Positions 1 to 35,285 of a stretch of DNA of 35,285 nt are shown one piece after another. The stretch is from the IMG/VR virus record IMGVR_UViG_3300044640_001033, positions 1-35,285 of that record; one strand, given 5' to 3'. Under the pieces are notes generated by a model, which was not told the origin of the DNA, did no database searches, and saw nothing but the letters and a program-made list of their open reading frames with translations. Position numbers and translations under genes: made by a program. The stretch is from a virus. Position 1 is the first letter of the stretch; each line of letters starts with the position of its first letter.

Positions 1-25
1 ATCACATATGGATAATGCAACTTTC

Positions 26-42
26 TCCTGCATTATGTAGGA
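26..42. promoter_or_regulatory. Putative repressor operator at left end
   Basis: A 17-bp pseudo-palindrome, TCCTGCATTATGTAGGA, matches 14 of 17 positions of the dyad inside the repressor promoter at 12496-12512 (TCCTGTATTTTGCAGGA). Both have TCCTG/AGGA-type arms around an AT-rich centre. A possible -10 box GATAAT lies at 11-16; if so, the start point would fall near 23 and the operator would cover the first transcribed bases. Any -35 box would be outside the window. The rest of 1-119 shows no gene. The operator role is inferred from the shared sequence and its position. Confidence 0.5.
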
Positions 43-119
43 AGACCACCTAAAACCGAAAAAAAGTGTTGCGCTTCCATGTGATTGCTGTACCACTTCC
101 CTCGCACTCCCACAAAATC

Positions 120-791
120 ATGCAAACACCATCCAACAGACCATCATGGCTCGTACCGCCCACTCCAACCCGTGAGCTGCAAGCCAGAACAGCCCCCCAG
201 CCAGCCCCGCAAACCGCGCCATCGAGCAACCCATCCTGGCTCGTTCCACCGGCTCCGAGGCCCCTCCCAGTCGCCCGCACAGCACCCGCCCCCATCCTGT
301 CCATCCGGCTTCAGCTCGATGGCCGGAAGCCCACCGCGGACGAATGGAAGATCCTCCAGGATGCCCTCAAGGAACATCCAGAGCGCCGGCTGATGATCGG
401 CACGAAGCACCCCACCATCCCTAATCTCATCTTCATTCGCTACCACGCCCGCTACGCGAACGGCGAGATGTGGGGAACGAAGGAACAGCTCGTGGAGACC
501 CGCGAGAAGCGCAGGGCGAACGTGAAGCGCTGGCGGACAAACAAGGCCGAGAATGATCCTGAATGGAAAGCCGAGCGCGATGCCAAGCTCAAGGCCCTCG
601 CCGAGCGGCAGAAGATCCGCCTTGCAGCCTCCAAGGAAGCCGCCGAGGAAGCTCGCTACGGCAATAGCAAGCGAGCGAAGGCGTATCGCCGGCGCAGGGC
701 CGAGAGGGAGGCCAAGGACGCCGAGGCCAAGGCTGAGCGGCTGCGCAAGCGGCGGGAGGCCAGGGCAAAATTACCGAAGGTGATTCCTTGA
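120..791 (+). CDS. Hypothetical protein, Pro-rich N-terminus and basic helical C-terminus
   Basis: I do not recognise this 223-residue protein. Residues 1-60 are rich in Pro, Ala and Thr and contain the heptapeptide PSWLVPP twice (about residues 8 and 38), which is also visible as an imperfect DNA repeat. The middle (about 65-120) looks globular. The last 100 residues are dominated by Arg, Lys, Glu and Ala and should form a long, strongly basic helix able to bind nucleic acid or an acidic partner. Translation could begin at a GTG at 66, but the ATG at 120 removes an atypical leader; neither start has a clear ribosome site. The gene lies just downstream of the left operator and 16 bases before its first alternative downstream start (808), so the two rightward genes are probably co-transcribed under repressor control. 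Confidence 0.55.
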   Translation: MQTPSNRPSWLVPPTPTRELQARTAPQPAPQTAPSSNPSWLVPPAPRPLPVARTAPAPILSIRLQLDGRKPTADEWKILQDALKEHPERRLMIGTKHPTIPNLIFIRYHARYANGEMWGTKEQLVETREKRRANVKRWRTNKAENDPEWKAERDAKLKALAERQKIRLAASKEAAEEARYGNSKRAKAYRRRRAEREAKDAEAKAERLRKRREARAKLPKVIP

Positions 792-849
792 CTGAAGTGG
801 CCATTGCATGAAATCAATGGCCACCGCAATCACCAACAATCACCCACAC

Positions 850-1128
850 ATGACATACCACCCAGACGAAAAAATCTCCAAGGCAATCGAATTTTGCCTT
901 GGAGACGATGAAGAAGTCCTCCTTGCCGACGGATTTGAAAGCGCCTTTTTGGGCATCGCTCGCCAGTTTGGCAAACCGTTTGCCGTCTACGACCAACACG
1001 AGTGCATCAGGCAGCTAGCTGAATCCATGTCCATCGAGGAGGCCGAGGAGTATTTCTCCTATAACGTCGAGGGCGCATGGGTGGGTGAGAACACGCCGGC
1101 ATTCATTAAGCTAGTTTCACTTCTTTAA
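850..1128 (+). CDS. Conserved phage hypothetical protein
   Basis: A small acidic protein of 92 residues from the ATG at 850; starts at 808 and 817 are also open. The segment reading EEAEEYFSYNVEGAWVGENTP is, from memory, typical of a widespread family of small phage and prophage proteins of unknown function, in which a GFE/D...A..GIA..F..P..VYD pattern precedes it. Here that pattern is GFESAFLGIARQFGKPFAVYD. The family usually begins close to the 850 start. The stop codon shares the palindrome TTAA with the stop of the convergent gene at 1125, so the rightward and leftward units meet with no spacer. Confidence 0.7.
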   Translation: MTYHPDEKISKAIEFCLGDDEEVLLADGFESAFLGIARQFGKPFAVYDQHECIRQLAESMSIEEAEEYFSYNVEGAWVGENTPAFIKLVSLL

Positions 1129-1418
1129 CTCGGGCGATCCTCGCCCTTGCGGCGGTAGAGGCCGTTGCGCACGCGTTGCTCTTGCCAGTGAGTGAGGTAG
1201 ATCGTCTCCCACTTGTCCTGCCCCACGTACACCTCGTCACCGTCTTGCAGGCGCTCGCCGCTCCGCAGCATGCGGCCATGCCCAGGCTTCCACTCGACGC
1301 CCCTCGGGTGCCATTCTTCTGGCTCGGTGGTTTCCTTCTTCCGGAAGATGTCGTCGTAGTTGCCGCGGAACCTCTCACCATTGACCGGCCTCGGGCTATC
1401 CCCCTTCCCCGCGCTCAT
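1125..1418 (-). CDS. Conserved small phage protein (GKGDSPRP family)
   Basis: A 97-residue protein beginning MSAGKGDSPRPVNGERFRGNYDDIF. From memory this opening (GKGD..RP......F..N.D.IF) is a recurrent signature of small phage proteins of unknown function. The middle has an EWHPRGVEWKPGHGRM stretch, and the C-terminus is charged and helical. The start ATG overlaps the stop of the preceding gene (ATGA), and a good AAGGAGG site sits inside that gene's last codons. It is the last gene of the leftward early operon, ending tail-to-tail against the gene at 850-1128. Confidence 0.7.
   Translation of the reverse strand: MSAGKGDSPRPVNGERFRGNYDDIFRKKETTEPEEWHPRGVEWKPGHGRMLRSGERLQDGDEVYVGQDKWETIYLTHWQEQRVRNGLYRRKGEDRPS
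1132..1146. terminator. Small hairpin at convergent gene ends
   Basis: GGGCGA (1132-1137), loop TCC, TCGCCC (1141-1146) is a perfect 6-bp stem four bases past the rightward stop. No T-tract follows on either strand, and the sequence is coding on the minus strand, so terminator activity is only a weak inference. Confidence 0.2.
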
Positions 1419-1621
1419 CGCCGGCCTCCTTCCTTGTTGTGTTGGACTTCAAGCACCCACCCGTTGAGGTTCCTGCATTTGTCCAGGGCGGCATGGCTTT
1501 CGCGGCAAAGGTCTTTTCCTGCGATGCCCGCCCACTCCGCCGTCTCTTCATCGGGCCGGCGGAATGCAGACTGAGATTTATCCCAGAGCATCGGCCCTAG
1601 CTTTAATCGGAAGCCGCTCAT
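1415..1621 (-). CDS. Hypothetical protein, 68 aa
   Basis: I do not recognise this small protein. The central sequence has two cysteines (KDLCRESHAALDKCRNLNGW) in a mostly helical context, with an N-terminal basic segment. The start ATG overlaps the stop of the upstream gene in an ATGA. GGAGGGAGG inside the upstream gene's last codons gives strong translational coupling. Its own C-terminus, KEGGRR, encodes the AAGGAGG site for the next gene. It belongs to the accessory tail of the early operon; these overlaps are the main evidence that it is expressed. Confidence 0.6.
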   Translation of the reverse strand: MSGFRLKLGPMLWDKSQSAFRRPDEETAEWAGIAGKDLCRESHAALDKCRNLNGWVLEVQHNKEGGRR

Positions 1622-2145
1622 GGCCTCCCTCCTTCCACGGCGGCGAGGGCTTTGCGCAGTGAATCAATGTAATGATATTGGCCGACCTCTTTCCAGAATG
1701 GCGTTTCCCAGCGATCGACCACGGCTTGCGCTGCCTCCGCCAGCCTGTCGCGTTGCTCACGTAGCTCACGGCACACGGAGGACATCCTCCATTGCTCGCG
1801 TTCCTCAAGTAGTCTGTCGCGTTCAGACCTCACATCCTCAAATAAATGCTCCTGTAACTTGAAAAGGTTACGCCTAAATTCAAGGTCGGATAGTGCTTCG
1901 TCGCGTTGCTCGCGTAGCTCGTTGGCCTCATCCACGATAGACTGCGTATGTAGCATTGTGGCGGCGTGTCGAGTTTCCAAATCAGAAATTGTTGCACGCA
2001 ATTCGTTTAGTTCCTCCATGGACTCAATCGCAGCGTCGATTGCCTGACCGATTTCCCGTGGGTCTGGTTGATCCATATCTTCATCTGCCCTTCTCCACAG
2101 GTTAAAATCACGCAGGGTTTGGATGGTTTTTTGAATGTCACTCAT
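1618..2145 (-). CDS. Phage accessory coiled-coil protein
   Basis: A 175-residue, mainly helical protein. The first 45 residues (TLRDFNLWRRADED...PDPREIGQAIDAAI) resemble the opening of small lambdoid-type accessory proteins in which an NxWRRg segment precedes PdP.eIG..ID. Residues about 45-150 form a long charged coiled coil in which REQRD and ELREQRDRLAE recur. The C-terminus is AAVEGGRP, encoded by the shared GCCGCCGTGGAAGGAGG unit. The start overlaps the previous gene by 8 bases and has a GGAGG site within it. Function is unknown. The coiled coil shares DNA-level repeats with the genes at 2138, 3078 and 3431, which suggests cassette duplication and exchange. Confidence 0.65.
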   Translation of the reverse strand: MSDIQKTIQTLRDFNLWRRADEDMDQPDPREIGQAIDAAIESMEELNELRATISDLETRHAATMLHTQSIVDEANELREQRDEALSDLEFRRNLFKLQEHLFEDVRSERDRLLEEREQWRMSSVCRELREQRDRLAEAAQAVVDRWETPFWKEVGQYHYIDSLRKALAAVEGGRP

Positions 2146-2377
2146 AGCTCCCTCCTTTCACGGCGGCGATCTTCTCGTTCCACGGTTTAAGGTGTTCATC
2201 GATTTGCTCGACGCTGCATTCTGCAAACCTACCCCACATAACATTCACGCGAATCATCGCAGTCAACTCGCGAGCGATGGCCGCCAGTCTGTCGCGTTGC
2301 TCCGTCACAGCGGCGAGTTCAGCCTCAAGCCGATCCAAATCGAATGCACTGATCGTTACATCATGTGTCCTGCTCAT
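2138..2377 (-). CDS. Small coiled-coil accessory protein
   Basis: A 79-residue protein with a short N-terminal strand-like segment (THDVTISAFDLDRLE), then the shared heptad block ELAAVTEQRDRLA and a C-terminal helix ending AAVKGGSYE. No family is recognised. The ATG overlaps the DpdA-like gene's stop (ATGA), with AAGGAGG about 10 bases upstream. Its own end encodes the GGAGGGAG used by the next gene, which begins 8 bases before this stop. The coiled coil probably supports homo- or hetero-oligomerisation with the other EQRDRLA proteins nearby, but this is inference. Confidence 0.6.
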   Translation of the reverse strand: MSRTHDVTISAFDLDRLEAELAAVTEQRDRLAAIARELTAMIRVNVMWGRFAECSVEQIDEHLKPWNEKIAAVKGGSYE

Positions 2378-3081
2378 GGCTGACCTCCTTCCATGATCGA
2401 TTCCATGACCATTTGCGGTCTTCCCCTGCCTGTTGAGATTTCGAGGTAATGTTCCAACTCAATGAGTCGTTCCTCACCGCCTCTCATCCATCCTGTGCCG
2501 TCACACGAGACGGCTCCGGCATCATCAGCCATCCAGAGCAGTCGTTCAGAGTTGACGCGAGCGACATGCACTCGTTTGAAATTGTCAGTCCAAGTCCGCA
2601 GGTGTTTCCACTTCCACTCGGTCGAACCGCCAACAAAAACAACATCGGCGTCGGCAGGAACATCCTCTTTTGTCATTCCGTCCTGCACAGCAAAAGCAAG
2701 ATCGGTATGAGGTAGAACGGAACGAATTTGCGGAACCCATTTATCCCACTTGTCGAGCGTGGCCTCACGATCAGCGACCACATCTGGAACCACAACCCAA
2801 AGTGGGAAATGGCTTTTCCTTGCGCGTTCCAACAGCATTGTGAATCCGGCCTCGTCCCACTCGGTCTTGTTCTTCCATGCCCCGAACGCCCCGTTGTCAA
2901 GGGCGTATGGCATCCATGATGGCGGTTGTCTCCATCCGTCTGGCGACATCAACCAACCAAGTCTGTTTGGAAATTTCCCAACCAATCGCCCTACAGCTAA
3001 TCCAGATGAGTTAGACGGCATCACCATCATCTTTGGTTTTGATACCCCAATGACATTCCAAGTTTCTGCGTTAAGACTCAC
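2374..3081 (-). CDS. DpdA-like 7-deazaguanine DNA transglycosylase family protein
   Basis: A 235-residue protein with the pattern of phage and bacterial DpdA-like (tRNA-guanine-transglycosylase-related) proteins, which are thought to exchange guanine in DNA for a 7-deazaguanine base. Visible motifs in order are LDNGAFG (61-67), VVVPDVVAD with ATL (97-109), FAVQDG (130-135), VFVGGSTEWKW (148-158), HVARVNSERL (172-181) and SCDGTGW (192-198). Candidate catalytic aspartates are D62, D100 and D194. The start is GTG at 3081, overlapping the previous stop, with GGAAGGAGG upstream. No folE, queD, queE or queC homologue lies in the window, so the base precursor would have to come from the host or from outside. 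The family assignment is from motif memory. The main alternative is an inactive or differently specific TIM-barrel relative. Confidence 0.65.
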   Translation of the reverse strand: MSLNAETWNVIGVSKPKMMVMPSNSSGLAVGRLVGKFPNRLGWLMSPDGWRQPPSWMPYALDNGAFGAWKNKTEWDEAGFTMLLERARKSHFPLWVVVPDVVADREATLDKWDKWVPQIRSVLPHTDLAFAVQDGMTKEDVPADADVVFVGGSTEWKWKHLRTWTDNFKRVHVARVNSERLLWMADDAGAVSCDGTGWMRGGEERLIELEHYLEISTGRGRPQMVMESIMEGGQP

Positions 3082-3434
3082 TGCTGACCTCCTTCCACGG
3101 CGGCGGTAAAGACGGCAATAGCAGCATCTACGCGCTGCGCATCCTCATACTTTTGCCAAAGATATTCACCACCCCACTGAGAACGGCGATCTTCGTATTC
3201 TTCGGCCAGTATCTTTCCAGCCTCCGCCAGCCTGTCGCGCTGCTCTGTCACGGCGGCGAGATCGCGTTCGAGCTTATTCAGTATCTCACACAATCCTTCA
3301 GCCTCGGCCCTCGTGTTGATGTGAAATCCATCATTCCATCCCCGCTCGGTTTCGCGGCGAAGCCTCCACATGTGGTAATAGCTCACATCGCAGAATGTTT
3401 CCCATACGTCCGTCTCAGGTGTGTCAGTGTTCAT
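3078..3434 (-). CDS. Coiled-coil accessory protein
   Basis: A 118-residue protein. The first 45 residues (PETDVWETFCDVSYYHMWRLRRETERGWNDGFHI) resemble the 'TPETD...' opening of small phage accessory proteins. This is followed by the shared LERDLAAVTEQRDRLAE coiled coil and a helical tail ending AAVEGGQQ. The tail's DNA carries the GGAAGGAGG site for the DpdA-like gene, whose GTG start overlaps this stop. Its own ATG overlaps the preceding gene's stop (ATGA) without a good ribosome site, so it probably depends on re-initiation. Function is unknown. Confidence 0.6.
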   Translation of the reverse strand: MNTDTPETDVWETFCDVSYYHMWRLRRETERGWNDGFHINTRAEAEGLCEILNKLERDLAAVTEQRDRLAEAGKILAEEYEDRRSQWGGEYLWQKYEDAQRVDAAIAVFTAAVEGGQQ

Positions 3435-3751
3435 GGTTTTGCGTTCGGGGTTAGGGATTGGAGAACTGCCTTTGCGCGATTAGCCTGCCATTGGGAGTCA
3501 TTGCTCCATTCTATTTCCCGCAAAGCCTTAGCCAGCCTGTCGCGTTGCTCGGTGACGGCGGCGAGTTCGCGTTTCAGCTTATCCCTCTCGACGAGCAGAG
3601 ATGACTCACGGCTTGATACAGCGCGGAGAACCTTGCACATCGACGTGACGCCGATGTGTTCGCTTGCCATCGCCCCGCATGTCGCGCATTCGTAATCATA
3701 TTGCTCCGGCATTGGAATGGAGCACGTTGGACAATCTGATAGTTCACTCAT
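3431..3751 (-). CDS. Zinc-ribbon plus coiled-coil accessory protein
   Basis: A 106-residue protein. The N-terminus has two cysteine pairs, CPTC (about 7-10) and CATC (about 22-25), separated by 11 residues, a spacing that suits a small zinc ribbon. The second half contains the shared RELAAVTEQRDRLAKAL coiled coil and a C-terminal helix. It is the rightmost of four genes that share this heptad block. A 14-base gap separates it from the membrane-protein gene upstream. It has no GGAGG-bearing end, unlike its downstream neighbours. A nucleic-acid or protein-binding role is plausible but not shown. Confidence 0.6.
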   Translation of the reverse strand: MSELSDCPTCSIPMPEQYDYECATCGAMASEHIGVTSMCKVLRAVSSRESSLLVERDKLKRELAAVTEQRDRLAKALREIEWSNDSQWQANRAKAVLQSLTPNAKP

Positions 3752-3765
3752 GGTGTTTGTTGCGT

Positions 3766-3984
3766 TTATGGTTGGTTTTCGTCTTCTTCGTCGCGGTTCA
3801 TTAGTATCTTAGCATCGCGCGCTTCGATGATCGCTATCACGCCGAGCCAAGCAGCAATAACGGTGAACGTTATTACCGCCGTGGCCGACCAGTAGAGCGA
3901 GATGATTGCAAAGATTGCCGACCAGCATGAAAGCGAGATTGCCAGTGCGGCCCATATGCCTGGGTGTTTTCGTGTTGTTTTCAT
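3766..3984 (-). CDS. Small two-helix membrane protein
   Basis: A 72-residue protein with a short basic start (MKTTRKHPG), two hydrophobic stretches at roughly 10-31 and 33-53 that look membrane-spanning, and an acidic tail (EARDAKILMNRDEEDENQP). The positive N-terminus and acidic C-terminus fit a hairpin inserted in the inner membrane with both ends in the cytoplasm. It lies among early accessory genes, far from the lysis genes, so a superinfection-exclusion or host-membrane role is more likely than a holin. That is inference only. Confidence 0.55.
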   Translation of the reverse strand: MKTTRKHPGIWAALAISLSCWSAIFAIISLYWSATAVITFTVIAAWLGVIAIIEARDAKILMNRDEEDENQP

Positions 3985-3992
3985 AGGGTGAT

Positions 3993-4214
3993 TTAATTTC
4001 TAGGGTTAATAGCGCCTTTGCGGATTTCGACGCGCTCTACCACCACGTCCTCGACGTCAGGAACGTGGTTCCTTGCGATGAATGCCGCGCGCTTTGCGGT
4101 GGTTGCTGCGACGAGGAATGGCTCGCCGTCGCGACCAACGAATGCCACTGCGTGCCAGCGCAGTCGCGTTTGCTTGTGATAGATGCCCTTTGGGGATGGT
4201 GTTAGTGTTTTCAT
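3993..4214 (-). CDS. Hypothetical protein, 73 aa
   Basis: I do not recognise this protein. From the ATG at 4214 it has 73 residues; a longer reading from 4244 is open but less likely. It looks like a small beta-rich fold: RWHAVAFVGRDGEPFLVAATTAKRAAFIARNHVPDVEDVVVERVEI. The 'GRDG..FLVAA.T...A..IA....P' pattern suggests a compact alpha/beta domain. A weak candidate promoter lies 19 bases upstream. It sits directly after the primase-helicase gene in the operon. Confidence 0.5.
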   Translation of the reverse strand: MKTLTPSPKGIYHKQTRLRWHAVAFVGRDGEPFLVAATTAKRAAFIARNHVPDVEDVVVERVEIRKGAINPRN

Positions 4215-4233
4215 GTTGCTGTGAAGTGGCGCG

Positions 4234-4262
4234 ATACAACTCATCTAACAGATTTACGTCAA
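4234..4262 (-). promoter_or_regulatory. Candidate internal promoter
   Basis: On the minus strand, TTGACG (plus 4257-4262), a 17-base spacer and TTGTAT (plus 4234-4239) precede the gene starting at 4214 by 19 bases. The -35 box matches the repressor-promoter -35 exactly, but the -10 matches consensus at only three positions. It is in the 50-base gap after the primase-helicase gene. Confidence 0.3.
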
Positions 4263-4264
4263 CG

Positions 4265-6538
4265 TTATTTTTCGTTAATTTTCATCACCTGCTCAGCTAC
4301 CTTCAAGACGCATTTGCCTTGCCCTTCATCGTATGCCCAGCGCGACCAGTCGGGCACCTTCCAGCTCCCCTTGGAAAGCATCTCGCCAACGTCGTTGCGT
4401 GCGAATGATCCGGTGGGCACGTCGAGCCACTTCGCGGCATTGCCACCCTTGGCTGCGCACTGCACGATCTGCTTTGCCTGAAGCGCATGATCGACCACGG
4501 CACCAAGCTCTTTCGGTCCCAGTCTTCCGATGTCCTCTGGGAGCTGCGTCCTGCGCCCGTAGCATGAATCGCCAGCCTTGCCGATAGCGAATGGAAATCC
4601 ATCAGCAGCAGCCTTCTCCACAACCAGCACAAGCCACGCCATGCGTTCGGTGGTGTTGGCATTGTTGTATGGATCCTGCTCGGTCTTGTCCTCCATGCAG
4701 CCGTTGGCGCGGATCAATGTCTTCTCGCCGCTGTAAAGCCCCATGATGTTGGCCTTCGCGATACCCATGCGCCAAACAGCATCCTTGTGTGGCTTGATGC
4801 CGAGGGCCTTGCACCGACGGTCGTAGTCGGTGGCTCGGAACATGCCGAAATTTATGCGGAAGTAGGATGGGATGGCGGTGGATCCGCGAATGGACTCCTT
4901 AAGATCCTCCAAACTCTTCACTGGTTCGTTAGATTTCCGAAGGTGGTGATTGATGACGAGTGCCGCCCCCAGCTCGCCGCAGACGCGGTGCGCTTCGCGC
5001 ATCATCTCCGAGATCACCACGGCGGAGTTCTCGTCGCCATGGGAGACTGAGTTGAGCGTGTCGATTGCCACCAGCGCCAGGTCTGGAAGCTCGCGCAGGA
5101 ACTTGAGCATCTCTGCCCACCTCTGACTGGAGCGCGTGGTGCCAGTTTTCGGGTCGCGCTCGGAGAGCGGGAATGCGCCGCCGATTTTTGTCATCGGCAG
5201 CACGATCAGCTTGTCGCCGGCCCTCTGGATGAGGCGGTTCTTGTCGAGCTCCAGCAGCCGGATGTGCATCTCGGTCTGGCTGTCCTCGCAGAGCACAAGC
5301 ACGGACGTTCCGCCCTTTACCACCTTCTGCCCGCACCATGATAGGTTGTCGCCTTCCTCCCATGCGGCGAGCTTCATTGCGAGGTCGGCCAGCAGGAATG
5401 TCTTGCCGGCGCCGCCTTCAGCGACGAACAAGTGAGGCTCGCCCTTGATGATGAATGAATCGACGAGGAACTCATGCGTTGGCTTTGGTTCCACCACCCA
5501 CCGATGAGCGGCCCACGTGCGCAGGCCGAGCTCGTCCTCTCCCTTCGGGATGATCGGTTCGTATTTCCTCACCTCCGGCATCGGCCCACGTGCCGTGACC
5601 TCGCGATCGAGGAGCGCCTGCCATTCCTTGCGGATCCGATCCTCCGGCCATGGCGGCACCATGTTGGCTGCCACCCACCCGCAGGTGGCCGAGTAAGCCT
5701 CGGTCTCTCCCATGGATCCACCGCGCATGACGTGGAGGTAGTGTCCTGCCACCTTGCTGAACGCATCCCAGCGCGTGATGCCATCCACGCCACCCTCGCG
5801 GATCGTCGTGGAGAGCAGCGCCGTACTGTCTTGTGATGTGATGGGGGAGAAGTTGATCGTTGACTGCCGCGGCTTCACCTTCGCCCAGGGCGATGGCGTT
5901 GCCACCGAGAGCTTCCCAGTCAGCTCGCGCACGGTGAACGAGTCGTCCGAGTAGCTTTCGATCGTCACCGCCTTGGTTTCCCCGCCCTTCATGTGGAGCG
6001 TGCCAGGCACGCGGATCGGTTGGGTGCGACGCATGAATGACGGATCGGCGCCGAGCATCTCAGCGAGCCTCACGGCAATCGGCACCACCTCGGACGGCGG
6101 GAGCGGTTGCTCCAGCACGTAGTAGGCGTGGAGTTTTGGCCCCCACTCGTTCTTGCCGCCGCTGCCGACGATCATCGACGGCTCGCCGATCTCTTCTTTG
6201 AGCCAGTCGATCGCCTGCCATGCTGGGATCTCATCGAGGTCGAGCACCACTGCAGGCAACAGTTTCACATTATCCTCCTTCGCTTGACGGTCGGAGAGGA
6301 TCGCCGGCACGATGAACGTGCCGATCAGGTGTTGCGAGTATCGTGCTGCCGTGTGGCCCACGTAGCCTTCGATGTTCTGATAGTTGGGCTCTATCGGGGT
6401 ATCTTCGGCGAACACGCCTTCCTTTGCGGTCCCCTTTTCCCCCACGCCGCGGATCATTAGGTATTCATTCGCCTCCCATATGTGGTTAGCGAAAAGGGTG
6501 TCGATGTAGGTGCTGATGTTTTGTGTGTTGATAGTCAT
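4265..6538 (-). CDS. Primase-helicase: RepB-type primase plus RepA/RecA-like helicase
   Basis: A 757-residue two-domain replication protein. Residues about 60-210 look like an archaeo-eukaryotic-type (RepB-like) primase: AVVLDLDE with the metal-binding pair D100/D102, SGGKNEWGPKLHAYYVL with H137, and RRTQPIRVPGTLHMKGG near 170-186. Residues about 345-600 are a hexameric RepA/RecA-like ATPase: Walker A EGGAGKT (374-380), LVLCED (414-419), Walker B LALVAIDTLN with D493, and a sensor-like INHHLRKS (529-536). The last 120 residues are probably a winged-helix or coupling region. It should prime and unwind the phage genome. The ATG overlaps the upstream stop as TAATG. A primase-helicase, initiator-like protein, SF2 helicase and nuclease in one operon indicate phage-encoded replication; no polymerase is visible. 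Confidence 0.85.
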   Translation of the reverse strand: MTINTQNISTYIDTLFANHIWEANEYLMIRGVGEKGTAKEGVFAEDTPIEPNYQNIEGYVGHTAARYSQHLIGTFIVPAILSDRQAKEDNVKLLPAVVLDLDEIPAWQAIDWLKEEIGEPSMIVGSGGKNEWGPKLHAYYVLEQPLPPSEVVPIAVRLAEMLGADPSFMRRTQPIRVPGTLHMKGGETKAVTIESYSDDSFTVRELTGKLSVATPSPWAKVKPRQSTINFSPITSQDSTALLSTTIREGGVDGITRWDAFSKVAGHYLHVMRGGSMGETEAYSATCGWVAANMVPPWPEDRIRKEWQALLDREVTARGPMPEVRKYEPIIPKGEDELGLRTWAAHRWVVEPKPTHEFLVDSFIIKGEPHLFVAEGGAGKTFLLADLAMKLAAWEEGDNLSWCGQKVVKGGTSVLVLCEDSQTEMHIRLLELDKNRLIQRAGDKLIVLPMTKIGGAFPLSERDPKTGTTRSSQRWAEMLKFLRELPDLALVAIDTLNSVSHGDENSAVVISEMMREAHRVCGELGAALVINHHLRKSNEPVKSLEDLKESIRGSTAIPSYFRINFGMFRATDYDRRCKALGIKPHKDAVWRMGIAKANIMGLYSGEKTLIRANGCMEDKTEQDPYNNANTTERMAWLVLVVEKAAADGFPFAIGKAGDSCYGRRTQLPEDIGRLGPKELGAVVDHALQAKQIVQCAAKGGNAAKWLDVPTGSFARNDVGEMLSKGSWKVPDWSRWAYDEGQGKCVLKVAEQVMKINEK

Positions 6539-6735
6539 TAAAACGGGTTGTTGTTGTGTTGGTTGGCGAGAACGATCGACTTGGCCTCGTTTAGCATCCC
6601 GATCTTAGCGAAGAGGAGCTGGGCGTGGGTGTACATGTTTCGCCCTTTGGGCGTGTTTGCCAGCTCCTTCTTAAGATATGAAATCTCCAAGTCGATTCTG
6701 GCGATGATCTTGCTTACGTCCTGTTCGTTATCCAT
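6538..6735 (-). CDS. Small helical protein, 65 aa
   Basis: A 65-residue, mostly helical, charged protein starting at the ATG at 6735 (MDNEQDVSKIIARIDLEISY). A much longer open frame upstream of this ATG is only a shadow of the nuclease gene. It overlaps the end of the nuclease gene by 22 bases, and its stop overlaps the primase-helicase start as TAATG, so it is translationally linked to both. Function is unknown; a replication accessory role is suggested only by position. Confidence 0.55.
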   Translation of the reverse strand: MDNEQDVSKIIARIDLEISYLKKELANTPKGRNMYTHAQLLFAKIGMLNEAKSIVLANQHNNNPF

Positions 6736-7481
6736 GCGGGCAGCTCTTGCGATGGTTGGGCGATGGATGGAGTGGTCGTCAGTCCGTGGCATTTCTGCTG
6801 GTAGTCGCAGAAGCAGCATTTGAAGAACGCTGGGTTTTCCGAGATCCGCGGCATTTCCTCCGGCGACTCGGTGCGAATGATCCTCGCGGCCTTGTCGGAG
6901 AGCTCTTGTGCATCTTGAAGATTGAACTCCACAAACTCGGCGTAAACCTCGCCCGTGTTGCGGTTGATGGCAGTGAAGAGCGAGCCATTGGGCACGTCGA
7001 GGTAGGCCATGTAGGTCTGGAGCTGGCCGTAGTAGACCGGTTTGCTTTCCTTCACGCCCTTCTTCGCCGTCTCCTTCCAGCTCTTGTCGTTGAGCCCCTT
7101 GTTCTCCCAAATGATTGGGTACGGGAGGTCGAGCGGCCCCGCGGTGATGACGCCATCGCAATGGCCGGCGAGCTTGCCGCCCGCGACCTTGAATCCAAAT
7201 TGCCCGCCGCTGGGGGTGGTGGTCTGGAGGGCGAAGCCCGCGCCGATGAGGTAGTTTGCCACGCGGTTCTCAGCGTCGTGGCCCATGTCGAACACGCGCA
7301 GGATCTTTCCAGAGAAGCGGTCGGCCTTGTCGGTTGGCGCTTTGTGGTACTCGTAGGCCAGCATGCGCGAGCACTCCTCGCCCCACCTGGAGGCTCCGAG
7401 GTATTCGCGTGGTGTCTGCTTGGCATTGACTTCCTGCATCGACTTGTCGAGCAGCGGTTCTAGTAGGTGGGTGATGTTCAT
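6714..7481 (-). CDS. PD-(D/E)XK nuclease, Cas4/RecB-like
   Basis: A 255-residue nuclease of the Cas4/RecB family, counted from the ATG at 7481, which overlaps the upstream stop (ATGA). Motifs are a GHDAEN block (H68, E71), the metal-binding AGHCDGVI (D109), the IIWENKG core (E126, K128) and QLQTYMAY (Q153). Cysteines C222, C225 and C231 (FKCCFCDYQQKC), together with an early C37, match the Fe-S cluster arrangement of Cas4-like exonucleases. In phages such enzymes process DNA ends for recombination or replication. Here it sits one small gene from the primase-helicase and in the same operon as a Sak4-like ATPase. The Fe-S cluster is inferred from the cysteine pattern. Confidence 0.8.
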   Translation of the reverse strand: MNITHLLEPLLDKSMQEVNAKQTPREYLGASRWGEECSRMLAYEYHKAPTDKADRFSGKILRVFDMGHDAENRVANYLIGAGFALQTTTPSGGQFGFKVAGGKLAGHCDGVITAGPLDLPYPIIWENKGLNDKSWKETAKKGVKESKPVYYGQLQTYMAYLDVPNGSLFTAINRNTGEVYAEFVEFNLQDAQELSDKAARIIRTESPEEMPRISENPAFFKCCFCDYQQKCHGLTTTPSIAQPSQELPAWITNRT

Positions 7482-7660
7482 GGTTCGATAAGATATTCGC
7501 ATTCAAATGCGATGATGGGTGGTGGTGCGATTGCAACGTAGATATTCGGGCGAGGAGCGGTTCTGCGCAGGCATGTTTTGCACCCTTCGCGCCAGCCTTC
7601 TTCGTCGGATCCTTCTCCATTGCAGCGTGCCACGTCGGATGGTAGGTGGTTGTCGCTCAT
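7478..7660 (-). CDS. Small cysteine-bearing phage protein
   Basis: A 60-residue protein from the ATG at 7660, which overlaps the previous stop; a start at 7693 would add 11 residues. The core GCKTCLRRTAPR followed by APPPIIAFECEYLIEP resembles a family of very small phage proteins I remember with a C..CLRRT...PP.I.F.CE pattern. The cysteines could bind zinc. No function is known to me. Its stop overlaps the nuclease start, so both are translated together. Confidence 0.6.
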   Translation of the reverse strand: MSDNHLPSDVARCNGEGSDEEGWREGCKTCLRRTAPRPNIYVAIAPPPIIAFECEYLIEP

Positions 7661-7935
7661 GGTTCGGTGTTCGTTGACGCAACCTGATTGCAAATATGGA
7701 GGCAGCGGAAATAACCGGCGCCGTCTACGGCGTTGTCGCGTTTGCGCTGGTGAATCTCGCGGGAGAGCTTCAGGCAGATCATGAACATCGCCACGTCGCG
7801 GGCTTCAAATTCGATGCCCTTGAGCGCGCTCCACATCTTGGCGGTGCGCGCGAAGTCCTGATCCGGTGGTCCGTATTGTGCTTGCCGATCACCGGTGGTG
7901 AGGCGGAGTGCTTCTTCGAGGATGTCTTCTTCCAT
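7657..7935 (-). CDS. DUF6378-like phage protein
   Basis: A 92-residue protein that fits the DUF6378 pattern: an N-terminal LEEALRLTTGDRQAQYGPPDQDF, a middle ALKGIEFEARDVAMFMICLKLSRE, and a late DNAVDGAGY. The family is common in temperate phages and its biochemical role is unknown. The conserved 'GDR..qYG.p' and 'DN.vD.aGY' blocks look like a helical nucleotide-pyrophosphatase-type scaffold, but I would not claim that activity. It starts four bases after the DnaA-like gene ends and overlaps the next start. Confidence 0.75.
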   Translation of the reverse strand: MEEDILEEALRLTTGDRQAQYGPPDQDFARTAKMWSALKGIEFEARDVAMFMICLKLSREIHQRKRDNAVDGAGYFRCLHICNQVASTNTEP

Positions 7936-7939
7936 GGTG

Positions 7940-8263
7940 TTAGTTGATTCTGAATTTGTCGATGATGGGCACGATCGAGCGGGCGCCTTCTTTGGTCTTG
8001 CAGGAATCCGAGATTCCCTTCACGCCGCGGCACACCGAGCGGGTTGTCATGCCGAACCACGACGCAAGCGTGGCCTGCGGCACGCCATGGAATCGGTTGA
8101 AGACGAAGAAGATCATCGAACGCCATGCGGAGGCTCGATGATTGGGGCGTTGGATGAACATGTCCTCCCACGTCACGCCTTCGGCGTGCGAGAGGATCTT
8201 CTTCATGATCGCGACCTGATCGCTTGTTGGTTTTCTGTCGAATAGTTGGTTGGTTAGGTCCAT
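7940..8263 (-). CDS. DnaA domain IV-like DNA-binding protein
   Basis: A 107-residue protein. Residues about 42-100 (RASAWRSMIFFVFNRFHGVPQATLASWFGMTTRSVCRGVKGI) resemble the C-terminal DNA-binding domain of DnaA, where a helix of the type AR.iamYl.r...g.sl..IG..FG.rdhsTV.ha precedes a recognition helix. There is no AAA+ domain, so this would be a stand-alone origin- or operator-binding protein. It lies between the SF2 helicase and the primase-helicase group, so an initiator or loader role is reasonable. A TrpR-like repressor is the main alternative fold. The match is by pattern and moderately secure. Confidence 0.6.
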   Translation of the reverse strand: MDLTNQLFDRKPTSDQVAIMKKILSHAEGVTWEDMFIQRPNHRASAWRSMIFFVFNRFHGVPQATLASWFGMTTRSVCRGVKGISDSCKTKEGARSIVPIIDKFRIN

Positions 8264-8272
8264 GTCGGATGT

Positions 8273-8301
8273 ATGTTGGCTATGTCTGATTTATTCGTCA
8301 A
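8273..8301 (-). promoter_or_regulatory. Candidate internal promoter before the DnaA-like gene
   Basis: On the minus strand, TTGACG (plus 8296-8301), 17 bases and CAACAT (plus 8273-8278) sit in the 49-base gap after the SF2 helicase gene. The -35 is the same TTGACG as at 4257-4262 and 12489-12494. The -10 is poor and lies only 9 bases from the ATG, so confidence is low. Confidence 0.25.
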
Positions 8302-8312
8302 TGGTTTTTTTC

Positions 8313-9968
8313 TTAGTGTGCGTGCGCCGTGATGCTGGATTGGATTTTCTTCTCGTTGAACTTCCAGGTGAGCATGCACGCGGCCTTGTATCTGTTAGGC
8401 GCTGAGAAGCTCATTGGGTTGATGCCCAGGAGTTGGCACTGCTTTTCGCTCGCCCTCTCGTTGAGCCACCGCTTGCTCTTCTTGGCCGCGGATTTATCGC
8501 CGTGGGTGCGGAGGAAGTCGTCGCCATTGGCGAGCGCCATGATCTTATCGTGCGAGCGGTTGAGCAGGCGGATGTTGCGCTCACCCTTGACCACGCCGTA
8601 GGTCCACCAGATGCCGGCGTAGCTCACTAGGATGGCTGCGGCGGAGAGGCCGTCGGCAATCACCACTTGGTTGTCCCAGAGGGCCTCCCAGCGGTAGGGA
8701 GAAAGCTCCAGCAGGTCGATCTCGGTGAGAACGAAATCCCCCACGAGCGCCCGCCCGTCACGGTCTTCGGTGAGGAATTGGTGGGCGCAGGCTGGGCAGG
8801 TCCGGCAGCCCATCGGTATGATGGTATCACACTTCGGGCATTCCTTGGTTGGCGCTTCACCTGGCTTCGCCTGCCGCGAGTCGATCACCGCATCCACCTC
8901 CAGCCCGCCGTGGTTGAGCAGGCTGGATCCGAGATCGATGATGATGCAGTCGTCCTTGATGAGACCTGGGTATTGGTCCGGCTCGGAGATCGTGCGAAGC
9001 CCGCGGCCAATCATCTGGATCATAGTGCCCTTGTGCATCGACGGCCGGTTGAGGATCACGCAGCTCACCGATGGCTCGTCAAACCCCTCGGTCGCCACGG
9101 CGCAATTCCATACCATCTGCGTCTCACCGGTCTTGAAGCGGCGCCATATTGCCCGCCTCACGGCTTCGGGCGTGGTGCCGTCCACGCATTCCGCCGCCAC
9201 GCCGGCAGCACCGAATGCTTCGGTCATGTGCTTGGCGTGCGCCACGTTGGTGGCAAAGCCGATTGTCTTGCGGTCTTTGGCGAGGTCGAACCACTCTTGG
9301 ATCACGCGCTCCGTCACCGGCTCGATGTCCATTAGGGCGGCGGCGGCGTCCATATCGAACTCGCTGCCGTGCTTCTTCAGCGAACCGAGTTGGTCCTGCA
9401 TCCCCAGGTCGATGACAAACGTCCGCGGGCGGACGAGAAATCCGCTCTGCACCATCTCGCCCAGCGAAACGATGTCGGCCACGTTGCTGAACACCGCGCG
9501 CAGCCCCTTGCCATCACCCCGCTCTGGGGTGGCGGTCACGCCGAGGATGTGGGTGGCTGGGTTGAGCTCCTTCGCCTGCTCGATGACGCGGAGGTATGAT
9601 GCGGCGCTGGCGTGGTGAGCTTCGTCGATGACCACCAAGTCCACCGGCTTCATAAGCGGTATGCTTGCCTTGGTACCTAGCGATTGTACCATGGCGAAGG
9701 TGTGCCCATCGGGCGCCCACCGCTTGTGGTCAGCAGCGAACGTGGCGGTGGTGGCCTCCGGCGCCACGCGCTGGAACTTCCCGCGGTTCTGCTCCAATAG
9801 CTCGATCCGGTGTTGGAGTACGAGCGACCGAGGGTAGCTGGCAGCGATGGCCGAGAGGGCGATTGTTTTGCCAAATCCCACGGTGGCCACGCCGATCGTG
9901 TTGCCGTGCTGCTGGAGCGCGGATTTGCAGCGGTCAACGAATACCGTCTGCCGAGGTCTGAGTTGCAT
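8313..9968 (-). CDS. SF2 DEAD/DEAH-box helicase with zinc finger
   Basis: A 551-residue superfamily 2 helicase. N-terminal Q-like motif LRPRQ (3-7), Walker A VGFGKT (30-35), motif II VIDEAH (113-118) and motif III TATPER (145-150). In the second RecA-like lobe are ATEGFD (292-297) and motif VI QMIGRGLRT (318-326). A four- or five-cysteine zinc finger follows (C377, C380, C388, C391, C394), as in many phage SSL2/RadD-type helicases. It probably remodels replication forks or recombination intermediates. The gene is preceded by a 24-base leader and the 79-nt inverted-repeat element. Motifs are complete, so it should be an active ATPase. Confidence 0.88.
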   Translation of the reverse strand: MQLRPRQTVFVDRCKSALQQHGNTIGVATVGFGKTIALSAIAASYPRSLVLQHRIELLEQNRGKFQRVAPEATTATFAADHKRWAPDGHTFAMVQSLGTKASIPLMKPVDLVVIDEAHHASAASYLRVIEQAKELNPATHILGVTATPERGDGKGLRAVFSNVADIVSLGEMVQSGFLVRPRTFVIDLGMQDQLGSLKKHGSEFDMDAAAALMDIEPVTERVIQEWFDLAKDRKTIGFATNVAHAKHMTEAFGAAGVAAECVDGTTPEAVRRAIWRRFKTGETQMVWNCAVATEGFDEPSVSCVILNRPSMHKGTMIQMIGRGLRTISEPDQYPGLIKDDCIIIDLGSSLLNHGGLEVDAVIDSRQAKPGEAPTKECPKCDTIIPMGCRTCPACAHQFLTEDRDGRALVGDFVLTEIDLLELSPYRWEALWDNQVVIADGLSAAAILVSYAGIWWTYGVVKGERNIRLLNRSHDKIMALANGDDFLRTHGDKSAAKKSKRWLNERASEKQCQLLGINPMSFSAPNRYKAACMLTWKFNEKKIQSSITAHAH

Positions 9969-9992
9969 GGTGTGTTGTGATGAAAATGAAAA

Positions 9993-10071
9993 GTCTGCTA
10001 GTGGCGTGTTTCACACGGCAACAACGCACCTGTATCGGGCTCTCCCCAACCACCATGCACCACTAGCAGAC
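9993..10071 (-). ncRNA. Candidate structured RNA or attenuator, 79 nt
   Basis: Perfect 12-bp arms GTCTGCTAGTGG (9993-10004) and CCACTAGCAGAC (10060-10071) enclose 55 bases. A second hairpin CGTGT-TTC-ACACG (10005-10017) lies inside, immediately after the first arm. On the minus strand the element ends in a TTTT run 24 bases before the helicase ATG, and it begins 7 bases past the stop of the small gene at 10079. It could be an attenuator or terminator, an mRNA-processing element or a small RNA. It does not look like a tRNA. The pairing is seen directly; the role is inferred. Confidence 0.5.
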
Positions 10072-10078
10072 AGAATTT

Positions 10079-10267
10079 TTATACGGATGAGACGAAATCG
10101 CAGTCAAGATGTTCCTGTAATGCTTTTCGCGCTCTCCACCCGACTGGACCAGACGCGCTGGCCAGCCGGAGGATTGTTTCGATAGCAGCCGCTTTGCATG
10201 GTGTTGTGCTGTGTAGCGTTTGCAACGCGGCCCATAGCTCTAACAGGATCAGGGTTTGTTGAGCCAC
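10079..10267 (-). CDS. Small helical protein with GTG start
   Basis: A 62-residue protein from a GTG at 10267, overlapping the end of the upstream ssDNA-binding-type gene by 19 bases. An AGGAG site lies 7 bases before this GTG, which supports the start. The product is mostly helical (LILLELWAALQTLH ... AIETILRLASASGPVGWRARKALQEHL) with a normal-looking composition. No family is recognised. It fills the space between the upstream gene and the 79-nt structured element. A longer reading of the same frame upstream of the GTG would overlap the neighbour heavily and is not favoured. Confidence 0.45.
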   Translation of the reverse strand: MAQQTLILLELWAALQTLHSTTPCKAAAIETILRLASASGPVGWRARKALQEHLDCDFVSSV

Positions 10268-10821
10268 GATGGCGCTCCTGATGCCGGAGCTGCTGGAGTC
10301 GCGAATGCGGTCGAGCGGGTGGCGGGTTGATTGCCACTGATGAGCTCGCTCCAGCCCTTGTAGCCGGAGCCGGAGTTGGGATTCGGGGTGAGCCACTCAC
10401 CAACCTTGTTCTTGTCGGCGTAGCCATCAGTGCCCTTCTCCACTTTCACGCGGACGCCGATCGTGCCGCCATCAATGTCGGCGATGACGTCACCGATGCA
10501 GGTTCCCTCGCTGTTATAGCGGGTGTAGCTATTCTCGTCGGCAGGCTTAAAGATTCCGACAGCTTCGCAAATGCGAGTGAGCGCGAGCAGGCCCATCTTT
10601 CTTCCGCCGTCGCTGGCGTTAGGGCAGAATGGATCCATAATCATGTCGAAGATTTTGCGACCAGCAAAAGCCCCGTCGGCCATGGTGAGCTCGACGTCGA
10701 GGTATTGAGCGCCCGATGCTTTGGATTTCTTGATGGATCGAACGGTGAGGTACGCTTTGCACAAAGTGCCTTGCGGGATGAGTGCGATTGCGTCTTGTTG
10801 GGATGAGTTAGGACTGAACAT
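10249..10821 (-). CDS. DUF669-like ssDNA-binding phage protein
   Basis: A 190-residue protein. Residues about 15-140 have the OB-like pattern of DUF669-type and single-strand-binding phage proteins: IPQGTLCKAYLTVRSIKKSKASGAQYLDVELTMADGAFAGRKIFDMI, then GLLALTRICEAVGI and GVRVKVEKGTDGYADKNKVGEWL. The C-terminal 40 residues are low-complexity (Pro, Ala, Ser) and end SWLNKP rather than in the acidic tip of classical SSB. It is expected to coat single strands for the neighbouring Sak4-like ATPase, its usual partner. The ATG has an A/T-rich leader and no clear ribosome site. Confidence 0.7.
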   Translation of the reverse strand: MFSPNSSQQDAIALIPQGTLCKAYLTVRSIKKSKASGAQYLDVELTMADGAFAGRKIFDMIMDPFCPNASDGGRKMGLLALTRICEAVGIFKPADENSYTRYNSEGTCIGDVIADIDGGTIGVRVKVEKGTDGYADKNKVGEWLTPNPNSGSGYKGWSELISGNQPATRSTAFATPAAPASGAPSWLNKP

Positions 10822-10857
10822 AGTAGTATTATTTTCTTTGGTTGTTGGTTGTGAGAA

Positions 10858-11724
10858 TTAGATGGTTGTAGTGAGGGCGGTATCGAGGCGTTTGCCGGTG
10901 TGGATTTTATTCATAAGCGCGCCAAGATCCGGCGGCTCAAGCTCCTCCAGCCGACCTGAACGATCTTTCGCTGGAAATCCCATGCCGTTGTCTTGGGTGC
11001 AGTAGAAGCACCTGCTTTTCTTCCCCTCCACCACCAGCGGCTTGCCGTTTACGTCATGGACATAATCGAGCGTAAGCACCTGATCGAAGATGCCGGCGAT
11101 TTCGCGGGCGGCCTTCGACCCCTCAATTTGTGGTACGTATGAGACGCGCTTCAGATCATCTTCCATGCGATCGAGGATCCCAACCACGACAATCGACTTC
11201 GGCGAGTGCTGGAGGTGGGTGAGCCACTTGATCATCTCGCGACCAAGAAGGCCGTAGGCGCCAAGGGTGTCCTGCTTGCCGGTCTTCTGCGAGAATGCCT
11301 CGGGCTGGGTAAGCGCCCATGAGAAGCACCACCGCGACGCAACCGTGATTGAGTCGATGTAGATGGTTGAGTATTTCTCCAACTCCTTCGCGCCACCAAG
11401 GAGGTTGGCGATTTGATCAAACATGGCCGCGGAGTATGCGCCCGATGCGTCGGCTGGATCGGCGCCACCCACAAAGAGGGCGAGCGCGCGAGTCATTTCC
11501 CACGGGTGAGCGCCCACGTCAGTGGCGAGTTTGCGGATATCCACCACGTCTCCCGCCCAATCCTGGAGGGCGAGCGTGCCGCCTTCAAGGTCAAGGAAGA
11601 GGGTGGACTTGGCGTCAAGTGTGCGGGCCTGCGTGGTCTTGCCGACCCCGCTCTGCCCGAACATGGCGATGTTTATTTTTGGACGGGCTTTGAGGCGCTC
11701 GTCGGCCTTAATGATACCTTTCAT
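10858..11724 (-). CDS. Sak4-like P-loop ATPase (AAA_24), phage recombination
   Basis: A 288-residue RecA-like ATPase of the AAA_24/Sak4 group. Walker A is GQSGVGKT (23-30), an LDLEGG segment follows (45-49), and Walker B is IYIDS with D124. Sensor-type IVVVGILDRMEDDLKR and a C-terminal LEELEPPDL tail are also present. Sak4 proteins anneal or exchange strands together with a single-strand-binding partner, and the DUF669-like gene follows directly. With the Cas4-like nuclease in the same operon this makes a plausible phage recombination set. No RecT, Beta or Erf protein is present. Confidence 0.78.
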   Translation of the reverse strand: MKGIIKADERLKARPKINIAMFGQSGVGKTTQARTLDAKSTLFLDLEGGTLALQDWAGDVVDIRKLATDVGAHPWEMTRALALFVGGADPADASGAYSAAMFDQIANLLGGAKELEKYSTIYIDSITVASRWCFSWALTQPEAFSQKTGKQDTLGAYGLLGREMIKWLTHLQHSPKSIVVVGILDRMEDDLKRVSYVPQIEGSKAAREIAGIFDQVLTLDYVHDVNGKPLVVEGKKSRCFYCTQDNGMGFPAKDRSGRLEELEPPDLGALMNKIHTGKRLDTALTTTI

Positions 11725-11744
11725 TTTTTGCTTTCTGTTTTTGG

Positions 11745-12158
11745 TTATTCCTTGTCCTCGACCACCTTGATCGAGAACGGGGAAAGTTTCACCTGCCGCG
11801 CGAGGATGATCTCGCCGAGGAGTGGGTGGTCAATGGCTTCCAGCTTGCGGAAGTTTTCCTCCGCGATGGACAACTCCGCTTTGATGATTGTGTGCGCGTC
11901 GGGCAGCTTGGCGGCAACCGCCTTGAGCTTCTCGCTGTCCCACTTCACCGTCTTGCGGATGGTACCTTGGATCTCGATTCCCTCCACGGAGAGCTTGAAG
12001 TCACCATGGTCGGCGTTCTTGATAAACAAGCGCTCTTCCATCGACGGCCATGAAATGTGCGCCAGGGCGGCGTCGATGTCGGCGATCTCGCTCTTAATGT
12101 TGTTGGCTCGCGCGACCAGCGCTTTGCGCTGAGCAACGAGTTCTTCTGTGTGTGTCAT
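11745..12158 (-). CDS. Conserved phage early protein, coiled coil plus small domain
   Basis: A 137-residue protein. Residues 1-45 form a coiled coil (ELVAQRKALVARANNIKSEIADIDAAL). Residues about 60-137 contain IQGTIRKTVKWDSEKLKAVAAKLPD, then a helix and a terminal strand. The latter resembles a phage family found beside recombination genes, in which a beta strand and R.v.WD...L...a..lp are conserved. The ATG overlaps the Cro-like gene's stop (ATGA). It is the second gene of the early operon. Function is unknown; a single-strand annealing accessory role would fit the position. Confidence 0.55.
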   Translation of the reverse strand: MTHTEELVAQRKALVARANNIKSEIADIDAALAHISWPSMEERLFIKNADHGDFKLSVEGIEIQGTIRKTVKWDSEKLKAVAAKLPDAHTIIKAELSIAEENFRKLEAIDHPLLGEIILARQVKLSPFSIKVVEDKE

Positions 12159-12397
12159 GTCAATTGCTTGTTGATGTAGTTGTTAATGTCGATTGGCTTG
12201 CCGATGGTTGCACCCAGCGCGCCAAGTTGAACCAAGCGGCGAGTGGGTACGCATCCGCGGGTAATCCAACTGTCGATCGTCTTGATGGAGATGTGCTGGT
12301 CATGCTTCATCAAAAGCCTCCAGAGTTGGGTGGTACCACCGAAATGCGACACTAGCTTTTTGGCGTCCATTGGTTTGTCTGATGTGGTGTTGTTCAT
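12155..12397 (-). CDS. Cro-like HTH regulator
   Basis: An 80-residue protein from the ATG at 12397; upstream codons in the same frame run through the control region and are not coding. Residues 12-75 fit a Cro/CII/YdaS-type helix-turn-helix: KLVSHFGGTTQLWRLLMK ... ISIKTIDSWITRGCVPTRRLVQLGAL. It is the first gene of the leftward early operon and is divergent from the repressor, as cro is from cI in lambdoid phages. It probably shuts off the repressor promoter during lytic growth by binding sites in 12398-12554. No good ribosome site is seen. Confidence 0.7.
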   Translation of the reverse strand: MNNTTSDKPMDAKKLVSHFGGTTQLWRLLMKHDQHISIKTIDSWITRGCVPTRRLVQLGALGATIGKPIDINNYINKQLT

Positions 12398-12425
12398 CGG
12401 CGCGCGGCCAACATGCAAAAAATGC

Positions 12426-12436
12426 ACTGTCACAGT
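12426..12436. promoter_or_regulatory. Short palindrome near early promoter region
   Basis: ACTGTCACAGT is a perfect 5-1-5 palindrome in the divergent control region, about 30 bases upstream of the Cro-like start. It overlaps a minus-strand TTGACT (plus 12434-12439) that could be a -35 box, although no convincing -10 box follows 17 bases on. It is a candidate regulator site for the leftward operon. Confidence 0.3.
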
Positions 12437-12488
12437 CAAATCTTTTTTCTTCTTTTTTTTGGGGACTTTATCCAACGACAAAAATCTG

Positions 12489-12518
12489 TTGACGATCCTG
12501 TATTTTGCAGGATATTGT
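12489..12518 (+). promoter_or_regulatory. Repressor promoter
   Basis: TTGACG (12489-12494), an 18-base spacer and TATTGT (12513-12518) form a plausible sigma70 promoter 36 bases before the repressor ATG. The spacer is almost exactly filled by the 17-bp operator dyad, so the repressor would control itself. Confidence 0.6.
12496..12512. promoter_or_regulatory. Repressor operator in control region
   Basis: TCCTGTATTTTGCAGGA has arms ATCCTG/CAGGAT (12495-12513 with the flanking bases) around a 7-base AT-rich centre. It lies between the -35 and -10 boxes. A near-identical site occurs at 26-42, before the rightward genes at the left end. Confidence 0.55.
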
Positions 12519-12554
12519 CGTTGTAGCAAGACACAAACCAACAGGAAAACAACC

Positions 12555-12953
12555 ATGGCACGCAATACAAACTACGCACCACTGGGGGCAAACCCCGATC
12601 AAGCAAAGGAAGAGTTCGGAGAAAAACTCCGGCATTACATGAATCAGCGCGGATGGAATCAGTCCGACCTGGCTCGCGAAGCGGGCCTCCGCCGCGATGC
12701 AATCTCAACATACGTGAGGGGCAAGGTGTGGCCGGATCCATCCAACCTACGAAAGCTGTCTGATGCGCTTCGAGTGGCGCCAGGCGACCTAATTAAAGGC
12801 ATGTCCGATGTTCCTAGTAGTTCGCCATCACGCCAGACAACGCCTCAGGTGGAGATCCAACAGACAGGAGAGAATGAAATATTCCTGCGAATCAACCGAT
12901 CGGTTTCGTTGGAGCAGGCAGCCCAGATCCTCGCCATCTTGAAGGCGCGGTGA
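12555..12953 (+). CDS. CI-like repressor, short form without peptidase domain
   Basis: A 132-residue protein with an N-terminal HTH_3 domain at about residues 20-75: FGEKLRHYMNQRGWNQSDLAREAGL followed by RRDAISTYVRGKVWPDPSNLRKLSDAL. A Ser/Thr/Pro linker leads to a short C-terminal strand-helix segment (EIFLRINRSVSLEQAAQILAILKA) that may dimerise. The LexA-like S24 peptidase domain of classical CI is absent, so RecA-stimulated self-cleavage is not expected. The ATG at 12555 has CAGGA eight bases upstream. The gene is divergent from the Cro-like gene and is followed by the excisionase-like gene with a TGATG overlap, making a repressor-xis-int transcription unit. Confidence 0.75.
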   Translation: MARNTNYAPLGANPDQAKEEFGEKLRHYMNQRGWNQSDLAREAGLRRDAISTYVRGKVWPDPSNLRKLSDALRVAPGDLIKGMSDVPSSSPSRQTTPQVEIQQTGENEIFLRINRSVSLEQAAQILAILKAR

Positions 12954-13300
12954 TGAAGCTGGTCACGCAAGCGGAAGCCGCGGCAATCCTGCGGAAATCC
13001 CTCGCAACAATTTACCGATGGAGGCGATCCGGCCTGCTTCCATCCATCGCCGGCAGACCGGTGATGATCGACTTGGCCGACATCGAAAAACTAAAGGACA
13101 TACAACAATGGCAAGACATACAGCAGGACCACGGCTCGGGAAATCACCGGCTGGGTATTACGAAATCAGGTGGACCGAAGAAGGGCGGAGTAAGCGCCTT
13201 TCAACGGGGACAGCAGACATGGTTGAGGCGCAGCAATTTTTCGCGGGCTGGCTCCACGAAAAAGCCCGCGACCCCAAACGCCCGCCCTCCGTCAAGGTAA
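12953..13300 (+). CDS. Excisionase-like / MerR-type HTH protein
   Basis: A 115-residue reading frame whose first 55 residues form a MerR/AlpA-type winged helix: LVTQAEAAAILRKSLATIYRWRRSGLLPSIAGRPVMIDLADIEKL. This fold is shared by phage excisionases and AlpA-like activators. The start overlaps the repressor stop (TGATG). From about residue 53 the frame runs 193 bases inside the integrase gene, and that tail is basic and looks like an out-of-phase reading of integrase codons. The tail may be genuinely translated or may be an unselected extension. The close link to the repressor suggests that it is made in lysogeny, which is unusual for an excisionase, so a regulatory role is possible. Confidence 0.6.
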   Translation: MKLVTQAEAAAILRKSLATIYRWRRSGLLPSIAGRPVMIDLADIEKLKDIQQWQDIQQDHGSGNHRLGITKSGGPKKGGVSAFQRGQQTWLRRSNFSRAGSTKKPATPNARPPSR

Positions 13301-14157
13301 TTCTTCAGAGCTACCTGAAAGAGCACATCAAAGATCCGGAGACTCGCGACTACATAATCGCCGAGCGCATGATCGAAATGTTCGGAGATACTCCGGTGGA
13401 TGCGCTGACCGCGGATCGAATCGCCACCTACTGCGAGCAGCGCGGGGTGAGCGGTCCAACCCTGCGGCGGGAGCTGTCAACGTTGATCGCCGCGCTCAAC
13501 CACGCTCGGAAGCAGCGGAGAATCAATCCTGTTCTGATTCCGGTAATCAGCCTGCCGGACGCTGGGGCGCCGAAGACCAGCTCGTTCTCGGAGGACCAGC
13601 TTGAGTTGCTCCTCCGGCTCAGTGCACCGAAGTTGGGGGAGCGAGCCTCCCGCATCCACCGGTTCGTCTGGATTGCCGCGGAGACTGCCAGCCGCCGCGC
13701 TGCGGTGGAGACGCTGGAGTGGCGACAGGTGGATCTCAAGGCTGGCGTGATTCGGTTTGCGGATGAAGGCAACGGCAAGGTGCGCAAGCGCAAGCGCCGC
13801 GTCACGGTGCCGATCTCAGCCCGCCTCATGGATAAGCTGGTCCAGTGGAAGGCCGAGGCGGGAAGCGAGCTGGTCCTCGACAACTCCCACAACATCTACC
13901 GCTACTGGATCCCGCTAATTGCTGAGGCGGCCAGGGTGAGTGGCAATCCGTCGATCATCGACCTCACGCCGCACGACCTGCGGCGCACCTGGGCCACGCT
14001 CGCGGCCAAGGCTGGGGTGAGCATGTGGGACATCGCCGGCATCCTCGGTGACAGCCTGCCTGTGGTCATCAAGCACTACGCTCACCACTCCCCCGACTAC
14101 CTCCGCAAGGCGGTGAATTTCAGGGGCGGTATCGGGGTGGAAAGCCCCATCGGGTGA
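13108..14157 (+). CDS. int: Tyrosine integrase
   Basis: A 349-residue site-specific recombinase that joins phage and host attachment sites. The ATG at 13108 has AAGGA nine bases upstream and lies inside the excisionase-like gene. Residues about 15-50 look like an arm-binding domain (PAGYYEIRWTEEGRSKRLSTG). About 60-140 is the SAM-like core-binding domain. The catalytic domain shows ETASRR (R196/R197), a basic hairpin KVRKRKRRVTVPIS, HDLR (H289, R292) and HYAHHSP with nucleophile Y324. The usual second histidine in LGH is replaced (LGDS, D315), a substitution also seen in other phage integrase subfamilies. The catalytic tyrosine is intact, so the enzyme is probably active. Confidence 0.88.
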   Translation: MARHTAGPRLGKSPAGYYEIRWTEEGRSKRLSTGTADMVEAQQFFAGWLHEKARDPKRPPSVKVILQSYLKEHIKDPETRDYIIAERMIEMFGDTPVDALTADRIATYCEQRGVSGPTLRRELSTLIAALNHARKQRRINPVLIPVISLPDAGAPKTSSFSEDQLELLLRLSAPKLGERASRIHRFVWIAAETASRRAAVETLEWRQVDLKAGVIRFADEGNGKVRKRKRRVTVPISARLMDKLVQWKAEAGSELVLDNSHNIYRYWIPLIAEAARVSGNPSIIDLTPHDLRRTWATLAAKAGVSMWDIAGILGDSLPVVIKHYAHHSPDYLRKAVNFRGGIGVESPIG

Positions 14158-14190
14158 TTATTTACGCAAGACATTGACCGACACTCATTA

Positions 14191-14271
14191 CCCACACCCA
14201 TTGATTTTACTCGCTTTCTAGCTGTCCGATCATCAGACAAATAGCCTAGACGATGCGATCAGGGGTGTGGG
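14191..14271. repeat. Inverted repeat in int-downstream gap
   Basis: CCCACACCC (14191-14199) and GGGTGTGGG (14263-14271) are perfect 9-bp arms spaced by 63 bases. A smaller imperfect hairpin, TGTCCGATCATCAGACA, lies between them at 14223-14239. This 134-base gap (14158-14291) separates convergent genes and contains no gene. It is a reasonable place for attP or for transcription termination, but no T-tract and no tRNA fragment is visible. Confidence 0.4.
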
Positions 14272-14291
14272 GTTTCAATTACTTAACCACC

Positions 14292-14582
14292 CTACGGGGC
14301 GGAATCCGGGCTAACCATTCGATAAAGGTTCGTCATGTTCCCGCCCATGTTCACCTTCCGCTTCTCGCACTGCCCACCGCGAACCATGCGGTCGAGCTTA
14401 AAGCGGACGGATTCAAAACTGCGCGTTTTGCCTTTTTTATTCATCTCGCTCCACAACTCCATCACGGTGAACTCGCCATCTTGTTTTGGCTCGGGGCGCA
14501 TAATTTGCAGTGCCGCCTCAATGCCAGTTAGATGATCCCTTGTGGACTGATCCAAGTGTCCCCTTCTTTTGTGACCTGCCAT
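14292..14582 (-). CDS. Winged-helix-like DNA-binding protein
   Basis: A 96-residue protein from the ATG at 14582, which has AGGAG ten bases upstream. Residues 1-20 are basic (MAGHKRRGHLDQSTRDH). Residues about 36-92 look like a winged helix: GEFTVMELWSEMNKKGKTRSFESVRFKLDRMVRGGQCEKRKVNMGGNMTNLY. The final strand pair would be the wing. It overlaps the metallophosphatase end by 55 bases and is the last gene of the leftward late region. A transcription regulator is likely; the target is unknown. Confidence 0.55.
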   Translation of the reverse strand: MAGHKRRGHLDQSTRDHLTGIEAALQIMRPEPKQDGEFTVMELWSEMNKKGKTRSFESVRFKLDRMVRGGQCEKRKVNMGGNMTNLYRMVSPDSAP

Positions 14583-15262
14583 ATTTTTGTGTCTCCTGTT
14601 TTGGTGTTGATGACTCCGTAGGCGAACCCTTGTCGCCATCCGAGTTTCGCTGTGTGCTGATCCGCGTATTCCATCTGATTGATGTCGCCGATGCAGCCGA
14701 TTGAGAACGCTTCGCCTTGGTCAATGTGCCGGCCCGTATACTGGTTGGGGGAGTGCACGTGGCCGTGCACGCATGGGCCGTATCGCTCAAAGTGGATCTT
14801 CGCCGGATTGACTCCGCTGTGAAATCCGTGAATGAGCTTTGGCCCACCTTCCGGCATCCGCAGGTATGCCCCAACTCGATACGGCACCCACTTGATTCTG
14901 CGTTTGGCGAAATGCCTTTCAGCCGATTCAGCTAATCCCTGGCAGTGTTCCCTCAGTACGCCATTGCTGACACTCTGAGCCATCTGCCAGATACGCTGAT
15001 CGTGGTTGCCAAGGGTAAGGTATTGGGGCTTGAAGCCGTCGAGGAACGCCAGTCCGGCGGAGAAATCCTCGGACAGCCCGCAGGCTTTCTCCTCTGGTCC
15101 CGCAGCGCCTCTAAGACACGCGAAATCGAAGTTGTCACCCAGGTGGATCCGGTAATGGGCGTCCCAGGTTTCGGAAAAATCAAGGAGCTTCTGAACGGAC
15201 TCCTTGTGAACCAGTGCACCATGGTTGTCCGACGCGATGATGAACCTTTTGAATGAGGCCAA
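14528..15262 (-). CDS. Calcineurin-like metallophosphoesterase
   Basis: A 244-residue phosphoesterase with the full dimetal motif series: SDNHG (D12, H14), LGDNFDF (D43), LGNHDQR (N86, H87), HGFHSG (H145, H148) and HGHVHSP (166-172). The start appears to be TTG at 15262, since the first metal motif begins only 11 residues later and no ATG or GTG lies between. No ribosome site is visible. The substrate could be a nucleotide, a nucleic acid or a phosphoprotein. It lies between the lysis genes and the winged-helix gene, outside the early replication operon, so it is probably expressed late. Confidence 0.8.
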   Translation of the reverse strand: MASFKRFIIASDNHGALVHKESVQKLLDFSETWDAHYRIHLGDNFDFACLRGAAGPEEKACGLSEDFSAGLAFLDGFKPQYLTLGNHDQRIWQMAQSVSNGVLREHCQGLAESAERHFAKRRIKWVPYRVGAYLRMPEGGPKLIHGFHSGVNPAKIHFERYGPCVHGHVHSPNQYTGRHIDQGEAFSIGCIGDINQMEYADQHTAKLGWRQGFAYGVINTKTGDTKIWQVTKEGDTWISPQGII

Positions 15263-15280
15263 ATTAACAGGGGTTGATGT

Positions 15281-15448
15281 TTACTTCTTCAGAGTCTTGT
15301 AGATAAGGATGAACGTGTATGTCACCGTGGCCAGTAGCCCCAAAAACCTAAGCATGGGCTCAACGGTTTCTATCAGAGAGATAAAGAATGCGGTGAGGTT
15401 CAGCGACGACACGCCGAGGATTTTGAATAGCGGCGAGTGGTCGTGCAT
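15281..15448 (-). CDS. Small membrane protein, candidate holin or spanin-like
   Basis: A 55-residue protein from the ATG at 15448; a TTG at 15466 would add 6 residues and overlap the endolysin stop. It has two hydrophobic segments, LGVSSLNLTAFFISLIETV and MLRFLGLLATVTYTFILIY, and ends in KTLKK. A small hydrophobic protein directly downstream of the endolysin is typical of holins or antiholins. The family is not recognised. Confidence 0.55.
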   Translation of the reverse strand: MHDHSPLFKILGVSSLNLTAFFISLIETVEPMLRFLGLLATVTYTFILIYKTLKK

Positions 15449-15453
15449 AGATT

Positions 15454-16032
15454 TTATGGTTGGCAAGCCTCAAAGTGCATGGCGTCGCGGCCCCAGAAGG
15501 CACCGGCTGATACCCAACCCTCGCGAGCAAAGGCTTCGATTATTTCAAATGGCATGCTGGATCGCTGTGGCCAGCTCGTCTTGTTGCCGTTGTTGCCTGG
15601 GTCGAGGTCGATCGCCGCGCCCCATGAGTGCTTAGAAAGGCGCGATCCTCCGCGCATGTTCCTGAAGTTGTAGATGCCGCCGTAGCTCTGGCAGGCTTTC
15701 ATGATCTCAGGGTCATCGCCATGCCGGCTCTTGATGTCGGCGAGCACGCGGAGCAGCGAGTCCTTCACCAGCTTGTGGCAGCGGCCTTTGCTCACCGGCG
15801 CCCCGTCGTAATACATCGGGAATGGAAAGCTAAACGAAACGAGGTTAGATTCATTCCCGCCGGTTCCGTAGAACTTGGTCATGCTCGCGTCGTCGTTCTT
15901 CGGCCACGGGCTCGGCGCCGGCATGAGAGATTTCAAGTATGACTTGCAGGCGAGATAGCTCTTCGGCCCCCACACCCCGTCGGGGGTGGCGCCGATCTTT
16001 CTCTGGATCGCCTGTATCTCCTCCTTTGTCAT
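15454..16032 (-). CDS. Endolysin, M15-type peptidase with peptidoglycan-binding domain
   Basis: A 192-residue lysis enzyme. Residues 3-33 resemble a peptidoglycan-binding repeat (IQAIQRKIGATPDGVWGPKSYLA). Residues 75-192 match D-Ala-D-Ala carboxypeptidase/L-Ala-D-Glu peptidase enzymes of family M15: YNFRNMRGGSRLSKHSWGAAIDLDP has zinc ligands H135 and D142, E171 lies in FAREGW, and H186 lies in MHFEA. It should cleave stem peptides of peptidoglycan at the end of infection. No signal peptide is seen, so it needs a holin. One small membrane protein lies on each side. Confidence 0.88.
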   Translation of the reverse strand: MTKEEIQAIQRKIGATPDGVWGPKSYLACKSYLKSLMPAPSPWPKNDDASMTKFYGTGGNESNLVSFSFPFPMYYDGAPVSKGRCHKLVKDSLLRVLADIKSRHGDDPEIMKACQSYGGIYNFRNMRGGSRLSKHSWGAAIDLDPGNNGNKTSWPQRSSMPFEIIEAFAREGWVSAGAFWGRDAMHFEACQP

Positions 16033-16044
16033 CAGCGAGGAGGC

Positions 16045-16209
16045 TTAGTCCTTCTTAAGCACGTTAATTGCGCCAATCACAGAGACGCCAACGGCAATGA
16101 TGGCCGATGCCTGATCTGGTTTGATGCCAACGCCGCAAGCGATCACGAGCTGAATTAGTCCGCGCCAGGTGGATTCCTGCTTGAGTCGGTCGAGGATGAG
16201 GTTCTTCAT
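16045..16209 (-). CDS. Small holin-like membrane protein
   Basis: A 54-residue protein from the ATG at 16209. A basic start is followed by TWRGLIQLVIACGVGIKPDQASAIIAVGVSVIGAINVLKKD. From memory, this pattern (TwRGli.l..A.Gv...peqa..I...g...ig.i.v) occurs in small phage holin-type proteins. There are two short hydrophobic stretches and a Lys-rich end. It precedes the endolysin by 12 bases, so it is the better holin candidate of the two. Confidence 0.6.
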   Translation of the reverse strand: MKNLILDRLKQESTWRGLIQLVIACGVGIKPDQASAIIAVGVSVIGAINVLKKD

Positions 16210-16230
16210 AGCAGGGATATTGTTATTGTA

Positions 16231-16242
16231 TGTTGGCCAACA
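16231..16242. promoter_or_regulatory. 12-bp palindrome before lysis genes
   Basis: TGTTGGCCAACA is a perfect palindrome in the 45-base gap between the giant ejection gene and the holin-like gene. On the minus strand a -10-like TACAAT follows it directly, but no -35 box at normal spacing is visible. It may be a regulator site for the lysis genes. Confidence 0.3.
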
Positions 16243-16254
16243 ACGCAAGCCCTT

Positions 16255-19200
16255 TTAGTAGTAGGTTGTGGTTTTCATTGGCCCCTTTTTCTTGGTCTGG
16301 ATCGGGCCTGCTACTGCGCTCACCGCGCTTTCCCGCGCCAGCGGGTGGCGGAACGCCTGAACAAGAGCTGCCGAGAGCGGCCCCGCCGGCATTCCGGCAA
16401 ACACCGCATTGAGCGCTGGGGTGGCGATCGTGTTGTAGCCGGTTCGCGCCAGCTTCCGCTCGGCGGTGTTGGTGTTGGCGCTGTTGCGTTCGCCGTAGAG
16501 GTTGACGACCGACTGGAACAGCTCGGACATGCCGCCTACTGCTGGGCCTAGGACCACGGTGGCGGGCTCGCGCTGGTAGCGGGCGCCGGAGACAATGTTG
16601 AACAAGGTGTCGTAGGGCCCGAGGATGCCGGTGCGGGATGCGGCGCCAAGCGCGCGGGCCATGTTGACTTCCGCTTGGGTCTTCTCCTTGTCGCGCTTGT
16701 TGCGCTCAAGGTCCACGAAGATCGTTTCGCGGAGGACCTGAATACCGTACTGGAGGCCGTAGATGGCAGCGATGGCCTTGGCTGCGTCGATCGCCACTTG
16801 GCTGCGCTCCCTGGTGGAGAGCTTCTCCGTTGCCCCGTCAATCTCCACGGTGCCGCGGTAGGCGTCTTTCAACCTGCGAGCTTGCCGCAGCGTGAACTTC
16901 TGATGGAAGTCATAGAGGAATGACTGGAGCTGGTAGAACATGCCGGCCACTGGGTTGTTGGCCTTCTGAGCGCGGGTGCCGCGGGTGGGGTTTAGGGCTG
17001 CGCCGGTCTTGTGGAACATGGACAGCGCTTTGCGATAGAGAGCGGCGCCAGGATCATCACCGAGGATTAGTTTGTTCTGGTCGGTTGCCTTGTCGAGCTT
17101 GGTGACGAAGGCGGCCATCACATCGATGTCCTTGGTGCTCATGCCGAGCTCGTTGAGCTCGCGCTTGGCGAGGGTGGACATTGAGCCTCCAGCCTTGGCC
17201 AGCTTCACCTGCGATGAGATGAAGCTCTTGCCTATCTTGGTGGCAGCGTCGAACGTGAGATTGGTCCAGCCGGAGAGGCCGGTGAGGCGATGGAAATTTG
17301 TGACCAGCCTGCCACCTTTGCCGCGACCGCCGAACGAATCACCGAGCGCATTGCTGGACATCAAGCCATCGAAGGAATCAGCCACCAGTCCAAGCTCGCG
17401 GTTGAGGATGCGGATCTCGTCCGGTCCTGCTTTTCTCAGCGCGCGAACAATTCCCTTGGCGATCTGAGCGTAGGCTCGACCGGTGTCGGTTATCCTGCCG
17501 GTTCTCGCGCCGATCAATGCCGGCTCACCAAGTGAGGCCACGGTGGCGTGAGAAAGGTAGGCGAGCTGAGTGTAGGTGTGGAGATGACCAACGAGCCTCC
17601 TCACGGTCTCGTTGTTGGAGCCGTTAAGGTTGAGGTAGTCCTTCACGAGCTGGGCGGCGATCGGGATCATATCCTGATTACCTTCAGCTTCTAGCTGGGC
17701 GCGGAGAGCTTTCCATTTGCCAACCGGGTCGATCTTGCCATCTGATCTCGATGAAAGCACCCGTGCCTTGGTCGCTGCCCGCACGGTGGCGAGAGCCTCC
17801 GCGGTGTCCATGGCGGCGATGTTGCGGTGGTAGAATTTGCCGAGCAGCTCGTCGGCCTCGGGTCCGAACTCCCGCTTTTTCAGGAATGACGGCTGTCCGC
17901 CGCCCTCTGCCGCGGTGATGTCGTTGCCGTCCGATGAGATGCCGTTGTTATCCGATGTGATGGCGTAGAGGTATTTCTCCGCCGCAGCCTGTGCGTCCAT
18001 CTTCTCCAGCTCGCGGATCTTATCCTTGATGCTGGTGGTGTCTTTGCCCTCGGCTGCCTTGATGGCTTCCTGCTCGCGGAGCTGGGAAATCTCGCGCGCC
18101 CATTTTCTCATGTAGGCACGCTTGGCCTTCTCAATAAACTCTTTTGGATTGGTCAACACCTTCTCGGTGTCGATTGACCGGCTGAGCGACCGCTCGCCAG
18201 CATCGCCAACATCCACGCCAGCATTACGCAGGTAGGCCAGTCGCTCGCGGCGACGCTTGATGAAGTAGTCAACCGCCTCCTTGAGTTTTGGCTCCTTGGC
18301 CAGCTCAGCATCGCGGGCTGGGTTGACCACGTGATCCGCCACTCTCTCCAGCCATGCCGCGCGGGCCGCGTCGTTGATGCCTTCTTTCTTGAAGTACGCA
18401 TCAAGGCCCGTATCAAATTTGATACGCTCATTGTTCATGCGTCGCAAATCAGCTTCGGACAATCCATCGGCGCCCTCGAAATTCACGCCGTCCTGGCTGG
18501 CTCTTACGCCCATGATGTCGGCGAAGAACTTATTGGCGGCGGCGCTATCCTTCCCAGTGATCTTGCCCTCGGCGAGCGCCTGCATCTTGCCGCCGATGCC
18601 ATTGAAGTAGGTGTTGCGGAAAAGCGACAAGCCGCGCTGGATGTGACGCAGCGTGCTACCATCTCTCACTCCACTGGCGATCTCGGCCAGGTGCTCCTTC
18701 ATTGCGTCACCGTAGTCACCCCACGGGGTCTTGTTGCCAGACATTGCCATCTCTTCGGCGAACATCATGTCGGTGACGAGTCGCTCGAAATTCTTTTTGA
18801 GATAGCCCTTTTGCTCGGGGAACTTGGCGACGAGCGCGTTGAGGATGTCTTGCTCGTTCGGTGTCTTGCCGCTGGCGATAAGCTCTTGCGTCACCTTCGG
18901 CATCTCCACCTTGAACTGCTGGTCCTTGCCTTTACCGATGATACGCGCCTCGTCCAGCTCGGCGTGCATCCGGATCCTTGCGGGCTTCTGTTGATCCTTT
19001 GGCAGCTTGGCAATCTCGGCCAGCACGGTCTTCGCCTGTGTGCGGTAGTCGGCGCGGTCGGCCACCTCTTGCTTGGCGGCGTCGAGCGCCTCGCGGAATG
19101 ACGTGGCCGGCTTTGCGTCGTCCACTTTAGAGTAGCGGGTGGGTCCGTCTGCCATTCCGCTTTTCACCTTGCCCATCCCCCTCTTGAGGAGAGCGGCGGC

Positions 19201-22200
19201 GATTATCTCTGGATCCTTGGCTGCCTGGCCGGTGAGGTTCTTCCAGGTGCGTCGCGCAATCTGGAGTAGCTTCTGCCAGAACGTGCGGCCTTCCGGCGTG
19301 CGGTCGAGGATCGAGCGCAGGGCTTTCACCAGCTTCTCTTCTGCCTTCACGGAGGTCGGCGCGTCCGAGTAGAGCTTATCCACCGTGTCGTTGATCTTGG
19401 TGCGGGTGTCTTCATCGAGCGAGTCGTAGAGCCGCTGGAACACAGCGCGCTCTTTCTCGTCGCGGAACGCGGTGTGGCCCACCTCTTCGTGGAGCGCGGA
19501 GCGCACGCCTTCCGGCCCAACCTTCGCTGCGTTCAGCTCGATCGTGTCGCCATTGACGCGCGCTTCCCAGTCGGCCTTCGGCTCGTTGACCACCTTGACG
19601 TTCTCTGGGCGTTTACCGCCAAAGAAATCATCAGCCGCCTTCTCCACTCCCGTGATGTCCGCGGTGCGGGCCGGTGCATCGGTCTTGGAGAATGGCATGT
19701 TGTCAGGCGAGATTTCATCGGGCCTCACTCCAAACAGCGGGGCGTCTTCCTCCTCGTCGAAGAGTCGGGTTTGCGCCTCGTCCTGAGCCCGCGCAGCTTC
19801 CTCTTTGGCATCGCGCTCTGCCGTGATCTTGGCACCGTCCTGAGTGCTTTCCGAAGCAAGAGCAAACCCACCGTCGTCGTCGAACAACTGGCGCGAATCT
19901 TGGTTGCGTATATCCATCGGCGATACTGGCCGATTCGCTGGCTCCTTTTGAAGAGCCTCCTCCTCTAAGCGAGCGTAGTAGGTATCGGACTCGTCTTGGT
20001 AGTCACGGGTCTTTCCTTGCGCAATGTCTTCGATTTCGCTTCTCAGCTCACTCCATAGAGTGTCTGCATCCTTGTCCTGAACCACGTTATCAGGACCGCT
20101 TGCGGAGGAATCGTCATGCTTGGCGTAGATCGAGCGAAGCAGCTCCTTCGCCGCCTCCTTGCCTTCTGGCGTGCCTGGCATTGCGTCAACGTCGGAAATT
20201 TTGATCCATCCGTCGTACTCGCCGCCTCTTACGTTCTCTGCCAGAATGTTGTTTTCCTTTGCGGAAAGGGTGATCCCATTCTTCTTCTTGCCGAGAATGA
20301 GCGCAACCTGCGGTGACGGGCTCTTGATCCTGTTGCCGTCCAGGCTGCTGAGCCCAGGAAATGAATCAATGTTGTTGTCCACCGACCGGAGGATGCGCGA
20401 GGCACCCTTTGATGCGGTTTTGATTACACGTGGGATCTCGGACTTAGCCTCGCCCCTTTGAGCCACCAGCTCCTTCTGCGTGCTCTGCAAGCTCGCGAGC
20501 CGGTTTTCTGCTTTCGTGATAGTCTGCTTGGGTGCCCCACCCTTCTTCAGCTCGTCGATCTTCACGCGCTGGGCCATGATCTCTTTGCCGGTCGCCTCGA
20601 TCTCGGCGCCGAGGTTCTTCACGCGGGTTCTAGGCGAGAGCTGGCGCGGTGCCGGTTCCGGCGTGGGCGATGTTGCATCCGGTTGTATTTGTATGTATTC
20701 CTTACCGTTGAGCGTGGTAAATGATACGCCGTCATATCCGTCCTCCCGTGCCTTATTAACAATGTTTTCCATTGTTGCTGATTTGGGCAGGCCTAATTTT
20801 TCTTTTGCATCAATCCATTTTGGAACATCGAGCAGGTTGTTGAAAACAACGTCATACTCCGCGACGGTTCCACTCTCGCCAGCGTATGCCTCAGCCACCT
20901 TGCGGTCAGGCGACATAAATAGCGCGTCCCTTACGGTCGGCTGAGACTCCTTGCCCTTCTGGACCCCGCGATACAGTTTGATCTTCGCTACCGGAGCTTC
21001 GGCTTGCGTTTCGGTAATCGGCACCGGTGGCGCATCAAGCGGGTTAATATCTGTCCTGAACTCGGGGTTTCTCGCCTTGGACATTTCAGAAACCGCCCAC
21101 CGTTGCCCTGACTGGTTGTTGATGACCACTTTACCATTCACGACGGGATGCGCCTCGATAACACCTTGGCGGTTTTTCCATACCTCCCAGGTATTTCCAT
21201 CACCGTCTTTGAACCGATCTCCACGTTGCGGCTCCGGCACTACCGTAGCTTCGGTTTGCGCTTGGGTGTCTTTTGCGGATTTTGGTTGGCGAATCATGGT
21301 CTCGCCATTGGCTTGCGCGACAAATCCGAACTTTTCGTACCACCTAATAAGCTGCTCTTTGTTCAGATTGTTTCCATCTGAGCCAAACGGTTTGGCAATG
21401 AGTTTGACTGGGACATCGTAATCATCAGCCATTCCCACGAACCTGCGCATCACCTCAGTGGCGAGTCCCTCCCCTCTCTTATTAGATGGAGCTGATACCG
21501 ACTTCAGTATTACGAAGTTCCCAAAGTTATCAACCTCAAGCTGAACACCCTCAGGCGTGACGACGCGCTTATCTCCGTCACTCTCAAATCCTACTGCGTC
21601 ACCGAGTGCTTCGCGAATGTCTTCCGCGGCGCTACGGTATTTTGGGCTCACGCTGCCAAGGCGAATTTTAGACGGAATGCCCTCATCATCGGATGCAATA
21701 GGAGGAGCTCCCGCATTCTCCGGAGCGACCGGAGCGATACCTGTTGCTTCAGGTCCGATAGTAAGCTTGGCGCTAGCTGGAGCGGCAGAGGCTACGGCGG
21801 GCAAGGGGGGTTCGTTGTTCAGTATTCTCCTTGCGGCATTTGCATTGGAGGTGGCGTCTGCGGCTGCAAGGCTTGCGCGTTGAGACGGGATTTCTGGGCT
21901 GCTAACCGGAAGAGGAAGCCGTTGATATTTCCCAGCGTCCCTGGCTGCGGTGATGGCTGCGATGTTTTCAAGGTCTCCTGAGAGCTTGTCGATAACGGCG
22001 GTTCTGGTTTCATCGGATAGTGTTGGGTTGTTCTGGGCGATGGCGATTGCCTGCTTAATCTGGTCTTCAGCGACGAGGATCTGCTCATCGGTGATCGAGC
22101 GAAGCTGCGGCGAGAACTCTGGCGTGTCGTAGACCGGAATGCTCTTCCTGCCCTTCTGCTTCTTGAGTGAAACGCCAAGCTCGGCGATGTCAAGAAGATC

Positions 22201-23571
22201 GTCGGTGTTGTTGTCGATGACGCTGAAGACCGACTGAAGGGATTCGTTTTCGGTTTCACCGAAGAAGCGGGTTGCCGTGGCGCGATCTTGCTGCCGGTCG
22301 AACGTTGGCTGAACGCCAAGCTCGGTGAGTGATCGGTCGGTGCCATAGCTGAATGGCAGCTCGACAAGCGCTCCGTCAGCGCGGAGTAGCGATGGGCGGC
22401 CTTCGTCATCGACGAGCTTGCCCATCTGTCCATCCCATTCGACGTTGGTGTCGATGAGGTCGGAGAGTGTGGGGTCTGGCTTGCGGGGTGGCGTGACGTC
22501 GATCGTGCCGCCTGAATCCATGGTGGTGGCAGGCAGGTTAGCTCCCGCCGCGCGAACGTCATTCGGCGTGACGGTGGCTCCCGCGCCGGATGGCGTGAGG
22601 GTGAGTGGGTCGATGCCGGCCTGCTGAGCGAGATCGCCCGCCAGCCTGGTGGTGCCAGTGGCGACCAAGGGTGGGGCTGGCGGGGCTGGCGGGGTTGGAG
22701 CAAGTGGTGCCATCGGCCCGCGCATTGGTGGCGTGGGGCTGGCTGCCGGCGGCGGGGGAGTGACAGTAGCTGTGGGCTCTGGAGTTGCGACTGCTGGCTC
22801 GACTGGTTGCTCCGGAGCTGGGATCATCGCCCCTTGCCCGAGGGCTCGGCCAAGGCGGTTTGGGTTGCTGAACAATGCGCCAGCGGCGGCATTGAGCGCA
22901 ATCTGCCTCGGATCCAGTGGTTGATCCATGGCAAGAGATTGACCGGCATCAAAGGCGCCGCCGACTGCCACCTCGGATCCCACATTGATCCGGCTGTTGA
23001 TGATAGCTGCGCGCTCGGCTGCGTTAGCGGCACGGCCAAGTGGAGTGAGCGCGGTGCGAATAGTTCCTGGTGAGAACTTGCCGGTGATGAGCGCGGGCGC
23101 AACCTGGCCCCCAAAGCTCGCAATCGGATTTACTTCTCGGTCGCGCTCTAGCGCCGCCTGTCGCTCTGCGGTGATCGGATCAACCGCTTCTTGGATCTTC
23201 TGGCCACCGAAGGCCCCCGCAACACCACCGATCAAACCGCCCCCGATGGTGCCAATGCCCACAGTCAATGGATTGCCGCCCATTGCCCCGATGGCTGCGC
23301 CGGTCTTGCCGCCGGTGAAAGTGCCAGCAAGAGCGCCACCTATACCGGCTCCCAGGTTCTCGCGTGCATTGCGTAAGAAGGATCCGGTCATGGACGGGTC
23401 ATTGCCGGCGGCCTCCAGCTCAGCCTTCTGGCGAGCGGCGCCCATACCAAGCGGGCTTTGCGGCTGCGGTGTCCCGTAGTTATTCTGGATAGCGCGAGCG
23501 ATGTCCGCATCGCTCATTCCATCAGGAAATTCTACCTGTCCAATATCGGGGATTTCAATGATCTGTGGCAT
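16255..23571 (-). CDS. Giant polyvalent ejection protein with GNAT-, ART- and metallopeptidase-like regions
   Basis: A 2438-residue protein, the largest in the window. Residues 2-33 are the short IPDIGQVEFPDGMSDADI module common at the start of phage internal proteins. Residues 73-124 are a glycine zipper (GAGIGGALAG...GGGLIGGVAG) suited to crossing membranes. About 245-300 is Pro/Ala repeat linker. About 640-765 is GNAT-like (RGEGLATEVMRRF, then LIRWYEKFGFVAQ). About 862-965 resembles an ADP-ribosyltransferase of polyvalent proteins (LYRGVQ, AEAYAGESG, DGYDGVSF). H1361-E1362-H1366 (HEEVGH) marks a zincin-like metallopeptidase region. About 1500-2438 is helical and ends in regions like ejection-protein C-termini (GLSGWTNLTFDAATKIG, FYQLQSFLYDFHQKF). 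It is probably carried in the capsid and injected. Domain calls are by pattern. Confidence 0.75.
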   Translation of the reverse strand: MPQIIEIPDIGQVEFPDGMSDADIARAIQNNYGTPQPQSPLGMGAARQKAELEAAGNDPSMTGSFLRNARENLGAGIGGALAGTFTGGKTGAAIGAMGGNPLTVGIGTIGGGLIGGVAGAFGGQKIQEAVDPITAERQAALERDREVNPIASFGGQVAPALITGKFSPGTIRTALTPLGRAANAAERAAIINSRINVGSEVAVGGAFDAGQSLAMDQPLDPRQIALNAAAGALFSNPNRLGRALGQGAMIPAPEQPVEPAVATPEPTATVTPPPPAASPTPPMRGPMAPLAPTPPAPPAPPLVATGTTRLAGDLAQQAGIDPLTLTPSGAGATVTPNDVRAAGANLPATTMDSGGTIDVTPPRKPDPTLSDLIDTNVEWDGQMGKLVDDEGRPSLLRADGALVELPFSYGTDRSLTELGVQPTFDRQQDRATATRFFGETENESLQSVFSVIDNNTDDLLDIAELGVSLKKQKGRKSIPVYDTPEFSPQLRSITDEQILVAEDQIKQAIAIAQNNPTLSDETRTAVIDKLSGDLENIAAITAARDAGKYQRLPLPVSSPEIPSQRASLAAADATSNANAARRILNNEPPLPAVASAAPASAKLTIGPEATGIAPVAPENAGAPPIASDDEGIPSKIRLGSVSPKYRSAAEDIREALGDAVGFESDGDKRVVTPEGVQLEVDNFGNFVILKSVSAPSNKRGEGLATEVMRRFVGMADDYDVPVKLIAKPFGSDGNNLNKEQLIRWYEKFGFVAQANGETMIRQPKSAKDTQAQTEATVVPEPQRGDRFKDGDGNTWEVWKNRQGVIEAHPVVNGKVVINNQSGQRWAVSEMSKARNPEFRTDINPLDAPPVPITETQAEAPVAKIKLYRGVQKGKESQPTVRDALFMSPDRKVAEAYAGESGTVAEYDVVFNNLLDVPKWIDAKEKLGLPKSATMENIVNKAREDGYDGVSFTTLNGKEYIQIQPDATSPTPEPAPRQLSPRTRVKNLGAEIEATGKEIMAQRVKIDELKKGGAPKQTITKAENRLASLQSTQKELVAQRGEAKSEIPRVIKTASKGASRILRSVDNNIDSFPGLSSLDGNRIKSPSPQVALILGKKKNGITLSAKENNILAENVRGGEYDGWIKISDVDAMPGTPEGKEAAKELLRSIYAKHDDSSASGPDNVVQDKDADTLWSELRSEIEDIAQGKTRDYQDESDTYYARLEEEALQKEPANRPVSPMDIRNQDSRQLFDDDGGFALASESTQDGAKITAERDAKEEAARAQDEAQTRLFDEEEDAPLFGVRPDEISPDNMPFSKTDAPARTADITGVEKAADDFFGGKRPENVKVVNEPKADWEARVNGDTIELNAAKVGPEGVRSALHEEVGHTAFRDEKERAVFQRLYDSLDEDTRTKINDTVDKLYSDAPTSVKAEEKLVKALRSILDRTPEGRTFWQKLLQIARRTWKNLTGQAAKDPEIIAAALLKRGMGKVKSGMADGPTRYSKVDDAKPATSFREALDAAKQEVADRADYRTQAKTVLAEIAKLPKDQQKPARIRMHAELDEARIIGKGKDQQFKVEMPKVTQELIASGKTPNEQDILNALVAKFPEQKGYLKKNFERLVTDMMFAEEMAMSGNKTPWGDYGDAMKEHLAEIASGVRDGSTLRHIQRGLSLFRNTYFNGIGGKMQALAEGKITGKDSAAANKFFADIMGVRASQDGVNFEGADGLSEADLRRMNNERIKFDTGLDAYFKKEGINDAARAAWLERVADHVVNPARDAELAKEPKLKEAVDYFIKRRRERLAYLRNAGVDVGDAGERSLSRSIDTEKVLTNPKEFIEKAKRAYMRKWAREISQLREQEAIKAAEGKDTTSIKDKIRELEKMDAQAAAEKYLYAITSDNNGISSDGNDITAAEGGGQPSFLKKREFGPEADELLGKFYHRNIAAMDTAEALATVRAATKARVLSSRSDGKIDPVGKWKALRAQLEAEGNQDMIPIAAQLVKDYLNLNGSNNETVRRLVGHLHTYTQLAYLSHATVASLGEPALIGARTGRITDTGRAYAQIAKGIVRALRKAGPDEIRILNRELGLVADSFDGLMSSNALGDSFGGRGKGGRLVTNFHRLTGLSGWTNLTFDAATKIGKSFISSQVKLAKAGGSMSTLAKRELNELGMSTKDIDVMAAFVTKLDKATDQNKLILGDDPGAALYRKALSMFHKTGAALNPTRGTRAQKANNPVAGMFYQLQSFLYDFHQKFTLRQARRLKDAYRGTVEIDGATEKLSTRERSQVAIDAAKAIAAIYGLQYGIQVLRETIFVDLERNKRDKEKTQAEVNMARALGAASRTGILGPYDTLFNIVSGARYQREPATVVLGPAVGGMSELFQSVVNLYGERNSANTNTAERKLARTGYNTIATPALNAVFAGMPAGPLSAALVQAFRHPLARESAVSAVAGPIQTKKKGPMKTTTYY

Positions 23572-23576
23572 ACTGA

Positions 23577-25508
23577 CTATTCAATAGCTCCGGTGGTCGG
23601 ATTGTATCGCCTGATAGTCTGTTGGCCAGTGGCTGTTTGTCCAGTCTGAACTCCTCCGCCCTTCAATTTTTCGAGTCTGGATTCCATCTCCTTGAGGCGA
23701 TTCAGTGTTCTGTTGTAGCTGTCGTCACTGAGCTTCACTTTCTGCGGGTTTGGCGTGTAAGCCTGCGCGAGAGTGACCTCTCCCGACTGGAGAGATTTCA
23801 CCACGTTCTGGATGTCGGATTCGAGCGACGCAATCTCCTTCTCCTTGCTCTCTCGTTCCTTTCTTTCAGCCGATCCCTCTCTCGCCTTGAACTGGTCGCT
23901 AGCGCGGAGCGGCTTTGCTAGCTCAGCAGCAGGTTGCGCGGGAGCGGGGTTGCTTGGTTGAGCGGAGCCTTCAACGCCAGTCACCGCGGCGCCGCTGTTA
24001 GAGATACCAGGGGTCTGAACCGGAAGGCCGAATAGTCCTGGTACAGCTGCCGCAACGGTGGCGAGCTGCGCTGGATCCTGCGCCCCAAACACACTGGATG
24101 CCTGCAAGGGCTCGGTGTTCGTGATCGCCGGCAGCGACGGGTCCTTTCCAAAGCCAAACCGGAAAGTGTCCTCCGAGTTGATCTCTGGCTGGTCTGTTCC
24201 GAAGTGATGGATGTTCGCCGCGGCTTCCGCCTCGATTGGCGACATTCCAGTAGCCATGGCGTTGGAGTAGCTCTGCGACCAAGCCCTGCGGGTCGGCGCG
24301 TATGGATCCTCAATGGGGGCCCCGTCCTCGTCCACAGGGACGCCGAACACCTTGAAGCTCGCAGCCTGCGCCATCTCGTTGACCTTTTGCTGGTCATTGA
24401 AGCTATTTGGCGCCGTCTTCGGAACTCCAAGCATTGAGCCGTCGCCGCGACGAGTGCCTGGTGCAAACAAGTCTCCAACCAGCTTTGCTTGAGCATCCCC
24501 AGCGGCAATGGCTTCATCGCTGCGGAGCTTCGGATTGTTGACCTTGATGGTTTCCGCGGTGGTGCCTGCCACCGTGTTGAACCCAGGATTAGCTACGCCT
24601 AGACCAGCCTGACCAATACGAATTTGGTCAGGGGTTGCGTTAGTGGCAAAGATCGCATCGGACGCCCTGGCGGTGTTGAGCGCGTTCGTGAGCTGATCGG
24701 GATTAACGCCGCCTACGCTGGCAAGAATTGCTGAACGGGAGAGGTCGGGCCGGTTTTGAGGGACTCCTCCAGACTGATAGTAGGTGAAGCCGGATGAGAT
24801 TTTATCATCCGGAATCCCGCCACGGTATCCTTCTGCCTGTGCCGTTGAGCGCATCCAGGTCCCCATCCAAGCGGGGTCGTTTAGCTTCTCTTGGGTGATG
24901 ACTTCATTTTCGTTCATGCCAGGCTGAGGAGTGCTTCCGCCCCATTGGCCTTTCGTCCAGTAATGGCGCATTTCGCCAACAGTCTTGCCGACTGGGTTCA
25001 TTTGCTTGAAGTGGGCCATGTTGGCGGCGATACCGGATTCGACATTGGGGTAGTATCCAATGGGGTGGCCGCCGCCGATGACGCCTTTGCCTTGCATGCC
25101 GTATCGCACAAACGATTGCTTTGGGTAGGCGCCGCCTGGGTTGTTGAAGCGGTTCGGGGCTGGAGTTCCGTCGTATGGGATGTTGACTTGGGGGATTGGA
25201 CCTGCCGAGGCGTAAAGGTCAGCAAGACCTTTGGTGCTAATGTTCTGGTGTTCCGTGCGCGCGTTATTATACGCCTGCTGAGAACCCTCTGTCCCAACAC
25301 GCGCCTGATTGAGCGCAATCTGCGAGCCAAACACTTTTGGCGCGTACTGATTATCAATCGCAAAGCCAGCATTCCTGAGACCCAACCCCTCGTTGGTAAG
25401 GCGCTGCTGATCCGCCTGCGCGCGAAGGCGCGGATCAAACATTTCGCCAATGCTTGAAAGGGCTCCTGAGAGATTGTTTCCTATTGCGGCTGCGGTGTAG
25501 CGGTCCAT
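23577..25508 (-). CDS. Internal virion protein with peptidoglycan-hydrolase-like domain
   Basis: A 643-residue virion protein. Residues about 118-225 resemble a virion-associated cell-wall hydrolase domain: NRFNNPGGAYP, YPNVESGIAANMAHFKQ, GKTVGEMRHYW and NENEVITQEKL. The rest is low-complexity helix and Pro/Ala/Ser linkers, with a coiled coil near 545-600 (REGSAERKERESKEKEIASLESDI). The last residues, RRYNPTTGAIE, form a tail type (YNP.TG..E) that I remember from many phage internal proteins. It starts upstream of the giant ejection gene with a 5-base gap and would help open the wall for DNA entry. Enzymatic activity is inferred from pattern only. Confidence 0.65.
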   Translation of the reverse strand: MDRYTAAAIGNNLSGALSSIGEMFDPRLRAQADQQRLTNEGLGLRNAGFAIDNQYAPKVFGSQIALNQARVGTEGSQQAYNNARTEHQNISTKGLADLYASAGPIPQVNIPYDGTPAPNRFNNPGGAYPKQSFVRYGMQGKGVIGGGHPIGYYPNVESGIAANMAHFKQMNPVGKTVGEMRHYWTKGQWGGSTPQPGMNENEVITQEKLNDPAWMGTWMRSTAQAEGYRGGIPDDKISSGFTYYQSGGVPQNRPDLSRSAILASVGGVNPDQLTNALNTARASDAIFATNATPDQIRIGQAGLGVANPGFNTVAGTTAETIKVNNPKLRSDEAIAAGDAQAKLVGDLFAPGTRRGDGSMLGVPKTAPNSFNDQQKVNEMAQAASFKVFGVPVDEDGAPIEDPYAPTRRAWSQSYSNAMATGMSPIEAEAAANIHHFGTDQPEINSEDTFRFGFGKDPSLPAITNTEPLQASSVFGAQDPAQLATVAAAVPGLFGLPVQTPGISNSGAAVTGVEGSAQPSNPAPAQPAAELAKPLRASDQFKAREGSAERKERESKEKEIASLESDIQNVVKSLQSGEVTLAQAYTPNPQKVKLSDDSYNRTLNRLKEMESRLEKLKGGGVQTGQTATGQQTIRRYNPTTGAIE

Positions 25509-25525
25509 GGTTTTCTTCTTCTAGA

Positions 25526-26299
25526 TTATCCCTTGACAGGGATGGCTTTTGGGGCGCCGGCAGTGTTAGTGTTGGGCGCCTTTGACGTGCCGTAGGCGTA
25601 TCCAAGTTGGCCGAGCGCCTGCACGCCCTGTCCGGCGAGCGCGAGGCCGGCGCCCTTGTTGGCTGCTGCCTCTCCCTGAACGCCGTAGAGCTGTCTCGAC
25701 GCGCCCGACATCAAGTCGTAGGCCTGTACGGGGCGGTTGATCGCGGACATCTGGCTGTTGACTAGCGAGATGTTCTCGCCGGATTGGCGAAGGCGATCGA
25801 GCCCCAACTCGCGAGCGCGACCAAGGGCCATGAGCGCCGCCTGCGCCTTTGCTTGCTGGTCGCCATAATCCTGCGCGTAGCTGAGCTGGGTGTTGAGCGC
25901 GTTGCGGTAGGAGTTGGTGTCAGCGCTTGGCGTGGCCCCTTCCACCGACACGGTGCCAGTGGATTGAGATGCGTCTCCGCCCATGCTGCCGGCGTATGCC
26001 TGGTCGCCCGCGGCGGCCAATGCTTGGGCGAGCTTATCGGTCTGCTCGTTGGTGTCCTGCTCTACGTTCTCGCGAGTGTAGGCTTTGAGAGTGTTGTCCT
26101 GAAATGATTTACGCGAGCGAAGGGCGTCCTCCTCCTGCTGCTTCTGCAAACCCATCTGCTTTCGCATGATTTCGCCTTGGCGACTCACCTCTTGTAGGCG
26201 AGCTGTTGCCATGGCTTTCTGCTGTTGGTTCGAGGCCCTCGCCTGCATACCGATGCCGGCTATGGTGGAAACTGTTGCTGCTACTGCTATCCAGCTCAT
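25526..26299 (-). CDS. Internal virion protein, gp14-like
   Basis: A 257-residue protein with a hydrophobic N-terminus (MSWIAVAATVSTIAGIGMQ), a long Gln/Ala/Arg coiled coil (about 22-85) and an Ala/Gly-rich C-terminal third (GEAAANKGAGLALAGQGVQALGQLGYAYG). This layout resembles T7 gp14-type ejection proteins, which form a pore in the outer membrane. The position between the hydrolase-like protein and the cupin-like gene agrees. Its stop overlaps the next upstream start (ATGA at 26296-26299). Confidence 0.65.
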   Translation of the reverse strand: MSWIAVAATVSTIAGIGMQARASNQQQKAMATARLQEVSRQGEIMRKQMGLQKQQEEDALRSRKSFQDNTLKAYTRENVEQDTNEQTDKLAQALAAAGDQAYAGSMGGDASQSTGTVSVEGATPSADTNSYRNALNTQLSYAQDYGDQQAKAQAALMALGRARELGLDRLRQSGENISLVNSQMSAINRPVQAYDLMSGASRQLYGVQGEAAANKGAGLALAGQGVQALGQLGYAYGTSKAPNTNTAGAPKAIPVKG

Positions 26300-26751
26300 T
26301 GGATTTGCTCTATTTTGTTATTGGATATGCGCCATTGCGCGATGTGGTTTTCAAGGAGATGGTTTGAATGAGGCGCGATAATGTCTTCTGCAATCTTATC
26401 AAGATCCGTTTTCTGTGTGACGTGATAGGTGGTCCATACGACATCGGTGATCGCGCGAATCATGCGCCTGGTCCCTGCTTTAGTCACGCCATGAAGAGGA
26501 GCTTTGTAGAAAACAGCACCTTCGTTTTCGGAGATCACTTCAAGCTCTCCCTCAGTCAAAACAAACGGATGCTCAGTTTTATGCTCTGCACTGGTGAACA
26601 TTGTTCCGGCTGGCACAGTGGTTTGCCTGATGTAAAGCCCAGGCGTGAACCGATGGACCACCGGACAATCCACGGCAGGGTATTCCGTCAACGCAGCTTC
26701 AAACCGGTCAATGGTCTCCTTGATCTCTTGACTGGAAGTTAGCTCGCTCAT
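26296..26751 (-). CDS. Cupin-fold phage protein
   Basis: A 151-residue protein. Residues about 28-112 look like a cupin-type double-stranded beta helix: CPVVHRFTPGLYIRQTTVPAGTMFTSAEHKTEHPFVLTEGELEVISENEG, then TKAGTRRMIRAITDVVWTTYHVT. Similar proteins, with HkT.H..vl..G.l.v and a late TDvvW....., occur in podovirus structural regions; their role is not clear to me. Histidines at the H-x3-EH position could bind metal. It overlaps both neighbours (ATGA at its end gene junction, TAATG at its start). Confidence 0.65.
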   Translation of the reverse strand: MSELTSSQEIKETIDRFEAALTEYPAVDCPVVHRFTPGLYIRQTTVPAGTMFTSAEHKTEHPFVLTEGELEVISENEGAVFYKAPLHGVTKAGTRRMIRAITDVVWTTYHVTQKTDLDKIAEDIIAPHSNHLLENHIAQWRISNNKIEQIQ

Positions 26752-27443
26752 TATGCGCCTTGGTAATTCTTCACTGTGGAAGAGGAGGAATTGGTTGGTG
26801 AATTGTTGACATTCTTGAACATCGGGCTGAACACGCCGCCGAACTGGTTGTTTGTCTTGGCGTTCCAGTAGTCGTTGCTGGCGAACTTGGCAGCTTGGTT
26901 GAGCAATGCCGAGACCGGCTCGAAAGCTGGTCCTGCGTTGAGCGCCGGCACGGATGCGTTGGCTGCTTGCAATCCTGCGTCCTGCGACTCGGAGGCATAC
27001 ATCTGGCCGATTGCCGATTGGCGCGCCGAGTTGACCATCTGCCGCTGCTGACCGGCGTAGTCGGACGCCTTGTTCTGGGCGTCGCGGTACATGCCGTCAT
27101 AGGTGGATGCGAGATCGCCGTACTGGCGGGCCGCGGTGGACGAAGCCATCTTGCCGGCATTGGCTAGGGAGGAACGAAGGTTGTAGCTCGAATCCCGCTG
27201 CGACTTCTCGATCTGTGGCTTGGCGTAGTCGAGGTACTTGTTTTGGATGCCAGTGTAGTAGTTGTCATCGAACTGGCCGTAGATGCTGTTGATCTTGCCA
27301 AGCCCCTCGGCCATGCTGGCGCGCCGCGCCGCGGCATCCGCCTCAGCTTTCGCGGCCTGTTGCTTCTGCCATTCAAATTGCTCCTTAGCGAGCTTGTTGG
27401 CAGCTTTGTTCGCTTTCTTTGCGCTTGATGATGACGTGCACAT
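26751..27443 (-). CDS. Internal virion protein, helical
   Basis: A 230-residue protein from the ATG at 27443, which overlaps the upstream stop as TAATG and has GGGAGGG seven bases before it. The product begins MCTSSSSAKKANKAANKLAKEQ and has a Gln/Ala/Lys-rich coiled coil to about 55. Helical regions follow (LDYAKPQIEKSQRDSSYNLRSSLANAGKMASS), ending in a Ser/Asn-rich tail. Such composition is common for ejection proteins packed around the portal. No family is recognised. A Cys at position 2 is not in a lipobox. Confidence 0.6.
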   Translation of the reverse strand: MCTSSSSAKKANKAANKLAKEQFEWQKQQAAKAEADAAARRASMAEGLGKINSIYGQFDDNYYTGIQNKYLDYAKPQIEKSQRDSSYNLRSSLANAGKMASSTAARQYGDLASTYDGMYRDAQNKASDYAGQQRQMVNSARQSAIGQMYASESQDAGLQAANASVPALNAGPAFEPVSALLNQAAKFASNDYWNAKTNNQFGGVFSPMFKNVNNSPTNSSSSTVKNYQGA

Positions 27444-28003
27444 TAGAAATCCCTCCCTTCTGACCATGCAAAAAGGTGAAATGCTTCACCATTGCCACCG
27501 TAGTTGGGGACCACGCACTCCTCCGTGGCGCCAAGCATCTTCAGCCACCGATGTGCCACTTCGTGACCTTCGATGGAGAAGCATTGTGCTCGATGTGTTT
27601 TGGAGTCTTTCAACAGGGGGATAATGGTCTTTTTTGCGAATTTCGTCAACGACAAAGCCACCAATGGCCAACGGTCAGTGGCATACATCCACACCTGCGC
27701 AACGTTGGGGTGCATCATGGTCAAGCCAAGGGCGGCGATCGGCTCCCCACCGCGGTATCCAATCCAGCCGATTCCAGATTTTGTCGAGGCGTCGAGTGTC
27801 ATCTGGGTGATGAGCTCGGTGGCTTCAGCTCTGGTCATTTCATAGAGCGTGGAAAGGATTTCTTTCCTGTCCTTCTCCCGCATATTGTGGGTGATGTAGA
27901 GCAGCGGCTCGTACTCAACCGGCCCCAGTCGGAACTTAGGAGGGGGTTTCGGTGTAGTCGAAGTGGACGACTGCGCTGGATATTCTAGCTGGCTTGGAGT
28001 CAT
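27443..28003 (-). CDS. gp13-like internal virion protein with GNAT-like fold
   Basis: A 186-residue protein from the ATG at 28003; an ATG at 27883 would shorten it to 146 residues. The core YITHNMREKDRKEI ... GIGWIGYRGGEPIAALGLTMMHPNVAQVWMYATDRW ... CFSIEGHEVAHRWLKMLGATEE is the pattern of small virion-associated proteins of T7-like phages with an acetyltransferase-like fold. The chosen start overlaps the tail protein by 68 bases, without a clear ribosome site. The first 35 residues are Pro/Ser/Thr-rich and may be unselected. It probably sits in the virion core or tail rather than acting as an enzyme. Confidence 0.6.
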   Translation of the reverse strand: MTPSQLEYPAQSSTSTTPKPPPKFRLGPVEYEPLLYITHNMREKDRKEILSTLYEMTRAEATELITQMTLDASTKSGIGWIGYRGGEPIAALGLTMMHPNVAQVWMYATDRWPLVALSLTKFAKKTIIPLLKDSKTHRAQCFSIEGHEVAHRWLKMLGATEECVVPNYGGNGEAFHLFAWSEGRDF

Positions 28004-29696
28004 TAGAGGTGAACTTGAGACCGATGTGGGTACCTGATGCGCCAATCCTGAAATTGGGGAGGTTGAAGTTTGAAAGCTCAACCGAGCCTGCCTTGGCGTA
28101 ACTATCCGTGGTTGGGTCGGTCGAGTAGGAGATTGTCCAGCTACCCTCGCATCCAATGTCGATGCCCTTGAACTTTTTCTTGTTGCCAGGGCGATCTGCC
28201 GATAGCCAGCTCAGCTCGACTTCGGCGAGGCTGTTGTCATAGACATTGCCGCTGATGCCGCCATAGATGTAAATCTCGTCGCCGGATCGGCAAAGGAGCT
28301 GATTGCCGTAGATAGCCCAGTCTTCGACCGCGAAACCTGGCTCGTAGATTGTCCACGCTGAAATCGAGGATGCTGGGAAAAACGAATAGACAAACACCTT
28401 GTCGCCAAGAGCAAGCATGTACCGCCCCTCACGAGGCTCCACCACGCCGCAGGACCGCGCCACCTCAGCTTCGGTGAGGTCATTCATCTGGTTGATGACG
28501 AGCGGATCCACCGCTGTACCGACATCGAAGACCACGGCGGCATTGGATGAGTCGCGCGCGCGGAGCGAGCGAACGCCGGTGTCCGAAAGGAAGAAAACGT
28601 CCATCTCGCCAAAGTTTATTGCGCTGCGAGGAGCGATCGAGCCTACGTTGTCCAGTATCTGCTTGGGCAGGTTATCTGAAGGATCACCGGCCACCACCTG
28701 CCAAATCTGGGTTGATCGACGAGCGAACACCGCCAGGAATCCTTGGTAGGGCGCTGTCGTGACAAGCGTCTCGGCACCGCCGGTCTGAGCGGAAAGGCTT
28801 TCAAATCCGGCGAAGGTGTCTTCTTTCTTGCCGGCGGAGTTGGTGAAGGTTGTGGTCCAGCGCGTCGGGTTATTGACATCTGAGAAGTAGAGCGTCCCTT
28901 GAACGGTGGCGTAGACCTTTCCTCGGAATGTGCGTGCGGATGTACCGGTGCCGGATGCCGATGGTGTGACGCGGTATGGGGTGTTGTTGACAATTACCTC
29001 CCACGATTCGTCGCCATCAAAGGAGGGGTCATACCCACCGAAAAGCTCGACAGTAGAAATTTGCGGATGCGATATCGTGGCGGATTGAACAATGTCGGTA
29101 ATTGCTGAATTGTTAGAACCACCCTCTACATTGCTTACTGAAACACTCAGCGTAAAGGGGGTATTTTTAGCTGAGGCCGTGATGGTGATTTTGTTGGTTG
29201 CTGTATCGTATGTAGCATCAACCGCTGCGTCGGTCGATACCAGTGACGCAAGGGATTGGCCGAGCGTGTCGATGTCTGAGATATTCGGGGCGATGGTGTC
29301 CCAGTCGGTGACGCGCGCGCCATTGTAGAAGTGGTGCACCGCGCCGTCGGAAAATTTTGCCACGACGTATGGAACACCGTTGTAGGTGTCCACGCTGAGG
29401 ATCTCTGAAAGGTCTGGGCTACCTGGGGCGGTGAGCTGTTGGTAGCGCAGGGAAGTCGGCACGGAAGGGTTGGTCGCGCTGCCAAAAACATAGATGCCAT
29501 TCTTGGTGGCCCACAGTCCTTTTGTTTGCCCAGGTTGGAGGGATGCAAATGGCACGAATGCCTTGCGCTTCTCCACCTCGCCGCCTCGGTTAATGTGGAT
29601 GTTCTTGCCTACCGAGAGGCTGCCTTGTTGAGCAGTGATTCTGCTACGGCGAGCATCCAACCCGCTCTTGAATGCGTTGACGAAGATGAATGCCAT
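27936..29696 (-). CDS. Tail tubular protein B-like (nozzle)
   Basis: A 586-residue protein with the opening of T7 gp12-type nozzle proteins (FKSGLDARRSRITAQQGSLSVGKNIHINRGGEVEKRKAFV), an Ig-like/beta-propeller-type middle, and a late PIR-type VFSVFARRSTQIW-like stretch (LAVFARRSTQIWQVV). This is followed by IAPRSAINFGEMDVFFLSDTGVRSL. Nozzle proteins close the tail tip and contact the ejection machinery. It overlaps tail tubular A by TAATG and ends with DYTETPS. Confidence 0.75.
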   Translation of the reverse strand: MAFIFVNAFKSGLDARRSRITAQQGSLSVGKNIHINRGGEVEKRKAFVPFASLQPGQTKGLWATKNGIYVFGSATNPSVPTSLRYQQLTAPGSPDLSEILSVDTYNGVPYVVAKFSDGAVHHFYNGARVTDWDTIAPNISDIDTLGQSLASLVSTDAAVDATYDTATNKITITASAKNTPFTLSVSVSNVEGGSNNSAITDIVQSATISHPQISTVELFGGYDPSFDGDESWEVIVNNTPYRVTPSASGTGTSARTFRGKVYATVQGTLYFSDVNNPTRWTTTFTNSAGKKEDTFAGFESLSAQTGGAETLVTTAPYQGFLAVFARRSTQIWQVVAGDPSDNLPKQILDNVGSIAPRSAINFGEMDVFFLSDTGVRSLRARDSSNAAVVFDVGTAVDPLVINQMNDLTEAEVARSCGVVEPREGRYMLALGDKVFVYSFFPASSISAWTIYEPGFAVEDWAIYGNQLLCRSGDEIYIYGGISGNVYDNSLAEVELSWLSADRPGNKKKFKGIDIGCEGSWTISYSTDPTTDSYAKAGSVELSNFNLPNFRIGASGTHIGLKFTSNDSKPARISSAVVHFDYTETPS

Positions 29697-30373
29697 TATC
29701 GTGGAACTCTGACTGTCCAGTTTTTAGAGCGGGGTTGGAAATCTGATTGCCCGTTCACGAACATCCGGTTTTGGGAGTGACGACCCTTCAAGCGGTTGTA
29801 GTGTGAGGTGGCGATCGAGAGCTTAAGCTGGGCGTCCGATGATTTAGCGCGGGCGAGCAACTCCGCGGCTGCCGTAAGGATCAGGAGGTTGGAGTCAAGC
29901 TCGCACTTGTCGCTGCTCGCCACCAGTGGCGCGAGTTGCTTCATCACGCGGAAGCGGATGCGCGTCGGATCGCTCGGCACCGGCCATATCTCAAACTGGT
30001 TATCCTCCGCGAAATCCCAGCGGATAGGCGTGGTTTCAGTCTCTCCTTCTTCTGGGTCGGACGAGTTGTAAAGGTTGGGCGTGATGCCAAAATCCATCGG
30101 GCGCCACGTTTCATTATCTCTCACCCACGCGCCAAAGATCCGACGCGAATCCACGTCGGTATTGAACGTGTAGGTGTTCTGGCCGGCGAGGATCTCCTCC
30201 TCGCGAAACACCTTGAGGTGCGGCCAATCGAAGTCCTCGTAGTAGGTCTCTTGGATCCGCTTGAGCATTTGACGAATGCCAGGCAGAGCGTCCACACCCA
30301 TCGCCAAATCGGTGGAGTCGCCGATTTCCGCCCGCACGGCGGTGACGAGTTCATCTAAAGTGAGAATGGGCAT
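29696..30373 (-). CDS. Tail tubular protein A-like (head-tail adaptor)
   Basis: A 225-residue protein fitting T7 gp11-type adaptors: ELVTAVRAEIGD near the start, IRQMLKRIQETYYEDFDWPHLK, then QNTYTFNTDVDSRRI, RWDFAEDNQFEIWPVPSD and a C-terminal helix ending SQNRMFVNGQSDFQPRSKNWT. Adaptors bind the portal and carry the nozzle. Its stop overlaps the nozzle start (TAATG). Confidence 0.75.
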   Translation of the reverse strand: MPILTLDELVTAVRAEIGDSTDLAMGVDALPGIRQMLKRIQETYYEDFDWPHLKVFREEEILAGQNTYTFNTDVDSRRIFGAWVRDNETWRPMDFGITPNLYNSSDPEEGETETTPIRWDFAEDNQFEIWPVPSDPTRIRFRVMKQLAPLVASSDKCELDSNLLILTAAAELLARAKSSDAQLKLSIATSHYNRLKGRHSQNRMFVNGQSDFQPRSKNWTVRVPR

Positions 30374-30385
30374 GGTGCGTGCTGG

Positions 30386-30814
30386 TTAGGCGTCGAATGG
30401 GGTGATGGATTTTTTGGATGACTTCTTCGCGGGCACCGGTTCCCCTTCAGGGGCCGAGGGCTCCTCGGGGGCGGCCTCTTCAGCTACTGGAGCCGCTTGA
30501 GTAGCGCCGCCGTATGGATCGGTTTCCTTGAAGTCGATTGCATCGAAGGTGTCCGGTAGGGTGAGGTTGAATCGGTTGGCTCCGAATGCGAGCGCCACGA
30601 CTTCATCGCCGTAGCAGCGAGTAAGGCGGTCGCATTCAACTTTGGCGGTGAGTTCACCACCTTCCAGTTTCCGAAGCGTGCCTGGGACACGAGTGACCGA
30701 ATAGCGACCATGGCCGGCCATGAGCACGATGACTTCTGGAACTGTGACGCCTTCCTTGAGGATGACGGTATCATTTGAGCCGCCGATAGCGACTAGGACT
30801 GAGCAGGTTTGCAT
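30386..30814 (-). CDS. Small structural-region protein
   Basis: A 142-residue protein. Residues 1-45 (CSVLVAIGGSNDTVILKEGVTVPEVIVLMAGHG) resemble a phage family with 'LVALGG...N.V....VTP.Ei.vL...HG' found beside capsid genes. The C-terminal 45 residues are Ala/Pro/Glu-rich, ending in a basic KKSSKKSITPF. It lies between the capsid and adaptor genes and may decorate or connect the head. Function is unknown. Confidence 0.6.
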   Translation of the reverse strand: MQTCSVLVAIGGSNDTVILKEGVTVPEVIVLMAGHGRYSVTRVPGTLRKLEGGELTAKVECDRLTRCYGDEVVALAFGANRFNLTLPDTFDAIDFKETDPYGGATQAAPVAEEAAPEEPSAPEGEPVPAKKSSKKSITPFDA

Positions 30815-30864
30815 ATTGTGGATTGATGTTGGTGTTGTTGGTTTGACTGAAAGAGTGAGGCAAA

Positions 30865-30892
30865 GGAGGGGCTGGCCGAAGCCAACCCCTCC
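30865..30892 (-). terminator. TTCG hairpin just after the capsid gene
   Basis: On the minus strand GGAGGGG-T-TGGC, loop TTCG, then GCCA-G-CCCCTCC forms a 12-bp stem including one G-T pair. It begins about 10 bases after the major capsid stop. Only TTTG follows, so it may work as a partial terminator or mRNA stabiliser that reduces expression downstream of the capsid gene. Confidence 0.5.
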
Positions 30893-30901
30893 CGCGAGTG
30901 C

Positions 30902-31966
30902 TTAGGCGATCGAGTAGACGCCGGAGCTGTTGAGACGTTTGGCGGTAAGACCACCAGTCCAAGTCATCGAGCGGTAGAGAGCGTAGCGGTTCTCTGGGCG
31001 CGCGGGGGCGTGGACCTTGTTGTCTTCACCTTCCATGACGTAGCCGCAGATGGCATCCGTGTCGATCATGTAGCAGCGCTTCGAGTAGTCGATTGCGTTG
31101 CCCATGATGCCTTGGAGGTCATCGAGGGTGGGGTCATAGACGAACGTGCCGATGCCAGTCACCGTCACGCTAGGCGAGGCAATGTTCTTGGAGCCAGCGA
31201 CACCGCTCTGCGAGTAGAGCGACTTGGTTGCCACCTCTTTTTCGAGGGCATCGAGGAACTTCGATCCGCAGAGGATGAGGTTCGGCTTGCCACCGTAACG
31301 GGTGAGCTGGCGGATTTCCTGGCGCAGGGTCTGGGTCAGGTTGTCGGATCCAGCGCTGATGCCGAGGTTGGCGCGGTTTCTCCACCAGGCATTGGTGACG
31401 CGGGACAGGCCGCCGAGCGTGCCGGTGGTGGGTGCGTCAACAACGAAGGCGAGGATACCAGGGCTTTGCTTGCCGGAATCCTGCGACCCATCGCGCCAGA
31501 ACATCTGGTTCATGCGACGGCTCCATCCTTCGCTCATCGAGCTGAGTTTGTGCTCAAGGAGGTTGGTCAGGGCGGTTTGCTCGCGGCCAGAGACCTTGGT
31601 GGTTTTCTCACCAAAGGCGCTGTCAGCGACGCTGATACCGTCTTGCTTCAACTCAGTGAAGGTCACGCTGATACCAGCGTGGATTTCAAAGTAGTCGTAG
31701 TTAGCGCGGCGGACGGCGTTCGGGTTCTGGAAGGTGACGGCATCGTCAAAGGCAAAGCCCTTGAAGAAGTTTGCGTCGCTGTCCAGGTATTCACCGACCA
31801 CGGGGATCGAGATTTTTCCTTTGCCGCCAGGGAATGACTTCTGCTTGCCGCGGATAGCGGAAAGAAGAGGCTTGTCTTGAATGGTTTGATCGAAAGCGTC
31901 GCCCTTGATGTAATAGTCCAGAGCGTAGCTTGCAACCGCGTCCATTTGTGCTTGGGTAAGTGCCAT
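30902..31966 (-). CDS. Major capsid protein
   Basis: A 354-residue protein with the layout of HK97-fold capsid proteins of podovirus-like temperate phages. A helical start (MALTQAQMDAVASYALDYYIKG) leads to PLLSAIRGKQKSFPGGKGKISIPVVGEYLDS, and a long helix follows (FGEKTTKVSGREQTALTNLLEHKLSSMSEGWSRRMNQMFW). Then come GKPNLILCGSKFLDALEKE, the A-domain-like YDPTLDDLQGIMGNAIDYSKRCYMID, and a C-terminal ENRYALYRSMTWTGGLTAKRLNS. It lies directly after the scaffold gene and is followed by a strong hairpin. No ribosome site is visible before the ATG. Confidence 0.85.
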   Translation of the reverse strand: MALTQAQMDAVASYALDYYIKGDAFDQTIQDKPLLSAIRGKQKSFPGGKGKISIPVVGEYLDSDANFFKGFAFDDAVTFQNPNAVRRANYDYFEIHAGISVTFTELKQDGISVADSAFGEKTTKVSGREQTALTNLLEHKLSSMSEGWSRRMNQMFWRDGSQDSGKQSPGILAFVVDAPTTGTLGGLSRVTNAWWRNRANLGISAGSDNLTQTLRQEIRQLTRYGGKPNLILCGSKFLDALEKEVATKSLYSQSGVAGSKNIASPSVTVTGIGTFVYDPTLDDLQGIMGNAIDYSKRCYMIDTDAICGYVMEGEDNKVHAPARPENRYALYRSMTWTGGLTAKRLNSSGVYSIA

Positions 31967-31987
31967 AATGATTTGGTTCGTTAGGGG

Positions 31988-33034
31988 TTATGAGTTGAGA
32001 GCAAGTTTCACGGCATCGTTTAGGTTTTTAGGCTGAGGCTTTGCGTGGCTTGCTGATTGCGTGGAGACGGGCTGCTTCATGGCCACCCGCTTTGGTAGCA
32101 CGTTGGAGAGGATCTCGGTCGCTTCCTTCAGAGCTGCCTCGGCAATAGCCACGGCTTCCTGCGGGTTGCGAGCGGGGCGCTCCATGTGCGCGAGTCGGAT
32201 GTTCTTGAAGACAAGCGCCTTCTTGGCCTCGTAGTCGGGATCGCGTGCCGCGACCTGCTGTTCCCATGTTTCAACTGCACTTACGATCTGCTGATGAGAG
32301 TTTCGCTCCGAGATGGCCTTCTGGTTTTCCAGTGCCTCTCTTTGCTGGTGCTCTTGAATTGCCACACGCGCGCGAGCCATTGCCAATTCCTTGGCGGCGG
32401 ATTCGCTGATGTCGCCCTCTTCAACCATCCGGCTCACATCGTCCGGCAGGGTTTCGCCTGCGAGAACGTTGAGAGGCTCAATGGTCTTGAGCAGCATTTC
32501 TCTTGCTTTCAACGGGTCATTTTTCAATGCCGCCATGATCTCAAAACCCTGGTTGACCTCATCTGGGGTGAGCCCCGTCTGAGCCATGTATTCTGAGATT
32601 GCGCGGAATTGGGTGGCGTCGGCCTTGTGGGCCTCTGCTTCGGCCTTGAAGGCGTTCTTTTCCCTGATTACCGCTTGAAAGCGTGGGTGCTTGTGAAACG
32701 GGAGCTTCTCGTCGTCCTCCGGCTTCACCTCGTCCTTGCTGTCAGGTTCGTCACTCGACGGCTGATCGGCTGGTTTCTTGGCGTCGCCGGATTCGGGAGA
32801 ATCCGATTCTTTGGCCTCCGAGCTGGACGGGGCTTCGGCCTCGGTCTTCTCCACCACGTCTTTCACGAGGTCGAGAAGGGATGAGGGTTTTGCGTCCTCG
32901 GGGTTGACTGCGAGCGTTTCAGTCGGTTGCTCTGCGCTCTGTTCGATTACAGCATCCGTCGATTGCTCGTTGGATGCTATGTCAAGGTCTGGTGCGTGGT
33001 CGGAAGACGAGTCCGACGCTTCATTGATCGTCAT
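31988..33034 (-). CDS. Scaffold protein
   Basis: A 348-residue, very acidic and helical protein. The first 125 residues are rich in Asp, Glu, Ser, Pro and Lys with little predicted structure. Residues about 135-300 are charged helix (FQAVIREKNAFKAEAEAHKADATQF, then ELAMARARVAIQEHQQREALENQ). The end is a short basic segment, VAMKQPVSTQSASHAKPQPKNLNDAVKLALNS, suitable for capsid binding. The position between portal and capsid genes fits a head scaffold. A TTGACA-17-TACACT promoter ends 7 bases before the ATG. Confidence 0.78.
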   Translation of the reverse strand: MTINEASDSSSDHAPDLDIASNEQSTDAVIEQSAEQPTETLAVNPEDAKPSSLLDLVKDVVEKTEAEAPSSSEAKESDSPESGDAKKPADQPSSDEPDSKDEVKPEDDEKLPFHKHPRFQAVIREKNAFKAEAEAHKADATQFRAISEYMAQTGLTPDEVNQGFEIMAALKNDPLKAREMLLKTIEPLNVLAGETLPDDVSRMVEEGDISESAAKELAMARARVAIQEHQQREALENQKAISERNSHQQIVSAVETWEQQVAARDPDYEAKKALVFKNIRLAHMERPARNPQEAVAIAEAALKEATEILSNVLPKRVAMKQPVSTQSASHAKPQPKNLNDAVKLALNS

Positions 33035-33041
33035 GCTGGTC

Positions 33042-33070
33042 AGTGTATGGTGGTCGCCCTACACTGTCAA
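33042..33070 (-). promoter_or_regulatory. Promoter for scaffold and capsid genes
   Basis: On the minus strand TTGACA (plus 33065-33070), exactly 17 bases and TACACT (plus 33042-33047) form the best promoter in the window. Transcription would begin at or within two bases of the scaffold ATG at 33034, predicting a leaderless mRNA. Inverted 7-bp arms CAGTGTA (33041-33047) and TACACTG (33060-33066) cover the -10 box and touch the -35 box, and could be an operator. Confidence 0.55.
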
Positions 33071-33104
33071 CATATTCATCGGACAAAAATTCATCAGCAA
33101 AGTA

Positions 33105-35261
33105 TTACTGCATTGGCATTCCGCCGGCCATCTGCGGCAGGCTGGAAGGCGGTCCGCTTGGCGGCGGTCCCTGCGGCGGAGCCTCGTCATTATCGGCGCC
33201 GCCCTGCGATTCAGTACCCTCCTGCGGAGGTCCTCCCTGCGCACCACCCATCAGCTTGCTCATCACGTTCTGCGCAATAATGGATGGGAGGCCGGAGGCG
33301 ATGGCGTCAGTTGGGTCAATGCGATCGTCAAGCCTTGTGATGAGCTGTTTCACCAGCCAGTCGGGGCGAACGCCAGGGATCTGGAGCAGGAGCGGCGTGA
33401 TGCGCTCGATGTTGGCAACCTCAGCGGCCTTGTTCGGGCGACCGGAGGATCCGGCTTCAACCTCAAGTAGAAGCTCATCAGCGATCTCCTGGTTGGATAG
33501 CGATGGCCACACGGCGCCAGGACCGACGATCTTCATCACCGTTTCAGTGGACATTTCCATGAGCAGGATTTGCCCTGCTGCACGGCTCAGCTCGATCATC
33601 ATGTCGTCGAGGTCATCAACGTTGGAGGCAAGCGCCACGGTGCGGTTCTGCTCGGCAATCGAGTCGCCGGTGGCTGTCACGCCGCTGGTTGCGCTGCCGA
33701 TACTGGAGTCGGACTGGCCAACCACCCGAAGCAGGTCCTCAAAAAGCGCGGACGTGTCGTAGAGGGCGGCGTCGATCGCTGCGTGCTGGATCGGCTGGAG
33801 TAGGTTGTTGACATTGCCGTTGGGCGGCAGCGCGTTGAGCGTGATGACCGCATTGGCGGGGCGGTTCTTCAGCTTCTCCACATCCTCTTCGTCGAGCTGG
33901 CCGGCGGCCACCGCGGTGGCTGGGCGGTTCGCGATGCGGTGCTGGCGTAATCCCTCGCGCGAACGGTTGTATTCCTTCTGAATCGGCTTCAGGAGGTGTA
34001 CGTCGCTGCGCGGGTAGATGCTGTTCTCGTTCTCCGCTTCGTTGAAGATGAGCGGGAAGATCGGCCAAAACCGCTCAAGCTGGATAGTCGGCTGCTGGGG
34101 CTCGACGATGAAGTCTTCATATCCTTCCGCGATCACGCAGTATTGACCGGCGGACTTATCCCACACCACCCAAACCTTCACGCCATCGACCTTGCGGTCC
34201 CTCTTGCTGCCGCCATTGGTGACGGACTCCAGCTTCTCTCTGAGCCCAGGGATGCCATTCTTGGTGCTGGTATCGTAGGACGTGGCGGATCCCGAGGTGG
34301 ACAGGTCCACACCGTAAATCTCCTTGATATCATCGACGGTGAGAACGTACTCCTCGGCAATCCACCTGGCGCCGATAAAAGTGCGAAGGTGGCGGCAGGC
34401 TGGGTCCACGATGATTGAGGTGGACGAAGGGAAGTCAAAGACGAGTCCTTCGCGCACGAGCTGCTGTTCGCGGCTCTGATAGTCCTGGAGCTGGAGGCGG
34501 AGCTGTTCCAGCTCTGGGTTGCCGTCTTCCAGCTTGTCATCCACCTTGTCGGCGGTGAGGCGCTCGATCATGCTGATCTGCTCAGTGAGGCCATTGATGC
34601 GCTCCACGTCCTCCGGAGTGCGCTCCAAGATGCGCTGGAAGCCAATCTTTACAAAGCCCACGCCAGTGGTACAGACGCGGCGCACAAGCGCCTTCATCTG
34701 GGTTTTGAATGGCGGAACCTGCTGGTTAAGCGTGTAATCGTAGAGGATGCTGAGCGTGTCGCTCACTTTCTGGAGCATCTGCTTGCGGCTCACGCCCTGA
34801 GACACGTCCTCGATGAGTGAGAGGGTTTGCGGGGGCATGGGCGCGCCAGCCTGCATTGCCATTTCCATCGCCTGCTGAATGCCGGTGAGCTGATCCACCG
34901 ATCCGTCCCACACCTTGAAGTCCATGGTCTTGCGACGGCGAACAATCACCTTTGGGTTCTTGGCGTAGAGCGCAGCCACGCGCTGGTTGATGTGCCGCTG
35001 GATGATGTTGGCGGTGTACTTGTCATCATCCTCCACGCCTTCCCACTGGGCACCGGTGACGAAGCCCTGATCTTCCTTCATGCGATTGAAGTCGTCTTTC
35101 CAGTGGGCCTTCGCTTCCTGGATCTTGCCTTGCCACTTTTTGACCAGCGCCGATCGGCTCGCGTCAATCTCCGGCTTCTCGCGCAGCATGCCGCTCTTGA
35201 CCGCCATCTCGGTGGTCATTGGTTCAATGCTGTCTTCTGGTGCTTGAAATTCTTCGGTCAT
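33105..35261 (-). CDS. Portal protein
   Basis: A 718-residue portal of the T7-like/podovirus type. A helical N-terminus (LVKKWQGKIQEAKAHWKDDFNRMKEDQGFVTGAQW) leads to the clip/stem region with FKVWDGSVDQLTGI, GVGFVKIGFQRI and DFPSSTSIIVDPACRHLRTFIGARWIAEEY. Then come EYNRSREGLRQHRIANRP, the wing/crown part with SDSSIGSATSGVTATGDSIAEQN, and a Pro/Gly/Gln-rich end. It forms the DNA channel at the head vertex. The gene begins 24 bases from the right edge; the terminase genes that normally precede it are out of the window. A TACACT at 35277-35282 on the minus strand may be a -10 box, with its -35 box off the edge. Confidence 0.85.
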   Translation of the reverse strand: MTEEFQAPEDSIEPMTTEMAVKSGMLREKPEIDASRSALVKKWQGKIQEAKAHWKDDFNRMKEDQGFVTGAQWEGVEDDDKYTANIIQRHINQRVAALYAKNPKVIVRRRKTMDFKVWDGSVDQLTGIQQAMEMAMQAGAPMPPQTLSLIEDVSQGVSRKQMLQKVSDTLSILYDYTLNQQVPPFKTQMKALVRRVCTTGVGFVKIGFQRILERTPEDVERINGLTEQISMIERLTADKVDDKLEDGNPELEQLRLQLQDYQSREQQLVREGLVFDFPSSTSIIVDPACRHLRTFIGARWIAEEYVLTVDDIKEIYGVDLSTSGSATSYDTSTKNGIPGLREKLESVTNGGSKRDRKVDGVKVWVVWDKSAGQYCVIAEGYEDFIVEPQQPTIQLERFWPIFPLIFNEAENENSIYPRSDVHLLKPIQKEYNRSREGLRQHRIANRPATAVAAGQLDEEDVEKLKNRPANAVITLNALPPNGNVNNLLQPIQHAAIDAALYDTSALFEDLLRVVGQSDSSIGSATSGVTATGDSIAEQNRTVALASNVDDLDDMMIELSRAAGQILLMEMSTETVMKIVGPGAVWPSLSNQEIADELLLEVEAGSSGRPNKAAEVANIERITPLLLQIPGVRPDWLVKQLITRLDDRIDPTDAIASGLPSIIAQNVMSKLMGGAQGGPPQEGTESQGGADNDEAPPQGPPPSGPPSSLPQMAGGMPMQ

Positions 35262-35285
35262 GGCTGTCTGGTGGCTAGTGTATGT

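What the first reader, a model, noticed from the sequence alone, without database searches (positions are those of the whole stretch)
16255..23571. 2438-aa polyvalent ejection protein with toxin-like segments
A single virion gene seems to link a glycine-zipper entry region, a GNAT-like segment, an ART-like segment, a zincin-like HEEVGH site and an ejection-type C-terminus. Such multi-effector proteins may disable host defences as soon as DNA enters. The combination and order here are worth defining.
Basis: partly seen in the sequence, partly recalled or inferred. Interest (0 to 1): 0.78.

Follow-up and report, generated by a model that had tools for sequence, protein, structure and literature searches.

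The report
Injected phage protein with swappable cargo
A phage gene encodes one giant protein, probably carried in the virus particle and injected with the DNA, whose enzyme modules are swapped in and out at two fixed slots; a survey of similar giant phage proteins suggests that each marks its module joints with its own short, probably cuttable, peptide.

Summary
The 2438-aa ORF is real, but it lies on the MINUS strand (16255-23571) and ends the virion gene block of a podovirus-like, integrase-bearing phage. It is a phage-type polyvalent protein, a known class (Iyer 2017). Segment by segment: glycine zipper present; GNAT supported (sequence motif, homologues, fold match to the anti-CRISPR acetyltransferase AcrVA5); ART plausible but below Pfam cut-off; HEEVGH lies in a metallopeptidase-family domain (aa 1297-1478, pLDDT 82) but is HExxxH, and one relative has NEEVGH. 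New here: (1) four close relatives keep the scaffold (mostly 80-97% DNA identity) but differ completely in two slots, aa 630-981 and aa 1470/1479. The GNAT and ART occur only in this copy; two relatives carry two different genuine ART-PolyVal modules in slot 2. (2) Across 45 non-redundant giant phage proteins, the short peptide ending an ART cassette recurs before its leader; it is consistent within a protein, differs between proteins (p about 5e-5) and follows the carrier, not the cassette. (3) A Q-type peptide goes with one zincin class (held-out set 6/6 versus 1/22). Best reading: a polyprotein with exchangeable, proteolytically released cargo. Cleavage is inferred, not shown; evidence within this window alone is modest.

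The parts
16255..23571 (-). 2438-aa giant ORF, last gene of the virion block
   Evidence: neighbours
23467..23571 (-). N-terminal head, aa 1-35 (PDG-type); replaced by a different head in L006
23182..23367 (-). Glycine-zipper stretch, aa 69-130 (11 GxxxG, 34% Gly); candidate membrane or channel element (inferred)
20629..21684 (-). Cargo slot 1, aa 630-981: content differs in every relative
21268..21654 (-). GNAT-like module, aa 640-768; R699xxG702xA704 motif; absent from all relatives
20980..21267 (-). Small beta-rich module, aa 769-864, kept at 99.6% DNA identity in L003 without the GNAT or ART
20656..20985 (-). ART-like module, aa 863-972 (R868, S887, E958); weak
19684..19695 (-). Junction peptide PFSK, aa 1293-1296, kept in all four relatives; candidate cleavage site
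19138..19683 (-). Zincin-family domain, aa 1297-1478; AF2 pLDDT 82.5
19474..19491 (-). HEEVGH, aa 1361-1366 (HExxxH; N in place of the first H in L006)
19135..19164 (-). Cargo slot 2 (aa 1470-1479), empty here; filled in L003 and L004 by two different ART-PolyVal modules, each with a 45-aa leader
19126..19137 (-). Junction peptide RYSK, aa 1479-1482; also ends the ART cassettes of L003 and L004
16258..19125 (-). Conserved C-terminal scaffold, aa 1483-2438 (87-98% aa identity among relatives); distant relative in Microcystis phage Mae-Yong1326-1

Best explanation
The gene encodes a phage polyvalent protein: a conserved scaffold (entry and packaging parts) carrying exchangeable effector modules at two slots. 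It is made with the virion proteins and probably packaged and ejected with the DNA (inferred from gene position and relatives). In this copy slot 1 holds a GNAT, a small beta-rich module and an ART-like module, and slot 2 is empty. The modules probably act on host proteins or defences just after entry (inferred). In giant proteins of this kind the modules are separated by a short peptide particular to each carrier. This is most simply read as the cleavage site of the carrier's own metallopeptidase, so that the polyprotein is cut into separate effectors. In this window the candidate sites are PFSK and RYSK on either side of the zincin domain. Shown: the ORF, homologies, slot turnover, carrier-specific junction peptides, and the association of one peptide type with one zincin class. 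Inferred: virion presence, injection, enzymatic activity, cleavage, and that the zincin is the protease.
For: Slots: DNA identity to L003, L004 and L002 is 81-97% in the scaffold (L003 and L004 99.6% or no match inside slot 1), but breaks sharply at aa 629, ~980, 1470 and 1477-1479, with different content in each relative. L003 is 97.4% identical over 10.9 kb downstream, yet carries an extra ART module and lacks the GNAT and ART. Slot-2 inserts in L003 and L004 are genuine ART-PolyVal (34.6 and 51.1 bits, cut-off 31.2). Junction peptides: own versus swapped similarity 13.8 versus 7.1, p 5e-5, 45 proteins; still significant with 24 scaffold clusters. Tails within a protein score 17.6 versus 1.3 between proteins. 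At equal cassette identity the peptide follows the carrier, not the cassette. Codons agree only slightly more than chance (46 of 90, expected 35), so recent DNA copying does not explain most cases. In L017 a GNAT, and in L024 a PBECR5 nuclease, also lie between copies of the same peptide. Q-type peptides go with one zincin class: 11/14 versus 1/51; held-out batch 6/6 versus 1/22, p 1.9e-5. Virion context: P22-like portal, SU10-like capsid and adaptor proteins; same gene position in Mae-Yong1326-1.
Against: In the window itself [FY]SK occurs only twice (expected 0.42, p 0.07), and in L004 the peptide before the ART leader is RMSA, not RYSK (rank 24 of 45). The zincin site is not canonical, and L006 has lost the first His. 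Most S-type carriers show no recognisable HExxH in the sequence held (23 of 30), so the zincin cannot be the universal protease. Proteins with the Q-linked zincin share one distant scaffold family, so part of that association may be descent. N4 vRNAP, a relative in kind, is packaged unprocessed (PMC5512222).
Confidence: 0.6

Rival explanations
1. The protein is cut at the junction peptides, but by another protease (a phage maturation protease or a host protease); the zincin is inactive or is itself a host-directed effector.
For: Non-canonical HExxxH and loss of the His in L006; many S-type carriers lack a recognisable HExxH; SPN3US head proteins, including packaged ones, are cut by a separate prohead protease (PMC10052503, abstract).
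Against: Q-type peptide and zincin class go together in the same chain; no prohead protease was recognised among the window proteins scanned.
Confidence: 0.25
2. The junction peptides are not cut: they are residues of recombination or tandem duplication, or linker signatures kept within a protein by gene conversion.
For: Tandem units exist (L030, L051); same-codon excess of 46 versus 35.4 expected.
Against: Many identical peptides use different codons; unrelated domains (ART types 1 and 2, GNAT, nuclease) share the peptide within a carrier.
Confidence: 0.2
3. The protein is only a structural or ejection protein; the slot modules are decaying passengers without activity.
For: ART-like module of the window is below Pfam cut-off and without a confident fold.
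Against: The frame stays open over 2438 codons with GNAT motif residues kept; intact, above-threshold ART-PolyVal modules sit at slot 2 of near-identical relatives.
Confidence: 0.12

Closest known systems
Phage-type polyvalent proteins (Iyer et al. 2017, PMC5512222)
   Same: Giant multidomain protein beside virion genes; ART, GNAT next to ART, zincin-like MPTase including HEXXXH forms; MPTase proposed to cut the protein into functional units.
   Different: The text passages examined describe no cargo slots with turnover between near-identical phages and no carrier-specific junction peptide; supplementary files were not searched.
Microcystis phage Mae-Yong1326-1 UUJ74515.1 (2441 aa)
   Same: Same gene position; 24% identity over the C-terminal 675 aa.
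   Different: No similarity detected in the N-terminal two thirds; annotated as peptidoglycan transglycosylase; canonical HELGH and HEWAH sites by eye.
N4-like virion RNA polymerases (Xanthomonas PB119, Stenotrophomonas Pokken)
   Same: Carry a GNAT segment 31-33% identical; N4 vRNAP is ejected and has an HExxH domain (PMC12633501).
   Different: No RNA polymerase module was found in the window protein.
AcrVA5 anti-CRISPR acetyltransferase (PDB 6iuf)
   Same: Closest full-length fold match of the GNAT module (TMt 0.72, prob 1.00).
   Different: E-value only 0.013, no sequence match in PDB; target unknown.
Jumbo phage SPN3US head and ejection-protein maturation (PMC10052503)
   Same: Virion head proteins cut by a phage protease during assembly, in a phage that packages and ejects many proteins (abstract).
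   Different: Separate prohead protease; different protein families.

Membership tests
Phage-type polyvalent protein | Two or more domains of disparate biochemical activity in one chain | tested here: met
   GNAT supported, zincin-family domain supported, ART weak in this copy; relatives carry ART-PolyVal above cut-off
Phage-type polyvalent protein | Encoded with virion or late genes | tested here: met
   Downstream of portal, capsid, adaptor and tail genes on the same strand; Mae-Yong synteny
Phage-type polyvalent protein | Packaged and injected | not testable with these tools
   Needs virion proteomics
ART-PolyVal (PF18760) | Score over curated cut-off (window ART-like segment) | tested here: not met
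   18.3 bits against 31.2; the modules of L003 and L004 do meet it
GNAT superfamily | Acetyl-CoA motif (R/Q)xxGx(G/A) and GNAT topology | tested here: met
   R699-G702-A704 (sequence); strand/helix order and Foldseek GNAT matches at modest confidence; Pfam below cut-off
Zincin-like MPTase | HEXXH or HEXXXH plus downstream Glu ligand | tested here: inconclusive
   HExxxH with conserved E1363, H1366 and E1411/E1412; homologues are canonical HELGH, but the first His is shifted and is Asn in L006
Zincin-like MPTase | Three-stranded sheet with N-terminal helix and active-site helix | tested here: met
   AF2 secondary structure, pLDDT 82.5; no solved zincin recovered by Foldseek
Zincin-like MPTase | Proteolytic activity | not testable with these tools
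   Needs an assay

The most novel reading that the evidence does not exclude
Phages use a polyprotein strategy for injected effectors: each carrier has its own short cleavage code, read by a protease in the same chain. Incoming effector cassettes from a shared pool must adopt the carrier's code, which makes these genes plug-in platforms with fast cargo turnover at fixed slots.
Probability: 0.45. Interest if true: 0.85.

Novelty: new variant of a known kind. Interest (0 to 1): 0.66.

Why it matters
Giant injected phage proteins are common, and why they carry metallopeptidases has been a proposal since 2017. If the junction peptides are cleavage sites, the products of each giant protein can be predicted from sequence, the protease role can be tested directly, and effector modules (ART, GNAT, nuclease) can be cut out of uncharacterised proteins at defined boundaries. 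Slot turnover between near-identical phages also marks which cargo is changing fastest, a practical route to new counter-defence enzymes.

Tried and rejected
Whole-protein searches of Pfam, NCBIfam and PDB gave nothing useful, as did PDB sequence searches with the GNAT, ART and zincin segments. GTDB genomes held no scaffold relative, so the host is unknown. Single-chain AF2 of slot 1 was poor overall (pLDDT 50) and did not fold the ART. PDB fold search with the zincin model gave only helical chance matches; in the viral library the best match is a MuF-domain protein of Escherichia phage phi191 (TMq 0.54, E 9e-4). Alignment-based scans with the scaffold and zincin found only the same four relatives. 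Recent DNA duplication as the cause of matching junction peptides: considered and mostly rejected by codon comparison. Cassette inheritance as the cause: rejected by the matched-identity comparison. Single-linkage clustering of scaffolds was too coarse (39 of 45 in one cluster; median p 0.015 with 7 representatives), so graded thresholds were used.

Full report
OBSERVATION. The ORF is real, 2438 aa, 16255-23571, but on the minus strand. The window is a whole IMG/VR virus record of 35,285 bp. The gene is the last of a same-strand virion block: P22-like portal (33105-35261), a capsid protein (30902-31966; PHROG major head protein E 7e-42; SU10_MCP below its Pfam cut-off), SU10-like adaptor (29696-30373) and a short tail fibre gene (26296-26751). 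An integrase (13018-14157, + strand), a Sak4-like protein and a helicase lie further on. Neither Pfam nor NCBIfam names the whole protein, and PDB has no sequence match.

SEGMENTS. Glycine zipper: aa 69-130 has 11 GxxxG. GNAT: aa 640-768 has RxxGxA and a WYEKFGF element. Its relatives sit in N4-like virion RNA polymerases and in giant proteins L133, L105 and L101, close to ART modules in each. The model, although of low confidence (pLDDT about 50 overall, about 60 here), matches GNATs, the best full-length match being the anti-CRISPR acetyltransferase AcrVA5. ART-like: aa 863-972 scores 18.3 bits against a cut-off of 31.2; R868, S887 and E958 stand where an R-S-E type triad could be, but no confident fold was obtained. 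Zincin: aa 1297-1478 is homologous to domains in L019, L032, L040, L045 and L046 that carry canonical HELGH (E 4.5e-15 to 2.6e-6). Aligned without gaps, the window's HEEVGH puts E1362 on the canonical first His and the His one position upstream; L006 has Asn there. The fold model is confident (pLDDT 82.5) and has the three-stranded sheet and helices that Iyer 2017 gives for MPTases, and that paper describes HEXXXH forms. In L040, L045 and L046 the zincin is directly followed by an ART cassette, the same arrangement as in L003 and L004. C-terminal part: 87-98% conserved among relatives and 24% identical to the giant gene of Microcystis phage Mae-Yong1326-1 in the same gene position.

SLOTS. Five relatives were found in IMG/VR; four can be compared in the middle region. 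The scaffold is mostly 80-97% identical in DNA (74% in one stretch of L006), but identity to L003 and L004 stops sharply at aa 629, resumes at about 980, stops at 1470 and resumes at 1477-1479. Slot 1 differs in every relative: GNAT plus small module plus ART here; the small module alone (99.6% identical DNA) in L003; a short linker in L004; other sequence in L002 and L006. Slot 2 is empty here and in L002 and L006. In L003 and L004 it holds a leader (YLAAVExGDTEAAQRMVDEAA) plus two different ART-PolyVal modules over the Pfam cut-off. L003 is otherwise 97.4% identical to the window over 10.9 kb. The four contigs come from four different metagenomes and each frame is open, which argues against an assembly artefact. 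The N-terminal head of L006 is also different.

JUNCTION PEPTIDES. The same leader-ART cassette is widespread: at least 339 places in IMG/VR. Its tail ends in ...IPLSxRF-6 aa-I followed by a 5-mer. In 45 non-redundant giant proteins this 5-mer resembles a peptide just before the leader of the same protein far better than that of other proteins (13.8 versus 7.1, none of 20,000 permutations as high). Examples: NYSVRE...NYSVRE, SYARP...SYARP, LEQAA...FEQAA, RFSPQ...RFSPK. The result holds after reducing to 24 scaffold clusters (p 2e-4, the floor), though a very coarse single-linkage grouping left only 7 representatives with median p 0.015. Exact 4-mers recur 24 times against 2.6 expected from swapped motifs. 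Tails within one protein agree (17.6 versus 1.3), including tails of two different ART types in L135 and L137, with L109 weaker (7). For cassettes of equal similarity (31-52% identity), motif scores are 16-29 within a protein and average 1.4-3.4 between proteins: the motif belongs to the carrier. Codon identity is only modestly above chance (46 of 90, expected 35). In L017 the GNAT domain (1756-1825) lies between copies at 1603 and 1876; in L024 a PBECR5 nuclease starts 5 aa after one copy and a further copy precedes the next ART.

PROTEASE LINK. Peptides with Q in the middle (LFQ, FEQ, RQ) go with one zincin class. With an HMM built from first-batch seeds the counts are 11/14 versus 1/51, and in the second batch 6/6 versus 1/22 (p 1.9e-5); the single exception, L116, has VLQQG and by eye is also Q-like. 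The idea arose on the first batch and was tested on the second. Caveat: these proteins share a distant scaffold (mostly 25-60% identity), so common descent may account for part of it. Most S-type carriers show no recognisable HExxH.

THE WINDOW ITSELF. PFSK (aa 1293-1296) and RYSK (aa 1479-1482) flank the zincin. PFSK is kept in all four relatives although the residues before it vary; RYSK ends the ART cassettes of L003 and L004. Two copies of [FY]SK against 0.42 expected is not significant alone (p 0.07), and the peptide before the ART leader in L003 and L004 is RMSA. The window therefore fits the wider rule but does not establish it.

MECHANISM. Most likely the protein is made late, packaged, ejected, and cut at the junction peptides into the scaffold and free effectors. 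Iyer 2017 proposed that MPTases release functional units. The junction peptides would be the missing cleavage sites; no report of them was found in the papers searched here, which cover open-access papers only.

NOVELTY. The protein is a new member of a known class. The slot turnover and the carrier-specific junction code are, as far as could be checked, new features of that class.

Noticed in passing
L006, N-terminus of ORF at 7881-14312: Its N-terminal head (LQELEKAFLAADAQGNTEDAQVFATEI) resembles the leader of ART cassettes (YLAAVExGDTEAAQRMVDEAA); the leader may be a packaging or ejection tag.
   Followed up: no
L123 ORF at 7547, aa 1055-1448: The zincin profile matches in two pieces (1055-1122 and 1342-1448), as if a module were inserted inside the metallopeptidase.
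   Followed up: no
L030 and L051: Three leader-ART units in tandem, separated by (T/S)YSVLS and IR(Y/F)(M/L)PEP respectively; useful for experimental cleavage mapping.
   Followed up: partly
L024 ORF at 4358, aa 1413-2790: PBECR5 nuclease sits between two ART cassettes, each delimited by FSP peptides.
   Followed up: partly
window 13018-14157 (+): Tyrosine integrase on the strand opposite the virion genes: the phage is probably temperate, yet no scaffold relative was found in 84,980 prokaryote genomes.
   Followed up: partly
L116 ORF at 7439: Only carrier classed as non-Q with the Q-linked zincin class; its tail VLQQGAI is in fact Q-like by eye.
   Followed up: no
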